Assembly: GCF_023650955.1 (NCBI RefSeq)
Contig: NZ_CP098039.1
Location: forward strand, 372,001 to 436,000
DNA: 64,000 nucleotides
Direction of reading: 5' to 3'
Origin: Thermosynechococcus sp. HN-54
Lineage (GTDB): Bacteria; Cyanobacteriota; Cyanobacteriia; Thermosynechococcales; Thermosynechococcaceae
This document shows, piece by piece, positions 1 to 64,000 of the stretch. The notes under the pieces were generated by a model, which was not told where the DNA came from, searched no databases, and saw only the letters and a list, made by a program, of their open reading frames with translations. A program made the position numbers and the translations under genes. Each line of letters starts with the position of its first letter. The stretch's first letter is position 1.

Positions 1-1
1 G

Positions 2-622
2 GAACACCTGCGGGGGGAGGGTGCTGAAGCCTTGCAGTTATTCTATGAAGCCTCCCAAAATCCAGAGATTCCCGATCGCATAGCGGTTGTCTTTCCCGGC
101 GGTGGTGGCCACTGGTTAGTTGAGGTGGTGAAGTCCACGGGGTGTGACTATTGGCGGAGCCGCTGGCGGTGGAGTGAACGCGACCAACACTGGGAGGTAG
201 CCTATGGGCGTATTCTCTGCAATCATCCCCGCTTAGCTTCGCCAATGAGAACCACTCGCCCAGAAACTATCCACGCAGAGTTGCTGACCCACCTCGACCG
301 AATGACTGAGTTTGCGGCTAACCATGACCAAGAGACCTTTGCCCGCACCTTTGACCTTGCCCGACAAATGCTGAGCAGCCGTGGTTCTCTCACTGAGGCG
401 GAAACGCCTTGGCCAGTGAGTCGCTTAGCCGAAATTTGCCAACAACTCCTGAGTGCTGTAGAGGTGGCTTGGGTCTTTGGCGGCATGGGGTCGTGGAATG
501 ATTTGACCTTTAGCGGTGACAGCCAAACGGAATACGAAACCCTATCGGATACCCTCTATCAGTTACTGAATACTGCCATTGTCGTCGCTGTTAATTCCAG
601 CGCGATCGTACCCATTTCCTGA
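2..622 (+). CDS. hypothetical protein, 5' end outside window
   Basis: The reading frame is open from the first bases of the window to a TGA at 620-622, so this is the C-terminal part (about 206 residues) of a longer protein and the true start lies upstream. A TTG at 32 is in frame but the frame continues before it, so I do not use it as the start. The protein is soluble, rich in Trp and Arg near its visible N-terminus (a WRSRWRW stretch) and carries an alpha-helical C-terminal half. I see no motif that gives a function. It is followed 28 bases later by a membrane protein on the same strand, so the two may be co-transcribed. Confidence 0.6.
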   Translation, partial: EHLRGEGAEALQLFYEASQNPEIPDRIAVVFPGGGGHWLVEVVKSTGCDYWRSRWRWSERDQHWEVAYGRILCNHPRLASPMRTTRPETIHAELLTHLDRMTEFAANHDQETFARTFDLARQMLSSRGSLTEAETPWPVSRLAEICQQLLSAVEVAWVFGGMGSWNDLTFSGDSQTEYETLSDTLYQLLNTAIVVAVNSSAIVPIS

Positions 623-650
623 AACTCATCGTCGTACAGGGAGTATTTTC

Positions 651-1043
651 ATGGCCTCTCATCGTTCACTCCTGTTGCTGCTATTACTCCTCCTCCTTGG
701 GGCGCTAGGGCTGACCTTGATTGCCCATTGGCGGCGCATCTCCCTCTGGAGCTATTGGGCTGTGCCCTTGGGAGCTATCCTGCCTTGGCTACTGGTGACT
801 GCGCTGCTCCTTTTTAGGATTAGCTTCATCCAAGATGCCGATACCAAACAGGCAGCGATCATGACCCTGCTCTTCCCCATCCTAGGGAGTATGGGCTGTT
901 TCCTGCTGAGCCTTGTGATCAGTCTATTCATTGATCCTACGGTGACGGCAACGAGTCGTTTTATCTCGTCCTTTGTAATTTCTGGGGGTGCAGGGGTGGT
1001 TTTTCTATCTCCTGTGTTGTACGCCGTCTTTACTGCTGAATAG
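651..1043 (+). CDS. small multi-pass membrane protein
   Basis: Encodes about 130 residues with four hydrophobic stretches: a Leu run right after the first few residues, one around 30-50, one around 70-95 and one around 105-128. The ATG at 651 is chosen because a GGGAG ribosome-binding site lies just upstream; the frame is open further upstream but that part overlaps the previous gene. No known family is recognised. It sits between an unknown gene and the kinase-TIR-AAA gene, all on the plus strand, and may be part of the same transcript. Function unknown; inner-membrane location is inferred from hydrophobicity only. Confidence 0.6.
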   Translation: MASHRSLLLLLLLLLLGALGLTLIAHWRRISLWSYWAVPLGAILPWLLVTALLLFRISFIQDADTKQAAIMTLLFPILGSMGCFLLSLVISLFIDPTVTATSRFISSFVISGGAGVVFLSPVLYAVFTAE

Positions 1044-1127
1044 CCACTGGGGACACTGTCATGGTGGAGCAGGGAAGGGCTGTGTCAAGATATATCAACG
1101 AGGAGAAGCCGGTAAAAGACAATTATC

Positions 1128-3722
1128 ATGATTGGGAAAACCCTTGGCGGGCGCTATAAACTCATTCGAGTCTTGGGGGCTGGGAACTTTGGCCAAACGT
1201 TTCTTGCTGAGGATGTTCACCGTCCCATTCGTGCCAAGTGTGTGGTTAAGTACCTGCGCCCCGCCCGTACGGATGCGGCCTTTCTCCCTTTGGCGCGATC
1301 GCTCTTTCAGCGGGAAGCACAAATTCTGGAGCGGCTGGGCACTCACGAGCAAATCCCCCGCCTCCTTGCCTACTTTGAGGAAGACAACGAATTCTACCTT
1401 GTTCAAGATTTCATTGAGGGTCAAGTCCTACGGCAGGAATTGTTGCCGGGCTGTGGGTGGTCAGAGGCACGGGTGATTGAGTTGCTCCAAGATGCCCTTG
1501 GCATTCTCGCCTTTGTGCATCAGTGTGGTGTGATCCACCGCGATATTAAACCCGATAACTTGATTCGTCGCCAATCGGATCATCGTTTAGTGCTGATTGA
1601 TTTCGGTGCTGTGAAGGAGATGGGGGTCTCCATTGGCGGTGGTACCTTGGTGGGAGATACGAATCCGCAGACAATCGCCATTGGTACACCGGGGTATATG
1701 GCACCAGAGCAGGCCCAAGGGCGTCCCCGCCCGGCCAGTGATCTCTATTCCCTAGGGATGGTAGCTGTACAGGCATTGACGGGGTTGAGTCCCCTGCAAC
1801 TCACCCAAGACCCTTACGGCTGTTGGTGTTGGCAAGCCGCTCAACCAGTGAGCGATCGCCTAGTGCAGTTTGTCAATAAGCTGATCCATCCTTCCCCCTA
1901 CGAACGGTTTGCCACCGCTGCTGATGCCCTTGCCAGTCTGCAACAGGTGGAAGTCCCCAAATCTTTCTGGTTTCGCTTGGGTCAATTCCTAAAAACCCCT
2001 GTTCAAGACCTCTGGCGATCGCCAAAGGCAGGTGAGGGTGTTTCTCCAGTGCCCTCCAGTTCGCTACCCCCTGTTTCCACGCTGCCCCCGCAAGCCACCG
2101 AACCCAAACTGGTGTCCTCTCCACCGGCAGCCACTGCTGCTCTTCCCAACCAGGGTCGCCATGTTTTTATCAGTCACTCCAGTGACGGCACCGATTTGCA
2201 GTTGGCCACTGCCCTCCAAGAGGCACTACAAAAAGCAGGTCACCAACCCTTTATGGCCAGTCAAAGTATTCGCTTGGGGGAGGCCTGGGCACAGCGGATT
2301 GATCAGGAACTGAAGCGGTGTGATTTCTTTGTCCTTTTGCTCTCGCAGACAGCGGCGCAAAGTGAAATGGTGCTTGAGGAAGTCCGCACCGTCAAACAGT
2401 TGCAAGCCCAACGAGGCGATCGCCGTCCTTTTATCTTGCCTGTACGGGTCAATTTTCCGCTGGATATGCCTTTGAACTATGAGTTGCGGGGGTATCTGCA
2501 TCGGCTACAACAGCGCTTCTGGCGATCGCCAGCAGACACCGACACCCTACTGCAAGAGATTCTCGACTTGGTGAATGCGACCACTGCCCCCATGGCCACC
2601 AGTAGCGATGCCGCCCAAGAAACTATTGCTGAATCCGCTCAAACGGGCACATTGGTGGGTGATGGTGCCCCAGTTCCTGTGGCTGAGCCAGAACTCCCCG
2701 AAGGGCAAGTGGAAGTGGCCTCGGCATTTTATATTGAGCGACCCCCCATTGAGCAACGCTGTCGCGAAACCCTCTTGCAACCCGGCTCCCTGATTCGCAT
2801 CAAAGCCCCCCGCCAAATGGGCAAAACCTCACTCATGGCACGACTGCTGTACCGCGCGACCCAAGAGGGTTATGGCACCGTTCCCCTCAGTTTCCAACTG
2901 GCGGATGCCCAAGTCTTCAGTGATTTGGAAAAACTCCTGCGCTGGCTCTGTGCCAGTGTCGGGCGGCGACTGGGGTTAGAAAACCGCCTCAATGACTATT
3001 GGGATGACATCTTTGGCAGTAAGTATAACTGCACCGCCTACTTTGAGGAGTATCTCTTACCCAATTGTCAAAAAGCGGGGACGCAATTTGAGGGTCGTCC
3101 CCTTGTCTTAGGTCTTGATGAAGTGGATCGGGTTTTTGAATATCCAGAAGTGGCCAGTGACTTCTTTGGGCTATTGCGGGCATGGCACGAGGAGGGTAAA
3201 AACCGCGATATTTGGCGCAACTTACGCTTAATCGTCGTTCACGGCACTGAGGTTTACATTCCCTTGGACATCAACCAGTCGCCCTTCAACGTTGGTTTAG
3301 CCGTCGACCTTCCCGAATTTAATCAAGAACAAATTGCCGAGTTGTGTCGCCTCCATGGTCTCGCCCTTTCAGAAGCGCAGCTCCAAGAACTTCAGCACTT
3401 GGTGGGGGGGCATCCCTATCTGATTCGCCTCAGCCTGTACCATCTCGCCCGCCAAGACCTGACATGGCAGGAATTAATTACTAATGCGGCTTCAGAGACA
3501 GGGTTATATCGCGATCACCTGCGGCGACAGTGGTGGCATCTTCAGCAGCAGGCGGAACTGCTGCCGGCTTTTCGGGACATTCTGCAGGCGGAGGGTGGCA
3601 GGGTCGTGGATAGCACCCTTGGCTTTAAGCTCCACAGTTTGGGACTGATTACCCTAGAGGGGAACCTCGCTCAGGTACGCTGTGATCTTTACCGCCGCTA
3701 CTTTGGCGATCGCCTGCATTAG
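1128..3722 (+). CDS. Ser/Thr protein kinase - TIR - AAA-like ATPase fusion
   Basis: An 864-residue three-module protein. Residues about 10-270 form a Hanks-type kinase with a glycine loop GAGNFG (17-22), Lys41, catalytic HRDIKPDN (137-144), DFG (158-160) and an APE motif (192-194), so it looks active. A Pro/Ser-rich linker (about 300-340) leads to a TIR domain (about 343-480) starting HVFISHSS; a Glu in LEEV (417/418) is at the place of the TIR catalytic Glu. Residues about 530-860 form an AAA-like NTPase with P-loop APRQMGKTS (560-568) and a Walker B region LGLDEVDRVF. TIR domains fused to NTPases often act as NADases or scaffolds in bacterial immunity; linking one to an active kinase suggests a phosphorylation-controlled sensor. 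That role is an inference. The next plus-strand gene encodes an RsbW-like ATPase. Confidence 0.88.
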   Translation: MIGKTLGGRYKLIRVLGAGNFGQTFLAEDVHRPIRAKCVVKYLRPARTDAAFLPLARSLFQREAQILERLGTHEQIPRLLAYFEEDNEFYLVQDFIEGQVLRQELLPGCGWSEARVIELLQDALGILAFVHQCGVIHRDIKPDNLIRRQSDHRLVLIDFGAVKEMGVSIGGGTLVGDTNPQTIAIGTPGYMAPEQAQGRPRPASDLYSLGMVAVQALTGLSPLQLTQDPYGCWCWQAAQPVSDRLVQFVNKLIHPSPYERFATAADALASLQQVEVPKSFWFRLGQFLKTPVQDLWRSPKAGEGVSPVPSSSLPPVSTLPPQATEPKLVSSPPAATAALPNQGRHVFISHSSDGTDLQLATALQEALQKAGHQPFMASQSIRLGEAWAQRIDQELKRCDFFVLLLSQTAAQSEMVLEEVRTVKQLQAQRGDRRPFILPVRVNFPLDMPLNYELRGYLHRLQQRFWRSPADTDTLLQEILDLVNATTAPMATSSDAAQETIAESAQTGTLVGDGAPVPVAEPELPEGQVEVASAFYIERPPIEQRCRETLLQPGSLIRIKAPRQMGKTSLMARLLYRATQEGYGTVPLSFQLADAQVFSDLEKLLRWLCASVGRRLGLENRLNDYWDDIFGSKYNCTAYFEEYLLPNCQKAGTQFEGRPLVLGLDEVDRVFEYPEVASDFFGLLRAWHEEGKNRDIWRNLRLIVVHGTEVYIPLDINQSPFNVGLAVDLPEFNQEQIAELCRLHGLALSEAQLQELQHLVGGHPYLIRLSLYHLARQDLTWQELITNAASETGLYRDHLRRQWWHLQQQAELLPAFRDILQAEGGRVVDSTLGFKLHSLGLITLEGNLAQVRCDLYRRYFGDRLH

Positions 3723-3875
3723 TCTCTCCACCATGGGCAGGGCAGGCAGCGGTTGTGCTGGCCACGACTCCCTTGCTAAGCTAAAGGAGGAGGGGTTCGG
3801 TTATCCGCCAATGACTTTCACCAGTCTCGGATCTGCATCCCAGTGCCCAGTGATGTTTCGCGGGTTGTGCCGTCT

Positions 3876-4313
3876 ATGACGTTAATGTACGTTGCGCCTC
3901 AATGGCAGACCCTAACATTTCCCTCGACGCTTTTTCTACAACCGATTCTAGAGATTCTACTCACTGATCTTCCTCCCGAGTACAAAGATGAGATTCGGCT
4001 GGGTCTCCAAGAAGCCCTTGTGAATGCTGCTCGCCACGGCAATCAACTCAATCCCGAAAAACTTGTTTTTGTGCGCTACACCATCTTCCCGGATGAATGC
4101 TGGTGGGTCATTACGGATCAGGGGGAGGGCTTTTCCCCCCCCAGTAACGTTTCTGAAACTGCCGATGAGCTATTACCTGCCGCCGACTGTGAATGTGGTC
4201 GCGGCTTATTTTTGATCTATGCCATTTTTGATGAGGTGTACTGGAACGCTAAAGGTACAGAAGTGAGCCTGTGCAAGTATCTTACGCCAACGCATCATAG
4301 CCGCTTTAGCTAA
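3876..4313 (+). CDS. RsbW-like ATP-binding (HATPase_c_2) regulatory protein
   Basis: About 145 residues with the anti-sigma-factor kinase fold. The N-box is seen in EALVNAARHGN, the G1 box in DQGEGF and a G2-like CGRGLFLI near the C-terminus. Proteins of this type bind ATP and act on STAS antagonists or sigma factors in partner-switching systems. ATG at 3876 is preferred; a second in-frame ATG lies at 3885 and a GTG at 3843, and none has a clear ribosome-binding site. Its stop overlaps the stop of the convergent ilvE gene by 4 bases. No STAS partner is adjacent, but a REC-PP2C phosphatase gene of the RsbU type lies at 40.9-42.1 kb. Target unknown. Confidence 0.8.
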   Translation: MTLMYVAPQWQTLTFPSTLFLQPILEILLTDLPPEYKDEIRLGLQEALVNAARHGNQLNPEKLVFVRYTIFPDECWWVITDQGEGFSPPSNVSETADELLPAADCECGRGLFLIYAIFDEVYWNAKGTEVSLCKYLTPTHHSRFS

Positions 4314-5221
4314 AGGGGAATCACATCAATCCAGTGGCGATACTGCGGCTCGCGGCCTTCAACAATGGCCTGTAATTGCTGTTGCAGTTGGCGCGTCAGG
4401 GGGCGATCGCTGGGCAGGGTGTACGTTTCAATGCGACTCACCGGCACAATTCGCGCAGCCGTGCCGGTTAAAAAGACCTCATCAGCAATCAACAGTTCCG
4501 TGCGATCCACAGGCCGCTCAATGACTTTGACACCAGCCGCTTGCGCTAGCTCAATGACACTGCGACGGGTAATCCCCTCCAGAATGTCTTGATCCACACT
4601 AGGGGTTACCAGTTGCCCTTCCCGCACCAAAAAAAGGTTCATTCCCGACGCTTCGCAGACTTTCCCCTGTTCATTAAGGAGAATCGCTTCATCAAAGCCA
4701 GAGCAGACCGCTTCTGTTTTGGCCAGTGCAGAGACAATATAAGAGGTGGTCAACTTGCCCCGTAGGGGAAAGGAGCGATCGCACTGCCGCTGCCAAGAAC
4801 TAATGCGACAGGTGACGCCTGCAGCCGAGAGGTAATCCCCAAGGGGCATGCCGTAAATGAGAAAATCCTTTTCAATATCATGGAGCCGTGGCGCAATGCC
4901 TAGCCCAGAGGTATAGACCAAAGGCCGAATGTAGAAGGGCACGGTTGGTTGGTTTTTTTGCACCCATGCAATAATTTTCGACTTAATCTCGCTAGTGGGC
5001 AATTCATAGCCCAGATAGTGGGCGCTGCGACTGAGGCGACGACAGTGATCCTCAAGACGGAAGAGGAGAATTTCCTTGGCGTTCGCCGGATTGGGGAGAC
5101 CGCGCAAGCCACCTAGGGCAGCGGTTCCGTAGTGAAGGGCATGGGTGGCCACAGAAATTTTGGCCTCTTCAAAGGGCACAAATTGACCGTTGAGATAGGC
5201 GTAGGGGAGAAAGTCACTCAT
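4310..5221 (-). CDS. ilvE: branched-chain amino acid aminotransferase (class IV)
   Basis: 303 residues, the usual length for a class IV PLP-dependent aminotransferase. It transfers the amino group between glutamate and the 2-oxo acids of Leu, Ile and Val, the last step of their synthesis. The N-terminus (YLNGQFVPFEEAKISV) and the TALGGLRG-like segment are typical, the PLP lysine is in RGKLTTSY, and the C-terminal half contains EGITRRSV and FLTGTAA, both family hallmarks. D-amino acid transaminase and aminodeoxychorismate lyase share the fold, but the length and RGKLTTSY region favour IlvE. Monocistronic in appearance; its 3' end overlaps the HATPase gene by 4 bases. Confidence 0.9.
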   Translation of the reverse strand: MSDFLPYAYLNGQFVPFEEAKISVATHALHYGTAALGGLRGLPNPANAKEILLFRLEDHCRRLSRSAHYLGYELPTSEIKSKIIAWVQKNQPTVPFYIRPLVYTSGLGIAPRLHDIEKDFLIYGMPLGDYLSAAGVTCRISSWQRQCDRSFPLRGKLTTSYIVSALAKTEAVCSGFDEAILLNEQGKVCEASGMNLFLVREGQLVTPSVDQDILEGITRRSVIELAQAAGVKVIERPVDRTELLIADEVFLTGTAARIVPVSRIETYTLPSDRPLTRQLQQQLQAIVEGREPQYRHWIDVIPL

Positions 5222-5313
5222 GCGTCAATGGGAAGCGTTGACAAAAGACAGATGAAACCGAAGATAAGCTGCAATCTCAATAGTCTAACATTTTGGCTTG
5301 ACGCTCAAAGAAA

Positions 5314-6324
5314 CTAGGGCAATGGCTCCTCTGAGGTAACTTCTTCAATGCTAGACACCTGTAGCACTAAACGAAAAGGGCGATTCATCTGTTGTTGGAT
5401 AAACTCTTCCATGAGTGCCACTTGTTTTGGGGTCACAGGCTCGCGGGCACGCACATTCACCCGAATTACGGGTGGGTTACTGACCCAATTCGTCTCCATG
5501 CCCAATAAGTCAAGACGCTGAAATGTCAGCGTTCCTCGAGTGAGTGCCTCCCGTACTTGCTGTTGCAGCCGCGCTTGTTCAATGAGCCGACTAAAGCTAA
5601 TGGCGAGGGGAATCACCAACAGACCCGTGAGGGCAGCAGCAATGGTAAGAGGACGACGCCCTTGGTGCAAGGGGATATAGCCAACAATGACAAAAACTAC
5701 CATGCAGGCCAGCGTAATTCCCAACAGGTTGGTGAGATAGAGCAGCGTTGCCCCCACACTCAGACTCGTATTCAACTGCGCTATGCCGAGACCCACTGTG
5801 CAAACGGGGGGCATGAGGGCAACGGCGATCGCTGTCCCTGCCAACGTGTTTGAGACACGGGGTTCCGCTACTGCATAGGCACTCACTGCACCGGCTGCCA
5901 CCGCAATACCCAAGTCCAGCAGATTGGGCTGCGAGCGTGCCATGATCTCACTGCCATAGACCTCAAGACCCACCATGACGCCGATTGTCCAAGACATGCC
6001 AATGGCCATGAGGGTACCCACAATTAGAGCAGTTGCGGCCTCACGAAACATCTTAAATTCGCCAATGAGAGCGGCTAAGGCCAAGCCGCGAATCGGCAGC
6101 ATCAGCGGTGCAATCACCATCGCGCCAATAATCACAGCCGCACTATTGGACAGCAAGCCAAAGGTGGCGATCGCGCAGGAGCTAATAATCAAAATAATGT
6201 AGGGGACACTCAGGCAAGATTCAGCATAGAGAATTTGAATCAGTTGATTGAGACTTTCCGTCGTGCGGCGATGGTAGCGGAAGGCTTGAACCTGATGCAG
6301 CCAATGGACAAGGAGTTGTTTCAT
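5314..6324 (-). CDS. DUF389 integral membrane protein
   Basis: 336 residues. After a cytoplasmic N-terminal helix, about six hydrophobic segments occupy residues 35-250, including the small-residue-rich IIGAMVIAPLMLPI segment that marks DUF389 proteins. The C-terminal 85 residues are soluble and alpha/beta in character. The family is widespread in cyanobacteria; its transport substrate is unknown. It lies 47 bases downstream of the MEKHLA gene on the same strand and could be the end of that operon. Function cannot be assigned beyond membrane protein. Confidence 0.8.
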   Translation of the reverse strand: MKQLLVHWLHQVQAFRYHRRTTESLNQLIQILYAESCLSVPYIILIISSCAIATFGLLSNSAAVIIGAMVIAPLMLPIRGLALAALIGEFKMFREAATALIVGTLMAIGMSWTIGVMVGLEVYGSEIMARSQPNLLDLGIAVAAGAVSAYAVAEPRVSNTLAGTAIAVALMPPVCTVGLGIAQLNTSLSVGATLLYLTNLLGITLACMVVFVIVGYIPLHQGRRPLTIAAALTGLLVIPLAISFSRLIEQARLQQQVREALTRGTLTFQRLDLLGMETNWVSNPPVIRVNVRAREPVTPKQVALMEEFIQQQMNRPFRLVLQVSSIEEVTSEEPLP

Positions 6325-6371
6325 GAACTATGCGCCCAAATCAGTAGAAAGCAGGATCGGTTAGATCAATC

Positions 6372-6836
6372 CTACAGGAACTGCCACTGGTCAAAGGTCG
6401 CTGCTTGCCCCACTGGAGTGCCCGCTTCATCCAAAACGGTCCAAATCCACGCATTTTCAATGCGAAACCGCCGTCCCGTGCGGGAGATACGAACGCCGCT
6501 ATAGTTATTGGCATAGCCTTGGCGGGCTGCTTGGGCAAGGAGGTGTGCTCGTTCGGCCTGAGCCATGGGTTCCGCTGTGAGCCGTGAAGGAAGCTGCACG
6601 AATTCTGACCAAGAGAGTTCCCACAGGGTGAGGGCGGCTTGGTTGCCATAGTTGAGGATTGGGTCAGCCTCACACCCATGGGAGAGAACGGGCTGTGACC
6701 AGTGAAACAATTGCTGCGCTAATCTCCCCTCATCCTGAGCAGGATTAGGTAGGAGCGATCGCCCCGTCCAATGCTGAAAGCTGGCACAAATTCGTCGTGC
6801 CTGTTGAATTGCCCTAGGTTCTAACCAAAATTCCAT
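6372..6836 (-). CDS. MEKHLA domain protein
   Basis: 154 residues consistent with the MEKHLA domain, a PAS-related domain found in cyanobacteria and at the C-terminus of plant HD-ZIP III proteins. Visible signs are the NYGNQAALTLWELSW segment (a PAS-like core) and the C-terminal strand pair ending in FDQWQFL. It probably senses a small molecule or protein partner; no ligand is known from the sequence. Its start codon lies 3 bases after the stop of the upstream aminotransferase gene, so translation is very likely coupled and the two proteins may act together. Confidence 0.8.
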   Translation of the reverse strand: MEFWLEPRAIQQARRICASFQHWTGRSLLPNPAQDEGRLAQQLFHWSQPVLSHGCEADPILNYGNQAALTLWELSWSEFVQLPSRLTAEPMAQAERAHLLAQAARQGYANNYSGVRISRTGRRFRIENAWIWTVLDEAGTPVGQAATFDQWQFL

Positions 6837-6839
6837 GGC

Positions 6840-7994
6840 CTAGGCCGTGGTCAATACGCGACTGGCAGCTGCCACCCCCGCGCCGGGACTAAAGTTGGTG
6901 TATCCCAATTCGCCAAGCACCACTTCAAGGGCACTCACTGCCGCTAAAATATCGCGATCGCTCACAAAACCCAAGTGACCTAAACGGAAAATCTGTCCCT
7001 TTAGGTGATCTTGACCGCCCGCTAGGGCAATGTCAAAGCGTTTTTTCATCAGGCTGCGAATCTTTTCGGCCTCTACCCCTTGGGGTGCCACCGCCGTAAT
7101 GGCGGGACTGGCGCAGTGATCCGGCGCATAAAGGGGCAAGTTCAATGCCTTCATCGCTGCACGGGTCGCCTGCATCAAGCGATGGTGACGCGCAAAGATA
7201 TTCTCCAAGCCCTCCGCTTGCATCATCTCCAGTGCTGTTTTCAGGGCAAAGAAGAGATTCACTGGTGGCGTAAAGGGCGTTGTGTTCTTGGCGGCATCTT
7301 TGCGGTATTTCCCTAGGTCAAGATAGAACTTCGGCAGCGTGGCTGTCTTATAGGCTTCCCATGCCTTGGCACTGACACTGACAAAAGCCAACCCCGGCGG
7401 AATCATATACCCCTTTTGGGAACCAGAACCAACCACATCTAGTCCCCACTCATCAACGGGCACGTTCACTGCACCGAGACTGGTGACCGCATCCACAATG
7501 ATCAGGGCTTGACCATGGGCTTTGACATGGCGGCTGATTGCCTCTAAATCGTTAATGACGCCCGTTGAGGTTTCACTGTGGGTGATGATTACTGCCTTGA
7601 TGGTTTTAGCGGTGTCTGCCTCCAAAGCGGCTTTGAAGTCATCGGGGTTGAGAGGTTGTCCCCAAGGGGCAGTAATACGCTCGGTTTTGAGGCTGTAGGC
7701 ATCGCACACTTCCCCCCAGCGATCGCCAAACTTACCGTTACAGCCCACAAGGACGCGATCGCCCGCACTGAGAAAGTTAATGATCCCGGCTTCCATTGCC
7801 CCTGTGCCACTGGCGGTCAAAATCAGCACATCATTCGTAGTCTGATGCAGCCATTTCAACCCTGCCATCACCGCTGCCATGATCTCACTAAAGTCACCGC
7901 TGCGATGGCCAATGGGATGTTTGCTGAGGGATAGCAGAACCGACTCCGGCACCGGCGTAGGACCCGGAATCATTAACATCGATTTATCTTGCAT
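6840..7994 (-). CDS. class V aminotransferase (serine/alanine-glyoxylate type)
   Basis: 384 residues of the PLP-dependent class V family. The opening MLMIPGPTPVPESVL, the GSGSQKGYMIPPG segment carrying the Schiff-base lysine, and the VDAVTSLGA cofactor-binding segment place it with serine- or alanine-glyoxylate aminotransferases, which act in photorespiratory glycolate metabolism. Cyanobacterial homologues have long been called soluble hydrogenase 42-kDa subunit, a label not supported by this sequence, which has no metal-binding cysteine motif. It sits 34 bases downstream of gap2 and 3 bases upstream of the MEKHLA gene, suggesting a carbon-metabolism operon. Confidence 0.88.
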   Translation of the reverse strand: MQDKSMLMIPGPTPVPESVLLSLSKHPIGHRSGDFSEIMAAVMAGLKWLHQTTNDVLILTASGTGAMEAGIINFLSAGDRVLVGCNGKFGDRWGEVCDAYSLKTERITAPWGQPLNPDDFKAALEADTAKTIKAVIITHSETSTGVINDLEAISRHVKAHGQALIIVDAVTSLGAVNVPVDEWGLDVVGSGSQKGYMIPPGLAFVSVSAKAWEAYKTATLPKFYLDLGKYRKDAAKNTTPFTPPVNLFFALKTALEMMQAEGLENIFARHHRLMQATRAAMKALNLPLYAPDHCASPAITAVAPQGVEAEKIRSLMKKRFDIALAGGQDHLKGQIFRLGHLGFVSDRDILAAVSALEVVLGELGYTNFSPGAGVAAASRVLTTA

Positions 7995-8028
7995 CGTGAG
8001 TTGCGAACCAATCCTTAAAATGAAACGA

Positions 8029-9042
8029 CTAAGCCCAGTGAGCGGCCATGTGCTCTGCCAAGTCTAGGACCCGCTGGCTATAGCCCCACTCGTTATCGTA
8101 CCAAGCCACCACTTTCACCAGATTGCCCCCCATCACCATCGTGAGGGACGCATCCAAAATCGAGGAGGCGTTGTGGCCCCGATAGTCCGAAGACACCAGC
8201 TCCAGTTCGCTGTAGTGGATAATCCCCTTCATGGTGGTTTCCGAGGCTTCTTTGATCACTTGGTTGACCTGCTCAGCAATAGTGGGTTTCTCCACCTGAG
8301 CAACAAAGTCCACCACAGAAACATTGGGGGTGGGTACCCGCAGGGCAATCCCGTTCAGCTTACCTTGCAACTCGGGAATCACCAATCCAACCGCCTTAGC
8401 AGCCCCCGTGGAGGTGGGCACAATGTTCATTGCTGCTGCCCGTGCCCGCCGCAGATCGCGGTGACTGGCATCGAGTAGGCGTTGATCCCCCGTGTAGCTG
8501 TGGGTCGTCGTCATCATCCCCTGCTGAATGCCAAAGGCTTCATGAAGCACTTTGACAATAGGGGCTAAGCAGTTGGTGGTGCAACTGGCATTGCTGACGA
8601 TGTCTTCACTGGGATCGTAGGTGTGGTGATTCACCCCGACCACATACGTGGGGATATTGCCTTTGCCGGGTGCGGTGATCAGAACTTTTTTTGCACCGGC
8701 ATTGAGGTGTTTGCTCGCCCCCTCGCGGCTAGTAAAGACCCCCGTGGCTTCAATGACCAAGTCAATCCCCCAAGCGCTCCAGGGCAGATTTTCAGGGTTG
8801 CGATCGGACACACATTTAACCGCATGGCCGTCGGTATAAATGCAGTCGTCGTCAGCGCTAATTTCGGCATCGTGGAAAATGCCTAACATCGAGTCATACT
8901 TCAGCAAATGGGCATTGGTGCGGGGATCGGAGGTATCGTTGATGCCTACAATCTCTAGCTTGCTATTGGCTTTCCGCTGTAACCAGCAACGCATGAAGTT
9001 CCGACCGATGCGCCCAAAACCATTGATAGCGACTCTAACCAC
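8029..9042 (-). CDS. gap2: glyceraldehyde-3-phosphate dehydrogenase, photosynthetic type
   Basis: 337 residues, full length. It interconverts 1,3-bisphosphoglycerate and glyceraldehyde 3-phosphate; the Gap2 class uses NADPH or NADH in the Calvin cycle. The Rossmann motif NGFGRIGR (8-15) and the catalytic SCTTNC with Cys154 are intact, as is the phosphate-binding STGAAKAVG region. The NDTSD stretch (about 35-39) after the second strand fits dual NADP use. There is no CP12-like C-terminal extension. It precedes the aminotransferase and MEKHLA genes on the same strand. Confidence 0.95.
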
Positions 9043-9129
9043 CTGATCCCTTCCTCTGTTTACTAACTCATTGCCAGAAATGATCTAGGAAACATTCTAA
9101 GGGGGAATGGTCATTTTATTGCGCTTTTT

Positions 9130-10692
9130 TTAACGATGCGCCAAAGGGCGTTCCTCAAGAGGCGCAGACAAGGCCTCCTCTAGGGGAGCACAGCCAAAGC
9201 GCTCCTCCAGTAGATCCATGACGGTGCGGCCAAAGTCATTGGGATTGAGTCGCCAAGCTGCAAGGCACACCTCACCAAAGACGGATCCCATGGGTTCGGG
9301 GTTCCAAAGCAGTTTCTTAGCGGTCCAAGGCATCAGGCTCATGGGGTTGTAGCCGGGGCGCAAAATGCCGCGCTCGAGAGCGTACTCCTCAAGGTGGGTA
9401 TGGGGTTGCAGGCCAATGAAGAAGATGGCTGGCTCAACGTTGTCCGCACCAAAAATGCGCTCTAGTTCGCGGTGGTAGGCTATCGTCTGGGCAATCGTTT
9501 CGGGGCGTTCGTCAATGACATTGAAGGAGTAATTCACAGAAACGAGGGCGTTGAACCCGGCGGCTTTCAAATCACGACAGTTTTGCAGCACCGTTCGCAG
9601 GTTGTAGCCCATGCGCATTTTCCGCACTAGTTCTTGGGAGCCACTGGTAATGCCGATTTCAAAGTAGTTCATCCCCGTTTGCACCATCAGGCCGCAGAGT
9701 TCGGGGGTGAGGTTGTCGGCACGGATGTAGGCCGCCCAGTGAATATCATTCATGCCTGCTTTGAGGATTTCCCGCAGCAGGGCGATCGCGTCAGGAATAA
9801 ATTTGCGAGCGGGTATAAACTGGGCATCCGTAAACCAAAAGTTGCGCACACCGCGATCGTAAAGCTGGCGCATTTCAGCGACGACTTCCTCAGCGGGGTT
9901 AATGCGCACCTGTTTGCCTTCAACCACGGTATAGACGCAGTAGCAGCAGTTGTGGGGACAGCCGCGCTTGGTTTGCACGCCAATATAAAAGTCGCCCCCC
10001 TGAAGGTAATACTCAAATTCTGGCCAAATGGTTTCGATGTAGTCGTAGTTGCAGGCGGTTTTTTCAATCGGGGTTGGCCATTCGTGGATGAGGCGATCGC
10101 GGGGCTTTTCAACACCGGCAATGTAGCACCGTTCCCCTGAAATAGGTTGTCCAGTGAGTACCTTGTGAAGTAGCGTTTCCCCTTCGCCCACTGAAACGAT
10201 CGTTCCCTTGGGCAGTTGAGAGCCGAGCTGCTCATAAAAGACACTGACCGCACCGCCACCGACGATGGTCGTGACTTCCGGATGGTGACGCTTGGCATGG
10301 TGGAGTCCCAAACGGATTAAATTGAGGTTTCGCCGGAGTTCACCATAGTAGGCACTCATCACCCGCAACCCCCCGATCGCCCCCCGCAACTTCACCAAGG
10401 GATTGCGAGCGTAATAGACCTCAAAGGCATTTTGCAGTGGATTGCCCCCCCGTCCCCCCACAGGGGCATAGATTTGAATATCCCGCCAAGAAAAAACAAG
10501 ATGTGTGGGTTGAAAGTCATCAATCACTTGGGCAAGGGCACGGCGAAAGTCAAGGGGTGGCACCGTTCCCAAATCAAAAATGCGTTGTTCAACACTGGCT
10601 AATTGCTTATGGATATAGTCCGCAAGATAGACGACACCAATGGGAAAAATGGGGTTGCAGGGGAGACGGACGTAGAGGACACGCGGAGACAT
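9130..10692 (-). CDS. B12-binding-type radical SAM protein
   Basis: 520 residues. The N-terminal 200 residues look like a cobalamin-binding Rossmann domain (IVGGGAVSVFY, VGEGE segments), followed by a radical SAM core whose CxxxCxxC motif is Cys245, Cys249 and Cys252 in RGCPHNCCYC. Such enzymes bind a 4Fe-4S cluster and cleave SAM to a radical; many with this architecture methylate or rearrange lipids or tetrapyrroles. The substrate cannot be read from the sequence. The gene ends 87 bases before gap2 and starts 214 bases from the divergent DUF1830 gene. Confidence 0.85.
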   Translation of the reverse strand: MSPRVLYVRLPCNPIFPIGVVYLADYIHKQLASVEQRIFDLGTVPPLDFRRALAQVIDDFQPTHLVFSWRDIQIYAPVGGRGGNPLQNAFEVYYARNPLVKLRGAIGGLRVMSAYYGELRRNLNLIRLGLHHAKRHHPEVTTIVGGGAVSVFYEQLGSQLPKGTIVSVGEGETLLHKVLTGQPISGERCYIAGVEKPRDRLIHEWPTPIEKTACNYDYIETIWPEFEYYLQGGDFYIGVQTKRGCPHNCCYCVYTVVEGKQVRINPAEEVVAEMRQLYDRGVRNFWFTDAQFIPARKFIPDAIALLREILKAGMNDIHWAAYIRADNLTPELCGLMVQTGMNYFEIGITSGSQELVRKMRMGYNLRTVLQNCRDLKAAGFNALVSVNYSFNVIDERPETIAQTIAYHRELERIFGADNVEPAIFFIGLQPHTHLEEYALERGILRPGYNPMSLMPWTAKKLLWNPEPMGSVFGEVCLAAWRLNPNDFGRTVMDLLEERFGCAPLEEALSAPLEERPLAHR

Positions 10693-10906
10693 AGGCTAGC
10701 CCAAGATCTATGGAAACGCTAAATTCTTAATAAATCTCTATTGCTGTTTAGGTTTTAACACATTTGCGCCTTTCCAGCAGGGGATCACGGGAACTCAAGG
10801 AAAGGATTAACTGTCCATCCTGTAGTTGAGTTTACAACTGTATCGAATTGGCAATGTTAGGCTAACAAGGGTAAAGACACGTCCCTATAAGAAACCATTA
10901 CTTCCT

Positions 10907-11263
10907 ATGCCGCAAATCTTTGATCCCGTCCCTAGCGATAGTTGCGATCGCATCCTCTGCTGTTATGTCAACGCCACCAGCAAAATTCAGGTGGTGCGGA
11001 TCACAAATATTGCCAACTGGTATTTCGAGCGGGTTGTTTTTCCGGGGCAGCGACTGGTATTTGAATCGCCACGGGCAGGACAACTGGAAGTTCACAGCGG
11101 CATGATGGCAAGTGCAATTCTCTCCGACACGATCCCCTGTAGGGAGCTACTGGTGCAAGAGGGGGGAGATAATTTTTTTCCCAGTGATCCCGTCAGCCAG
11201 CAACGGCTAGAATTACTCAATGAAGCCCCTGTGGAACCGACTGAAAAAGTCATGAGTCATTGA
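10907..11263 (+). CDS. DUF1830 protein
   Basis: 118 residues from the ATG at 10907; an upstream in-frame TTG at 10826 exists but the extra residues do not resemble the family. DUF1830 proteins are small and restricted to cyanobacteria. The segment CYVNATSKIQVVRITNI followed by WYFERVVFPGQRLVFE is the conserved core. No catalytic residues are apparent and no role is known. The last bases overlap the TTG start of the RibD-like gene by 4 bases, so the two are translationally coupled. Confidence 0.8.
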   Translation: MPQIFDPVPSDSCDRILCCYVNATSKIQVVRITNIANWYFERVVFPGQRLVFESPRAGQLEVHSGMMASAILSDTIPCRELLVQEGGDNFFPSDPVSQQRLELLNEAPVEPTEKVMSH

Positions 11264-12009
11264 GTCAATCGAAATTAATTGCCCGTCCCCATACAATTGC
11301 GATTTTGGCCAGCAGTTTAGATGGCCGCCTTGCTCGCGCCGATGCTTTAGGTCAGCGCATTGCCTCAGCCTATGACTTTCAGCACCTTGAACAGCAGGTG
11401 GCACAGGTAGATGCGGTACTCTTCGGGGCGACAACATTGCGTTTGGGGGGGACAGCGATGCGCCTTCAATCTCCCCATCTGATTGCTGAGCGCGAACACC
11501 AAGGGCGATCGCCCCAACCGCTGCAAATTGTCTGCTCCGCTAGTGGTGAATTAGATTTCAATCTCCCTTTCTTTCGCCAGCCGATTCGCCGTGCCTTACT
11601 GACCACCGAGAAAGGCGCCAGCCGTTGGCAAGGATCCACTGCCTTTGATCACTGTTGGTGTGCTGGGGTGGAGGAGATTGACTGGCCACAGGCGTTTACG
11701 CACATTCAAGGGGCTAGTGTGCAAACCTTGGCCGTGTTGGGAGGAGGACAGCTTTTCGCTTCCCTGTTGCGGATTGCGGCCATTGACGAATTGTGGTTGA
11801 CCCTCTGCCCCCTCCTCCTAGGTTCGGCAGCCCCTAGCCTCTATCCAGAGGAGATTGCCTTCTCAGGGAGGTTGACGCTCCTCAATGTCTTGCCTGTGGG
11901 CAATGAGGTTTATCTCCACTACCGTTTAAATCAGGGGTCAGCAAGCTGTTCAGACCCATCAAGGCTGATGTGGAGTTCGCAGGGGGATGTGGCAACGCAA
12001 TCGCAATAA
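11260..12009 (+). CDS. RibD C-terminal domain (pyrimidine reductase-like) protein
   Basis: About 249 residues with the dihydrofolate-reductase-like fold of the RibD C-terminal domain: HTIAILASSLDGRLA at the N-terminus, DAVLFGATTLRLGG, and the NADPH-binding VLGGGQLFASLL near residue 170. RibD reductases reduce the ribosylamino-pyrimidine in riboflavin synthesis; free-standing copies may do this or other NADPH reductions. The deaminase half is absent. Start is TTG at 11260, since the domain begins almost at once and no ATG or GTG precedes it. The last 79 bases overlap, antisense, the 3' end of the HAD gene. Confidence 0.8.
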   Translation: MSQSKLIARPHTIAILASSLDGRLARADALGQRIASAYDFQHLEQQVAQVDAVLFGATTLRLGGTAMRLQSPHLIAEREHQGRSPQPLQIVCSASGELDFNLPFFRQPIRRALLTTEKGASRWQGSTAFDHCWCAGVEEIDWPQAFTHIQGASVQTLAVLGGGQLFASLLRIAAIDELWLTLCPLLLGSAAPSLYPEEIAFSGRLTLLNVLPVGNEVYLHYRLNQGSASCSDPSRLMWSSQGDVATQSQ

Positions 12010-12698
12010 TTCAGGACAGGTGGCGAATGCCAACCCCACGTAACACCAATGCTGCCCGCTGCGCCCCCCTGCCGTGCCATGAGGCCATCACTATCGGCAT
12101 CACCAATAACGACGGTTTGATCGGGTCGCACCCCAAGACGATCGCACACCCTCAGGAATACCTGCGGATCGGGCTTCGTGGGTGGCTCATCTCCCCCCTG
12201 CCAACATTGGAAAAAGGGTTTCAAGTGATAGGTGTCTAAAAAAGCCTCGATTTCTGAGGTGCGATCGCTAGAAATAATCGCCAAGGCACATCCTAGTCCA
12301 TGCAACCGTTGCACTAGCTCAATTACCCCCCGCAGGGGCGGTGTCAACTCTGCTTTGGCGGCAAATTCTCGGTCTACGGCGGCAAAGGCGGCATTCGCCC
12401 GTTCTAAGGCGGCAATCCAAGGAACTCCCTGCGTGGCCACAAAGGCTGCGGCGGCAATCAGGTTCTCCTGCTGTGTCCCCACCGCTTGTAATCCCGTTGG
12501 ATCAAGGTGATCACCCATCACCCCAAAGGCCTGAAGTAACGACGCTTTGAGATTGGGAAAGTGCTCGGCAATTTTCACAGCGCGGGCGATCGCCACCGCC
12601 TTGAGGTAATTAGCAACATCTGCTAGAGTGCCATCCTTATCAAATACCACCGCTGCCACAGGGTCAAAAGAGCGTCCGCGACACGACAGCCGTACCAT
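11931..12698 (-). CDS. HAD-superfamily phosphatase
   Basis: 255 residues of the haloacid dehalogenase superfamily. Motif I is DKDGT (Asp20 nucleophile, Asp22 acid/base), motif II is the Ser of IISSD, motif III the Lys in PTKPDP, and motif IV GDADSDG. The cap is inserted after motif I, as in phosphoglycolate phosphatases and pyrophosphatases of subfamily I. Substrate unknown; a phosphoglycolate- or nucleotide-type phosphate is plausible. Its 3' end overlaps the convergent RibD-like gene by 79 bases. It is divergent from trpG with a 56-base gap. Confidence 0.85.
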
Positions 12699-12754
12699 CC
12701 GTAAAACCTCTAGGTAGTAGGATCAGAAAGAAAAAGATAGAGGACGTTGCCCCC

Positions 12755-13357
12755 TTGCTTATCGTTATTGATAACTACGACAGCTTCACGTATAACCTTG
12801 TGCAGTACCTTGGGGAACTGGCGCAGGAATTTCCTACGGCCGCTGACCTGCGGGTCTTTCGCAATGACAAGATCACCCTTGATGAGATTGCTGCTCTGTC
12901 CCCCGCGGCTGTGGTCATTTCCCCTGGTCCTGGTCGCCCCGCCGATGCAGGTATTTCCGAAGCACTAATCCGCACCTATGCTGGAAAACTACCAATCTTA
13001 GGGGTTTGTTTGGGACATCAGGCCATTGGTGAAGTGTTTGGCGGCATGGTCACTCTAGCTCCAACCCTAATGCACGGCAAAACATCCGAGATTTACCACA
13101 GTGGTGTCGGCGTATTTCAAGGGCTGCCCCAACCTTTTACAGCGACCCGCTACCACAGCCTCGTGATTGACCGTGCCACTTGCCCCGATGTGCTGGAAAT
13201 TACCGCTTGGACAACTGATGGGCTAATCATGGGGGTGCGCCATCGCCACTATCCGACACTTGAAGGCGTGCAGTTCCATCCGGAAAGTATTCTCACTATC
13301 TACGGCAAAAACCTGCTGCGGAACTTTTTGCGAGGAGTGGCCAGTCCAGCGTTGTGA
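12755..13357 (+). CDS. trpG: anthranilate/aminodeoxychorismate synthase glutaminase subunit
   Basis: 200 residues, a class I glutamine amidotransferase. It hydrolyses glutamine and passes ammonia to the TrpE or PabB partner for anthranilate or aminodeoxychorismate. The catalytic triad is visible: Cys85 in GVCLGHQA, and His and Glu in [15 protein letters not shown] at the N-terminus and SPGPGRP are family signatures. The start is TTG at 12755, supported by an AGAGGA site about 10 bases upstream and by the family N-terminus; no ATG precedes it in frame. In cyanobacteria one protein may serve both tryptophan and folate synthesis. Confidence 0.9.
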
Positions 13358-13408
13358 GCCAGCCACTTTTCGGTACACTGAGCTGGGATAGTCTTGTGGG
13401 GAGAGAAA

Positions 13409-14158
13409 ATGGAACGGCGGCAGTTCTTGCGTTGGGCGCAAATTGGGGCGATCGCCAGCCTCGGCGGACACTGGGCAGCCCATGCCCAAAGCAGTGGTCT
13501 CTCTCTGCAATGGTTGGGCCACACCTGTTTTCTCTTTACCGGCAGTGGCCAGCGGGTACTGGTGAATCCCTTTCGTCCCATTGGTTGCACCAAAGGATTG
13601 CGCCCCCCGCGGGTGGCTGCCGATATTGTCATGATTAGTAGTCGCCTCTTCGACGAGGGGTATATTGAAGGCCTAGCGGGACGGCCAAAGCTACTCTTTC
13701 AACCGGGTTCCTATAAAGTCAATGGTCTGAGTATTCAGGGCATCCGTACCAGCCATGATCGCGTCGGTGGCTTCCGCTTTGGCGTGAATGTGGTTTGGCG
13801 CTGGCAGCAAGGCGGCATCAATCTCTTGCACTTAGGGGGAATTGCCATGCCCATCACGATTGAGCAGCGCATCCTCATGGGACGGCCTGATGTGATGATT
13901 GTCCCCGTGGGCGGCAGTGATAAGGCCTATACAGCTGAGGAGGCTAAGGCAGCCATTGAAGTTCTGGAACCGCGTTTGGTCATTCCTTCCCACTATCGGA
14001 CGGCTGCGGCTGACCCCAATAATTGTGATCTCAAAGGTCTAGAGGACTTCTTGAAAGTCATGGAGGGAACCCCGGTTCGCCGCAGTGGCAGTGCGTCCCT
14101 TAGCCTATCGGCAGCCAATTTGCCCCAGAAGACCACCATCCAAGTCCTCAGTATTTGA
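13409..14158 (+). CDS. Tat-exported MBL-fold metal-dependent hydrolase
   Basis: 249 residues from the ATG at 13409, which follows a GGGGAGAG ribosome-binding site. The N-terminus ERRQFLRW then a short hydrophobic stretch and AHAQ is a twin-arginine signal peptide with a probable AHA cleavage site, so the folded protein is exported. The mature part matches the UPF0173/UlaG-like metallo-beta-lactamase group: WLGHTCFLF, HLGG and IPSHYRT provide metal-binding His residues, although the classical HxHxDH is degenerate. Homologues often follow TrpG in cyanobacteria. Substrate unknown. Confidence 0.8.
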   Translation: MERRQFLRWAQIGAIASLGGHWAAHAQSSGLSLQWLGHTCFLFTGSGQRVLVNPFRPIGCTKGLRPPRVAADIVMISSRLFDEGYIEGLAGRPKLLFQPGSYKVNGLSIQGIRTSHDRVGGFRFGVNVVWRWQQGGINLLHLGGIAMPITIEQRILMGRPDVMIVPVGGSDKAYTAEEAKAAIEVLEPRLVIPSHYRTAAADPNNCDLKGLEDFLKVMEGTPVRRSGSASLSLSAANLPQKTTIQVLSI

Positions 14159-14278
14159 GGAAAAAAGCAGGTATGATGGTCTGTCAGTGTTTCCCGTGCA
14201 GCCCTTTTCTAAAATACGGGGTACGCTGAGGGACTCTGATCCTTGCCAACAGCGGTTTTGAGGCTTGGGAGTGTGTTC

Positions 14279-14309
14279 CATCCTTCCTTCGGAAAAGGGC
14301 GGTAGGATG
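14279..14309 (+). promoter_or_regulatory. hairpin in the leader of the ABC exporter operon
   Basis: CATCCT at 14279-14284 pairs perfectly with AGGATG at 14304-14309, and an inner TCC-TTCG-GAA tetraloop hairpin lies between them. It ends 15 bases before the ATPase start codon, so if transcribed it could affect ribosome access. The rest of the 166-base gap shows no clear gene. No T-run follows, so it is not an intrinsic terminator. Confidence 0.35.
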
Positions 14310-14324
14310 AGTTGAGGAAACGCA

Positions 14325-15296
14325 ATGATTCAGGTTGAACACCTGACGAAGGTTTACGGTACAACCGTCGCGCTACGGGATGTCAGCTTTTCAGCAGCCA
14401 GCGGTGAAATTCTTGGTCTGCTAGGACCGAATGGTGCGGGTAAAACCACGACAATGCGGATTTTGGCAGGGTATCTACCGGCCACGAGTGGTACCGCGTC
14501 CATTGCTGGCTATGAAGTCCACACGGATCCAATGGCGGTGCGACAACGCATTGGTTATCTCCCAGAAAATCCCCCCCTGTACACAGAAATGACGGTGGCG
14601 GGTTATTTGCACTTTGTGGCTCGCATCAAGGGCGTCAGTGCCGGCGATCGCCCCCAGCGGCTAGAATATGCCCTCAAAAGCTGTGGCCTTTGGGATCAAC
14701 AACGGACGATTATTCGCAAACTCTCAAAGGGCTACCGCCAGCGGGTTGGCATTGCCCAAGCGATTGTTCACGATCCACCAGCCATTATTCTCGATGAACC
14801 CACCGTCGGTCTGGATCCACGGCAGATTATTGAGGTGCGCAACCTGATTAAAAACTTGGCAGGGCAGCATACCGTCATTCTCTCCACGCACATCTTGGCG
14901 GAAGTGAGTATGACTTGCGATCGCGCCGTGATTATTAACAAGGGCGAAGTGGCAGGCATTGGCCAACTGGATGAACTGCTGCAACGCCTCAGTAGTAGCT
15001 ACACCTATGACCTCGAATTGGCGGGCGATCGCACCCACATTGAACCGCTCCTGCAAGGCCTGCCAGATCTGCAACAGGTCACGTGGGGGAATGCTACGCC
15101 CCAAGGACGGCAGCAGCTTCAAGTCAGCAGTCCGAAAGAAATTGGAGCCGATTTGGCCACTCTCCTTGTCCAACATGGAGTGCAACTCTTTGAAATGCGC
15201 CGCTCCCGTGCCAACCTAGAGGAGGTGTTCTTGAAGCTAACGACCGATGAACCCACCGCAGAACCCAGCGAACCAACGGCAGAAGCCCATGCTTAG
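14325..15296 (+). CDS. ABC-2 type exporter ATP-binding subunit (GldA-like)
   Basis: 323 residues. The Walker A motif GPNGAGKTTT, signature LSKGYRQRVG, Walker B IILDEPTVGLDP and the switch His in STHIL are all present. A C-terminal tail of about 90 residues rich in Glu, Pro and Thr follows the core, as in GldA and NosF-type ATPases of ABC-2 exporters. It powers the permease encoded next, whose ATG overlaps this stop by 8 bases. Together with the GldG-like gene this makes a complete three-gene exporter operon. The cargo is unknown; polysaccharide or membrane-protein maturation roles are known for related systems. Confidence 0.9.
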   Translation: MIQVEHLTKVYGTTVALRDVSFSAASGEILGLLGPNGAGKTTTMRILAGYLPATSGTASIAGYEVHTDPMAVRQRIGYLPENPPLYTEMTVAGYLHFVARIKGVSAGDRPQRLEYALKSCGLWDQQRTIIRKLSKGYRQRVGIAQAIVHDPPAIILDEPTVGLDPRQIIEVRNLIKNLAGQHTVILSTHILAEVSMTCDRAVIINKGEVAGIGQLDELLQRLSSSYTYDLELAGDRTHIEPLLQGLPDLQQVTWGNATPQGRQQLQVSSPKEIGADLATLLVQHGVQLFEMRRSRANLEEVFLKLTTDEPTAEPSEPTAEAHA

Positions 15297-16116
15297 CATT
15301 TCTCTCCACGGGCTGCGTGTCCTCCTTGCTAACATTCTCGCCATCTATCGCCGTGAACTTCAGAGTTACTTTAGTGCCCCCTTCTACTATGTGATTGCCG
15401 GGGTGTTCTGGCTCCTCAGTGGCCTCTTTTTCCTTGTTGTGATGACGACGATTATTGGCCAAGTCGCCCAGCAGGATTTGCTACAACAACAGTTTGGGGC
15501 GCCGAGCCAAGCCGTTGACGTTCCCAAGCTGATTCTCGAAAGCTTCCTTGGACTCCTCGGCTCGATCTCCCAAGTCATTCTGCCCATGCTCTCGATGGGA
15601 CTGTACACTGAGGAGCGCAAACGCGGCACCCTTGAACTGTTGGCCACCTCACCCATTACCAACTGGTGTGTGGCAACGGGTAAACTACTGGCGGTGCTGA
15701 CCTTTTATACCACTCTGCTGCTGCCCGTGATTGTCTATCAGTTTGTGGCACTTCGGCAGAGCACCCCCCCCTTATCTCCTTGGTTGATTCTGGCGGGCAA
15801 TGGGGGACTAATTCTTTTGGCAGCAGCTATTCTCTCGTTGGGCATGTTTCTTTCATCCTTGACGGATAGCACCATTTTGGCAGCTATTTTGGGATTCGCC
15901 GTGTTGCTGATTCTCTGGGTACTTGATGTCTTGGCTAAAAATACGGGGGGTAACCTCAGTGATGTGCTGACCTATCTTTCGCCCCTAGAGCACTTTACCA
16001 ACCTGACGCGAGGCATCTTTCGCAGCAGTAGCCTCGTTGTTTTTGGCAGCTACGTTTTCTTGGGCATTTTCCTGACAGCGCAGTCCATTGATGCCTTTCG
16101 CTACCAACGCAATTAG
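15289..16116 (+). CDS. ABC-2 type exporter permease
   Basis: 275 residues from the ATG at 15289; a longer in-frame start exists upstream but lies inside the ATPase gene. Six hydrophobic segments are visible, with YRRELQSYFSAPFYYVI before the first and the cytoplasmic EERKRGTLELLATSPI motif typical of the GldF/NosY permease family. It pairs with the preceding ATPase. The start overlaps the ATPase stop by 8 bases, so translation is coupled. The next gene starts 12 bases downstream. Confidence 0.88.
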   Translation: MLSISLHGLRVLLANILAIYRRELQSYFSAPFYYVIAGVFWLLSGLFFLVVMTTIIGQVAQQDLLQQQFGAPSQAVDVPKLILESFLGLLGSISQVILPMLSMGLYTEERKRGTLELLATSPITNWCVATGKLLAVLTFYTTLLLPVIVYQFVALRQSTPPLSPWLILAGNGGLILLAAAILSLGMFLSSLTDSTILAAILGFAVLLILWVLDVLAKNTGGNLSDVLTYLSPLEHFTNLTRGIFRSSSLVVFGSYVFLGIFLTAQSIDAFRYQRN

Positions 16117-16128
16117 GGGGAACAGGTC

Positions 16129-17670
16129 ATGAAACGCTTTGCCCTAGGCTCGCCTGAAGGATTCTCCACGCTATTGCTCTGGGCAGCTCCACTCCTAATT
16201 GTTGCCGGCTTGAGTGCTGGCATCGTCACCAATCGCTGGAATTGGCTGCCCTTGGGACTCTTGGCCTTGGGGGGAGTTGCGCTACTGCTGTGGCTGATTC
16301 AACAAAGTCGTGTTTCTACAGGTTTTTGGGGGCGGCGCTCCACTCAAACCAGTACGAATGCCATCCTTACGGTAATTGCCGTGATTGCCCTATTGGGCAT
16401 CGTTAACTTTTTGGCCGATCGCTACAGTGTTGAGATTGATCTCACCGAAAACCGTGCCTTTACCCTAGCGGCAGAAACCCGTGATGTCCTGCAAACTCTG
16501 GATCAGCCGGTGCGGGTATTGGTGTTTGATGCCAATGCCGCCAGTCGCGATCGCCTGCTGTTGGAACAGTACCGCCGTCAGGCCAATCACCAGTTTTCAT
16601 TTGAGTTCATTGACCCCCAAGCTGAACCAGCCCTTGCCAAAAAGTACAACGTGACTCAAGTGGGGCAAGTGATTGTTGTGGCGGGCAAGAAAACGCAGCG
16701 CATTGATGAAGAGCTTTCTGAAAGTAATCTCACGCCAGCCCTGATTCGGGTGACGAGCGATCGCACGATCCGTGCCTATTTCACCACAGGACACAATGAA
16801 CTCCTCCTTACAGGTGGCTCCGCCAGTCTCAGTGAAGTGGCTAAACTCCTCGAGCAGCGAGATGTGGAACTCCTGCCCCTCAATTTGCTGGAGAAGGGGA
16901 AAATTCCCGAAGATACCAATGTCATTGTTGTTGCTGGACCCCGGCAGCCCTTTTTGCGTCTGGAGCAGGATCTGCTCAAGGACTACCTGAATCGTGGTGG
17001 TAGTCTGCTGCTGATGCTTGATGTCGATGTCAATGCGGGTCTGGATGATTTACTGAAAAACTGGGGACTCACGCTCGATAATCGCTGGGTCATTGATGGC
17101 TCTGGTGTGGGTCAACAGGTGGGACTCGGTCCCGACACGATTATTGTCACCACCTATGGTAATCACCCCATTACTCAACGCTTTGCCCAAGGTCCGAGTG
17201 TCTTTCCCCGCGCGCAAGCCATTCGCATTGATCCTGTGAAGGATGATGACATTGTCGAGATTGCCCTCTCGGGCCCGCAAACTTGGGCGAAAACCGACTG
17301 GCAGTCGGGCAACCTTGAATTCACTGAAGGCGTAGATACCAAAGGCCCGCTGCCGATTGGCGTGGCGATTACCCGTCAGCTGAGTGAAAATCCGCCCAAG
17401 GAAGCCCGTTTGGTGGTCTTTGGGGACTCCGAGTTTGCCACCGATGGCGTGATTGCCTATCAAGGGATTAATAGTGATCTCTTTGTGAATTCCGTGTTGT
17501 GGTTGGGCGATCGCGACCAAAAGGCACTTTCCATTCGTCCTCGCGAAACCACCAATCGTCGCCTGCAACTCAATGTCACCACCAGTCGCTGGCTAGAGAT
17601 TATCAGTGTGTTCCTATTACCCCTTGTGGGCTTTGGTGCAGCCGTTTTTGTCTGGTGGCGGCGCCGCTAA
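16129..17670 (+). CDS. GldG-like ABC exporter auxiliary protein
   Basis: 513 residues. Two hydrophobic segments near the N-terminus, one around residue 80-95 and one at the C-terminus before a WWRRR positive patch anchor it; the large middle part faces the periplasm. The middle has the ABC_transp_aux pattern: ALAAETRDVLQTLDQPVRVLVF, RAYFTTGHNELLL, and LVVFGDSEFATDG. GldG-family proteins form the exporter complex with the ATPase and permease encoded just upstream. An AGGGGGAACAGG ribosome-binding region precedes the ATG. Role in export inferred from family and operon position. Confidence 0.85.
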   Translation: MKRFALGSPEGFSTLLLWAAPLLIVAGLSAGIVTNRWNWLPLGLLALGGVALLLWLIQQSRVSTGFWGRRSTQTSTNAILTVIAVIALLGIVNFLADRYSVEIDLTENRAFTLAAETRDVLQTLDQPVRVLVFDANAASRDRLLLEQYRRQANHQFSFEFIDPQAEPALAKKYNVTQVGQVIVVAGKKTQRIDEELSESNLTPALIRVTSDRTIRAYFTTGHNELLLTGGSASLSEVAKLLEQRDVELLPLNLLEKGKIPEDTNVIVVAGPRQPFLRLEQDLLKDYLNRGGSLLLMLDVDVNAGLDDLLKNWGLTLDNRWVIDGSGVGQQVGLGPDTIIVTTYGNHPITQRFAQGPSVFPRAQAIRIDPVKDDDIVEIALSGPQTWAKTDWQSGNLEFTEGVDTKGPLPIGVAITRQLSENPPKEARLVVFGDSEFATDGVIAYQGINSDLFVNSVLWLGDRDQKALSIRPRETTNRRLQLNVTTSRWLEIISVFLLPLVGFGAAVFVWWRRR

Positions 17671-17680
17671 CTCTTCTTCT

Positions 17681-18943
17681 ATGGCAAGAGCCTCCTACCC
17701 GTATCCCCGTTTGCTCCTGTATGCCCTAATCGTTGGTCTGCTTGGTGGCTGCGTGGCCACAGCTTTTTATCTCGGTCTTAAGCTGGGGTTTGCCCTGTTG
17801 TGGGGGACTGATCCTAGCCAAGTGAGCATCAGTACGTGGGCGCACCTCTATCCTTACATTCCGCTTGTCACGGCCTTTGGCGGTTTGTTGGTGGGTTTAT
17901 CGGTCAAATTCTTGGGGGCAACGGGGGGACTCGCAGATGCGATCGCAGAGTTACACCATGAGGGTCGGTTAAGTTATCGCTTTCTACCGGGTATGGCACT
18001 GGCTTCTGGCCTATCCTTGCTCTTTGGCAGTAGTGCTGGTCCTGAAAGTCCAATGATTGATATCAATGGTGGCTTAGGCAGTTGGTTCGCGGAGCGTTTA
18101 CATCTACCTCCAGAGAGCACCCGTATTCTCACCCTCTGTGGCATGGCAGCGGGCATGGGGGTGTTTTTTGAGTCGCCCATTGGCGCCACGCTGTTTGTTT
18201 TGGAAGTTCCCCATCGCCGTAGTGTTGAATTTTATGAGGCGATCATTCCAGCCCTGATTTCTGCTGCTGCTGGGTTTACACTCTTTCGAGTCATCACGGG
18301 AACGAGCATTGGTGGGATATATACCTTCCCTGCCTACGACACGCTGCGTCCTGAGGATACTGGCTTTGCAGTGCTGCTCGGCATTATTGGTGCGGCGGTG
18401 GGAACGCTCTTTATCTTTTTAGATCGGCACATTCAACGCTGGCTGACCCCCTATCGGCAGTATCCTCTTGTCTTAATTGTGGCGGTGGGTTTTCTGATTG
18501 GCTTAATTGCCCTGATTCACCCGATCACTCTCTTCTACGGTGAGCGGCAAATCGAACAAGTAATCCAAGTGGTCAACCGCTATAGCATTGGCATTTTGCT
18601 GAGTGTTGCCTTCTTTAAGCTGGTTGCCCTGAGTCTCTGTCTGCGGGGGGGCTTTCGTGGGGGGGTGGTCTTTCCCCTATTTTTCGTAGGCGCCTGTGTA
18701 GGGATGGCTGTGCACCAAGCACTCCCGAATACACCCTTGAGTGTGGCCTTGGCTGGCATGATGGCGGCAATCACGGTGGCGGTGACCAAAACGCCTTTGG
18801 GGCTGGCGGTGATTCTGACGGTGATTTCCCATACGTCAATGCTGCCCTTGATTACAATCGCGACCTTAACCAGTTATCTACTGACCTTGCCCATTGCTTG
18901 GATCCCCAGCCAGCGATCGCGCGAGGACGCCCCTGATCCCTGA
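17681..18943 (+). CDS. ClC-type chloride channel/antiporter
   Basis: 420 residues from the ATG at 17681, ten bases after the GldG-like stop. About ten hydrophobic helices cover the whole length and no CBS domains follow. The selectivity loop reads GSSAGPESP, with the Glu at the place of the gating glutamate, and RGGFRGGVVFPLFFVGA matches the second conserved loop. ClC proteins move Cl- or other anions, some with H+ exchange; which mode applies cannot be read. It may be the last gene of the exporter operon or simply follow it closely. Confidence 0.88.
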   Translation: MARASYPYPRLLLYALIVGLLGGCVATAFYLGLKLGFALLWGTDPSQVSISTWAHLYPYIPLVTAFGGLLVGLSVKFLGATGGLADAIAELHHEGRLSYRFLPGMALASGLSLLFGSSAGPESPMIDINGGLGSWFAERLHLPPESTRILTLCGMAAGMGVFFESPIGATLFVLEVPHRRSVEFYEAIIPALISAAAGFTLFRVITGTSIGGIYTFPAYDTLRPEDTGFAVLLGIIGAAVGTLFIFLDRHIQRWLTPYRQYPLVLIVAVGFLIGLIALIHPITLFYGERQIEQVIQVVNRYSIGILLSVAFFKLVALSLCLRGGFRGGVVFPLFFVGACVGMAVHQALPNTPLSVALAGMMAAITVAVTKTPLGLAVILTVISHTSMLPLITIATLTSYLLTLPIAWIPSQRSREDAPDP

Positions 18944-18980
18944 GAAATCATTAACAGAATATAAAATTCAGACATAACCC

Positions 18981-19010
18981 TTTACATTTTCCTGAGAGAT
19001 TGATTAATAT
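18981..19010 (+). promoter_or_regulatory. psbA promoter (-35/-10) with HLR1-like half sites
   Basis: TTTACA (18981-18986) and TAATAT (19005-19010) are separated by 18 bases, a good sigma-70-type core. TTTACATTTT resembles an HLR1 half site, the target of RpaB in high-light genes, and GGTTACATT just downstream is another possible half. The leader of about 110 bases ends with an AGGA about 10 bases before the psbA ATG. RpaB control is an inference from the motif. Confidence 0.6.
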
Positions 19011-19127
19011 AAGGTTACATTCCGTTGCACAACGCCAGCGGGTGCTCCTGAAGCCTCTCAGGAACCTGATTTGGAAGTGTAAACGGTTTGTAACATTCAT
19101 TCATCTTGTTCAACAGGACTTATCACT

Positions 19128-20210
19128 ATGACGACTGTTTTACAACGTCGCGAGCAACTGAACCTGTGGGAGCAATTTTGTAGCTGGGTCACCAGCACCA
19201 ACAACCGCCTCTATGTGGGCTGGTTCGGCGTGTTGATGATCCCCACTCTGCTCGCTGCCACCATCTGCTTCGTGATTGCTTTCATCGCTGCTCCCCCTGT
19301 GGACATCGATGGCATCCGTGAGCCTGTCGCTGGCTCCTTGATCTATGGCAACAACATCATCACTGGTGCGGTTGTCCCCTCCAGCAACGCCATTGGCTTG
19401 CACTTCTACCCCATTTGGGAAGCTGCTTCCCTCGATGAGTGGCTCTACAACGGTGGCCCTTACCAGCTGATCATCTTCCACTTCTTGATCGGTGTCTTCT
19501 GCTACATGGGTCGTGAGTGGGAACTCAGCTACCGCCTCGGTATGCGTCCTTGGATTTGCGTCGCCTACTCTGCTCCTGTGGCTGCTGCTACCGCTGTGTT
19601 CTTGATCTACCCCATTGGTCAAGGCAGCTTTTCTGACGGGATGCCCCTCGGTATCTCTGGCACCTTCAACTTCATGCTTGTGTTCCAAGCGGAGCACAAC
19701 ATCCTCATGCACCCCTTCCACCAACTGGGTGTGGCCGGTGTCTTTGGTGGTGCTCTGTTCTCGGCCATGCACGGTTCTCTGGTGACCTCCAGCTTGATCC
19801 GTGAAACCACCGAAACCGAGTCTCAAAACTACGGTTACAAATTCGGTCAAGAGGAAGAGACCTACAACATCGTGGCGGCCCACGGTTACTTTGGTCGCTT
19901 GATCTTCCAATACGCCAGCTTCAACAACAGCCGTGCCCTGCACTTTTTCCTCGCCGCTTGGCCCGTGATCGGTATCTGGTTCACCGCTCTGGGTATCAGC
20001 ACGATGGCCTTCAACCTCAACGGTTTCAACTTTAACCACTCCGTTGTGGATGCTCAAGGCAACGTGATCAACACCTGGGCGGACATCATCAACCGTGCCA
20101 ACTTGGGTATGGAAGTGATGCACGAGCGCAATGCTCACAACTTCCCCCTCGACTTGGCTAGCGCTGAGTCTGCTCCTGTGGCCATGATTGCTCCTAGCAT
20201 CAACGGCTAA
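19128..20210 (+). CDS. psbA: photosystem II D1 protein, Glu130 (PsbA3-like) form
   Basis: 360 residues, full-length D1. It carries the ligands of the Mn4CaO5 cluster: Asp170, Glu189, His332, Glu333, His337, Asp342 and the Ala344 carboxylate; the 16-residue extension [16 protein letters not shown] is removed by CtpA. Residue 130 is Glu, and residue 144 is Cys. Glu130 is the mark of high-light D1 variants such as PsbA3 of Thermosynechococcus, against Gln130 in PsbA1; Cys144 argues against the PsbA2 variant. Codon use is strongly biased towards C-ending codons, as expected for a very highly expressed gene. It is monocistronic, with its own promoter and terminator. Confidence 0.97.
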
Positions 20211-20248
20211 TTCCTAGAGCAACTCTAACTAGCGTCTTAGTTAAAGGA

Positions 20249-20279
20249 ACCGCCTCTTCATCAGGGGCGGTCTTTTTTT
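20249..20279 (+). terminator. rho-independent terminator of psbA
   Basis: An eight-base stem ACCGCCTC (20249-20256) pairs with GGGGCGGT (20264-20271), with a seven-base loop, and is followed by a run of seven T residues. It lies about 40 bases after the psbA stop codon and should end its transcript. Confidence 0.9.
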
Positions 20280-20311
20280 ATGATGATGGTCAAAGGTTAG
20301 AGACTGTATTG

Positions 20312-21112
20312 ATGAATGGTTGGACATCCCTCTTGGCAGTGGCAGTGCCCCTTGTGGTTCAAGCAGCAACCCCAGCCCCGCAGATCATGACGCGGGCGAT
20401 CGCGATCGCTGCCGAGCAGTTTGGTGAGGAACCAGAGCAAATTAGTGTAGTTCAAGTTCAACCCAAGGTTTGGTCTGATGGCTGCTTGGGCTTGGGGGGA
20501 TTGCGGGTGGATTGTGCTGAGCGCTTGACCCCCGGTTGGGAAATTATCCTCACAAATCCCAATGCTCCTTATCCCCAACAGTGGGTCTATCGTACCAATC
20601 AAAATGGCTCGCTCATTCTTTGGGATGCCGCTGGCAGTCAGATGATGGGTACCCTGATTCAGCGACCGCAACGCCTCAGTTCTGAAGAGTTACCGCCCCC
20701 CCTTCCTGAGGGCGTGAGTTTTCGTGTGATTCGGCAAAGTGATGCCTCTGGGAATCGTCCACCCTCAACGACAACGACACTGCTCTATAACGATGGTCGC
20801 ATTGTGCAGCAAACCACCAATGCTCGCGGGGAAACCCTCAGCCGCACCCTGCGCACAGTCACACCTGCTCAAGTCAGTCAATTTAATCAATTGTTGAGCG
20901 ATCGCCGGTTTGACCGCTTCAATGGCTTTGATTTTATACCCACACCCCTAGAGCGAGCAGTGCCTATTCATCTCGTCTCTACCCCCACCGCAACGGTGCG
21001 CTTTGCTGAAGCCAATGAATACCGCCTCGCCTCTGATTTGATTGCTGTTTTGCAGGCATGGGAGCTATTAGTTGCCAAAGGTCAGCTTCCTAGACCGCTT
21101 CCAAAAGGCTGA
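20312..21112 (+). CDS. exported protein of unknown function
   Basis: 266 residues from the ATG at 20312 (a TTG directly before it is also possible). Residues 1-20 form a short hydrophobic leader ending VVQAATPAP, a likely signal peptide. The mature part has DGCLGLGG and CAERLTPGWEI, with two cysteines that could form a disulfide, and a later region with TLLYNDGRIVQQ. This is like a family of cyanobacterial periplasmic proteins of unknown role. The stop codon lies within a few bases of the end of the decayed TnpB element, so the very C-terminus (LPKG) may have been altered by that insertion. Confidence 0.7.
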   Translation: MNGWTSLLAVAVPLVVQAATPAPQIMTRAIAIAAEQFGEEPEQISVVQVQPKVWSDGCLGLGGLRVDCAERLTPGWEIILTNPNAPYPQQWVYRTNQNGSLILWDAAGSQMMGTLIQRPQRLSSEELPPPLPEGVSFRVIRQSDASGNRPPSTTTTLLYNDGRIVQQTTNARGETLSRTLRTVTPAQVSQFNQLLSDRRFDRFNGFDFIPTPLERAVPIHLVSTPTATVRFAEANEYRLASDLIAVLQAWELLVAKGQLPRPLPKG

Positions 21113-21179
21113 ACATTACTGTTCAGTACTGGAACTTGCTGACGCAAGCCTACTGGACTTACCGAGTGGCAAACCACTC
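21111..21179 (-). other. right-end hairpins of the IS605/IS1341-type relic
   Basis: Three perfect small hairpins lie in a row: GAACA/TGTTC with loop TTAC (21111-21124), CTTGC/GCAAG with loop TGAC (21135-21148), and GAGTGG/CCACTC with loop CAAA (21164-21179). They overlap the 3' end of the tnpB relic, exactly where IS605-family right ends and the omegaRNA (reRNA) guide scaffold are located. Being an omegaRNA remnant is an inference from position and structure. Confidence 0.5.
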
Positions 21180-22097
21180 GCACCAGCTTCCTGCTTCTTC
21201 TGCCCATAACTCGTAAACCGCCCTTCGGATACCAGCGATCAACCACCACCAACTCACTACCGTACAACTCACATTTGTAGGTCAGTTGCCGCCTGATCTC
21301 GTACAACCTAATATCGGCAATCGTGCGGGCGAGACGAGGATTCTTCAGCATGCCGCCTACATTCAAGCCCTCAATCACGACCCTGCCGTGGTTCTTGACC
21401 AGATAGCTTGTGAGTTTGTGAAGAGCGTCATTGCGGATGCAAGCAATACGGTAGTGCGTCTTGGCCAGCTGGAGTCGGGTCTTGGCATAATTTTTTATTT
21501 TTTCCTCCTTTGGTTTGACGAGCCAGCTTCCGCTGAAGACGGCGCAAGCGTTTCTGATAGCGGGCAAAGGCTTTGGGATTCTCAAGCCGCTCCCCTGTGG
21601 ACAATACTGCCAACTTGCGACTGCCGACATCTACGCCCACAACGGGGGTTTTCTTGGGGGTGGACTGTGGTTCAATGGTGTAACGAAAGGCAATGAACCA
21701 GCGATGGGCGCGGCAGCTGATGACGACATTCTTGGGGCAGACCGCAGGCAGAGGTTCGTAGCACTTCACCCAGCCGAAAATGGGCAGCTTGATGCGATTG
21801 CCGCTGATGCGGATGTTGCCTTCTAGGTAGAGGTTGCGCAGGGCTTGTTGTGGGGCACATTTGGAAGCATCGTAGTACCAAGGATTTGCCGATTTCACCT
21901 CGGCAACGAGTTTCTTATGCAAGTCAATAGCCGAGGGAAACTGGCGCTTTTCGGTTGGGGCTGCTTGTTGGTTGTGTTCTAGGATGGACTGACACAGGGC
22001 GAGTGCCCAGTTGTAGGCATGACGAGCCATCCCTGCGTCTTGGGCACAAAGGGTGCGTTGTTTTGAGGTCGAGTTCTGTCTTGAAGGAGAGGAACAT
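21116..22097 (-). pseudogene. decayed TnpB (IS605/IS1341-type OrfB)
   Basis: The protein is recognisable as TnpB, the RNA-guided nuclease of IS200/IS605 elements: ARHAYNWALALC at the N-terminus, VVGVDVGSRKLAVLS with the first catalytic Asp, VVIEGLNVGGM with the catalytic Glu, and VDRWYPKG near the end. It is broken. The natural start ATG is probably at 22095-22097, but an extra A around 22055 shifts the frame before QRTLCAQDAG. A second shift near 21490 separates the N-terminal part from AKTRLQLAKTHYRIA. The CxxC zinc ribbon that should follow RWYP is missing. No TnpA gene is nearby. Confidence 0.85.
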
Positions 22098-22207
22098 GGA
22101 GTAGACTGTAACAAAGGACGTGAGGTGAGGTTATTGATTGAGTGATGCACAGTATTGCTTAGTGTTTTTGTTATTAGAGTCAACCTCTTTTCACACAGAA
22201 TAAGATC

Positions 22208-22972
22208 TTAACGGAATACGATGCTAACTTCATCCCAGCGGCCTGACGGCGCAATTGCCTTCAGCTCATCCGCAGACTTAAATTTTCTACCTTTTTGAAT
22301 TTGCTGGATGATTTTTTCAGCTTCTTCCACTTTTAAGCCTAGAACACGCTTGGCAAGATTCTCAGCTTTTTTACAGCGATTGATCGACACAGGCGAATCA
22401 AATTTTGTTTTTTTAGAGACACGCTGCTCCAATTCAGCAAAGTTTGTTTTGAGTTCATCCAATTCCTGAGCAATTTTTTCGAGTTTATCTATAATCAGCT
22501 TAATTTGGTCATTTAAGCTCTTTTGCAATTCGTTAAATAATGTCATAAATGATTGGGAATTGTGATCAATCAAGTTGCTTCTCTCTGATGTCTGTAAATG
22601 AGAGCTACTATTCTGAGAATTTATTTGCAAAATAGACTTCAGTCTTTCTTGGAAGGTTAGAACTTCCTCATCTTCAAGCTCAATTCTTGATGCCCATAGT
22701 TGATTGATGCCCAATTCACGGGCAAACTCAACTACCTCCTTGCCAAAGACAACTTCATACGCTCTGTCGCCTTCTGGTGTAGTAACTGGACGAATAATGA
22801 GGGGGATGAGGTTGGTTTTATATTTATCCAAGTCCTCACGGATCAGTTGTGGTGAAGTACAGAATAAGTCTTTGGGGTAGGTCTCTGGTACTGTCAGATA
22901 ATCAATATGAATCTGACCCTGATGTGTCTGATGTAAGCCGAGGTGCTTTGAGATTCGATTGGAGTGACTCAT
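22208..22972 (-). CDS. ParB-like protein with coiled coil and helix-hairpin-helix
   Basis: 254 residues. Residues about 20-110 look like a ParB N-terminal domain (IHIDYLTVP, LIPLIIRPV, YEVVFGKEVVEFARELGI), but the arginines of the usual GERRxRA box are replaced by GKEVVEFA, so CTP binding is doubtful. No ParB helix-turn-helix domain follows. Instead there is a Ser/Asn-rich linker (115-140), a coiled coil (about 145-185) and a C-terminal helix-hairpin-helix-like region (197-242; LGLKVEEAEKI then FKSADELKAI), which could bind DNA. It starts 3 bases after the nuclease-ParA stop, so the pair forms an operon. A partner of the ParA ATPase is the natural inference. Confidence 0.75.
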   Translation of the reverse strand: MSHSNRISKHLGLHQTHQGQIHIDYLTVPETYPKDLFCTSPQLIREDLDKYKTNLIPLIIRPVTTPEGDRAYEVVFGKEVVEFARELGINQLWASRIELEDEEVLTFQERLKSILQINSQNSSSHLQTSERSNLIDHNSQSFMTLFNELQKSLNDQIKLIIDKLEKIAQELDELKTNFAELEQRVSKKTKFDSPVSINRCKKAENLAKRVLGLKVEEAEKIIQQIQKGRKFKSADELKAIAPSGRWDEVSIVFR

Positions 22973-22975
22973 ACT

Positions 22976-24322
22976 CTATGATGCTTGACTAGAAAGATAG
23001 CGAGCTAAATTTTCAAATGAAGTCGTTAAATCATCAATGGATTCTTTATCTGATCGATCTAATTCTTCATAAAACTTTCTACTGAATATCGGTTGCTGAG
23101 ACTCTGTGGCTCGCAACATCACAACTCGGTGTGCAATCCATGTTGATTCGGGCAAAATTTGCACTGTCTGTCTTCCATTAGCTGCTTTTTCAAGAATATT
23201 CGACAACTTCTCTTTCATCTCATAGTTAGCTGCCGATGTTCTACGATCATACATACTCACAGCGATTCCAAGGGGTCGAGGCGGAGTTTCCATGGCATCC
23301 CTCATGGCCTCAAGGCGGGCTAAAACGTACTCTATTGCCCGTATAGGATAGGGGGCAAATTGTGTCGGTATCAGTACTCCATCAGACGCCATCAAAGCAA
23401 TGGCATTGACTTTACCAAAGGCGGGTGGTGGATCAATCAGCACAATGTCATAGCCATGATTTTTGAGTTTTCGTTGTAATACCCGATCAATATCAATTGT
23501 GCTGATGAGTGCGGGTTCCTTATCGGCTAGGCGAATGTGGGCGGGAACAATGTCAAGATGCAGGTTGCCCCAAGCTCTTTGATAAACTACCTCTTCTAGG
23601 CCAACCCTTGGCTCTAGCAATAGGTCAGCAATATCCTTCTTGCCTTGCTCTTCTACATCTTTAAGGGGGTTAATGCCAACGCCAATAGTTAAGTTAGACT
23701 GTGGGTCAATATCAATCAAGAGAACTCGCTTGCCCATCGTGGCAAAGGCAGCACCAAGATTGAGGGTTAGCGTCGTTTTACCAACGCCACCCTTGTGATT
23801 GAAAATAGTAATGATCATGGGTGACTCCTTAGAAGCGGTTGAGGAGATAGAAAAACTCTTTGCAAGTGCCTTTTCAAAATAATGATAGACTTTGAGCCTT
23901 TGCTGGGTTAAGGCAGTCACTAGAGCAGCGGCTACGGAGCGGTGTAAAATTTTAGTCAGTTTCTGAATAGTTTGTTTATCGAGGATACCTGAAGCACATG
24001 TCACCTGCTGAAGTGGTTCTCTAAGGGGATTTTGATATAAAAGTTGGTATTCTCGGCCATTGGTAAGTAAGCCAAACACAGCCTGAGCTGCTTCCATGTA
24101 GTGCCTCAATTGCTGGCCACCTGTCAGTCGGGACTGCGCTGGGGTTTTGACCTCAATGATCAGATAGTTCAGGGGGCGATCGCCCGTCATCGCTAAGGTC
24201 ACCAAAAAATCAGGGTAGCCGTTTCCAATCCGAGGTTTCGCCTGATACTCAGAAGACTGATAGCCCCACTGCTTGAGCAACGGTAGGATAATTTTGTGTT
24301 CCGTATTTGCTTCATTAGCCAT
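22976..24322 (-). CDS. PD-(D/E)xK nuclease domain fused to a ParA ATPase
   Basis: 448 residues in two modules. Residues 1-130 resemble the HsdR N-terminal/RecB-like nuclease fold: PD at 37-38, ExK at Glu57-Lys59 in IIEVKTP, and a QLRHY motif at 71-75, so the catalytic set looks complete. After a linker, residues 169-448 are a ParA/MinD-type ATPase with KGGVGKTT (177-184), the Walker A' segment LLIDIDPQSN (201-210) and DIVLIDPPPAFG. ParA proteins position DNA or protein cargo. Joining one to a nuclease is unusual. The ParA part begins at a Met with its own strong ribosome-binding site (23824-23830), so a short form may also be made. The downstream ParB-like gene is coupled. Restriction, plasmid-type partition or defence are all possible. 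Confidence 0.8.
   Translation of the reverse strand: MANEANTEHKIILPLLKQWGYQSSEYQAKPRIGNGYPDFLVTLAMTGDRPLNYLIIEVKTPAQSRLTGGQQLRHYMEAAQAVFGLLTNGREYQLLYQNPLREPLQQVTCASGILDKQTIQKLTKILHRSVAAALVTALTQQRLKVYHYFEKALAKSFSISSTASKESPMIITIFNHKGGVGKTTLTLNLGAAFATMGKRVLLIDIDPQSNLTIGVGINPLKDVEEQGKKDIADLLLEPRVGLEEVVYQRAWGNLHLDIVPAHIRLADKEPALISTIDIDRVLQRKLKNHGYDIVLIDPPPAFGKVNAIALMASDGVLIPTQFAPYPIRAIEYVLARLEAMRDAMETPPRPLGIAVSMYDRRTSAANYEMKEKLSNILEKAANGRQTVQILPESTWIAHRVVMLRATESQQPIFSRKFYEELDRSDKESIDDLTTSFENLARYLSSQAS
23816..23830 (-). promoter_or_regulatory. internal ribosome-binding site and start codon for a free ParA
   Basis: On the minus strand AAGGAGT (23824-23830) is followed after five bases by ATG (23816-23818), in frame with the fusion gene at codon 169. 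The ATG is the place where an ordinary ParA would begin (MIITIFNHKGGVGK). Either the locus makes both fusion and free ParA, or two genes were joined recently and this is the old start. Confidence 0.6.
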
Positions 24323-24510
24323 GGGAAGCTGCTATGCAGGGAGCGCGCTTAGAAACACATTCAACAAAATTATCGTTGACAAAAATAAGCAATTCAATTT
24401 GTTAACAAATATTTGTAATATAATAAGCGCATGGTCATTCTCTCTTAAGCCAAGCGTGCTAGCCAGTCTGGCATTTCCCGCTCCAGTATATTTTTGGGGG
24501 TTTGAAGCAT
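24323..24510 (-). promoter_or_regulatory. AT-rich leader of the nuclease-ParA operon with two overlapping palindromes
   Basis: This stretch upstream of the fusion gene is AT-rich and carries no gene. At 24399-24416 two perfect palindromes overlap: TTGTTAACAA (24399-24408) and ACAAATATTTGT (24405-24416). They lie 77-94 bases upstream of the start codon, a place suited to an operator or to a parS-like site for the encoded ParA/ParB-like pair. Regulation by these sites is an inference. Confidence 0.5.
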
Positions 24511-24544
24511 GACTTCTTCATACTCTGGACTTCTTCATACTCTG
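24511..24544. repeat. 17-bp tandem duplication
   Basis: GACTTCTTCATACTCTG occurs twice in direct succession (24511-24527 and 24528-24544) with no mismatch. It lies in the gap between the nuclease-ParA operon and the truncated SUKH gene and looks like a replication-slippage duplication. Confidence 0.9.
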
Positions 24545-24568
24545 GATTGAATTGATAATTGCCTGCGA

Positions 24569-24895
24569 TCAACCGCTGAGCATAGTTAAGGAAACGCTAA
24601 AGAAATCAGGGTCTTGGCAACTGCGGTCAATGTCTTGATCTAGTTCGTATTGCTGGATGATGTTATCGCAGCAGAGCAGCTTATTCCCATGTCCAAGTAG
24701 TGCCCCGACTATACCAGATTCGCCATTGTGCAGACTGAGGAATTCTTTGAAGCAGGGGGGCAGTGATAGGTCAATAGCAGACTCCACTCTGGCAATTTCA
24801 GCAGCACTAGCGGGTGGATTCAGTCCTTCTAGGACGTTTGGCGCATGGTTTCTCATCCAGTCAAGGCTGATCGCTAAGCGCTCATGAATGCTCAT
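24569..24895 (-). CDS. SMI1/KNR4 (SUKH) family protein, C-terminally truncated
   Basis: 108 residues. The SUKH pattern is seen in PPASAAEIARVESAIDLSLPPCFKEFLSLHNGE, shown here in shortened sense: an ASAAEI helix, LPPCFKEFL and HNGE. SUKH proteins are often immunity proteins against contact-dependent or polymorphic toxins. The family usually runs to 130-180 residues; here the sequence breaks off after about 95 and ends in an unrelated tail FFSVSLTMLSG, so the gene may be non-functional. A GGGAG lies about 9 bases before the ATG. No toxin gene is adjacent. Confidence 0.65.
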   Translation of the reverse strand: MSIHERLAISLDWMRNHAPNVLEGLNPPASAAEIARVESAIDLSLPPCFKEFLSLHNGESGIVGALLGHGNKLLCCDNIIQQYELDQDIDRSCQDPDFFSVSLTMLSG

Positions 24896-24912
24896 CAGTC
24901 ATTCTCCCGTGA

Positions 24913-25053
24913 TACTTTCTGGCAGCAGGCAGAGATATACCATTCTTGTCACTAGGCCTAGAGCAGTTGAAAGACACCTACCAAGAACTGACCCGTGCCG
25001 TTGCGAGTCAGGAGAGCTTTGTTCTGGCGTCTAGTTATGTGCCTATGGTATAG
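24913..25053 (+). pseudogene. short gene remnant
   Basis: A 46-codon frame without an obvious start, bounded by TGA at 24910-24912 and TAG at 25051-25053. Its translation (LEQLKDTYQELTRAVASQES and onwards) reads like an amphipathic, coding-type sequence rather than random DNA. It is the only notable content of the 252-base gap between the SUKH gene and the DUF751 gene. I do not recognise the family. Confidence 0.3.
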
Positions 25054-25147
25054 GCCAAGGGTGTTGCTTCCCTAGAGTCTCCGCTGGAGTAGTATCATGA
25101 AAGCAATTTCAAGCCCACTGGCGTCACCAAGTTAGGAGCATCAATCA

Positions 25148-25351
25148 ATGGATGGCTTTTGGGAAAATGTCCTGCGCTACCAACGGTATTTTGTTACGGT
25201 TCTATTGGGCGTAGTGTGGAATGTCGTTGAGCCATTGGTGCCTCTTTTTAAGCGTCCGCTGAGCGCGATCGCCCTCCTTGGCTTCATCGTGGGGTTACTG
25301 ACATTTGTGGCACTCACGTTACGCGCAATGTTGGGTTTGAGCGCTGCTTAG
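25148..25351 (+). CDS. DUF751 (Ycf33-like) small membrane protein
   Basis: 67 residues. The pattern FWENVLRYQRYFVTVLLGV, then PLFKRPLSAIALLGFIVG and ending LRAMLGL, matches DUF751, the family of plastid Ycf33. Two hydrophobic segments (about 14-33 and 40-60) point to a membrane location. Ycf33 has been linked to photosystem I cyclic electron flow, but its role is not settled. It is followed 9 bases later by the DUF3038 gene, so it probably leads that operon. Confidence 0.8.
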   Translation: MDGFWENVLRYQRYFVTVLLGVVWNVVEPLVPLFKRPLSAIALLGFIVGLLTFVALTLRAMLGLSAA

Positions 25352-25360
25352 GGGGGCACG

Positions 25361-25963
25361 ATGGCCTCTTCCCTGCCCATCAAGGCACAAATTGACCTGA
25401 TTTTGCTGAGTCTCGAAGCCTTGGTTGATGTGGGTTCGGCAGAGGTACTGGCATTGGCAGAAGCCATGGGGTTTGAGGCCTATTTGCCCGATCGCGTGGG
25501 GTTATGGCGACTGCGGCAATCGAGTCCTCTGCGGCGGGGTCGCAATGGGCGACGTAAATTGGATGTGGATGAAGCCCGTGCCTTGGCCTTGATCTGCACC
25601 CGCTTAGCCCAGCAACACCAGCAAACCATCCGCACAGCCGTTGAACGCTGGCAACAGCAGACGAGTCAGGGTCGCCCCCCCCACTTAGATCCCGTTCTCG
25701 GGGATTATATTGACCGCTTCACCAGTTTGTATCAAGAGCGAATGGCCGACGACAGTAGCGATGGTAGTGAATTGGCACAACTGGCCTTAGATTTACTCGT
25801 GGATTTGCTCTTTTACAGTACACCCCAAGGGGCACGTCGCCTTTGGATCACCCTGCTAGAACGCACTACTCCTGCGCCCCCATCCCTATCGTTGGTGGAA
25901 CCTGAACCAGTACCTGCACCAGCCCCTGAATTGCCCACCCTGTTTCCCCATTCCGATGTCTAA
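25361..25963 (+). CDS. DUF3038 protein
   Basis: 200 residues, soluble and helical. The segment IDLILLSLEALVDVGS at the N-terminus and LALDLLVDLLFYSTPQGARRLW near residue 150 are typical of DUF3038, found only in cyanobacteria. The last 35 residues are Pro/Glu-rich. The stop codon shares one base with the start of the DUF4335 gene, so the two are translationally coupled, and the pairing is conserved in cyanobacteria. No function is known. Confidence 0.8.
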   Translation: MASSLPIKAQIDLILLSLEALVDVGSAEVLALAEAMGFEAYLPDRVGLWRLRQSSPLRRGRNGRRKLDVDEARALALICTRLAQQHQQTIRTAVERWQQQTSQGRPPHLDPVLGDYIDRFTSLYQERMADDSSDGSELAQLALDLLVDLLFYSTPQGARRLWITLLERTTPAPPSLSLVEPEPVPAPAPELPTLFPHSDV

Positions 25964-27138
25964 TGAGTACCACCCTCAGCTACTCTCAACCCACCTGCCA
26001 ACTGGATGTTGCTGCTGAATTTTTGCCCTTCAGTCAGAAGCTGCGCCGTGCGCCGGTGCGATCGCTCCACTTTAGGCTGGCCTTGGGGGAGAAATTGCGA
26101 TTTGAGGGCAACGATCGCCAGCTCTATCAACTGAAAACCTTAGTCAACGAGTATATTGATGTTTTCCTCAGTCATCATCAGATACCCACGGAAGTTTCAT
26201 CAGGGGGCTTTCGTCTGCGATCGCGATCGCCCTTGGAACATGAACTACACCTACCCGATCACTCGGTGATTCCGCTGCAACTGACGGAGTTGTCCGACTT
26301 AGTGACGGTTCTGGACGACTGGTCTGCGGCTATGGAACCGTTGCCGGAACTGGTAGATCGCGCCCAATCAGCCTTTGCCCACATTCCCATCTGGGCTAAA
26401 AGTGCTGCACTGGCCGTGGGGGTTGTTGCTGCTTTAACCGTCGTCAGCCAACGCTGGCTGCTCCCCCCGGCCGAGATGGTTATGACATCCTCTGAGCCTG
26501 CCCGTGAGCAGGCAAACTTGCCACCCCTCACTCTGCCATCCCCCTTGCCAGAATCGCCAGAAATACCCCAACTCGCTCCTCTGCCAAGTCCACCCCCAGC
26601 TCCCCCCGAAGCTTCTACCCTAGTGCCGCTCCCTACACCCCCAGAAATGCCCCCACCGGCAACACGACCAGCTCCGCCACCTCCAGCCGCTGCTGTCAAG
26701 CCCTTGCCCGCGCCACAACCAGTGACGCCCCCTGCAAACCTCAATCCCAGCTCAGATCAGGGGGATCAAGAGAATGTCATTGTTCAAACTCCCCTAGAGC
26801 GTGCTCCCGCAGGCATTGCCTCGGCGCCGATCGCACCCCCAACCGAAACCGTCCCTGTCCCTGCCACTACCCTACGGGAGGTGAAAACTTACTTTCAAGA
26901 TCGCTGGCGCCCACCATCCAGCTTAGACACGAGTCTGGAATACCGTATTGTCCTCAACCCAGATGGGACACTTGCCCAAGCCCTACCCCTCAATGGTGCG
27001 GCAGTTCGCTTTATTGATCGCACACCCATTCCTTTACAGCAAAGTCCCCTTGCCAGTCCCTTTGGGGGCGATCGCCCAGTTTTACTGCGGTTAGTCTTAA
27101 TGCCCTCTGGAAGCGTGCAAGTGTTTGGTGAAAATTGA
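25963..27138 (+). CDS. DUF4335 protein with Pro-rich linker
   Basis: 391 residues. The N-terminal part (1-120) has the conserved YSQPTCQLDV and PLSFxLRF-like segments of DUF4335. One hydrophobic helix (about 144-160) suggests a single membrane span. A long Pro/Ala/Glu linker (about 180-270) leads to a C-terminal domain of about 100 residues beginning TLREVKTYFQDRW. Start ATG overlaps the DUF3038 stop (25961-25963). The layout suggests a membrane-tethered protein with the C-terminal domain on the far side, function unknown. Confidence 0.75.
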   Translation: MSTTLSYSQPTCQLDVAAEFLPFSQKLRRAPVRSLHFRLALGEKLRFEGNDRQLYQLKTLVNEYIDVFLSHHQIPTEVSSGGFRLRSRSPLEHELHLPDHSVIPLQLTELSDLVTVLDDWSAAMEPLPELVDRAQSAFAHIPIWAKSAALAVGVVAALTVVSQRWLLPPAEMVMTSSEPAREQANLPPLTLPSPLPESPEIPQLAPLPSPPPAPPEASTLVPLPTPPEMPPPATRPAPPPPAAAVKPLPAPQPVTPPANLNPSSDQGDQENVIVQTPLERAPAGIASAPIAPPTETVPVPATTLREVKTYFQDRWRPPSSLDTSLEYRIVLNPDGTLAQALPLNGAAVRFIDRTPIPLQQSPLASPFGGDRPVLLRLVLMPSGSVQVFGEN

Positions 27139-27142
27139 TGTT

Positions 27143-28564
27143 CTATGAGGCACTTGAAGAGACGGCGGGGGTAATAGTCGCAATTTCCTGCAAGCGTTTC
27201 TTCACTTCTGCGGCACTGGTATAGCGTTCCCGCGGGTCTGGGTGGGTGAGGCAGTTAATCAAATCCACCATGAGCGGGTCTAAATGGGGAATGTCCTCTG
27301 CATAGAGACGATACTCCCGGCTACCCCAGCGGAAATAGGTCTCTGGCTCATAGCCCGTGAGCAAATAGACCATTGTTGCCCCCAAGGCAAACAAATCTGA
27401 AGCGGGTTCGGGTTTTCCTTCCTGCTGTTCCGGGGCAGAATAGCCGACTGTACCAATAAATGTCCCGGAGTCGGAGGTCAAAACTGAGGCTTTGCCCCAC
27501 CCCACAAGCACTAGGTTGGTGGTTTCTCGCTGAACATGGGGATGAATGAGATTGGACGGACGAATGTGCAAATGCAACACGGGGGGGGTTTGCTGGTGGA
27601 GCAGTTCTAGCAACTCACACACCGGCATGAGCCAACGACTCACCTCGATCACATTCATTGGCCCCTGCTCCTGAACCCGTTGTTTTAGGGATTGGCCATA
27701 GACCATTTCTGAAACCAAGTAGGAATCTGAGCCGCACTGAAAGGCTTCCCAAAACTTGGGCAACACAGGGTGTTGGATTTGACACAGTTGCCGCGCTTGG
27801 CGTTGAAAGGCGCGAATTTCTTGGGGTGAAGCCGCAAGACTATGTCCCTTGATCACTGCCGTCAGACCACTGCGCCAGCCCAAATAAATGTTGCTTTGGC
27901 CAAGGGCACGAATAATCTGGTAATTACCGAGGGTTTTCCAGACGCGCAGGGGCACACCGCACTCAATGCAAAAAAGATCAGTCTCTTGGGCACGGCGATG
28001 CTGGCAATCGGGTGGTGCCCGCCACTCGCTCAGTAAATGCACAGGCAGTTGACCCTCAACGGCAAATTCAGCCTCCTCTTCCTCCTCTTGGGTGGTGACA
28101 CTGGTACTACTAGAGGTGGAGCTACTAGCTTCGGCATTGGAAACGGGTTCGGCAGCGGTACTGAGGGCGGCTTCTTCCCCTGCGTAGGTGCCCTTCTCGG
28201 CATCCACTAATCGGCCTTCGGGGACTGTTTCCATACGGGCACTGGGCGTGGCGGGGCGCTGATCAGAACCGAGACGGACTTGGATATTGGGGCCAGAGCG
28301 CGCCAAGCGGAGAATGCCGCCATCCATTAAGGTTGCCTGCTGAATGCGTTTACCATCCAAATAGGTGCCGTTGGTGCCAAGATTGACCACTTCCCATTGC
28401 AAGCCATTACGGCGGAGTTCCACATGGTGACGGGACACCACCGCGCTATAGAGCACGACGTGATTATCGACTGCTCGGCCAATACGGATGACATTTTCAT
28501 TTTCAAAGGTCCAGCTTTGGACTGGGGTGGCTTGAACGGGATGGAGTAATGTCAATGTAATCAC
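27143..28564 (-). CDS. FHA domain - pseudokinase protein
   Basis: 473 residues. Residues about 20-100 are an FHA phospho-threonine-binding domain (IRIGRAVDNHVV, SRHHVEL, NLGTNGTYLDG). An acidic Ser/Glu-rich linker (120-180) is followed by a small cysteine cluster (CQH, CIECG) and a kinase-fold domain (about 225-465). The kinase lacks catalytic residues: the HRDxKPxN loop reads HLHIRPSN, with His in place of Asp, and DFG reads GWG, while the ATP-binding Lys in VIKG is kept. It is therefore a probable pseudokinase. Its likely role is to read phosphorylation and relay it allosterically. It follows a second FHA gene on the same strand by 42 bases. Confidence 0.85.
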   Translation of the reverse strand: MITLTLLHPVQATPVQSWTFENENVIRIGRAVDNHVVLYSAVVSRHHVELRRNGLQWEVVNLGTNGTYLDGKRIQQATLMDGGILRLARSGPNIQVRLGSDQRPATPSARMETVPEGRLVDAEKGTYAGEEAALSTAAEPVSNAEASSSTSSSTSVTTQEEEEEAEFAVEGQLPVHLLSEWRAPPDCQHRRAQETDLFCIECGVPLRVWKTLGNYQIIRALGQSNIYLGWRSGLTAVIKGHSLAASPQEIRAFQRQARQLCQIQHPVLPKFWEAFQCGSDSYLVSEMVYGQSLKQRVQEQGPMNVIEVSRWLMPVCELLELLHQQTPPVLHLHIRPSNLIHPHVQRETTNLVLVGWGKASVLTSDSGTFIGTVGYSAPEQQEGKPEPASDLFALGATMVYLLTGYEPETYFRWGSREYRLYAEDIPHLDPLMVDLINCLTHPDPRERYTSAAEVKKRLQEIATITPAVSSSAS

Positions 28565-28606
28565 GTTGTCTAACCGCCTCTTCGTACCTGAATAGACTCG
28601 AAAGAA

Positions 28607-29251
28607 CTAGGAGATGCGTTCATAGATGAAGGTGACTAAGTCTCCTTTACCCAAGGCAATGCGATCGCCCGACTGAAGACGGTGACGATTGCCCGGATAC
28701 AGAGGAATATTGTTAATATATGTACCATTGGCGCTTCCCACATCTTCAATATAATGGGCATCCCCCTCAACCCGCAGATCCGCATGAATACGGGAGACAA
28801 TTTCTGAGTTGGGGAAGCCAGCGACATCAATATCAGGGGGGATGCGATCGTTGGGCTTGCCAATATGAATCACCGCACGGCCGGTGGGAATTTTCAGTTC
28901 AGTACGGGTTTGCACGTGGACAAGCTTCGCTTCGATGGTGGCGATCACCGGCGAGAAGACATGGGCGGGTGGGGGAGGCGGCGGCGATAGGGTTGACAGG
29001 CGGCCTTGAGACGCCACAGTTTCCAAAGTGGGGGCAGCAGTGGCTCTCGGTTGAATGATCTCTGGCATAGGGGGTGGACTGACAGCCATGCGACGCAGGT
29101 TAAAACCGCATTGGCCACAAAAACTGGCATCTGCTTGAACCGGGGCACCACAATTTGGACAAGAATTCATACTGGGCATGGGCGAAAAGCACGCTTCACA
29201 TTGAACAGCACCAACGGGATTGGGATGGAAACATTCGGAACAGATAATCAT
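28607..29251 (-). CDS. zinc-ribbon FHA domain protein
   Basis: 214 residues. Two zinc-binding Cys4 modules open the protein: CSECFHPNPVGAVQCEAC-like (Cys at 4, 7, 18 and 21) and CPNCGAPVQADASFCGQC-like. A Pro-rich linker leads to a C-terminal FHA domain (about 125-205; IHIGKPNDRIPPDIDV, SRIHADL, DVGSANGTYIN), which binds phosphothreonine. The FHA-pseudokinase gene follows on the same strand, and the two could read the same phosphorylation signal. Which kinase feeds them is unknown; the kinase-TIR-AAA protein at 1.1 kb is one candidate in this window. Confidence 0.85.
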   Translation of the reverse strand: MIICSECFHPNPVGAVQCEACFSPMPSMNSCPNCGAPVQADASFCGQCGFNLRRMAVSPPPMPEIIQPRATAAPTLETVASQGRLSTLSPPPPPPAHVFSPVIATIEAKLVHVQTRTELKIPTGRAVIHIGKPNDRIPPDIDVAGFPNSEIVSRIHADLRVEGDAHYIEDVGSANGTYINNIPLYPGNRHRLQSGDRIALGKGDLVTFIYERIS

Positions 29252-29337
29252 CGTAATGATCCCCTATTCCACTGCCAGTCCAACCAACCTACGACAACAG
29301 TCCCCATGGCCTGTCTCAGCATCCCTGAGTTAGTCAA

Positions 29338-29367
29338 AGGTTAGCTGTCCCTATACCTAGGTTAGCT
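29338..29367. repeat. 9-bp direct repeat, 21-bp period, upstream of the FHA operon
   Basis: AGGTTAGCT occurs at 29338-29346 and again at 29359-29367, two helical turns apart. It lies about 90-115 bases upstream of the zinc-ribbon FHA start. Such spacing suits a dimeric regulator. On the minus strand a possible promoter TTGGAG and TATAGG overlaps it. Binding is untested. Confidence 0.35.
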
Positions 29368-29413
29368 TTTACACTCCAATTCTATACGGGTTCATCGCAA
29401 AACCGCTGCGGAA

Positions 29414-30211
29414 TTAAAATCGACCGCTAACGTAATTGCGAGTCAGGGGGTGTTGTGGCTTTTGAAACAGCAAGCGAGTTGGGGCGTACTCAATGAGCTG
29501 ATTCACAGCGTATCCCTCAGAGGTGGGTTGCACAGCTAAAAAGGCAGTCCAGTCAGAAATGCGTGCTGCCTGTCGCAGGTGATGGGTTGCCATGATCACG
29601 GTGTAGGTTTGTTTAAGGTGACACAGACACTCCTCCATGCGGCGGGTGGCGGCAGTATCAAGCCCCATGCAGGGGTCATCCAGTAGTAGAATCTCCGGCT
29701 GCAGGGCGATCGCCCGCGCCAAACAGAGGCGCTGTTGCTGCTCTAGGGACAGGTGCAGTGCAGGAGTGTCTAAATGATCCTTGAGAGTCTCCCACAGATC
29801 TACTTGTGCCAACGCAGATTGCACAAGGGCATCCAAATCTCCTTGATAGCCACTCACACGGGCGCCAAAGGCCACATTGTCGTAGATGGATTTCGGAAAT
29901 AGACTCGGCCTGCTGAAAATCATGGGCAGACGGCGGCGGATTTGAAAGGCATCCCAGTCGTAGAGGTTGTGTTGGCGGTAGTAAATGGCACCGGTAACGT
30001 GAATCCCCGGCAACATCTCACTGAGGCGGTTAAAGCACTGCAACAACAGACTCTTACCCGATCCAGAGGCACCAATGAACATCACCAGTTGTCGCCTAGG
30101 AATCCTCAGGCTGACATTACTCACCAGCAATTGATGGCGGTAGAAGACACTGAGGTGATGCACATCGAGGAGCGTATCTTGGCCAATGGCGATAGGGTCG
30201 AGGGCAGTCAT
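29414..30211 (-). CDS. divergent PstB-like ABC ATPase
   Basis: 265 residues, similar to the phosphate-transport ATPase PstB in layout: GASGSGKSLLLQCFNRLSE around the P-loop, a Q-loop region IFSRPSLFPKSIYDNVAFG, and Walker B. It departs at key points. The signature LSGGQ is LSLEQ, and Walker B ends LLLDDPCMGLD, with Asp where the catalytic Glu sits, so hydrolysis may be slow. No pst permease genes are adjacent. The RND pump gene lies upstream on the same strand, 59 bases away. Substrate and partners unknown. Confidence 0.75.
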   Translation of the reverse strand: MTALDPIAIGQDTLLDVHHLSVFYRHQLLVSNVSLRIPRRQLVMFIGASGSGKSLLLQCFNRLSEMLPGIHVTGAIYYRQHNLYDWDAFQIRRRLPMIFSRPSLFPKSIYDNVAFGARVSGYQGDLDALVQSALAQVDLWETLKDHLDTPALHLSLEQQQRLCLARAIALQPEILLLDDPCMGLDTAATRRMEECLCHLKQTYTVIMATHHLRQAARISDWTAFLAVQPTSEGYAVNQLIEYAPTRLLFQKPQHPLTRNYVSGRF

Positions 30212-30270
30212 CGGTAGGACGGAGGAAACAGTGTCACTCCCACTTATACCGCCCTGTTGAGTCAGGGGGG

Positions 30271-33200
30271 CTAACCTTCTTGATGTTCCTCAGGAGAAGA
30301 ACTGGTGGGGGTGATGATTGCTGCTGAGATGACTTCAGGAGAGTGGCGGGGCGATCGCTCGAAGCCATGGAGGATGACATAAAAACAGGGAATGAGAAAG
30401 AGGGTAAGCAGGGTAGCAACCGCCAAACCAGAAAAGACCACAATTCCAAGGGGTTGCAAAAACTCTGATCCTTCTCCTAACCCTAGCGCCAAGGGAAACA
30501 TCCCCACCACCGTGGTAATGGTCGTCATCAGGATCGGACGCAGACGGGCGGGGGCAGCTTTGCGAATGGCTTGGCTACGACTACAACCCTCCTGCTGGTA
30601 AATTTCGTTGGCTAGCTCCACCATGATGATGGCATTATTGACAACAATCCCCACAAGCAGGATGGCACCGACAATCACGGTGGCACCAATGGCAGTTTGC
30701 GTGAGGTACAGCCCCCAAATGCCGCCGGCCAAGGCCAAGGGAATCGTAAACATGATCACTAAGGGGTCAAGCAGCGAATTGTACTGTACCGCCATGACTA
30801 CAAAGACCAGAAAGGCGGCCAAGCTGCCCAAGACGAATAAGGCCTGTTGCAATTGCTGATTGGATTGAGCCGCTGCACTCGGCATCAAGGACACCCCCCG
30901 CGGAAACTCCAGATCGTTGAGAATATCATTCACTTGGGCAAGGGCAGCACTGAGACTCGCCCCTTCGACAAGGTTGCCCGCCAGCATGAAGACTTGCTGC
31001 TGGTTGATCCGCCGAATTTCCGCCGGTGCTTGACTGGGTTCGATGCGAGCGACATCCCCAAGGCGGAGGGGACGGTTGTTAGGGGTAAACAGGGGAATCG
31101 TGGCGAGATCCGCCGGCTCTTGAATGCTTTCACTGTCCAATTGGACGCGAATATCCACCAAGCGATCGCCCCGTTGCAGGCGTGTGGGCACAAACCCCTC
31201 CAAAGCCGTTTGAATCGTCTGGCCCAGGTTGAGGGTATTCAGCCCCAGTTCACTGACCCGTTCCCAATCGGGCAGAACTTGAATTTCTGGCTGGCGAGGA
31301 TCGGCATCGGGACGAAAGCGCACCAACGTCGCCTTCTCATCAAGGACTTGGAGCACTTGGCGACCAAAGCGGTTCAGGGTTTGTTCATCATCACCCCGCA
31401 GCATCACATCAATGTCCGCCCCTCGCACCGGCGAGTTGGTGAGAATAATGCCGCGCACTTGGCCGGGACTCAGGCGCAGTCGCACGCCCACAAGGTTGAG
31501 TTGATCAAGGGCTTTCGTCGCTTCTGTGATATAGCGATCCGCGCTAACACCGCGCCGCAGAATAATGTTGCTATTGGCTCGCAGCGGATTGGCAATCGTA
31601 TTGGTGCCAAAGAGGGCACCCCCCGTTGTCGTAAAGACGGCCTCGGTACCCGGTTGTGCCATCAGCACCTCATCCACTGCCGCCATGATGCGGCGACTCG
31701 TGGGTAGGGGGGTTCCCGGTGGAAAAATGGCCGTTAGGTTCACTTGACCGGTATTAATCCGCGGTAGCAACTCTTGGGGAATTTGCTGCGCTAAGAGCCA
31801 ACTGCCGCCGCCAAGCAGGGCGATCGCCAGTCCCACCACCAGCCAGCGTGCCCGCAACACTTGTGCCAAAGCCCATTCATAGCGTCCTGTCAGCCAGCGG
31901 AATTTTTCATTAAAAAGGCGAATAACGGCCACCTGTCGCAGGCGATTTTGCACCCGCACCCCCAGTAGGCGTGAAGCCAAAGCGGGTACCACCGTCAGTG
32001 CCACCAGCAGCGACGCCGCAACAGCAAAACTAATCGTCAGGATCAATTCATTAAAGAGTAGGGCAATCAAGCCCCCCAGCAACAAAAAGGGCAAAATAGC
32101 GACCAAGTTAGTGAGGGTAGAGGCCAAAAGTACCGATTCAATACCTTGGCTGCGGCGTTTGACCTCCTCTAGGTACTGTTCTTGGCTCATGTGATGAGGG
32201 TCAATATCCGCCAAGGTTTCCAACATCACAATGGCATTATCCACAACAATGCCTACTCCAAGGGCAAGTCCACCCAAGCTAAAAACATTGAGGGAGAAAT
32301 GAAATAGCCCCATCAGCAGCATTGCTGCCATGGTTGAGAGGGGAATAGCCAGCACAATAATCAACGTCTGCCGCACCGAGCCAAGGAACAGCAGCACAGC
32401 GATCGCCGCCAACAGGGTTCCCGTCAGGCCGGCGGTAATCACATTATTCAGCGAGTTACGAATATAAACCGACTCATCAAGAACAGGAATGATCTGCGCA
32501 TCGCGGGGCACGAGATTGGCGGCTTGTAGCTCGGCTAAACGCCGCTTGATACCATCGGCGACTTCCACCGTATTGGCTTCCGGCTGCTTGAGAATACTGA
32601 CTTTAACCGCTGGCTGGCCATTGAGCGTTACGAATACCCGCTGCTCGGCACTGCCATCCACCACTTGCGCCACATCCCGCAGATAGACTCGCTGACCATG
32701 GGTGCCCGTCAGCACCACATCCTCAATTTCACTGGCATTGCGAAACCGTCCCACTGTTCGCGTCAAGGGTTCTGCCATTGAGCCGCGAATCCGCCCGCCG
32801 GAGACATCTTGGTTGCGATCGCTCAAAGCGGTTAACACTTGATTTAGCCCCACCCCCGTAGCTTGCAGTCGATCCAGATCCACTAGAATTCGCACTTCTT
32901 CGGTCGTCCCCCCAGAGATATCCACCCCTGCCACGCCGGGGACAACACTCAGTTCGCGATCCAAATCCTCGTCGGCAAAGACCCGTAACTGGCGACCACT
33001 GAGCGTTTCTGAGGTCAGTGCAAACTCATAGACTGGCAATTGCGACGGATCAAACTTAAAGAGGCGCGGCGACTCAATCATATCCGGCAAGCTACTGCGG
33101 GCACGGTTAAAAGCAGCAGTGGCTTCATTTAAGGCCTGATCAACATCGCCACCGGGTTCAAAGAATAAGTCAATGCTGACTTGACCTTCGCGGGTTTGGG

Positions 33201-33459
33201 AATAAACCTGCACCACTCCCTCCGTACGACTGAGGGCTTCCTCAAGGGGCTTGGTCACCTCCTCAACAGCGACGCTAGGTACCACCCCTGGAACATCCAG
33301 CCGTACACCAATGCGCGGGTAGGTAATTGCCGGTAGCAAATCCACTTGCAGCCGCATGAGAATGAAGACCGCCAAAACAACGACAGTCAGGGTCAGCATC
33401 AGGGTACCGATATGGCGGGTCACCGCCAAGCTGCTAAAGCTAAACCGGGAGGAGGTCAT
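30271..33459 (-). CDS. RND family efflux transporter (AcrB/HAE type)
   Basis: 1062 residues, full length for an inner-membrane RND pump. Twelve membrane spans in the usual 1+5+1+5 pattern can be traced; GVGIVVDNAIVMLE in TM4 carries the conserved proton-relay acidic residue, and LVGIVVNNAIIMVE is its TM10 counterpart. Two large periplasmic loops separate them. Such pumps export drugs, lipids or metabolites with proton uptake and need a membrane-fusion and an outer-membrane partner, neither encoded here. The downstream PstB-like gene follows after 59 bases. Substrate unknown. Confidence 0.92.
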   Translation of the reverse strand: MTSSRFSFSSLAVTRHIGTLMLTLTVVVLAVFILMRLQVDLLPAITYPRIGVRLDVPGVVPSVAVEEVTKPLEEALSRTEGVVQVYSQTREGQVSIDLFFEPGGDVDQALNEATAAFNRARSSLPDMIESPRLFKFDPSQLPVYEFALTSETLSGRQLRVFADEDLDRELSVVPGVAGVDISGGTTEEVRILVDLDRLQATGVGLNQVLTALSDRNQDVSGGRIRGSMAEPLTRTVGRFRNASEIEDVVLTGTHGQRVYLRDVAQVVDGSAEQRVFVTLNGQPAVKVSILKQPEANTVEVADGIKRRLAELQAANLVPRDAQIIPVLDESVYIRNSLNNVITAGLTGTLLAAIAVLLFLGSVRQTLIIVLAIPLSTMAAMLLMGLFHFSLNVFSLGGLALGVGIVVDNAIVMLETLADIDPHHMSQEQYLEEVKRRSQGIESVLLASTLTNLVAILPFLLLGGLIALLFNELILTISFAVAASLLVALTVVPALASRLLGVRVQNRLRQVAVIRLFNEKFRWLTGRYEWALAQVLRARWLVVGLAIALLGGGSWLLAQQIPQELLPRINTGQVNLTAIFPPGTPLPTSRRIMAAVDEVLMAQPGTEAVFTTTGGALFGTNTIANPLRANSNIILRRGVSADRYITEATKALDQLNLVGVRLRLSPGQVRGIILTNSPVRGADIDVMLRGDDEQTLNRFGRQVLQVLDEKATLVRFRPDADPRQPEIQVLPDWERVSELGLNTLNLGQTIQTALEGFVPTRLQRGDRLVDIRVQLDSESIQEPADLATIPLFTPNNRPLRLGDVARIEPSQAPAEIRRINQQQVFMLAGNLVEGASLSAALAQVNDILNDLEFPRGVSLMPSAAAQSNQQLQQALFVLGSLAAFLVFVVMAVQYNSLLDPLVIMFTIPLALAGGIWGLYLTQTAIGATVIVGAILLVGIVVNNAIIMVELANEIYQQEGCSRSQAIRKAAPARLRPILMTTITTVVGMFPLALGLGEGSEFLQPLGIVVFSGLAVATLLTLFLIPCFYVILHGFERSPRHSPEVISAAIITPTSSSPEEHQEG

Positions 33460-33629
33460 GCAAGTTCAACTAGTGTAAAAGTCATCCTTTAGACACCGCT
33501 ACTCTAACAAATTGTTTCTCAGCTTTCATCGGCGTAATTTTCTTCCTGAGATATTCCTCAGGCCTGCTGACTTGCTGATGCAGCTCTCACTCAATTGAAT
33601 TGGTGGGTAAGCTTATGAAGAGCAGGGTG

Positions 33630-34964
33630 TCATACCCAGACCCAGCGATCGCGCCCCCCATGCTTTGCCTGATACAGCGCTTGATCCGCGCGAGGAATTG
33701 AGTCACTCAGCACCTGTTCCCCCGGTCGAAAAAGTGTGACCCCTAAGCTAATGGTTGCAGCCAAAAACTGCTGATCCTCTAGTTCAATGGGTTCGTTTCT
33801 CACCGCGGAGCAGAGTTCCTCGGCCACTGATTTAGCATGGTCTACATTGGTGGCAAAAAACAAGAGAACAAATTCTTCGCCCCCCCAGCGAACCAAAATA
33901 CTATCTTGACAGGCCTCTATCACCTGCTTTGCTCTTGCCGCTAAGGTACGCAGAACCACATCGCCCTGATCATGACCATAGGTATCGTTGATGTGCTTAA
34001 AGTGATCGATGTCGAAAATCATGACGGTTAGCAGCGCATCCCCTGTCGCTGCTTGGGACTGGTAAGCCTCAACCCGACTCAACAGAAAGCGGCGATTAAA
34101 AGCCCCAGTGAGGGGATCTAACCAAGCCAAGGCCAACAGCGCTTGCTCTCGCTGGCGCATATCACTGATGTCAGAAACAATCCACACACGCCCTAGCCGA
34201 CTGTCGCCTCGCACGGGATGGGTGTCAATGAGGAAGGTTTTCTCACCCATCAGACACTCCCCCTTCGCACTGAAGTTTGCATCAGCACTCAAGCCTTGAA
34301 AAATTTGGGTTAATTCGTCGCCGTTATCGCATCTCTGCCGTGCCTGTTTCATTTGCTCGGCAACGACCTGAACAGGATGGCTCCCTGCTGGCAGTTGCAA
34401 CCACTGACTGGCATAGGCATTGACCATGGCTGTAGAGCCATCCCCCTTGATCAAAACCAAGCCCAGCGGCACGGTGTCGAAAATATCTTGGAATTGCACT
34501 TCAAAAATGACGCTGCTTTGCCGTTGGCGATGATGGGTCAACAGTTGCCGATAAAGAGCCGCGATATAGCCTTGTTGTTCTGCGAGTTGCCACAGTAGCC
34601 CCTCTACGGGATTCACCAATAGCAACCCTTGCTGCCACTGCTCCGGCTCACCGCATGGAAGGTAAACAATTCGCTCAACTTTGTCTAAAAGGCAGAAAAA
34701 AATAGAGGGCAATTTTAGAAAAGGCGTGACATCAATGACAGCCCCCTCAACCAAATCTTGCCACGGGGCGATAATTTCGACGTTGGGAAATCGGGAGGTG
34801 CTAGTTGTGGTGATAATTTGTGCCCGATTGCCTTGGTGATCGACTGTTAAGGCCAGGACAAGGTCAGATTGAGACCAATTAGCGACTAGATGACAAAATG
34901 CTGTGATAGCATCGGGAGCAGGGAGAAGTTGGCGGGGTAGATGTTCGTGCAAACTTTTGAGCAT
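33630..34964 (-). CDS. PAS - GGDEF diguanylate cyclase
   Basis: 444 residues. The N-terminal 150 residues form a sensor region of unclear fold (possible GAF), residues about 160-270 a PAS domain (FQDIFDTVPLGLVLIKGDG), and residues about 275-440 a GGDEF domain with RWGGEEF, so cyclic di-GMP synthesis is expected. No RxxD inhibitory site precedes the GGEEF, meaning little product feedback. It follows, by 24 bases, an RsbQ-like hydrolase gene on the same strand, so the hydrolase may supply or modify the PAS ligand, as RsbQ does for the PAS domain of RsbP in Bacillus. Confidence 0.88.
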   Translation of the reverse strand: MLKSLHEHLPRQLLPAPDAITAFCHLVANWSQSDLVLALTVDHQGNRAQIITTTSTSRFPNVEIIAPWQDLVEGAVIDVTPFLKLPSIFFCLLDKVERIVYLPCGEPEQWQQGLLLVNPVEGLLWQLAEQQGYIAALYRQLLTHHRQRQSSVIFEVQFQDIFDTVPLGLVLIKGDGSTAMVNAYASQWLQLPAGSHPVQVVAEQMKQARQRCDNGDELTQIFQGLSADANFSAKGECLMGEKTFLIDTHPVRGDSRLGRVWIVSDISDMRQREQALLALAWLDPLTGAFNRRFLLSRVEAYQSQAATGDALLTVMIFDIDHFKHINDTYGHDQGDVVLRTLAARAKQVIEACQDSILVRWGGEEFVLLFFATNVDHAKSVAEELCSAVRNEPIELEDQQFLAATISLGVTLFRPGEQVLSDSIPRADQALYQAKHGGRDRWVWV

Positions 34965-34988
34965 GCCCTAGTCAGAATGGATTATAAA

Positions 34989-35807
34989 TTATACAATTAT
35001 ATATTTTCTGAGTAAAGAACCAACGACCTCAGGATGGGTCATGTGGGGGAGATGGCCTCGCGCCTCGATCCAATCAAGGGTACTGTTGGGCAATTTCCTA
35101 TGCAGCCACAGTGCCACCGCTTGGGGAACGACAAAGTCGTCACGGTTAAAAATAAGGTGCACGGGTTGAGACACTTTGCCCACAAACGCCCTTGTGTCAG
35201 AGTCAAAAATGACTTGGAGTGTGCGCAAGGCAACGCTTGGCTGCAATCGAAAGAGGGTTTTTGAAAAATCAGCTAGTCGATGATCCTCAGTAACGCCAAA
35301 CATCAGGGGGACAAACCCCGCAGCCCATGCTTGGTAGTTGGTGACTATGGCGTCATAAATGGCCTGTAGGTCTTCGGGGGTAAGGGTACCGGGATAATTC
35401 TCGTCTTTGAGATAGCAGGGGGAAGGGCCAATCCAGATGTGTCGTCGAAACAGGTCAGGTCTGGCGATCGCGGCAATCGCCCCAATCATGCAACTCACAG
35501 AGTGGCCAAGATATACACAAGACCGAACGCCAAGGCCATCCAGTAGTTCAATGAGATCATCCGCATAGCCATATAAATGACTGTGTCTTTGCAGGTCGTA
35601 ACGGCGCAGCGTATCTTCATCAGAGCCACAGCCGGCAAGATCATAGCGGATATAGGTGAAGCCCTTAGGGAAGAAAGGCGTTAGGTAATCCCAAGCACTT
35701 TTATCAGTACCAAAACCATGTCCCAGCACAACGGGAACTATCCCCCACTGGTCAATCTGGACATATGGCTTTAGAGACTCGGGAACACAAGCAACTTGAC
35801 GTGTCAT
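34989..35807 (-). CDS. RsbQ-like alpha/beta hydrolase
   Basis: 272 residues of the RsbQ/KAI2/D14 group. The nucleophile is the Ser of GHSVSC, the acid the Asp in FNRDDF, and the His in ARGHLPHM; the LGHGFGTDKSAW N-terminal segment with the oxyanion hole is typical. RsbQ proteins bind or cleave a small hydrophobic signal molecule for a PAS protein partner; plant KAI2 and D14 are related hormone receptors. Here the next gene, 24 bases downstream, encodes a PAS-GGDEF protein, so the pair may couple a small-molecule signal to cyclic di-GMP. Ligand unknown. Confidence 0.85.
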   Translation of the reverse strand: MTRQVACVPESLKPYVQIDQWGIVPVVLGHGFGTDKSAWDYLTPFFPKGFTYIRYDLAGCGSDEDTLRRYDLQRHSHLYGYADDLIELLDGLGVRSCVYLGHSVSCMIGAIAAIARPDLFRRHIWIGPSPCYLKDENYPGTLTPEDLQAIYDAIVTNYQAWAAGFVPLMFGVTEDHRLADFSKTLFRLQPSVALRTLQVIFDSDTRAFVGKVSQPVHLIFNRDDFVVPQAVALWLHRKLPNSTLDWIEARGHLPHMTHPEVVGSLLRKYIIV

Positions 35808-35984
35808 TGGTATAGAAGTTTCGCACTAATAAGCCAATTAGTTAAAATTTTCTAATTTTTAGGGGATGAATGGAGTTAGAAACCTTAAGGGCAATGCTAC
35901 AAAAAGGATAGCATCTACGAGGAAGAGGACTAGGTGATCTAGCAAAACTCTTTTTTACTTGAGAAAGCAATCTTTAACAATTCC

Positions 35985-36649
35985 CTATTGACTGGCAAAC
36001 TGTTGCCGCAGCCGTCGCAGCGCAGCCCCTGTGCCTTGGGTTGCCGCCTCTTTGAGGACAGCACTCATCAACTCTACTAAGTGAATTTCTGGAAAATAGC
36101 GGCTTTTGCATTGAGGGACATAGGTCTGACCATGGAGGGCATAAATGCTCAAGCCGATTGACTTGAAGAGCCACACTTCAGGAACGTGATAAAGAAGGTA
36201 GTCTTCAGCCGCCGTATAGGTGGTGACATCAATTTCAATCCCCAAGTCGGGCGGCGGATCGGTTTGCTAATCAATACGGTCTTTGCCGACGGCTGCTGTC
36301 CAGTTGTCAATATAGAAGCAATAGTCAGGCTCAATGCCGCCAATCTCAGGAATCTCCATGGTGATCGGCGTAAAGGCTTCGTAATTGCGCTCCTCACTAT
36401 CCAGCAAAATTTTGAGAATATCGGCAACAATATTCGCTTCACGGCCATGACGGGGGAGAGGACTCATGAGTAGAATTTCCCCTTGACGAAATTTGATGCG
36501 GGGAATTGAACCATCACCACGGCTGTCCCGTAGGCAACAGTCATCTTGCCAAGTGCGGGCATGCGTAGCACACTGCCAGAGGGAAGAACAATTTTGGTGG
36601 GAGAAACAACGGCATACATGAGCGGCATCCGCAATCGGTTTAGTTCCAC
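35985..36649 (-). pseudogene. Uma2-family (DUF820) nuclease-like gene, broken
   Basis: Three frame pieces together give a Uma2 protein, a PD-(D/E)xK-fold family often abundant in cyanobacteria. The first part (from 36649) runs to about SVLRMP; a frameshift near 36555 moves to the frame with TWQDD, then RIKFRQGEILLMSPLPRHG. A TAG at 36267-36269 replaces a codon just before QTDPPPDLGIEIDVT, which carries part of the active site, and the frame then continues to the normal C-terminus. With a frameshift and a nonsense codon the gene is very unlikely to be functional. About 180 bases of empty, AT-rich DNA separate it from the RsbQ-like gene. Confidence 0.85.
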
Positions 36650-36752
36650 TGTGCCACAGGTTAGGGATTCAAGGGCTTTGCATGGCCGGATTGCGCGGAC
36701 TGCCCTCCCATTGCACTAGCCTAGAAAAGGCAGAGATTCAGAAAAGACAAAG

Positions 36753-37568
36753 ATGCAAGACGGGCGTGTGATTGCCGATTCAATTTCGCCAGCAGGGGTG
36801 CGCTTGGTGACACTCCAACTCACATATCCGCGCTTTATCCATAGTGAACTCCTTACCCATCGCGTGTTTTCCCGCAATTCCGCTAGTTCGCGAGCCGTTC
36901 CTGTAGCCAAACTGATGGAGCAAGTCGAACACAACCCCGTTATTCCCTACCATTGGGGAAAAAATCAGCGGGGGATGCAGGCACACCAAGAAAGTGAACA
37001 TAAGGAGGCTGCCAAGGAGATTTGGCTAAAAACTCGCCTTGCGGTTCTTGAGGGGGCACGCCAACTCCATGAGCTAGGAATCCACAAGCAGGTGGTCAAC
37101 CGCATGCTGGAACCGTGGATGTGGATGCAAACGGTTGTCAGTAGTACCGAGTGGGATAATTTTTTGCGCCTGCGCAATCACCCCAATGCCCAGCCAGAAA
37201 TGCAGGCCTTGGCCAAGCTGATTCAGCATTTGCTTGAGACCCATGCACCCACTCCCATTGCTGTGGGGGATTGGCATCTTCCCTATATCGATCCCAGTGA
37301 GCGGGAGCAATATAGCCTTGAAGAATGTAAGTACATGTCTGTGGCGCGCTGTGCACGAGTGTCCTACTATCTGCGGGATGGCCAACGCAGTGATCCGGCC
37401 TCGGATCTGGCTCTCTACCAGCGCTTGGCAGGAGCAGAACCCAAGCACCTGTCTCCTCTAGAGCATGTGGCAGAATGTATGGGCGATCGCCAGCCCTATG
37501 CCAATTTTGTGGGTTGGCGGCAGTTGCGTTACTTTGAGGAGAGAAAATCAGCACATGCCCGCCAATGA
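36753..37568 (+). CDS. thyX: FAD-dependent thymidylate synthase
   Basis: 271 residues. It makes dTMP from dUMP using methylenetetrahydrofolate and FADH2. The ThyX motif RHRxxSxNxxSxR appears as THRVFSRNSASSR (35-47), with Thr replacing the first Arg. The C-terminal region has DWHLPY, CARVSYYL and SPLEHVAE, which fits the family. ATG at 36753 starts the family N-terminus. No thyA was seen in the window, but that says little for the genome. The gene is divergent from the Uma2 pseudogene and precedes a very small membrane protein gene. Confidence 0.92.
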   Translation: MQDGRVIADSISPAGVRLVTLQLTYPRFIHSELLTHRVFSRNSASSRAVPVAKLMEQVEHNPVIPYHWGKNQRGMQAHQESEHKEAAKEIWLKTRLAVLEGARQLHELGIHKQVVNRMLEPWMWMQTVVSSTEWDNFLRLRNHPNAQPEMQALAKLIQHLLETHAPTPIAVGDWHLPYIDPSEREQYSLEECKYMSVARCARVSYYLRDGQRSDPASDLALYQRLAGAEPKHLSPLEHVAECMGDRQPYANFVGWRQLRYFEERKSAHARQ

Positions 37569-37632
37569 TCCACGATACACTGAGTAGCAGAAGACACCAT
37601 TTACTCAGTTGACAAGAGCGAGGAGCGCAGCC

Positions 37633-37767
37633 ATGGACGTTGCCATTAACGTGAAACCGATCCTACTGGCCATTACGCCGGTGTTTATTTTGCTGTGTTT
37701 GGTCTTTGGCACCCGCAATGGCTTCTACGATACCGATAACTACCACGGCAACGGTTCTGCTCACTAA
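37633..37767 (+). CDS. 44-residue single-span membrane protein
   Basis: ATG at 37633 follows an AGGAG site and the frame ends at TAA 37765-37767. The protein has a polar start, one hydrophobic span (about residues 9-26; ILLAITPVFILLCLVFG) and a polar tail GTRNGFYDTDNYHGNGSAH. Size, span and placement resemble low-molecular-mass photosystem subunits or assembly factors. The tail with Asp, Asn and His is distinctive. I cannot name it with confidence; the CP47-associated Psb35 is one candidate to compare. It lies between thyX and the metallo-hydrolase gene. Confidence 0.6.
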   Translation: MDVAINVKPILLAITPVFILLCLVFGTRNGFYDTDNYHGNGSAH

Positions 37768-37799
37768 AGCTAACCAAGGAGGGTGACTGATCACGATTC

Positions 37800-39422
37800 A
37801 TGATCGAGTGCCTCAACTATGGGGTGGGTCACGCCGATGAGGGGGTGTGCATTGGCCTAGGAATTGGCACCTATCGGATTTTGCTGGACTGTGGTGTGCC
37901 GTCCCTTGATGTGTTGCCCCTCGATGAGATTGAACAGCATCCCTTTGACTTGGTGCTGTGTAGCCATGCCCACGCGGATCATGCCCAGAGTCTCTTGGCA
38001 CTCCATCGCCGTTTTCCCCATATTCCCATCTATGCCAGTGAGGTCACGACGCAACTGTTGCCCCTCAATTGGCCGGATGAAACGGTACCGCCCTTCTGCC
38101 GTGCGTTGCCTTGGCGATCGCCCGTTGAGTTTGGCGATGGTCTGACAGCAGAACTCTTTCCAGCAGGACATCTACCGGGGGCAGCCGTCTTTGTCCTCAC
38201 CTACCAAGACGCCAACACAGAGCAACCGCCCTTAAGTGTGGTCTATACAGGGGATTTTTTCCTCTCCCATACGCGCTTTACGGAAGGATTACCCCTAGCA
38301 GATCTGCGGGGTCTGCAACCGGATGTGCTGATCATTGAGGGCAGCTTGGGTACAGCGCGTCACCCCCACCGCCGTCAACAGGAAAACCAACTGGCAGAGC
38401 GCATCCGCACGGCGGTTGACCAAGGCTACAATGTGCTGCTCCCCCTGCCGCCCCTCGGTACGGCTCAAGAAATTCTCATCCTGCTGCGCAGTCACCATCT
38501 TTTTACGGGACAGCCGATTCAGATTTGGGTGAGTCGAGCGATCGCTCGCGGATGTGATGCCTACCTCACGGTTTTACCCCATTTACCCACGGCCATTCAA
38601 AATTTTGCCCAACACCAGTCCCTCTTTTGGGATCAGCGGGTTAAACCCCAAGTGCAGCCCTTAAGCGATTTGGCGCAAATTCGAGGCGAAGCCCCCACCA
38701 TTGTCCTTGTGGAGGAGGATCAAGACCTGCGTCCCTACGTCACCCAAGGGAGACGGCCTTGGCTCGTGCTCTATCCGCGTCTGCGCTATGGTCAGCCCTT
38801 TCGGGGAGGTGATCCTGCCTTAGCCAGATTACCCAATGTAGAGGTGGATACGTTTTTACTCTCCCTCCATGCCGATGGCCCTGCAACGACTCAACTGATT
38901 CACAATATCCGCCCGCAGCATGTGGTGCTTATCCACGGCGATCCGAACTACCTTGCGGATTTAGCCAGCCTCAACGAACTGAGCAATCGCTACCATCTGC
39001 ACACTCCCACCAGTGGCTCCACGATTCAATTTCCCATTGGTCAACTGACGCTTTCTACCCCCAGTTCATTGGTGCAATTGGCCTATGAGGGGGAGGTGAG
39101 TGAGTGGAACGATGAAGCGATGATTCGCCTACCGGCAGCGATTACCACCGACCCCCGCTGGCGACGGCTGGCGGACACAGGCTTTGTTTTGGCGTCTTGG
39201 CAGGGAGAGCAATTGCTGATTCGCGGTATGACCCCGAAAGAAGTGCTCGGTGGTACCTCAGCCACGATCGCTCCCGATCAGCAGAGCTGCTTTAACTGCC
39301 AGTTTTATCGGGGTCAACGCTGCTGGAATGAAGCCTCTGCCCTGTACAACTTCAAAGTGGCACCGGAGGGGTATTGTCCAGCCTTTGAGCGGGCAGAAAC
39401 GCAACCGGAACCCGAAAGCTAG
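37800..39422 (+). CDS. metallo-beta-lactamase fold hydrolase (beta-CASP-like)
   Basis: 540 residues. The HxHxDH motif is SHAHADHAQ (near residue 56), followed by PAGHLPGAA and TGDFF, the metal ligands of the MBL core, and by a large insertion resembling the beta-CASP region and an LIHGD motif near residue 380. Members of this set include RNA nucleases such as RNase J and CPSF-73-type enzymes. The C-terminal 100 residues carry Cys residues in CFNCQFYRGQRCWN and GYCPAFE that could bind a metal. RNA or DNA cleavage is likely but not certain. Stop overlaps the convergent gene by 4 bases. Confidence 0.8.
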   Translation: MIECLNYGVGHADEGVCIGLGIGTYRILLDCGVPSLDVLPLDEIEQHPFDLVLCSHAHADHAQSLLALHRRFPHIPIYASEVTTQLLPLNWPDETVPPFCRALPWRSPVEFGDGLTAELFPAGHLPGAAVFVLTYQDANTEQPPLSVVYTGDFFLSHTRFTEGLPLADLRGLQPDVLIIEGSLGTARHPHRRQQENQLAERIRTAVDQGYNVLLPLPPLGTAQEILILLRSHHLFTGQPIQIWVSRAIARGCDAYLTVLPHLPTAIQNFAQHQSLFWDQRVKPQVQPLSDLAQIRGEAPTIVLVEEDQDLRPYVTQGRRPWLVLYPRLRYGQPFRGGDPALARLPNVEVDTFLLSLHADGPATTQLIHNIRPQHVVLIHGDPNYLADLASLNELSNRYHLHTPTSGSTIQFPIGQLTLSTPSSLVQLAYEGEVSEWNDEAMIRLPAAITTDPRWRRLADTGFVLASWQGEQLLIRGMTPKEVLGGTSATIAPDQQSCFNCQFYRGQRCWNEASALYNFKVAPEGYCPAFERAETQPEPES

Positions 39423-40852
39423 GCCACTTGGAGTTGCCGCCGCAGGGTGACCGTCGGACTTTCCGCGCCTGTTTTGGGGTCAATGGCGATCGCCATCAGG
39501 GCAATGGAACGCACACTTGCCGGGACATCAATGTGGAGAACGGTTTGCCAATAATCACCATAGCGATAAAAATCAAACTCCACGAGCCAGCGCGGACCAG
39601 CAATTAACTCCCCGGTTTCACCATTGGTAATCCAGACTTTCACAGAGCACCCCCGTTGGGTGGCAGGCAAATTGACCTTGAGGTGCAAGGGAGAGACTAA
39701 TGGCTCCGGCGACAGCATTAACTGGGGCGGGGTTAATAGATAGGGACTCTTGGGATCAGTGGGCGGTGTAGGCTCGGCCGGGGACGCTAATTCTGCTAAC
39801 TGCTGCAACCGCGACCAAAATCGTTCTTGGCGATCAATGGGCAAATCCCGCGGTGGCGGTACTGTGACGGCTGAAAGGGGCTGACAAAAAGTGGGCAAAT
39901 CCACCATGATAGGTGCTTTTACTGGTTTCAATTGGGGAGGGAGGGAAAAACCGCTCACAGGTACCGGTTCAAGGGCAATATCCGCTAACACGGGCAACTG
40001 CGGACCGGCGGTGGTTTTGCTCAGCGGTGGAGCCGGTTTAGGGGCAGGCGGTGGCGCCGAGACAGCAGGAATTTCCGGTGCGGGCAACACCGTGACCATA
40101 AAGGCTTGGACTTGGCGTAAATCGCTGCGCTCTAGAGGCTCTTGGGGCTGGAGACGAGCTTCGCCGACCATAACGGGGTAATCCGCTAGGGGGGTCAGCC
40201 TACACTGAAAAGACCATTTCCCTTCACGGGCGATCGCCGGCACTGAGTGCTCCTGCACCACATCGCGAGTGACGGGATTGCGCAAGCGAATCACCACGGT
40301 ACCGGGAACAGCGACGGTTCCCTCCAACACCAAGGTTTCATCGGCAAAGATGGTATAAGCACTTTGGGGCAATTCAATCAGTGTTGTGGGGAGGGCAGGG
40401 GCAGCAGCGGTTGGTTCGGGGGGGTTGGGCGGGGGAGAATCACTCACTGGGGTTGATGGCTCTGGGACAGCGGCAATAGTTTTTGGTGCTGGCAAATCCC
40501 ATTCTTCACTTTGGGCAAGAACATCGAGGGCGATCGCAAAGCGGTCTGAATCGAGAACGCCCTCTTGCACCACACGGCATTGAAATTCCCAGCGCCCCGG
40601 CTGTAAATACGTAAAAGGCAGAATCCCCATTAGCCCGGTGGAACTGCTGCGGTGGGTGCGGCGTTGATAGCGTTGCTTGGGTACCCCCTGATCATCGTAA
40701 AGATGGGTAATTTGCACTTCCACCGAGGTTTCGGCAACCGGACAACGCGCCATCAAGCGGTAACTGCCCTCCAACACCTCCGCCGATGGTGGCTCTAGGG
40801 GCAACCAAGCGCGATCGCCCTCCTTTTGTAACAAAAATTCCCATCCGCCCAT
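39419..40852 (-). CDS. Pro-rich protein of unknown function
   Basis: 477 residues, Pro- and Ala-rich with three globular parts of about 110-130 residues joined by linkers (about 125-155 and 240-300). The globular parts are predicted beta-rich: for example VEVQITHLYDDQ, TIFADETLVLEGTV and GCSVKVWITNGETG, which looks like repeated beta-sandwich domains of Ig type. No signal peptide is visible. I do not recognise a family; it resembles cyanobacteria-only proteins. Convergent with the metallo-hydrolase gene, overlapping by 4 bases. Confidence 0.65.
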   Translation of the reverse strand: MGGWEFLLQKEGDRAWLPLEPPSAEVLEGSYRLMARCPVAETSVEVQITHLYDDQGVPKQRYQRRTHRSSSTGLMGILPFTYLQPGRWEFQCRVVQEGVLDSDRFAIALDVLAQSEEWDLPAPKTIAAVPEPSTPVSDSPPPNPPEPTAAAPALPTTLIELPQSAYTIFADETLVLEGTVAVPGTVVIRLRNPVTRDVVQEHSVPAIAREGKWSFQCRLTPLADYPVMVGEARLQPQEPLERSDLRQVQAFMVTVLPAPEIPAVSAPPPAPKPAPPLSKTTAGPQLPVLADIALEPVPVSGFSLPPQLKPVKAPIMVDLPTFCQPLSAVTVPPPRDLPIDRQERFWSRLQQLAELASPAEPTPPTDPKSPYLLTPPQLMLSPEPLVSPLHLKVNLPATQRGCSVKVWITNGETGELIAGPRWLVEFDFYRYGDYWQTVLHIDVPASVRSIALMAIAIDPKTGAESPTVTLRRQLQVA

Positions 40853-40931
40853 AGGTCATTTTTACGCTGCCACTGCTTAGGATATTGCACAGAAGATGCC
40901 ATATTATGCAATCTGCGACGCCAATTTCGGT

Positions 40932-42101
40932 TTATTGGAAGGCCACCTGCACCAATGAAACATCATCGCTGCCAAAGGCATTGACTGCTGCATGGCTCTG
41001 CACTTGGCGAATCAACTGGGGCAATGCGGGAACAGGTTCTTGGGCGTGAGCCGCAATGAGCAACTCCTTAAAGGCGTCGAGTCCCCAAATGCGATTCTCA
41101 GTGGTTTCAAACTCGTAGATGCCATCGCTAAAAAGATAGAGAACCGCCGGGTCGGGCACTTCAATCGTGACTTCGCTAAAGACCATGTCAGCAAACATGC
41201 CAATGGGAATGCCCGGTGTCTTCAGGGAGGTCGCTTGCCATTGATCAGCCGCACAGGTGAGCAGCAGGGCAGGGGGATGCCCGCCACTGGCATAGGTCAA
41301 CTGCCGCCTCTGGCGATCGTACACGCCGTACCAAATCGTGAAATACTTTTCGTGCTGATCCATCATTTGAAAGCCATTGTTGAGGGCTTCAAGGACTTGG
41401 GCAGGGTGCAGATAGTCAAACGTACCGCTCGTTTGCTCTCGCGTGGTACTGCGCAGGAGGTTCAAGACGGAGACCGAAGGTAGAGCAGCGCCCAAGCCAT
41501 GGCCTGAAACATCGAGAATATAGAGCACTAGATAGCGATCGCCCATCCAGAAAAAGTCAAAGCAATCGCCGCCCAACTGACTCGACGGCAAGAAGTAGTA
41601 GTTGATTTTGCAGGGAGTGTCTTGGGGCGCAGGCAGGAGCGATCGCACATAGGCCGCTGCTTCGTGGAGTTCCGCTTCAAGGAGTTGTTTTTGCTTAAGC
41701 AAGTCTTGGTTGAGTTGGTACAGGCGCAAACCCGCTTGAATCCGTGCCCGTAGTTCATTGGGGTCAATGGGCTTTGACAAAAATTCATCGGCACCGGCAT
41801 CTAACCCCTGAATGCGATCCTCTAACTCCCCCTTGGCAGTGAGCAGGACAAAAAAACTGCGGGAGAGTTCCTGATCCTGTTTGATTTGGCGGCACACCTC
41901 TAGGCCGTCCAGTTCGGGCATCATCCAGTCACAGATGATCAGCGCCGGTTTTTCGACGGTGGCGATCGCGATCCCCTCGCGACCATGGCTAGCAACCGAT
42001 ACCTGATAACCCAAATCCTTCAGCGTTTTCCGCAGCAAGAGTCGGGTGGTGGGATCATCATCAATAACGAGAATTCGATAGGGCTGGCGATCGCCACTCA
42101 T
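40932..42101 (-). CDS. response regulator - PP2C phosphatase (RsbU-like)
   Basis: 389 residues. The receiver domain (about 8-125) has the phospho-acceptor Asp58 in ICDWMMPELDG, the acidic pair IDDDP and the conserved KPID lysine. A coiled segment (130-155) connects to a PP2C-type phosphatase (about 180-385): GDCFDFFWMG, ILDVSGHGLGAAL with metal-binding Asp and Gly, and GSDDVSLV. Such proteins dephosphorylate STAS antagonists in partner-switching and are controlled by phosphorylation of the receiver. The HATPase protein at 3.9 kb is a possible counter-acting kinase, but the two are far apart. Confidence 0.9.
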   Translation of the reverse strand: MSGDRQPYRILVIDDDPTTRLLLRKTLKDLGYQVSVASHGREGIAIATVEKPALIICDWMMPELDGLEVCRQIKQDQELSRSFFVLLTAKGELEDRIQGLDAGADEFLSKPIDPNELRARIQAGLRLYQLNQDLLKQKQLLEAELHEAAAYVRSLLPAPQDTPCKINYYFLPSSQLGGDCFDFFWMGDRYLVLYILDVSGHGLGAALPSVSVLNLLRSTTREQTSGTFDYLHPAQVLEALNNGFQMMDQHEKYFTIWYGVYDRQRRQLTYASGGHPPALLLTCAADQWQATSLKTPGIPIGMFADMVFSEVTIEVPDPAVLYLFSDGIYEFETTENRIWGLDAFKELLIAAHAQEPVPALPQLIRQVQSHAAVNAFGSDDVSLVQVAFQ

Positions 42102-42148
42102 AGCCTCAGCCTGAGAAATCTCCCCCTAGTGTATCCCAAGGCTCTTGG

Positions 42149-43285
42149 CTATTTTTGTGTTTGTCTGGGATCAAGGGCATCCCGCAGGCCATCGCCGACA
42201 ATATTGAAACACAGCACAGTCAGGACAATTAATGTGGCCGGTGCCCAGACCAACCACGGCTGCAAGACCAAAATCGAAGCATTGGTTGCCAAAGAGAGCA
42301 TATTGCCCCAAGAGGGATCCGGCTGCTGGATTCCCAAGCCAATCAGACTGAGTACCGATTCCGCGACAATAAAGCTGGGAATGGAGAGGGTCGCGGCAAT
42401 AATTACATAAGTCGCCGTCTGGGGAATAATGTGCCGCACAATAATGTAGAGCGATCGCCCCCCCATTACCTGCGCCGCTTGGACAAAAGCCATTTCTTTG
42501 ATCCCCAGCACCTGACCGCGAATCACCCGTGCTACCCCCGCCCAACTCACAAACGATGTGATCACGGTAATTAGCAAAAATCGCTCGCCACTACTGAGTC
42601 CGACTGGGAGTACCGCCCCCAAGGCCACCAGCAGATAGATGGTCGGCAGCGTCATCAGCACCTCAACACCCCGCATCAAAACTGCATCGAGCCAGCCGCC
42701 AAAGTAGCCAGAAATCGCCCCCACGAGAATACCAATCGGGAAGGCGATCGCGACCCCCACAAGGCCAATACTGAGGCTAATGCGGGCACCAAAGAGCAGC
42801 CGGCTCAACTGATCGCGTCCTTGGTCATCCGTTCCCAACAGATTCAGATAGCCCTTGCCCACCGTACCAAAGAGATGGCGATCGCTGGGGAACCCCGCAA
42901 AAATGGTACGCGGTTCAATTTGCGGATTGCTGAGACTCCAGCGGGTCGGTAGGGGCAGCGTAATTTCTAAGAAGCGATAGGGGCTGCCCTTAACAAAGAG
43001 GCGAATCGGCGACGGTTCCTGCCAGTCCACCATCAGAGGACGTTCCCCTGTTTCCAAGTTCACAGGCCCCAAGCGGGTGGGATAGACATGGGGACCTAGC
43101 CACTGACCATCGGGCGTGCGCCAGTAAATCCGGGTGGGGGGCAGCAGGGCACCATCCACTTGAAAGGTATAGGGACTATAGGGGGCAATAAAATCTGCGG
43201 CGATCGCCAGCAGGTACAACGTCAGCAACACCCCCAAACTAACCATCACTAAGGGGTTGCGCCGCAACGTTTGCCAAGGGGTCAT
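42149..43285 (-). CDS. oligopeptide/dipeptide ABC permease (OppC/DppC type)
   Basis: 378 residues. A first membrane span (14-33) is followed by an extended periplasmic region of about 140 residues carrying the LLGTDDQGRDQLSRLLFGARISL motif in part (GTDDQGRD), then five spans with the EAA-type cytoplasmic loop (AAQVMGGRSLYIIVRHIIPQ). It is the second permease of an importer for peptides or nickel chelates. No ATPase, binding protein or OppB gene lies next to it. It is divergent from the original start of the disrupted cyAbrB gene. Confidence 0.88.
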   Translation of the reverse strand: MTPWQTLRRNPLVMVSLGVLLTLYLLAIAADFIAPYSPYTFQVDGALLPPTRIYWRTPDGQWLGPHVYPTRLGPVNLETGERPLMVDWQEPSPIRLFVKGSPYRFLEITLPLPTRWSLSNPQIEPRTIFAGFPSDRHLFGTVGKGYLNLLGTDDQGRDQLSRLLFGARISLSIGLVGVAIAFPIGILVGAISGYFGGWLDAVLMRGVEVLMTLPTIYLLVALGAVLPVGLSSGERFLLITVITSFVSWAGVARVIRGQVLGIKEMAFVQAAQVMGGRSLYIIVRHIIPQTATYVIIAATLSIPSFIVAESVLSLIGLGIQQPDPSWGNMLSLATNASILVLQPWLVWAPATLIVLTVLCFNIVGDGLRDALDPRQTQK

Positions 43286-43722
43286 TCGTCACTCATCCGC
43301 TAGGGTACAGCCACTATACAGCCTTTTTTCTATCCTAGGGCTGCTCTGACAGACTGAATGCCTACACGTATTCCGCGCTTCTAGAGAGGGACGGTGCTGT
43401 AGATAAATTTGACCCAAAAATCAATCAGTGATAAATAAAACTTAACAAAGTAACACGAAATCACTTTTTCTGTTAAATAGATTCGGTATCACTATATGAT
43501 TATATTGATTATGATTATATTGATTGCTTCAAACTAACATATTGTTAAAAATAATACTTTGTGTTTCAAATAAAGTGGTAGCTTGATTAAATCTAATGAT
43601 TTCTACTCAGATCATTCTCGCAGACACCCTTTTTCTCTCTAGTGTGGGTACCTGTTGATTAAAGAACAATTTAGTTGCTTTATTCATTTGAATAGCGTTC
43701 TGATAGAGGAAATATAGAGCGA
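43286..43722 (+). promoter_or_regulatory. AT-rich intergenic region with the original cyAbrB promoter
   Basis: About 440 bases without a convincing gene between the OppC-type gene (minus) and the ATG left from the cyAbrB gene (43723). It should hold the promoters of both. It contains a 15-bp tandem duplication at 43496-43525 and several AT-rich segments. I see no clear sigma-70 core that I would trust. Any small frame across the IS boundary is not real. Confidence 0.5.
43496..43525. repeat. 15-bp tandem duplication
   Basis: ATGATTATATTGATT is repeated twice without mismatch (43496-43510 and 43511-43525) in the region upstream of the disrupted cyAbrB. Probably slippage; it could alter promoter spacing. 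Confidence 0.85.
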
Positions 43723-43731
43723 ATGGAAAAA

Positions 43732-43740
43732 CCAAAGCCC
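43732..43740. repeat. left copy of the 9-bp target-site duplication
   Basis: CCAAAGCCC directly before the left end of the IS; the identical copy follows the right end at 44830-44838. These are codons of the cyAbrB gene. Confidence 0.92.
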
Positions 43741-43775
43741 CAGAAGTGTTGAATTCTGCAACAAAACTTAACATC

Positions 43776-44738
43776 CTAAGTGACAAGTAGCTCTGGCTGC
43801 CAATCAAAGCTCCAATGCACTATCGAGCAGCGGCGACTCAGTTCCAGTTGCAAATATCGCAATTTGTCTAATAGCTTCCTGCCAAAGTATTCAGGTATCT
43901 CCATTAGCTCTAAAATTAAGTACCCAATCAAAACCATATAAATCTGATTTATCACCCCATTCAAACTCTTCGTAATCAGCTTGTCTAATGATAAATGCAT
44001 CTTTAGAAACTTCCATAAGTTCTCAATCCCCCACCGATGCCGATACAGCTCACTCACTTCCTCATCACTTAGATGCATTAGATTCGTCGCAATACGAAAC
44101 TCTGTTCCATGCTCATCAAAAAATTGAACCACTCGGTATCTCTCATGATTGAGCTTCATTCTCATGTTATTCTTGATACGCACAACAAATAAACACTTCC
44201 TCTCACTCAGCCGCTCTAAAAATCTCCAACTCGCAAACCCTCTATCCATGATGGCAACGGCATTCTCAGGGATCATTTCTAAAATCTCGTCTTGAAAGCT
44301 TAGGTCATGTCTCTCCCCAAAAGAGACTACTGCCTTACCCAGGATGTTCTCTGTTAAATCAAATCCTGTAATTAACTTCACTTGATGGTATTTGTAGAAC
44401 CAAAAGAGCTTACTCGTCAGGGTAATGACGGTTGAATCAATAGGAAACAGCATCAGACTTGAACAACGATGTCTCTTGCGAGCTTGAGACATGAGATGAG
44501 TGTAAATCCTCTCAAATAAGGTGGTTGTTCGAGTTTTGTTCGCCTTGGAAAACGTGGACATATCCACTGTAATCCCCGAATGATTCAAGCGATAAAATAA
44601 GGCTCTCATGCTGGTTAATCCTTGGTCGAGAATGTAGGTCAACCAGATTTTGAAGAACAATTGAGAGTTGAGGACGGGGTAGTCGCAAGGGCTGAGCTGC
44701 TTGAGAATAGACTTGACAAGAACTGAAAAAGATGCCAT
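43776..44738 (-). CDS. IS4-type DDE transposase
   Basis: 320 residues from the ATG at 44736-44738; a longer frame starts at 44783 but MASFSVLVKSILKQ is the more natural N-terminus. The DDE residues can be placed: Asp in PIDSTVITL, Asp in AIMDRGFASW and Glu in the Y(2)R(3)E(6)K signature, seen as YRHRWGIENLWKFLK. This signature defines the IS4 family. The frame is full length and uninterrupted. It is transcribed towards the OppC-type gene, away from the cyAbrB body. Confidence 0.9.
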   Translation of the reverse strand: MASFSVLVKSILKQLSPCDYPVLNSQLFFKIWLTYILDQGLTSMRALFYRLNHSGITVDMSTFSKANKTRTTTLFERIYTHLMSQARKRHRCSSLMLFPIDSTVITLTSKLFWFYKYHQVKLITGFDLTENILGKAVVSFGERHDLSFQDEILEMIPENAVAIMDRGFASWRFLERLSERKCLFVVRIKNNMRMKLNHERYRVVQFFDEHGTEFRIATNLMHLSDEEVSELYRHRWGIENLWKFLKMHLSLDKLITKSLNGVINQIYMVLIGYLILELMEIPEYFGRKLLDKLRYLQLELSRRCSIVHWSFDWQPELLVT

Positions 44739-44767
44739 AGTAAGCTGATTAATTTTTCTTCTTTTGA

Positions 44768-44797
44768 GGGAAGAATACGACATTTCTTCCCTTTTTT
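44768..44797 (+). terminator. hairpin with T-run at the IS right end
   Basis: GGGAAGAA (44768-44775) pairs with TTCTTCCC (44784-44791), loop of eight bases, followed by six T. Reading on the plus strand this is an intrinsic terminator placed just before the cyAbrB body, so transcripts from the old cyAbrB promoter that cross the IS would probably stop here. On the other strand it lies 5' of the transposase gene and may protect it from outside transcription. Confidence 0.6.
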
Positions 44798-44829
44798 CTA
44801 GCCTCTTAAACTATCTTTCAACACTTCTG

Positions 44830-44838
44830 CCAAAGCCC
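44830..44838. repeat. right copy of the 9-bp target-site duplication
   Basis: CCAAAGCCC directly after the right inverted repeat of the IS, identical to 43732-43740, and followed by codons CTA ACT GGT of the cyAbrB gene. Confidence 0.92.
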
Positions 44839-45202
44839 CTAACTGGTAAAGCACTCTTGCAGCGATTAAGTGAACTAGGTTCTGCATCCCGTAAAGAAGC
44901 CGCAAAGCTCTGTGGTTACTATCGCGTCACAAAATCCGGTGAGGTGCGTGTCAACTTAGGGAAATTTTACGAAGCGGTACTTGCTGCCGGTGGACTAGAA
45001 GTCCAGTCATCGGAAAAAGAAGTCAATGCTCAATCAGGACGGGGGCGATCGCCCTCCTATCGGGTGAAGGTGCACCAAAATGGTCAGATTGTCATTGGTG
45101 CTGCCTATACCAAAGCAATGAACTTGAAGCCGGGGGACACGTTTAAAATCAAGCAGGGGTATAAACATATTCATCTCTACTTGATTGATTCTGACGAGAG
45201 GA

Positions 45203-45958
45203 ATGGCACCGCCGCAGAATGATCAATGGTTAGCACTGATTGTCGGCAATAGTCGGCAGCACTGGGCGTTATTTAGGGGTGAACACTTAAGCCGCACTTG
45301 GCACCTCCCCCCTGAGGGATTTGCCTTCAACCCTGCCCAAGAGTATTCAAGACTGCCCTGTTGGGGGGCGAGTGTCGGTTCTGTGCCCTTGCACCATGTT
45401 CATCCGACAGCAATTGAACTCACCCTAGGGGATATTCCCATTCCCCAGATGTATCCCACCTTGGGGATTGACCGTGCCCTTGCCCTCTGGGGGGCGCTTC
45501 AGGTCTATGGTGCACCCGTGTGTGTTGTTGATGCAGGCACCGCACTGACGTTTACCTTAGCCAATGCCCAAGGGGAATTTGCGGGAGGTGTGATTCTGCC
45601 GGGGGTCGGATCAATGGCGCGGGCGCTAGCGGACTATACGGCGGCTTTACCCTGTGTTGCCCTGCCCCCAAACCCACCTCACCGCTGGGGCAACACCACC
45701 GCTACGGCCATTGAAAGTGGCCTCTACTACGGCACTGCGGCAATCCTACAGAGCTATCTGGGGGCATTTTTGCAGGACTACCCCCAAGGCACGGTGGTTG
45801 TCACCGGGGGCGATCGCCCCTTCATCAGTGAGCTGTTGCGGACATTTTTAGACCCCGATCGCTGGCGTGAAGACGATCATTTGGTTTTTTGGGGGATCCG
45901 CGCCCTCCGCAACCCAACCGCTAAGATAGAAATGCACCCAGTAAACAGGATTAACTAA
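45203..45958 (+). CDS. coaX: type III pantothenate kinase
   Basis: 251 residues from the ATG at 45203, which follows a GAGAGGA site and overlaps the last 20 bases of cyAbrB. It phosphorylates pantothenate, the first step of coenzyme A synthesis. The phosphate-binding VGNSRQHW at the N-terminus, DAGTALTF (near residue 100) and TGGDRPF near the C-terminus are the three family motifs. A longer start at 45185 is in frame but lacks a ribosome-binding site. Since it was probably translated from the cyAbrB transcript, the IS could also reduce its expression. Confidence 0.9.
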   Translation: MAPPQNDQWLALIVGNSRQHWALFRGEHLSRTWHLPPEGFAFNPAQEYSRLPCWGASVGSVPLHHVHPTAIELTLGDIPIPQMYPTLGIDRALALWGALQVYGAPVCVVDAGTALTFTLANAQGEFAGGVILPGVGSMARALADYTAALPCVALPPNPPHRWGNTTATAIESGLYYGTAAILQSYLGAFLQDYPQGTVVVTGGDRPFISELLRTFLDPDRWREDDHLVFWGIRALRNPTAKIEMHPVNRIN

Positions 45959-45966
45959 TTCCAGCA

Positions 45967-46728
45967 ATGGAGCGGCCTCATGACTTTAGGGATTTGGCCT
46001 TGGGGCTAGTCTCAGCCCAGAGTTTTCCGGCGATCGTTGGCATTGCCGATCACATGCTCAAATCCTCCGATGTCCTCCTAGTGGGCTATGAAAAAATTGG
46101 CAGTGGCCACTGTACCGCGATCGTGCGCGGGCGAATTGCTGATGTGCGTCTGGCTGTGGAAGAGGGCGCTGAACGGGCGCAGCAGTTTGGTCAAGAACTC
46201 AGTACACTGGTGATTCCCCGACCTGACCCCAACCTAGAGAAAATTCTTCCTATTGGCAGTCTCCTCGCCCAGATTGCCTCTAAAAGTCGCGGCCATCGCC
46301 TCAGTAGCCACGCAGTTGGCCTATTGGAAACCCGAGGATTTCCAGCTATGGTGGGGGCAGCGGATGCCATGCTCAAGGCGGCAGATGTGATGCTGACAGC
46401 CTACGAAACCATTGGCGCCGGTTTGTGTACGGCCATTATTCGTGGCACGGCCTCCAATACCGCGATCGCCCTTGAGGCCGGGATGGCAGAAGCCGATCGC
46501 ATTGGCGAACTCCATGCAGTGATGTTGGTACCCCGTCCCCTTGAGGATTTGGATCAATCGTTGCCCTTGGCACCCGCCCTACAACGGGAACTGCAACCCC
46601 TGCGCCTACCCCTTACCCTCAAGCAAAAAGACACCGAACCCCTTGCCCTCCAAGGCGCAGCTCAAGAAAGTGTGGCTGTGGAAGCTCCTGCCGAAACGGT
46701 GCCCGTTGAACCCTCTGCCAATCCCTGA
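45967..46728 (+). CDS. ccmO: carboxysome shell protein CcmO (two BMC domains)
   Basis: 253 residues with two tandem bacterial microcompartment domains: about 10-90 (ALGLVSAQSFPAIVGIADHM, VGYEKIGSGHCTAIVRG) and about 113-195 (AVGLLETRGFPAMVGAADAM, TAYETIGAGLCTAIIRG), then a Pro/Glu-rich tail of about 50 residues. Tandem-BMC trimers form part of the beta-carboxysome shell around Rubisco; CcmO is often encoded away from ccmKLMN, as here. It starts 8 bases after coaX. Its last 67 bases overlap the convergent flavoprotein gene. Confidence 0.93.
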   Translation: MERPHDFRDLALGLVSAQSFPAIVGIADHMLKSSDVLLVGYEKIGSGHCTAIVRGRIADVRLAVEEGAERAQQFGQELSTLVIPRPDPNLEKILPIGSLLAQIASKSRGHRLSSHAVGLLETRGFPAMVGAADAMLKAADVMLTAYETIGAGLCTAIIRGTASNTAIALEAGMAEADRIGELHAVMLVPRPLEDLDQSLPLAPALQRELQPLRLPLTLKQKDTEPLALQGAAQESVAVEAPAETVPVEPSANP

Positions 46729-47939
46729 CCAGCAATCCAGCCCGTTGTCCACGCACTTTGCAGGTTAAAGCCCCCCGTCACACCATCAATATCGAGAACT
46801 TCCCCCGCGAGGAATAGCCCCTCACAGCAGCGGCTAGCCATGGTCTTGAAGTCCACTTCCTTGAGAGCCACCCCACCACAGGTGACAAACTCCTCCTTGA
46901 AGGCGCCCTTGCCAGCGATCGCGAATGTCCCGCGCTGCACTGCCTCAGCGAGGGCGAGGAGTTGTTTTTTGCTGAGATGCGCCCAAGTTTGCTCAGCAGG
47001 AATTCCTAGGGTCGTTGTCCAGTAGCTCCAGAGACGACGCGGTAACGGCAAGGGACAATGGCGAGCGATCGCTCGCTTGGGGGTATCGGCACGACAGGCT
47101 GCCAACTCCGCTTGAATCTGGGGCAGCGATAGATAGGGGAGCCAGTTGATAACCAATGTGCCACGGTAGTTGTGAGCTGCCAAAGCCCGTGCCCCCCATG
47201 CCGAGAGTTTCAAGATCACGGGTCCACTCAAGCCCCAATGGGTCACTAGAATCGCACCTGTTTGAGTTAAGGGCGGCTGCTGTGGCAGTTTGAGGGTCGC
47301 TTCCACCGGTTCGACACTGAGACCTGAGCGCTCCTGCAAGAGCGGGTCATCAATTTGAAACGTAAACAGAGAAGGGACGGGGGGAATCATCGTGTGTCCC
47401 AATTGCGCCGCCAAGCGATACCCTTGGGGACTGCTGCCCGTGGCCAAAAGGACGCGATCGCCCAGAAGGGGTTGATCCTGTTGAGCAACTGTTACCTGAA
47501 ACTGGCTGCCCACCTTGGCAATGTTCTTTACTGCCGCACGGGTACGGATGCGAATCCCTAAGGCCGTTGCTTCCTGCATCAGACAGTCAATAATGGTTTC
47601 TGAATCATCACTGACGGGGAAGACTCGCCCATCGGCCTCAGTTTTCAACTTCACCCCCCGCGCCTCAAACCACGCCATTGTGTCTTGAGGTTGAAAGCGA
47701 CTAAAGGCACCCCGCAAGGCCTTGCCGCCACGGGGATAGTGCTGCACCAATAGGGCTGGATCAAAACAATGGTGGGTGACATTGCAGCGACCACCGCCAG
47801 AGATGCGGACTTTGCCAAGCACCGTTGCCCCAGCTTCTAAAATCGTGACGCGATCGCGGGGATTAGCTGTCGCACAGGCGATCGCCCCAAAAAATCCCGC
47901 GGCCCCGCCGCCAATCACCAAAATTCGCCGACCGACCAT
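46662..47939 (-). CDS. HI0933/BaiN-family flavoprotein
   Basis: 425 residues. The FAD-binding GGGAAGFFGAIACA at the N-terminus, the GGGRCNVTH segment and TCGGVALKEVDFKTMASR mark the HI0933-like (BaiN, RdsA) group of NAD(P)/FAD oxidoreductases. The final GVTGGFNLQSAWTTGWIAG is the second half of the FAD site. Substrate unknown; some relatives reduce steroid intermediates and others are hypothetical. Its start codon overlaps the stop of the MscS-type gene by one base (TAATG), so translation is coupled. The 3' end overlaps ccmO by 67 bases. Confidence 0.88.
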   Translation of the reverse strand: MVGRRILVIGGGAAGFFGAIACATANPRDRVTILEAGATVLGKVRISGGGRCNVTHHCFDPALLVQHYPRGGKALRGAFSRFQPQDTMAWFEARGVKLKTEADGRVFPVSDDSETIIDCLMQEATALGIRIRTRAAVKNIAKVGSQFQVTVAQQDQPLLGDRVLLATGSSPQGYRLAAQLGHTMIPPVPSLFTFQIDDPLLQERSGLSVEPVEATLKLPQQPPLTQTGAILVTHWGLSGPVILKLSAWGARALAAHNYRGTLVINWLPYLSLPQIQAELAACRADTPKRAIARHCPLPLPRRLWSYWTTTLGIPAEQTWAHLSKKQLLALAEAVQRGTFAIAGKGAFKEEFVTCGGVALKEVDFKTMASRCCEGLFLAGEVLDIDGVTGGFNLQSAWTTGWIAGQGLAEGSTGTVSAGASTATLS

Positions 47940-49672
47940 TAGGATTCCAAAGGATGAGTATTTTCACCTTTGCCGTTGCGATCGCGCGCCAAATGAAGCT
48001 GTTGATGCAGCCGACCCACGGCAATCCCCTCTGCGGCCATCAAGTTGAGTACCCGCCGCCGAAACTCCCGCCCCACAGCCCATTGTTGTCCTGGTTGGGT
48101 TTTAATCCAAATGCGCACGAGTAAACCACTGGCAGTAATTTGATCAATCCCTAGAACCTCTGGCTGCTCCAACATCTTGAGTTGCCACTCAGGCTCCTCG
48201 TAAAAACGAAGACTCAAGTCATTGAGCAACGACAAAAGGCGATCGGGATTCGTCTCAATATCCACCCACAGTTCGAGATTAACCCGCGACCAAGTGCGGG
48301 TGAGATTGGCCACTTTGGTAATCGTACTATTGGGAATAGTGATCAGGCGACCCTCGGCATTGCGCAACTGAGTAATGCGTAAATTGAGATTCTCCACCAT
48401 CCCTGAATAGGGTTCAATTTCCACCACATCGCCAATGCCATACTGATCCTCCCAGACAATCAACAGCCCATTGATAATGTCCTTAACCAAGTTCTGGGAG
48501 CCTAGAGAAATTGCCAAAGCTAAAAAGCCCCCCACTGCCAAAATTGACGAGACTGGTACCCCCAGTGAGCCTAGAATGACTACCAAACGAGTCAGGTAAA
48601 TAACAGCGGTCTTAACGCTCCGCATAACTTCAACGGTGGTGCCAATCCGCAAGGTTTTGCGCTGGGTATCAGCAAACTTGAGAAGATTGTAATGCTCCCA
48701 AAAGACGCGGATGCGATCAAAAGCCAAATCGGCAAATTGATTGAGCAACCCCGTTCCAAACCAGACAACCATCCAGAGAATCGGCAAGCCATAGACTTGG
48801 GAGCTCAGCCAGCGGGTCATGGGAAAGAGGCGCAAAATGGCAGCGGCGCCCAACAGCCACAGAGCCACTTGTCCCCACAGAAGGAGATAACGCACAAGGC
48901 GAATCAGTTTGATGCGCTGCTTGAGAAAAAAGTTGTGCCGCAGATGGGGCAAGAGAGGTAACACCCAATTGGGTTCTGGGGTCTGCGGTGCCATCGTCTC
49001 AAGTTGCCGTTGCAGATGCTCCTGTTGGTGCATAAGGAACCGCTGCACCATCAATAGGATGAAACTCCCCCCAGCAACCTTGAGGAAGATCAGCGTGGCA
49101 GTCTGAATTTGCGACCTTAGCGCCGTGTGGGTGCGTTCCTGAATGGCTCGATTCATCTGCTCCTGCAAAATGTCCCGCCACTGCTGTGCAAGGCTCTCGG
49201 GAGGCAGTTGATGGTAGTCGCTATCCGCTTCTGTCACGCTGAGTAGGCGAGTGGTGCGTTCTGCTTGGCCAATGCGGGCACTGATTACCAAAACCTTATT
49301 GAGGCGAGCAACACCAATGTTCACAAGTTCGGGCGATCGGCGGCGTTGATGGATGGCACTATGGAGGACTCGCCGTAGATTTGATTCAATGAGTTCAGCG
49401 CGAACTTCAACGGGAATGGCCTCACCGGGATCAGTGCGATCGCGCACCGTCGGCGCAGCAATGGTAAAAAGGGTGCTGCCATCAAAGCGAACATCGGCAA
49501 TTTCCAGTTCACCAATGCGGGTGACGCCGGGGGGTGGGGGGGTGGCTGCGGTTTGACTGATGCCGGGTATGTTGAGCTGCGCCACACTCGGCCACGGCGA
49601 GAGAATGGCTAAAAAAAATCCCACAAGGGCGATCGCTCCCCACCGCCACAGTCGTTGATGCACCTTGATCAT
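47939..49672 (-). CDS. MscS-family mechanosensitive channel with long N-terminal domain
   Basis: 577 residues. A signal peptide (1-31, ending SVAQ) is followed by an exported domain of about 140 residues and then about five membrane helices. The pore-lining helix and MscS core follow: LGVPVSSILAVGGFLALAISLGSQNLVKDIINGLLI and the beta domain GDVVEI, then RITQLRNAEGRLITIPNS. The channel releases solutes on osmotic down-shock or may have a signalling role. It is coupled to the flavoprotein gene downstream. The extra exported domain is typical of YbdG/YnaI-like large members. Confidence 0.88.
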   Translation of the reverse strand: MIKVHQRLWRWGAIALVGFFLAILSPWPSVAQLNIPGISQTAATPPPPGVTRIGELEIADVRFDGSTLFTIAAPTVRDRTDPGEAIPVEVRAELIESNLRRVLHSAIHQRRRSPELVNIGVARLNKVLVISARIGQAERTTRLLSVTEADSDYHQLPPESLAQQWRDILQEQMNRAIQERTHTALRSQIQTATLIFLKVAGGSFILLMVQRFLMHQQEHLQRQLETMAPQTPEPNWVLPLLPHLRHNFFLKQRIKLIRLVRYLLLWGQVALWLLGAAAILRLFPMTRWLSSQVYGLPILWMVVWFGTGLLNQFADLAFDRIRVFWEHYNLLKFADTQRKTLRIGTTVEVMRSVKTAVIYLTRLVVILGSLGVPVSSILAVGGFLALAISLGSQNLVKDIINGLLIVWEDQYGIGDVVEIEPYSGMVENLNLRITQLRNAEGRLITIPNSTITKVANLTRTWSRVNLELWVDIETNPDRLLSLLNDLSLRFYEEPEWQLKMLEQPEVLGIDQITASGLLVRIWIKTQPGQQWAVGREFRRRVLNLMAAEGIAVGRLHQQLHLARDRNGKGENTHPLES

Positions 49673-49746
49673 CCGCTGTTACTGCTGTTCTGCGAGGCAC
49701 CGTTTGTCAAGAGGATCCTCTCACCTTTTGAGCGCTTGACCGAGTG

Positions 49747-49986
49747 TCAGGAGGGGCGATCGCCAAGGGCATGGGGAACGCGATCGCTAACCACCTCACG
49801 GATCAGGGAAAGGCGAGAGGAAATATAGCGTTCTAGATGAGAGCGCTGGTGGTGTTCTAAAGGATAGACATGGCTAAACTGGGTCACTAGCCACCCCTGT
49901 AGGGCGCGATCGTCCAAACTGAGCAGTCGTGCGACTTGTGCGTGTTCCACAAAATGCCAGAATTGGCGAAGGAGAGAGGGGGTCAT
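49747..49986 (-). CDS. small protein of unknown function
   Basis: 79 residues. An AAAGGAGG ribosome-binding site stands about 8 bases before the ATG, one of the best in the window, so the gene is real. The protein is rich in His, Arg and Leu, with a helical pattern (LLRQFWHFVEHAQVARLLSL, HHQRSHLERYISSRLSLIREV). It looks like a small cyanobacterial protein of no known role. It is 74 bases from the MscS-type start and is the upstream gene of that strand. Confidence 0.7.
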   Translation of the reverse strand: MTPSLLRQFWHFVEHAQVARLLSLDDRALQGWLVTQFSHVYPLEHHQRSHLERYISSRLSLIREVVSDRVPHALGDRPS

Positions 49987-50099
49987 GCTGGCCCTCCTTT
50001 AAGATTGTCTTTAGATTTGTCTATCTACTACCATACGTTGCCCCCTCACGATTGGGGATGAATCTGCCGAAGCTGCAACTAAAGTTAGGGAATCCACAT

Positions 50100-50116
50100 G
50101 AAGTTATGTAAACTTC
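50100..50116. promoter_or_regulatory. 6-bp inverted repeat upstream of aspS
   Basis: GAAGTT and AACTTC, 5 bases apart, about 130 bases before aspS in the 258-base divergent region with the small gene at 49.7-50.0 kb. Could be a regulator site; no other support. Confidence 0.25.
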
Positions 50117-50244
50117 TGTCGCGATTTCCAAAGCTCAGCCCTCACACCACCATGGTCTTCAGGGGGAGGGGTTCCCAAGGGTAGGACAGTGAACCGCTAA
50201 AATAATAAGGCTTTACCAATCTATCAATTCAATTACTGGGGTCT

Positions 50245-52056
50245 ATGCGCACACACTACTGTGGCGATGTTCGGCTAACGGATCTAGGGAAGACCGTCAC
50301 CCTCTACGGCTGGGTGGATCGGCGGCGAGATCATGGCGGCGTGATCTTTATTGACCTGCGCGATCGCTCGGGCATTGTCCAAATTGTCAGTGACCCCCAG
50401 CGCACCCCCGACGCCTATGCTCAAGCGGATCGCCTGCGCAGCGAGTATGTGGTCAAAATTGTCGGTCGCGTCAGCAAGCGCCCTGCCGATTCTGTCAACC
50501 CGAAATTGGCCACAGGGGACATTGAAATCTATGCCGATCACATCGAAGTGCTCAATACGGTGCGCCAACAACTCCCCTTTGCCATCTCCAGCACCGAGAA
50601 TGAGCAAGTCCGCGAAGAAGTGCGGCTGCGCTACCGTTATCTCGACCTGCGGCGGGAACGAATGGCACGGAATTTACGCTTACGCCATCGGGTGGTTCAA
50701 GCGATGCGACGTTTCCTAGAGGATGAGGCGGGCTTTATTGAGGTGGAAACTCCCATTCTCACCCGCTCGACCCCAGAGGGTGCCCGCGATTATTTAGTGC
50801 CCAGCCGCGTTAACCCTGGCGAATGGTTTGCCCTGCCCCAATCCCCGCAGTTGTTCAAGCAGTTGTTGATGGTGGCGGGGTGCGATCGCTACTACCAAAT
50901 TGCCCGCTGCTTTCGCGATGAAGACTTGCGGGCCGATCGCCAGCCAGAATTTACCCAACTGGACATGGAAATGAGCTTCATGAATCAAGACGAAATTATT
51001 GACCTCAACGAAGCTCTGATTTGTCACATTTTCAAAACCGTGAAGGGCATTGAGCTGCCTCGCCCCTTTCCTCGCCTGAGTTATCAAGCGGCCATGGATC
51101 GCTACGGTACCGACAAGCCCGACACTCGCTACGGCCTCGAACTGGTGGATGTTTCCGATATTCTCAAAGATTGCGGTTTCAAAGTCTTTAGTGGGGCGAT
51201 CGCCCAAGGGGGCATCGTAAAAATCCTGCCCATTCCCAACGGCAACGATCGCATCTCCAACGTGCGTATCAAACCCGGCGGCGATCTATTCCAAGAGGCC
51301 ACCACTGCCGGTGCCAAGGGCTTAGCCTACATTCGCGTGCGTGACAACAGCGAGATTGATACGATTGGCGCCATTAAGGACAACCTCTCCCCAGAGCAAA
51401 AAGCCACGCTTCTAGAGCGCACGGGGGCTGCGCCGGGACATCTCCTCCTCTTTGGAGCAGGGGATACCGCAACGGTGAATAAAACCCTTGATCGCCTGCG
51501 CCAGACCATTGCCCGCGAATTTGATCTCATTGATCCGACCGCAACCCATCTGCTGTGGGTGGTGGATTTCCCCATGTTTGAATGGAATGCCGAGGAAAAG
51601 CGACTTGAGGCCTTGCACCATCCCTTTACAGCCCCCCATCCTGACGACCTTGAGGATCTGAAAACCGCCCGTGCCCAAGCCTACGATCTCATCTTCAACG
51701 GCTACGAAGTGGGCGGCGGCAGTCTGCGCATTTATCAACCGGAATTGCAACGGCAGGTGTTTGAAATTATCGGCATTGATGAAGCAGCTGCCCAAGAAAA
51801 ATTTGGCTTTCTTTTAGAAGCCTTTGAATTTGGTACCCCGCCCCACGGGGGCATTGCCTATGGTTTGGATCGCTTAGTCATGCTCCTTGCCGGCGAAGAC
51901 TCCATTCGCGACACCATTGCTTTTCCGAAAACCCAGCAGGCGCGTTGTCTCCTCACCGGTGCCCCCAGCAGTGTTGAGCCACAGCAACTCAAGGAACTCC
52001 ATGTAGCTCCCGCAAAACCGGCTAAAACAACCGCCAAAACAACTAAACATGCCTAA
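50245..52056 (+). CDS. aspS: aspartyl-tRNA synthetase
   Basis: 603 residues, full length, class II synthetase. An OB-fold anticodon-binding domain (1-105) leads to the catalytic core with RYRYLDLRR (motif 1 side), [20 protein letters not shown] (motif 2) and GLDRLVMLL (motif 3). The bacterial GAD insert lies around 290-420. It charges tRNA-Asp; cyanobacterial AspRS may also charge tRNA-Asn. A Lys/Ala/Thr tail of about 20 residues ends the protein. Stop overlaps the convergent gene by 4 bases. Confidence 0.96.
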
Positions 52057-52475
52057 GCCCGCAGATCGGTTGGCCGATTCCACACCCCCTCTGGTAGCCA
52101 TTCGCCGTTGGCCTCCCGCACCCATTCAGTGCTCATGATGTAAGCCCATGCTGTGCCCAAGGGTTGATGATTTAAGTCATACACCGGCACCTCTTGGCGA
52201 TTGTAGACATTCAAGTGGGGCGCCAAGCTGGGACTGTAGCCTTCAAAGGCATCGATACGGGACAAAAGAGTCGCAGGGGAGTCATTGAAGATGAGCAGCT
52301 CCCCCTGCACCCAGCCCTCTTCTGCCGTCATACCGGGATACCCCATTGGCAGGTGATAAATGCGACCCTTGACCAGCGCCGGTTGATGGGCACTTAACCA
52401 TGGCCGACAGAGTTTATCATGGGGCTGATAGCCAGGCTTGAGAGTGCCATAGACAAAAAGGCGCAGGGTTGTCAC
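52053..52475 (-). CDS. gamma-glutamylcyclotransferase (AIG2)-like protein
   Basis: 140 residues, starting at GTG. The N-terminal [10 protein letters not shown] is the conserved loop of the AIG2/GGCT fold, the later EGELLIF-type strand appears as VQGELLIF, and the catalytic-position Glu is in DAFEGY. Members cleave gamma-glutamyl-amino acids into 5-oxoproline or act on related amides. Substrate unknown. Convergent with aspS. Confidence 0.82.
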
Positions 52476-52543
52476 TCGTCAATGAGGGTTGATTTTATCC
52501 ACAATACAATTTAAGCCTAGTCAATTTAGCAAGGGCAAGAGCA

Positions 52544-53224
52544 ATGAAAATTCTCATTGTTGAAGATGATCCCCGCATTGCAGCACCTTTGGCGAAGGAT
52601 TTACGACATCAACACCACACTGTTGATATTGCCGAGGATGGCCTGAGTGGCTGGGACTATGCCCAAGCAACTGCCTATGACCTCATTTTGCTGGACTTAA
52701 TGCTACCCCGCCTAGATGGCATCACCCTTTGTCAACGGTTGCGGGCGGTAGGTTGTCAGGCGCTGATTTTGATGTTGACGGCCAAGGATACAACCACTGA
52801 TAAAGTCATTGGCCTAGATGCAGGTGCTGATGATTACCTTGTCAAACCCTTCAAGTTGGAAGAACTGGCGGCACGGATTCGGGCACTGCAACGCCGCAGT
52901 CGTGAACTGAAACCCCCTGTGCTGTGTTACGGGGCACTGCAACTGGATCCGGCGAGTCAGATGGTGACGTACGATCAAACGGTACTCTCCCTTACCCCCA
53001 AGGAATATCTACTCCTAGAGCATTTTCTGCGGCATCCGGGGCAGGTCTTTAGTCGCACAGTCCTCCTAGACAAACTCTGGGCATTTGACCAAGAGGCTGG
53101 TGAAGGCACCGTCAAAACCCACATCACCAATCTGCGGCATAAGCTCAAGGCAGCAGGTTGCTCCCAAGAACTGATTGAAACGGTCTATGGTGTTGGCTAT
53201 CGTTTTGTGCCCCCCCATGTCTAG
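52544..53224 (+). CDS. OmpR/PhoB-family response regulator
   Basis: 226 residues. Receiver with Asp51 as phospho-acceptor (LILLDLMLPRLDG), acidic pair EDD and conserved KPF lysine; a winged-helix DNA-binding domain (about 125-225, ending GVGYRFV). The sensor kinase gene overlaps its stop by 8 bases, so they form a pair, similar to RppA/RppB and NrsR/NrsS of other cyanobacteria, which respond to redox or metals. Two matching PhoB-like direct repeats in promoters at 56.6 and 60.0 kb are candidate targets. Confidence 0.9.
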   Translation: MKILIVEDDPRIAAPLAKDLRHQHHTVDIAEDGLSGWDYAQATAYDLILLDLMLPRLDGITLCQRLRAVGCQALILMLTAKDTTTDKVIGLDAGADDYLVKPFKLEELAARIRALQRRSRELKPPVLCYGALQLDPASQMVTYDQTVLSLTPKEYLLLEHFLRHPGQVFSRTVLLDKLWAFDQEAGEGTVKTHITNLRHKLKAAGCSQELIETVYGVGYRFVPPHV

Positions 53225-54464
53225 CCCAATGTTTACCCATATTCGCCGCCGCTTACTGTTCTTTAATCTCCTCGTGTTTGCAGTCGTCCTTGGGGGTTTT
53301 GCGATCGCTGTCCGCATGGTCTTTGTTCACAATCTCAGGGAGCAACTCACCAATCGTCTCATTGCCGTTGCCCAAGGCGCTGCTGCTAATGTTGATATTG
53401 AGAATGGTCAGCTCAAGATTGAGGAGCACGGTTTGCCCCATGAGCTAAAAAAGCAAGCAGAAACCTTAGAATGGTTTGATGCCCACGGCCGACTTCTCAA
53501 GCAACAGGGCGAAGCACTTCCCTACATCCCACTCAATCCAAAGCTTACAGTAGCTATTCACACCCATGATCCCCCCTTACAGTTAGTCACACTGCCAATT
53601 TTGCGCGAGGAAACCAAGGAAATCATTGGCTACATCCGCATTAGTCAAGAATTGGATGAATTTAATGAGACTATTTGGCAATTCGATACTGGTCTCATTG
53701 TCGGGGTGATTACAGGCATCCTCCTCAGTGCTGTTGGTAGTCTGTGGCTCAATCGCCAAGCCATGCAGCCTATTGAAGCAAGTTTTGAGCGGTTGCGACA
53801 GTTTACGGCCGATGCCTCCCATGAGCTCCGCAGTCCCCTGATGGCCATTTCCAGTAATACTGAAGTCGCCCTCAAGTACGATGAAGGAATGCGACCAGAG
53901 GATCGAGAAGTCCTAGGGGCGATCGCCAGTGCCACAGATCAAATGACCCGCCTCATTGACGACTTGTTGATTCTGGCAAGAACTGATCGTCAACAGCCAA
54001 TGACCATGCGGACGATCAACCTCTCAGAGACCTTGGCACAATTAATTCAACTCTATAAACCACAGGCACAGCAACAGCAAATTAGCCTAGAGTTTAGTAC
54101 CGATCCTCAACTACTGCTGCGGGGCGACGAAGCGGCCCTCATACGGGCTTTCACCAACCTTTTACAAAATGCGCTGCGCTACACTTCTGAAGGGGGCAAA
54201 GTGAGTGTGACTGCCAAGCGGCTCATGCACTATATTCAAGTGACTATCGCTGATACGGGCATTGGTATTGCGCCTGAGCACCTCAGTAAAATTTTTGAGC
54301 GCTTTTGGCGAGCAGATCCCTCCCGTCACTATGTGGATGGGGGAGCAGGGTTAGGCCTATCCATTGTCCAAGCAGTTGTTCAGAGCCATGGCGGCAGCAT
54401 TGATGTCAAGAGTCAAGTGGGTCAGGGAACCTCATTTACCGTCAGGCTTCCCCTCAGTCATTAA
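53217..54464 (+). CDS. sensor histidine kinase
   Basis: 415 residues from the ATG at 53217, overlapping the response-regulator stop by 8 bases. A first membrane span (about 15-33), a periplasmic sensor region of about 120 residues, a second span (about 160-180), then HisKA with the phospho-acceptor in DASHELRSPL and a HATPase with N-box NLLQNALRY, G1 DTGIGI and G2 GAGLGLSIV. The periplasmic part has His residues (THDPP) that could bind a metal. Pair resembles RppB/NrsS; the stimulus is unknown. Confidence 0.9.
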   Translation: MSSPMFTHIRRRLLFFNLLVFAVVLGGFAIAVRMVFVHNLREQLTNRLIAVAQGAAANVDIENGQLKIEEHGLPHELKKQAETLEWFDAHGRLLKQQGEALPYIPLNPKLTVAIHTHDPPLQLVTLPILREETKEIIGYIRISQELDEFNETIWQFDTGLIVGVITGILLSAVGSLWLNRQAMQPIEASFERLRQFTADASHELRSPLMAISSNTEVALKYDEGMRPEDREVLGAIASATDQMTRLIDDLLILARTDRQQPMTMRTINLSETLAQLIQLYKPQAQQQQISLEFSTDPQLLLRGDEAALIRAFTNLLQNALRYTSEGGKVSVTAKRLMHYIQVTIADTGIGIAPEHLSKIFERFWRADPSRHYVDGGAGLGLSIVQAVVQSHGGSIDVKSQVGQGTSFTVRLPLSH

Positions 54465-55093
54465 CTTATTTGATATTTGATAAAGGTGATCACCCCATCC
54501 GCAATGAGCTGTACAGCGATCGCTAAAATCAAAAAGCCCAAAATCCGATTCAGTGCCCCTATGCCTGTTGTTCCTAAGCCCTTAATCAAAGGCTCCCCTA
54601 GAATTAAGCAAAAGTAGGTGATAAAGCTAAACAGGGTAATTCCCAGAACACAACCAAGATACTCTGGCCATTGATGGCAGCGGGTTGAAAAACCAATTAC
54701 AATACCAATCGCCCCCGGCCCACTAATGATGGGCATTGCCATAGGTGTAAAGGAAATATCCTCTTTGTCCACTGCCTCCAGTTGCTCTTGATTGCTAAGA
54801 CGCGGTTGAGGAGTAACCATCTGCCAAGCTGTATGAGCCACAATTAATCCACCAGCAATTCGCACCACTGCTAGGGAAATTCCAAAAAAGCTGAGAATAA
54901 ACTTGCCCACTAAGAAAAAAATTGTTAAGACAGCAAAAACATTAAAGGTAATTTTTCGTGCTTGTCGCAGGCGATATTTCGCAGTATTTTTAGCAGTCAA
55001 ACTATAGAAAATAGGAATGGCTCCAATTGGATTTGCAATGGGAAAGAGAGCTGTCAATATGCCAAACATGAAAGAAAAGAGGGTGTTGACCAT
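54461..55093 (-). CDS. MarC-family membrane protein
   Basis: 210 residues, six membrane spans. NPIGAIPIFYSLT at the N-terminus and PMAMPIISGPGAIGIVIGFS near residue 120 are hallmarks of the MarC family. Despite the name it is not shown to give multidrug resistance; function unknown. Its 3' end overlaps the sensor kinase by 4 bases. Confidence 0.88.
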   Translation of the reverse strand: MVNTLFSFMFGILTALFPIANPIGAIPIFYSLTAKNTAKYRLRQARKITFNVFAVLTIFFLVGKFILSFFGISLAVVRIAGGLIVAHTAWQMVTPQPRLSNQEQLEAVDKEDISFTPMAMPIISGPGAIGIVIGFSTRCHQWPEYLGCVLGITLFSFITYFCLILGEPLIKGLGTTGIGALNRILGFLILAIAVQLIADGVITFIKYQIS

Positions 55094-55421
55094 AATTGGT
55101 ACTGCTCAATTGAAGCTACATACAACCCTTTTTACATATGGAACAAGCTCAAAACTGCGAAAGCCCCTATGAGACAGTATGACATCCCCTTTACGGATTC
55201 CATATTGCTAATATCAGGACTGTAGTCAGTGGTACGAACAGAAGTTAATGACGGACTCACCCGTGGAGCCAAAGAAGGGTTTCAATGCTCCGGAAGATGT
55301 AACTATCTTATGTTTGAGTCTAACAGGCTTGGTGTGACACATGATCAGCCGACAGCACATTCAACTGGTCTCACTTTTGGAATTGGGCGTATATTGGGAG
55401 TATCCTTTGGGGGGTAAAAAG
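55094..55421. promoter_or_regulatory. intergenic region with a 17-bp element shared with 56686-56702
   Basis: About 330 bases between MarC (minus) and the HEAT gene (plus), with no convincing gene. CTCAAAACTGCGAAAGC (55148-55164) recurs with one change at 56686-56702; the similarity extends over about 45 bases (TTTTTACATA before, CTAT after). Here it lies about 260 bases upstream of the HEAT gene and about 60 bases upstream of MarC. Confidence 0.5.
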
Positions 55422-55829
55422 ATGGATCACGCCTATTTTTGTCCAGCATGTTTTGCGGAGATTGCTGCGAACGACTTAATCTGTCCTGTATGTGGTGTCA
55501 ACATTCACCAGTGGGAACAGGAGCATCCCTCCTATGAAGATCGACTGATCAATGCCCTGAAGCATCCCAACTCTGAAGCACGCATGGGTTCAATTATTAC
55601 CCTTGGCAATCGTGGTAATCCCAAAGCAGCCATTCCCCTTGCTGAATGTGCTCTAACCTACTCCATTGACGTTTGGCAAGCCATGGAAATTGTCCGAGCC
55701 CTAAGAAAGCTACCTGACTCTCCTGAGAAAACCACAGCCTTGCAAATGTTATTGGATCATCCTGCCCGAGTCATTCGTGAAGAAGCGGCGGCCACTCTAA
55801 CTCAAGTCACCCATGAAACATATTTCTAA
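55422..55829 (+). CDS. zinc-ribbon HEAT-repeat protein
   Basis: 135 residues from the ATG at 55422 (GGGGGG upstream; a longer start at 55341 is less natural). Four cysteines in FCPACFAE and CPVCGVN form a zinc ribbon, then two or three HEAT-type helical repeats follow (PNSEARMGSIITLGNRG, HPARVIREEAAATL). HEAT proteins often act as adaptors or lyase-like factors in phycobilisome biology; this one is too short to be a bilin lyase. The frame continues open after the stop codon, see next entry. Confidence 0.7.
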   Translation: MDHAYFCPACFAEIAANDLICPVCGVNIHQWEQEHPSYEDRLINALKHPNSEARMGSIITLGNRGNPKAAIPLAECALTYSIDVWQAMEIVRALRKLPDSPEKTTALQMLLDHPARVIREEAAATLTQVTHETYF

Positions 55830-55973
55830 TGGATTGGCGTTCCCCTTGAAGTGACTATTAGTGGTCTGCGCAGTATGGCGATCGCCCTTAGTTTTGCGCG
55901 CCGACTTCCCAGTCTTCGCCAAATCGTGAAAATGACCCATCCAGAACTCTTTTCACCACAAACCCATCCTTAG
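55830..55973 (+). pseudogene. coding-type remnant in frame after the HEAT gene stop
   Basis: After the TAA at 55827-55829 the same frame stays open for 47 codons to a TAG at 55971-55973. The translation (IGVPLEVTISGLRSMAIALS, then FARRLPSLRQIVKM) looks like real protein and includes a GCGATCGC site as coding regions here often do. It may be the lost C-terminal part of the HEAT gene or a fragment of another gene. Readthrough is not supported by anything visible. Confidence 0.35.
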
Positions 55974-55975
55974 GC

Positions 55976-56016
55976 AAAAAATTAGGGTAGATATTTGTGC
56001 CTGTTAATCTACCCTA
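55976..56016 (-). terminator. intrinsic terminator of the PepSY gene
   Basis: TAGGGTAGAT (55983-55992) and ATCTACCCTA (56007-56016) form a perfect 10-bp stem with a 14-base loop. On the minus strand the stem is followed by ATTTTTT, about 60-100 bases after the PepSY stop codon. Confidence 0.85.
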
Positions 56017-56073
56017 GACAGCTTGGCAATTTCAGTAAAATTTAGAGAACCATAAGGATGGTTACCATTATTG

Positions 56074-56532
56074 CTATGGACGATCAGAATTGGGCACTTG
56101 GATACTGCCACCCAAGGGGGCTTCATGGAGGTCATTTTCCTCTTGACCCGCTAGCTCCGTTTTGAGGATATGCCCATTACCGGCATCCACCTTGACTTCA
56201 GCATTGGGAAAGCGCACTTCATAAACCAAGCTACCGTTTTCTGCCCCTAGGGCAACCCGTATCGCCTTCTGGCCTTGAGCGGCTTCTGCGATTTGCTGAG
56301 CTTGTTGGGGACTAATTTTAGCAAGGCTACGGTATTGGGCTTCGTCTTGCATTTCCTCAGCCGTATTTTTCGCTTCGTAGCGATCGCTCTCGTCATACCC
56401 ACCCTTTTGATCCGTTTGTGCTGCGAGAGCATAACTAATGTGTCGTTGTGGCTTGAATGCCATTGCCCCACCACCAATAGCCACCGTTCCAAGTAGTCCC
56501 AAAGCGAGTATTGTCCTAGTGAAGGTCTTCAT
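56074..56532 (-). CDS. exported PepSY-domain protein
   Basis: 152 residues from the ATG at 56530-56532; a longer frame exists but the signal peptide MKTFTRTILALGLLG starts here. After the leader (cleavage after about residue 25) the mature part has a linker and a PepSY domain (about 70-140: ISPQQAQQIAEAAQG, VYEVRFPNAEVKVDAGNG). PepSY domains may inhibit peptidases or act in metal and stress responses. The TCAAGA direct repeat 65 bases upstream (56597-56615) suggests PhoB-type regulation. It has a good terminator. Confidence 0.8.
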   Translation of the reverse strand: MKTFTRTILALGLLGTVAIGGGAMAFKPQRHISYALAAQTDQKGGYDESDRYEAKNTAEEMQDEAQYRSLAKISPQQAQQIAEAAQGQKAIRVALGAENGSLVYEVRFPNAEVKVDAGNGHILKTELAGQEENDLHEAPLGGSIQVPNSDRP

Positions 56533-56596
56533 AGCTCTTGTCTCCAGTAAATTCGACTGTCCCCTTAGGGAGCTATCCTTAAAGTAAGGTACTATC

Positions 56597-56615
56597 GTCA
56601 AGAAAGCGTCAAGAT
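56597..56615 (-). promoter_or_regulatory. PhoB-type direct repeat upstream of PepSY
   Basis: GTCAAGAAAGCGTCAAGAT; on the minus strand two TTGAC half sites with an 11-base period, 65 bases before the PepSY start. The same layout stands before the small exported gene at 59641-59904. About 10 bases downstream of the repeat (minus strand) is a possible -10, TACTTT. Class II activator architecture as in pho boxes is inferred. Confidence 0.55.
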
Positions 56616-56685
56616 GATTCGTTCATTTACAATTAACTGAAAACTTATGTTTAGACAAAGCTTTTTTCACATAGATAGAATATAC

Positions 56686-56702
56686 TCAAAACTGTGAAAG
56701 CT
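56686..56702. repeat. second copy of the 17-bp shared element
   Basis: CTCAAAACTGTGAAAGC, 16 of 17 bases as at 55148-55164. Upstream TTTTTTCACATA and downstream TTCTATAA also resemble that locus. The role is unknown; it is 237 bases before the esterase gene. Confidence 0.45.
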
Positions 56703-56938
56703 TCTATAAAAGAGAGTTGCATTTGCTTTGTATGATCTAGATTTTAGAAAATGGCTGTATTAACGAGTTCTTGACATTTGTTTGCTTTTCTATTGATAAT
56801 CAAGTAGAGACCTTTTTGCGAAGATGCAATACACTCAAATACAGTCAAATTTTTGTAGAACAGGTCACATAAACCTTAAGTACTCCATATTTCAGGAGAA
56901 GTCTACAAATACAAATGATTCCATCACTCTAACCAGTT

Positions 56939-57859
56939 ATGAGAAATTATCAGCGTTTAGTAACAGCTTTAGGTTGTTTGGGTATTCTTTTTGTTGGCAG
57001 CTACTGGTATGTATTTATTGCGGGAGCGCCACAACTTGATGCGCCGTCGGTAGCCAGCAACACAGGTTTATCCTTTGAGGTGCAAAGCTTTTTCAGCCCA
57101 GCGATGGGAACCGAGCGTAAATATGGCATTATCTTACCCTATGGCTACTATCAAAATGTACAAGAGCGCTATCCCGTGATTTTTCTACTGCACGGTGGTC
57201 ATGGGAATGATTATGATTATGATAAAAAGGCTGCTTTGACAACAGTTCTGTATAAATTATATGAAACAAAGCGCTTACCCCCCTCAATTGTAGTGACACC
57301 AGATGGCAACGATCGCCGGGGCAGTAGTCCTTTTTGGGATCCCCAGTATTATGATGGGGAAAATGGCAAGATAGATACATTAATTGGCCAAGAGCTTGTT
57401 CAAGTTATTAAGTCCCGTTACCGCACGGTCGATGATCCCAAGCTGTGGGCAATTGGTGGTCTATCCTCAGGCGGTTGGGGAGCACTTAATATTGGCTTAC
57501 ACCATCGCAATCAATTTAAGATTTTATTTAGCCACAGTGGTTACTTTACAGATAAAAGTGGTGTCAACAATAGCCCCTTGATTTATATCAAACAAATACC
57601 AAAATCAGAGCGACAGCAGCTTCATATCTACTTAGATGCTGGCTTGAGTGATGGTATTTTCTTGGTTTCAACGAAAAATTTTCATCAAGAGCTTCAGAAA
57701 TTAGGGGTTGATCATGAGTACCACACCTTTCCGGGCGGCCATGGTCTTTTTGGTGCAGATATTGGCTGGAATTACTGGCATAAACATTTATTTGATTCCT
57801 TATCCTATGTTGGCCACCATTTTCAACAAGTCTTAAAGGCAAGTAGCCCAACTCACTAA
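56939..57859 (+). CDS. membrane-anchored or exported alpha/beta-fold esterase
   Basis: 306 residues. An N-terminal hydrophobic segment (about 8-30) is an anchor or signal peptide. The mature part matches the putative esterase (feruloyl/antigen-85-like) family: YPVIFLLHGGHGNDYDY, nucleophile Ser in GGLSSGGWGA, later Asp, and catalytic His in FPGGHGLFG. It starts 35 bases before the MprF-like gene, so the two form an operon. Related aminoacyl-phosphatidylglycerol hydrolases are encoded next to MprF-type synthases in other bacteria, so it could remove the group its neighbour adds. That is an inference. Confidence 0.82.
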   Translation: MRNYQRLVTALGCLGILFVGSYWYVFIAGAPQLDAPSVASNTGLSFEVQSFFSPAMGTERKYGIILPYGYYQNVQERYPVIFLLHGGHGNDYDYDKKAALTTVLYKLYETKRLPPSIVVTPDGNDRRGSSPFWDPQYYDGENGKIDTLIGQELVQVIKSRYRTVDDPKLWAIGGLSSGGWGALNIGLHHRNQFKILFSHSGYFTDKSGVNNSPLIYIKQIPKSERQQLHIYLDAGLSDGIFLVSTKNFHQELQKLGVDHEYHTFPGGHGLFGADIGWNYWHKHLFDSLSYVGHHFQQVLKASSPTH

Positions 57860-57894
57860 GTAGTCTATCAATCTATTGATGAGGAGTATTCACT

Positions 57895-59577
57895 ATGATT
57901 TTGGCTCGTATGAGACTTCAGCTTTGGATTACGGCTATCTTTACAGCAATAGTAGGAATTACTAATCTGGTTTCTGCGGTTACACCAAGCCTACCAGAAC
58001 GTATCCATATCCTGAGGGAAGTTTTTCCTTTTCCTATTCGTGCAAGTGGGCATCTATTTGCGGCAATTAGTGGTTTTATACTCTTACTACTGTCTAATAG
58101 CTTGTTGAGACGCAAACGTATTGCTTGGTTAATTACGGTTGGCTTACTTGTTATTTCAATCGTTAGTAACCTCATTAAGGGATTAGATTACGAGGAAGCA
58201 GTTTTAGCAGGTTTATTACTCATTCAACTATTAAGCATGCGATCGCTATTTACAGCACGCTCAGACTCCCCTTCTCTACGACAGGGAGTAGTGGTCTTGA
58301 TTGTGGCACTACTATTTACCTTAGCCTACGGAACCCTTGGATTTTATTTTTTAGATGGACATTTTAAGATCAATGGAGAGGTGATTAACTTCAACTTAAC
58401 TGGGGCAATTATACAAACATTTGCAATGTTCTTTACAGAGGATAATGCAGGTTTGGAACCCCAAGGACGATATGCAAGTTTCTTTGCAAATTCTATCTAT
58501 ATCGTAGGGGCATTTACCCTCACCTTTGCACTGTTTATGATGCTGCGCCCAGTGCTACTACGCAAAGAACCTGCAACTCCTACTGAACGAGAAGCAGCAA
58601 AACGAATCATTGACGAGTATGGAGAAACTTCCTTAGCCCGACTGTGTTTGCTAAAGGATAAGGCTTATTACTTTAGTCCCTCCAGAAAAAGTGTAGTGGG
58701 CTATGTTGCCAAAGGACGAGCGGCAATTGCCTTAGGTGACCCGATTGGTCCTGTTGAAGACCGAGTAGAAACTATTATGGGCTTTCAAAAGTTTTGTGAA
58801 TTGAATGACTGGTTTCCTGCGTTTTATGAAGTTCTTCCCAATTATTTAGAACTGTATTTCTCCTTAGGATTTGATTGCTTACAAATTGGTGAAGAGGCTA
58901 TCCTAAATCTAAAAAATTTTTCTCTGAAAGGAAAGTCAAATCAGAGTCTGCGCACTGCAATTAATAAATTTAGAAAAATGAATTATGAAGTTTTGGTGTA
59001 TGAGCCACCTATTCCAAGTCGTCTCTTTAAAGAAATCAGAGCCATCAGTGATGAGTGGTTAAAAAATAAAAAAGGTGCTGAAAAGTCGTTTTCCGTTGGC
59101 TGGTTTGATTTAGATTATTTACAAAGGTCCATGATTAGTGTGCTGTATAGTGCCGAGGGAGAAGCAGTTGCGTTTATTAGTATGATATTTGGCTATCATA
59201 AATCAGAGGTCACTGTTGACCTCATGCGCTATCGTAGTGATCTACCGAATGGCGCAATGGAATTCCTATTTGTTTCTACCTTCGAGTTACTTAAGCCTCA
59301 TTGGGAAGGGTTTAGCTTTAGTCTGGCTCCTTTAGCAGGAGTAGGAGAGTCTGTTCACTCTCGCCGTGTTGAAAAAGCACTGTGTTATTTATCGAAGCAC
59401 TTAAACCAGTTTTATAATTTCCAAGGGTTACATCGGTTCAAGCAGAAATTTAATCCCACTTGGGAGCCACGCTACCTTATCTATCCTAGCTGGAGTGCAC
59501 TCCCCGATGTTGTTGTTGGCTTGGTACGAGCGGATTCCGGCGATCGCCTCCTAGATTATTTGAGATTAGGATGCTAG
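57895..59577 (+). CDS. MprF-like (DUF2156) aminoacyltransferase-domain membrane protein
   Basis: 560 residues. About six membrane helices fill residues 10-240, followed by a soluble C-terminal domain (about 255-555) of the DUF2156 type found in lysyl-phosphatidylglycerol synthases (MprF): LCLLKDKAYYFSPSRKSVVGY, GRAAIALGDPIGP, KGKSNQSLRTAINK and NFQGLHRFKQKFNPTWEPRYL. MprF proteins transfer an amino acid from aminoacyl-tRNA to phosphatidylglycerol. Fewer membrane helices than full-size MprF; the amino acid is unknown. Codon use is richer in A/T-ending codons than in most neighbours. Confidence 0.85.
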   Translation: MILARMRLQLWITAIFTAIVGITNLVSAVTPSLPERIHILREVFPFPIRASGHLFAAISGFILLLLSNSLLRRKRIAWLITVGLLVISIVSNLIKGLDYEEAVLAGLLLIQLLSMRSLFTARSDSPSLRQGVVVLIVALLFTLAYGTLGFYFLDGHFKINGEVINFNLTGAIIQTFAMFFTEDNAGLEPQGRYASFFANSIYIVGAFTLTFALFMMLRPVLLRKEPATPTEREAAKRIIDEYGETSLARLCLLKDKAYYFSPSRKSVVGYVAKGRAAIALGDPIGPVEDRVETIMGFQKFCELNDWFPAFYEVLPNYLELYFSLGFDCLQIGEEAILNLKNFSLKGKSNQSLRTAINKFRKMNYEVLVYEPPIPSRLFKEIRAISDEWLKNKKGAEKSFSVGWFDLDYLQRSMISVLYSAEGEAVAFISMIFGYHKSEVTVDLMRYRSDLPNGAMEFLFVSTFELLKPHWEGFSFSLAPLAGVGESVHSRRVEKALCYLSKHLNQFYNFQGLHRFKQKFNPTWEPRYLIYPSWSALPDVVVGLVRADSGDRLLDYLRLGC

Positions 59578-59640
59578 CAAAAAGGGGCGAGGGAGAAATC
59601 CCCTCGAGTCCCCTGCGAGGAGCAATGAGTTAGGACGAAT

Positions 59641-59904
59641 TTACTTAGTTGTGTTTGTCATTGGTTTTGGAGGAGATTGAGTGTGGTGCTTTTGGGTTTC
59701 TTTGGTTTTAGTTTTATTTTTGTGGGTTTGGATTGAGTGATCATTGGTTGGCTTTGTGTGTTGGGTAGTCATGGTACCCTGAGTGGGTTTTGAGTTGCTT
59801 GGCATTTGGGATAGAGGGCTTAAGGGAGCAGCCATTGCTGCACCAGTGGTTGCCACTGCTGAGAGCAAGCCCAAGGTAAGGGTTGCCTTGATTAACTTTT
59901 TCAT
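59641..59904 (-). CDS. small exported Thr/Lys/His-rich protein
   Basis: 87 residues from the ATG at 59902-59904. The leader MKKLIKATLTLGLLS with an AMAA cleavage site predicts export. The mature part is low complexity, rich in Thr, Lys, His, Gln and Pro, and probably disordered. The direct repeat 73 bases upstream (59977-59995) matches that before the PepSY gene, so both may be induced by the same regulator. His-rich sequence could bind metal. A frameshift from a longer protein cannot be excluded. Confidence 0.55.
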   Translation of the reverse strand: MKKLIKATLTLGLLSAVATTGAAMAAPLSPLSQMPSNSKPTQGTMTTQHTKPTNDHSIQTHKNKTKTKETQKHHTQSPPKPMTNTTK

Positions 59905-59976
59905 CGTTGTTTTAACTCCGTTGAACCTGACTTTGATGCTCTGTTGTAGAGCCAACCTTCAAGGTAGGGGAGAATT

Positions 59977-59995
59977 GTCAAGAAATCGTCAAGAT
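59977..59995 (-). promoter_or_regulatory. PhoB-type direct repeat upstream of the small exported gene
   Basis: GTCAAGAAATCGTCAAGAT, 18 of 19 bases identical to 56597-56615; on the minus strand two TTGAC half sites, 11 bases apart, with TACCTT about 10 bases further as a possible -10. Lies 73 bases before the start of the exported protein gene. Confidence 0.55.
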
Positions 59996-60111
59996 ATGAG
60001 AAATCCTCTGGAGTGATCCCTCTTCCAGAAAAGGGTCGCAACTGAGCTTTCTTGCAGAGTTTTTGACAGTTGATCTCTAAAGTAAGGCTGAGGTATTGGA
60101 AGCATCCCCCA

Positions 60112-60210
60112 ATGAAAAAGCCAATTTTGATCACAACTGCCCTCCTAGGACTACTGGGCACTAGAGTTTTATTCCAAGCTGAGCATCAACTCGAAAACGT
60201 TTTCAAATAA
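60112..60210 (+). CDS. possible 32-residue leader-like peptide
   Basis: An ATG at 60112 opens a frame of 32 residues: MKKPILITTALLGLLG then TRVLFQAEHQLENVFK. The first half resembles the leaders of the PepSY and Thr/Lys-rich exported proteins. It may be a real small peptide or the beginning of a lost exported protein. No strong ribosome-binding site precedes it. It ends 20 bases before the next gene. Confidence 0.3.
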   Translation: MKKPILITTALLGLLGTRVLFQAEHQLENVFK

Positions 60211-60230
60211 ATCTGTGGAGGAATAGGCGG

Positions 60231-60740
60231 ATGACTTTAGACCTTTTGCCGATTCTAGTACCAGCACAGTTTGAACGCGCCTTGGCGCTGCCTGCGCAAT
60301 CCCGTTGGCTGGGCCTGTATTGGGAGCCACAACTGGGGCATCCCTGCTACACTGATGGCCAGACAGTGGGCACAGCAAATCTGCAAGGATGGCAATTATT
60401 TTGCCAACATCCAGAGATACAACCCCGCCTGTTGTCCTATCAACTAACGGCAGGAGAACGGGTGCCCCGACACGGATTGCTCTTCGATCGCCAACATCGC
60501 CGTCTATACATTGGTGAACTAGAACGCATCCAAGAGTATTTGCAGCATCCAGTTGCCTTGGAAATTTTAGAGCCACTGACGCCAACACATCGCTTTTCCC
60601 TAAAAGAGGGTTGGCATTTCCTCAGGGAGAAGTGGTTAGTAGGGCTAGCCCTCCTGTTGTCGGCAATCGTGGGGGTGGGTGTTGTGCGTACGGCTGGAGA
60701 ATACGTTTACGAGGTGGTCGAGGAGGTCTTTGACGATTGA
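60231..60740 (+). CDS. protein of unknown function with C-terminal membrane span
   Basis: 169 residues; a GGAGG lies about 8 bases before the ATG. A soluble N-terminal domain (1-125) rich in aromatic and Gln residues (LGLYWEPQLGHPCYTDGQ) is followed by one membrane span (about 137-155; LVGLALLLSAIVGVGVV) and an acidic end. I do not recognise the family. Its end is 14 bases from the convergent gene. Confidence 0.65.
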   Translation: MTLDLLPILVPAQFERALALPAQSRWLGLYWEPQLGHPCYTDGQTVGTANLQGWQLFCQHPEIQPRLLSYQLTAGERVPRHGLLFDRQHRRLYIGELERIQEYLQHPVALEILEPLTPTHRFSLKEGWHFLREKWLVGLALLLSAIVGVGVVRTAGEYVYEVVEEVFDD

Positions 60741-60754
60741 TCCAATAGCCAAAA

Positions 60755-61180
60755 TCAAGTGTTCAATAGGGCAATGATCTCATGGCTAATGACCCGCAGT
60801 TGGTTTTGCAGATCTTCGCTGGGCAGATTGTTGCCACTAAAAACCCCCTGACCAATACTACTGAACCGCCACTGCTCACTCATATAGCTAAACCCCACGA
60901 TGTCTAGACCAATGGCACGGCGTTGGGGAGAGTCTGGATCGCCATAGAGGCGGATTTGCAGGAGCAAACTGCGGGCTTGCCAGCGGCGACTCCAGCCGGG
61001 TAGGTGAAAGCCAATGTCAATCGAATCGGGATCCACCAAGTTACGGGTGTGGGGGTCATCCGCCCAAGGATGCAGGTCTGCCCGCAGATCCGGATTGCAC
61101 TGCCTAAAGAGGTGGACGATCGCCCCCAATTTGCTGGCCATTTGCACCGTCACTGCCTGCTCTGCTGCATTCACCGTCAT
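60755..61180 (-). CDS. protein of unknown function
   Basis: 141 residues from the ATG at 61178-61180, chosen because a GGAGAG site precedes it and the longer frame would overlap the upstream cyclase gene by more than 60 bases. The sequence is soluble (VDPDSIDIGFHLPGWSRRW, IGLDIVGFSYMSEQWRF). It looks like a conserved cyanobacterial protein; no motif gives a role. It is 28 bases downstream of the lycopene cyclase homologue, so the two are likely co-transcribed. Confidence 0.65.
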   Translation of the reverse strand: MTVNAAEQAVTVQMASKLGAIVHLFRQCNPDLRADLHPWADDPHTRNLVDPDSIDIGFHLPGWSRRWQARSLLLQIRLYGDPDSPQRRAIGLDIVGFSYMSEQWRFSSIGQGVFSGNNLPSEDLQNQLRVISHEIIALLNT

Positions 61181-61208
61181 TCTCTCCGCAACACCTTTGT
61201 TCCCAAGG

Positions 61209-63254
61209 TTAGCGAGGGGAAACGGCTTGATCAACTCTAGGGGTTGGCAGCGGTGCCAAAGGACGCTCAAGGCGGGGTTGTCCCACGGAGTAACTTAGGG
61301 CATAGCTTTGCACCAAGAGCCAAAACCAAAGTTGCGGTGCTAAGGGTTCTAGCCATGGTTGACAACGGCGTACTAAAGCGGGTAGCCAAAAGCCAAAGAG
61401 GGCATGGTACAGGGCATCCAAGCTAAAACTCAGGTAGCTTTGCAGCCAGCGTAGCAGATCCCCAAGCCCGACCATTTCGTAGATCCACCAGAGAAGGCCG
61501 GGGTTTTGCCAAGCGGCTCGCAGTGCCATACGGTTAAAGGGCAACCAGCCAGCGCGGTCTTTGATAAAGCGATCGGCCAATTCGGGGGATTCCTGTCCGA
61601 GGATGCCAAAAAAGGTGTTTAACATGGCATTGACCCGCTCGGGGGGGAGGGGGCGATCGCTGGGCACCATCATTCCCCGCGAAAAGAGCCATGTCACGGC
61701 TGTATTGCTCTGATAAGCGCGAATTTGGTTGAGGAATTGTTTTTGCACAAGGTCGTGACGCAATGCCGTATCTAGCAAATCCGTGAGTCGCGGTAGGTTG
61801 CGCACCAAAGACCCAAACCCCGTAAACACCAAAGGAGATTGGAGGGATGCGGCATCACCAATGGCCAAAACGCGATCAAATGCCACCGCGCGATCGCCCG
61901 AATGGTGGCTAAAGTAACCGGGGATGTAACCAAAGGTGGGTTTGACCCAAGTGAGTTGATCGAGATCGCAGCGGCGGTACTCTGGCAAGATGGTAAAAAA
62001 GTCCTCATACAGTTCCAACAGCGATCCGGGAAACTCGCGCTGGATGTGATGGTAGTGAAAAAGATAAATGGTGCGCTCTTCCCCTGCTCCCGGAAACAGT
62101 TCCCAAATCAGTTGGCGTCCCCGCGAAATATCACCGTGGCTAAAGAGGACATCCCCATAATTGCCATCCCAAACTTCTGGGGCAATGCCCTTGACGATCG
62201 CCCCCACCGTGGGACAAACACTATCATAGGCACGACCGCCGTTCAGCTGACGGGCAATAGGGGAAGCAGTGCCCATCGCATCAATGAGGACACGGGCGAT
62301 CGCCTGCCGTTGTTCTTGGGTCTGACGGTGCTGCGTTTGGAGAACCACGCCATTGGGATGAATCGTCGCTGTCTCAAATTCCGTCCAATCCCAAATCTCA
62401 CCGCCCGCTTGGCGCAGTTTCTCACCACACAGATGCAGAAATTTTGCCGAATCAAGGGCAATGTTGAGAACGGTGGGAGTGTGCAGTACGGGTGCCCGAC
62501 AATGGGCAGGGCTAGTGGCATCAAAGAACTTGTTAAAGCCATCGCGGTACTCGCGGGCAATCAGGCTCTCAAATTCCGCTGCCGTAAACAACCCCAGATC
62601 AATGACGCTCTGAAATTCCATGCGAGAGATATTCCACTCCCGATTCATGCGGCCAAAGGGTAGTCGCTCGATGACCAGAACGCGATAGCCTAACCGCGCC
62701 ATCACTGCTGCATGGATCACCCCCAAGGCACCGCCCACATAGACCAAATCATAGGTAGGCGCCTCACAGAGGGTCGTTGCCCTGTGCAAAACAGGCACTG
62801 GGGAGGTGGGCTGTTGTACCCCTTGGCGCCAGCGTTGCTCCCACCAATAGACGCGCTCTAGATCCGCTTCTCCTTGGGGCATGCGTTGGAAGTATTTCAC
62901 CGTTAGGGGATAGCGATCGACCAAGGCCTCAAAAATTGTCTTATCAGCAGGCCAAGGAGGAAGCACCTCAGGTTTGAGGGGAAAGGCCAAACGCAGCTCC
63001 CGCTGAAGGTGTTGGACACAGGCACGCTCTTGGGGGAAAGGCCGCTCTCCCCAGCGCATCACCTTGAGGTACGTGGTTCGCTGCAAGCTCCATAGGAAAA
63101 TGGCCAGTTCTGTTGCGGTCTCAGGAACCTGCCAACAACCCCCAGTTGGTTTTGGCGCAATAGTGCCAATGCGCGGCTCAAAGCTGTGGTGCAGCCAGTG
63201 AATTACCGCTGCGGTATTGGGGGTGGGTACCTCAAGGTATAACAGTTCTTGCAT
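61209..63254 (-). CDS. CruA/CruP-type lycopene cyclase family flavoprotein
   Basis: 681 residues. After about 165 N-terminal residues comes the FAD-binding Rossmann motif YDLVYVGGALGVIHAAVMAR, then the RLPFGRMNREWNIS segment and, near residue 460, AIGDAASLQSPLVFTGFGS, both family hallmarks of CruA/CruP. CruA closes the ends of lycopene to beta-carotene in cyanobacteria and green sulfur bacteria; CruP is a related protein with an oxidative-stress role. The large N-terminal extension favours CruA, but I cannot decide from the sequence alone. The downstream unknown gene probably shares its transcript. Confidence 0.82.
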   Translation of the reverse strand: MQELLYLEVPTPNTAAVIHWLHHSFEPRIGTIAPKPTGGCWQVPETATELAIFLWSLQRTTYLKVMRWGERPFPQERACVQHLQRELRLAFPLKPEVLPPWPADKTIFEALVDRYPLTVKYFQRMPQGEADLERVYWWEQRWRQGVQQPTSPVPVLHRATTLCEAPTYDLVYVGGALGVIHAAVMARLGYRVLVIERLPFGRMNREWNISRMEFQSVIDLGLFTAAEFESLIAREYRDGFNKFFDATSPAHCRAPVLHTPTVLNIALDSAKFLHLCGEKLRQAGGEIWDWTEFETATIHPNGVVLQTQHRQTQEQRQAIARVLIDAMGTASPIARQLNGGRAYDSVCPTVGAIVKGIAPEVWDGNYGDVLFSHGDISRGRQLIWELFPGAGEERTIYLFHYHHIQREFPGSLLELYEDFFTILPEYRRCDLDQLTWVKPTFGYIPGYFSHHSGDRAVAFDRVLAIGDAASLQSPLVFTGFGSLVRNLPRLTDLLDTALRHDLVQKQFLNQIRAYQSNTAVTWLFSRGMMVPSDRPLPPERVNAMLNTFFGILGQESPELADRFIKDRAGWLPFNRMALRAAWQNPGLLWWIYEMVGLGDLLRWLQSYLSFSLDALYHALFGFWLPALVRRCQPWLEPLAPQLWFWLLVQSYALSYSVGQPRLERPLAPLPTPRVDQAVSPR

Positions 63255-63280
63255 TTTGTTTCAAAAGTCCGCTACGGCAC

Positions 63281-63308
63281 TTGACAACGGCACGATTTGG
63301 CGTAAACT
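63281..63308 (+). promoter_or_regulatory. sigma-70-type promoter of the 63.4-kb gene
   Basis: TTGACA at 63281-63286 and TAAACT at 63303-63308 with a 16-base spacer; the gene starts about 60 bases downstream. It lies in the divergent gap with the lycopene cyclase homologue. Confidence 0.55.
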
Positions 63309-63366
63309 GCACTGTACTAAACAGTTTAAGAGAGTTTACGATTTCTCAGAATTGCCCTGTTGCCCT

Positions 63367-63636
63367 ATGCATTATCCCATTCCTCGGAGTCTCGAAGAAA
63401 TGACTGCCCTAAGCCAGCAACCTGTCAATGGCGATCTGGTAGCGGCAGCGATCGCTGGCGTGATTACGATTTGCCGTGCCCAAGGCTATAGTCTGGCGGA
63501 GGTTCAGGAATGGGTGCTCGCTGAGGATGATCTGCTGGATCAAAAAACGCGCCAATGGCTGAGTGAGGCGGTGGAAATGGCTTGGTCAAGCGTGGAAGCA
63601 GGGGCAGTGACGACTGGCCGTGAGGGCGATCGCTAG
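63367..63636 (+). CDS. small protein of unknown function
   Basis: 89 residues from the ATG at 63367; the longer frame from 63217 runs over the divergent promoter region and is rejected. Two amphipathic helices are visible ([18 protein letters not shown] and [17 protein letters not shown]). It resembles short cyanobacterial proteins of unknown role. Its last 51 bases overlap the 3' end of ruvC, antisense. Confidence 0.6.
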
Positions 63637-64000
63637 GGCATCGGCAGCGTCATCGGGCTTGGGCAGCGTGCTGAGATTGAGTTCCCGTTGCACCGCCTGT
63701 TGAACGTCTATTTTTGCGGCATTGCCATAGCCAGTGAGGGCTTGCTTCACTTGGGGAGGAGTGAATTCCATTAGCTGACAGTGCAGTTGACTCAGGACTA
63801 AAAGAATCACGCCCCGGGCTTGAGCAACCACAATCGTATGGCTCATTTTGTAGAAAAAGAGTCGCTCCAAAGCCACTAAATCCGGTTGGAGGGCAGGAAT
63901 GAGCATGTGCAGATCGGTGTAGAGACTCTGGAGGCGATCGCCCATGGGGAGATTGGCAGGGGTGGTAATGACGCCAAAATCCCCCACTTGGCAAGTGTTG
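63586..64000 (-). CDS. ruvC: Holliday junction resolvase RuvC, 5' end outside window
   Basis: The frame is open to the window edge, so the N-terminus, including the first catalytic Asp, is missing. The visible part shows [20 protein letters not shown] with the catalytic Glu, [22 protein letters not shown] and the end [11 protein letters not shown] with the last catalytic acidic residues. RuvC cuts four-way junctions with RuvAB during recombination. The GTG at 63985-63987 is internal, not the start. The 3' end overlaps the convergent small gene by 51 bases. Confidence 0.88.

Follow-up and report, generated by a model that had tools for sequence, protein, structure and literature searches.

A cyanobacterial two-gene module pairing a predicted PD-(D/E)xK nuclease-ParA fusion with a ParB-like partner

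Two adjacent genes of Thermosynechococcus sp. HN-54, whose genome (G000) is one contig of 2.7 Mb, encode a predicted nuclease fused to a ParA ATPase and a protein with a ParB N-terminal domain. Both lie on the minus strand of the 64,000-nucleotide stretch that was analysed (hereafter the window). The fusion gene occupies 22976..24322 and encodes 448 amino acids (P0001). The partner gene is located 3 bp downstream at 22208..22972 and encodes 254 amino acids (P0002). The reading frame, Pfam matches and an AlphaFold2 model indicated that the nuclease-ParA fusion and its ParB-N partner are real, and a search for conserved pairs, which the preliminary description had proposed, revealed that the two genes are kept together in many genomes. 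Among open-licence PMC papers, searched by title and the start of the abstract, no description of a nuclease-ParA fusion was found. Tentatively, and with a chance that we put somewhat below even, we regard the pair as a self-contained ATP-gated DNA nuclease that is steered by a ParB-like adaptor and serves in replicon control.

The ParA part of the fusion (residues 166-448, window 22979..23827, minus strand) was assigned to AAA_31 with an E-value of 1.3e-40. It has a complete deviant Walker A motif, KGGVGKTT, at residues 177-184, so the intact ParA that had been read in one frame with nuclease motifs was recovered. The fusion model was built from 35 sequences and had a mean pLDDT of 87.8. In a structure comparison, its ParA part matched Soj with a Z-score of 33.8 (rmsd 1.8, 251 aligned), and McdA was also among the fold matches (Z 30.5).

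Residues 1-130 (window 23933..24322, minus strand) were assigned to an HsdR_N-type PD-(D/E)xK domain from Pfam matches in relatives, residue conservation and the model. In P0001 itself, HSDR_N_2 scored 21.6 bits, just under the Pfam cut-off of 25, and P0003 scored over the curated cut-off for a domain of the HsdR_N type. Among 42 homologous domains, HSDR_N_2 was matched by all 42 at E ≤ 0.01; the HsdR_N families PF13588 and PF04313 were matched by 42 and 40, respectively. The motifs first noticed in the letters, P37-D38, E57-V58-K59 and Q71-L-R-H-Y75, stand at exactly these positions of the translation (codons of D38 at 24209-24211, of E57 at 24152-24154 and of K59 at 24146-24148, minus strand). 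The last of them resembles the QxxxY-type motif, which presumably has a role in HsdR_N domains. The predicted elements are a helix (4-18), two strands (39-43 and 51-58), a helix (69-79) and two further strands (83-87 and 91-97); D38 and E57/K59 are carried by strands and QLRHY by a helix. This is what we take to be the element order of the PD-(D/E)xK core, and not the lack of a nuclease fold that the preliminary description had named as a reason to abandon its reading. A structure search with the whole fusion returned lists of solved structures (PDB) that were filled by ParA. For this reason the predicted nuclease fold rests on Pfam and the element order, and weakly on a viral model in BFVD, where a phage protein whose name refers to the HsdR N-domain ranked third with an E-value of 2.5e-5 but a TM-score of 0.22. 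A PDB sequence search with the nuclease domain gave no significant match, the best being BpuSI (E 0.056).

In an alignment of 105 fusions from four clades (the first 83 sequences are distinct; identity among the other 22 was left unchecked), E57, K59 and the Walker A lysine K182 were present in all 105, K177 in 104, and D38 in each of the 104 that had a letter there, one having a gap. Y75 was retained in 99 and Q71 in 78, with R or K in 23 and G in four. At the level of sequence, this showed that the putative catalytic residues of the fused domain are under constraint. A catalytically silent fold that merely holds DNA would accord with the Pfam score of P0001 below the cut-off and with the absence of the domain from part of clade II, but we consider it very improbable, given metal-site residues conserved in 105 fusions of four clades.

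The partner model (mean pLDDT 83.8) consists of a ParB-N domain that runs into a long helix (132-188) and then a small C-terminal domain (192-254). Residues 16-118 (window 22619..22927, minus strand) matched ParB 7bm8 with a Z-score of 12.7 (rmsd 2.5, 97 aligned), and a pNOB8-like ParB-N was also among the fold matches. The GERRxR arginines at residues 79, 80 and 82, which we take to belong to the ParB CTP motif, were absent in all 36 aligned partners. HTH_ParB was detected neither in P0002 nor among the best 25 of the 28 Pfam families for these 36 partners. A ParB-type N-terminus without the arginine box and without the ParB helix-turn-helix was just what had been described beforehand. The HhH-like end, also described then (window 22211..22399, minus strand), was weak in the sequence of P0002, where HHH_3 scored 17.9 bits against a cut-off of 27, and clear in seven of the 36 partners (E ≤ 0.01, best 8e-12). 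In structure it resembled the XcpX end (Z 7.8, below what the search tool trusts; rmsd 2.0, 59 aligned). At E ≤ 0.01, the 36 partners matched ParB_N in 19 cases, Rho_N in 13, HHH_3 in seven, and HeH and SAP in two each; HhH, SAP, HeH and Rho_N are nucleic-acid-binding folds. From this spread, it seems that the ParB-N core was retained and the DNA-binding end exchanged (HhH, Rho_N, SAP/HeH). A profile of the clade I partners aligned with that of the clade III/IV partners across the ParB-N core, over 72 columns (probability 98.1, E 7.7e-14). At one locus of Kamptonema (L109:6689-8915), a single fusion is followed by two tandem partner-like genes.

A 14-bp perfect palindrome, ATTTGTTAACAAAT (window 24397..24410, no strand assigned), touches the -35 element of a sigma-70-like promoter, TTGAAT-17-GATAAT (window 24369..24397, minus strand). 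Five promoter-like sites were found against 4.7 expected by chance, so the promoter call is weak by itself. In the genome, the palindrome occurs exactly once, with two further sites that differ by a single base; one relative keeps it perfect, and three others show one or two mismatches. It is likely an operator, or else a single site, and does not look like a parS array; no such array was found in the genome.

The module lies within an AT-rich patch (42-47% GC versus about 53%), and the TnpB and SUKH relics that had been reported with the patch were both found at the site, outside the module. The TnpB relic (IS605 OrfB, in two frames) is at about 21097..22189 (minus strand, ends approximate) and is an insertion absent from the site in G006, G009 and G001, the relatives aligned across it. 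Upstream is a truncated SUKH (SMI1_KNR4) gene (window 24569..24895, minus strand), whose counterpart upstream of the module in G004 is longer, with 247 amino acids. The window has two more AT-rich patches, at 42001-46000 and 53001-61000 (about 41-49% GC versus about 54%).

Comparison with members of the genus placed the site between window positions 21096 and 24961. The module is at the same site in G006 and G009 by both flanks; for G004 and G007 this placement comes from the right flank. In G003, about 136 bp stand in its place, and G001 has a decayed partner piece; the intact modules of G001, G003 and G005 are located elsewhere in their genomes. In G008, G005, G010 and G002, the right flank alone aligned, and the module version of G010 is 46% identical. 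In clade I, the partner is adjacent to the fusion at 32 of 34 loci. The exceptions are L063, which has no partner, and L083, which ends at its contig; within the 32 paired loci, the partner is broken at L085 and the fusion at L088. Decayed copies were seen in G014 (L129) and G326 (L088). Clustering of the neighbouring genes at 41 genome-scan loci gave the fusion at 41 and the partner at 39, followed by ABC ATPases at 13 and a kinase-type cluster at 11. At 21 clade III loci, the count likewise dropped from 21 for the fusion and 18 for the partner to four for the next gene, and no third recurrent gene emerged from either set. Clade I is patchy, moves and decays, and has no other recurrent neighbour.

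A separate divergent ParA, with frames of about 295-405 amino acids, lies within about 4 kb at 11 clade I loci (L106, L111, L114, L116, L120, L122, L123, L124, L128, L071 and L079). The idea that it is McdA found no support by sequence: one of these proteins matched 13 solved structures at E ≤ 1e-10, and no McdA chain was among them. At L088:5774-11152 (G326), there is a 524-aa ParA-type frame about 2 kb away from the broken copy of clade I; its position identifies it as a clade II match.

Beyond the genus, the pair is not the local oddity that it first appeared to be. Four clades of the two-gene module were found. The union of the clades placed the fusion in up to 167 of 388 sampled genomes of the class, an upper figure, as some copies counted at E ≤ 1e-60 and E ≤ 1e-25 are partial or broken. 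Of the 388, 50 had clade I or part of clade II (E ≤ 1e-60), and 104 had clade III, which was found from a Nostoc plasmid (E ≤ 1e-25). Searching with the nuclease-less ParA of this genome, we found clade II in 87 (E ≤ 1e-35). Clade IV was seen on plasmids. A ParA tree with 58 rows resolved clades I, III and IV as one group apiece, with starred support. Clade II was also a single group apart from the ParA without nuclease in this genome, which a 100/100 branch placed with it. The partner was present at all 30 sampled clade II loci and at 18 of the 21 clade III loci, being missing in G000, G002 and G012. Clade III occurs in all 11 sampled genomes of the genus, with no adjacent partner in the two of them that were inspected. 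The present genome has such a second fusion at C1:1021179-1022492 (L190:8647-10038), with no adjacent partner and with three similar small coiled-coil-type genes after it.

The module has so far been found only in cyanobacteria, where it is widespread and not a one-off. Of the 41 genome-scan loci, 36 were cyanobacterial (34 full-length fusions, L131, cut by its contig, and L129, broken) and five were non-cyanobacterial with an unfused ParA of about 250-260 amino acids; the scan used two short clade I patterns, so it says little on absence outside cyanobacteria. In four non-cyanobacterial genomes, none of the 28 matches began before model position 141. For the phylum to which one of these genomes belongs, none of 201 reached E ≤ 1e-60, with no positive control there. 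The nuclease domain had no match in 50,697 phage records and the clade III partner was not found in phage records, six of which had ParA-only pieces. Three scans of viral contigs gave a single unfused ParA.

The presence of clade III in 11 of 11 sampled genomes of one genus, together with partner ends whose HhH, SAP, HeH and Rho_N folds bind nucleic acids, might point to a machine that repairs or processes DNA in polyploid cyanobacteria, in which the HhH/SAP ends would detect damaged or branched DNA for the nuclease to trim. We think this unlikely, as no repair gene recurs beside the module and clade I is patchy and decaying.

In clade II, the nuclease domain is not constant. Among 89 matches, 61 had long frames, 22 short and six unclear. 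On a tree, the nuclease-less state required five label changes, at least three of them forced by starred branches and their direction not fixed; one of the 13 bare rows in this count (L228) is cut by its contig. It appears that ParA and the partner persisted through repeated losses or gains of the nuclease. This genome contains one such pair at C1:1939792-1941558 (L218:1501-3267), a nuclease-less ParA with a ParB_N partner whose end is HhH-like. The partner is the only place in this genome where ParB_N exceeds the Pfam cut-off. A reading of this locus, at 1.94 Mb, as a canonical ParAB was wrong, since it is a nuclease-less clade II pair and its partner ends HhH-like.

The homologues are mostly chromosomal, and not always on plasmids as plain partition loci, the finding that the preliminary description had said would count against it. 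Plasmids with the module comprised three of Nostoc, two of Pseudanabaena and L. boryana pLBA. For P0001, a clade I relative and a clade II fusion, none of the 5000 best plasmid records per query reached 80% coverage, and P0002 matched no plasmid record. The three Nostoc plasmids (L159, L211 and L212), all from Nostoc sp. UHCC 0870, each have a different version of the module and also carry separate partition genes. The 12.6-kb plasmid ABRG53g carries the module, and no further partition gene is annotated among its 18 features, in a gene table that is incomplete.

Given the nuclease-less pairs, one of them in this genome, and the plasmid copies, a role in DNA maintenance or of a partition-like kind competes seriously with replicon control. 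It is possible, if rather doubtful, that the module is a partition-like or DNA-positioning system, in which ParA and a ParB-N adaptor bound to DNA by its non-HTH end would move or space DNA, and to which the nuclease would be an accessory that, for example, trims or frees tangled DNA. This main rival could draw on clade II, where ParA and partner occur without the nuclease, on the sole ParB_N above the cut-off in this genome belonging to the nuclease-less pair, on ABRG53g with its incomplete table, and on the pNOB8 ParB, which in the review PMC9178275 provides a precedent for a ParB-N with a non-HTH end. However, no helix-turn-helix, GERR arginines or parS array were found, the three Nostoc plasmids have partition genes of their own, the nuclease residues are very well conserved wherever the domain is present, and clade I copies are patchy and decaying.

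An addiction-type or selfish module, in which the nuclease would harm cells or DNA that lose the module and the partner would restrain the nuclease, seems quite improbable. The unit is compact, with two genes, it relocates within the genus, and three plasmids of one Nostoc strain carry different versions. However, a fusion without an adjacent partner occurs at L063 and in clade III of G000, G002 and G012, a state that a toxin deprived of its sole antitoxin would not permit.

The preliminary description had raised the possibility of a defence island, and the neighbourhood did not bear this out. Defence families were no richer among the 105 nearest genes at 56 loci than among 91 control genes more than 5 kb away. 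The best-represented family occurred in at most three of the 105 and at most two of the 91, among the best 25 of 56 and the best 25 of 65 families, respectively. Near genes matched a type II methyltransferase model, a restriction-enzyme model, ShosA, mads_6 and PD-T4-6 singly and mads_2 in two; control genes matched methyltransferases, DrmMII and, in two, mads_3. Restriction-type genes thus occurred singly in both sets. Four near-duplicate loci were skipped, genes longer than 1200 amino acids or cut by an end were excluded, and 4 of 109 near genes and 1 of 92 far genes were dropped before the scan. As near and control genes share their 20-kb stretches, the comparison would lose power if the island were very large. 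PADLOC 2023 models gave partial matches only, the best being the candidate PDC-M28B (3.5e-10; residues 105-253 against model positions 69-209 of 438). No methyltransferase or other self/non-self part recurred beside the module at the 41 and 21 loci. We also considered whether plasmids are depleted where the module occurs. ParB_N was present in 36 of 50 genomes with a match to clade I or part of clade II and in 174 of 338 without, which is no depletion; this comparison says little, as ParB_N can also match the partner of the module itself and genome size was uncontrolled. A plain defence role is disfavoured because of the lack of defence enrichment, the nuclease turnover in clade II, the presence of clade III in 11 of 11 genomes of the genus and the plasmid copies.

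Replicon control is favoured by the conservation of E57 and K59 (105/105), D38 (104/104) and K182 (105/105), by the conserved pairing, and by patchiness and decay. The points that weigh against plain defence, the lack of a recurrent self/non-self part and the clade III fusions without an adjacent partner count against it. ATP-bound ParA dimerises on DNA, and ParB N-termini trigger ATP hydrolysis; a double-strand break by PD-(D/E)xK enzymes usually requires two sites. In the replicon-control reading, ATP-bound ParA dimers on DNA would bring two nuclease domains together. The partner would be held on DNA by its HhH/Rho_N/SAP end instead of at a parS site, and its N-terminal stretch may contact ParA. 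It would then recruit the ParA dimer to certain DNA, or reset the dimer through ATP hydrolysis. The use might be the cutting of invading, unpaired or mis-segregated plasmid or phage DNA, and the module would be an accessory trait that is gained, moved and lost in cyanobacteria. A precedent for a chromosomal ParA that evicts plasmids is ParI of Pseudomonas putida, an ATPase of ParA type that is encoded on a genomic island and makes plasmids unstable, according to the review PMC9178275. A wider reading, which we offer as a possibility well short of an even chance, is that of an ATP-gated nuclease family spread over cyanobacteria, in which ParA/ParB-like machinery had its centromere reader replaced by HhH, Rho_N or SAP ends and would cut according to the state of the DNA (incoming, unpaired or mis-segregated) and not its sequence. 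Partition would thus have been turned into a weapon of replicon control.

If the nuclease is active, partition and DNA destruction would be linked in one protein, and the module would point to a few genes whose part in plasmid stability and transformability could be tested directly in cyanobacteria. How chromosomes segregate in these bacteria is poorly understood, and in 178 of the 388 sampled genomes ParB_N found no match at E ≤ 1e-5. Natural versions without the nuclease, one of which is in this genome, are a ready-made comparison.

Among known systems, McdAB, which positions carboxysomes, shares a cyanobacterial ParA-type ATPase with the module, as the McdA fold match indicated. It differs in having another partner, which we take to be McdB, and no nuclease. 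ParI, by its description, shares the ParA-type ATPase, but the review PMC9178275 describes it as an orphan ParA. The archaeal ParA/ParB/AspA system of pNOB8 is similar in joining a ParB-N to a non-HTH DNA-binding end (review PMC9178275), and also by the fold matches. Its C-terminal end is CENP-A-like, whereas that of the module is HhH, Rho_N or SAP, and pNOB8 has no nuclease. With type I restriction, the module has in common the HsdR_N profile match (PF13588/PF04313), the D and E-x-K residues and the QxxxY-type motif. However, ParA stands in place of the SF2 translocase and no HsdM or HsdS recurs beside the module; lacking both, it is by its predicted composition not a type I restriction system. 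ParABS, in the form of Soj/Spo0J and plasmid relatives, shares the ParA domain, the fold of the ParB N-domain and the two-gene operon. Of the marks of ParABS, the deviant Walker A is present and the helix-turn-helix and GERRxR are missing; the module also has a nuclease fused to its ParA, and no parS array was found for it. The preliminary description was right that the unit is unlike ordinary partition. As judged from its genes, the module works with ParABS-like parts and stands outside ParABS.
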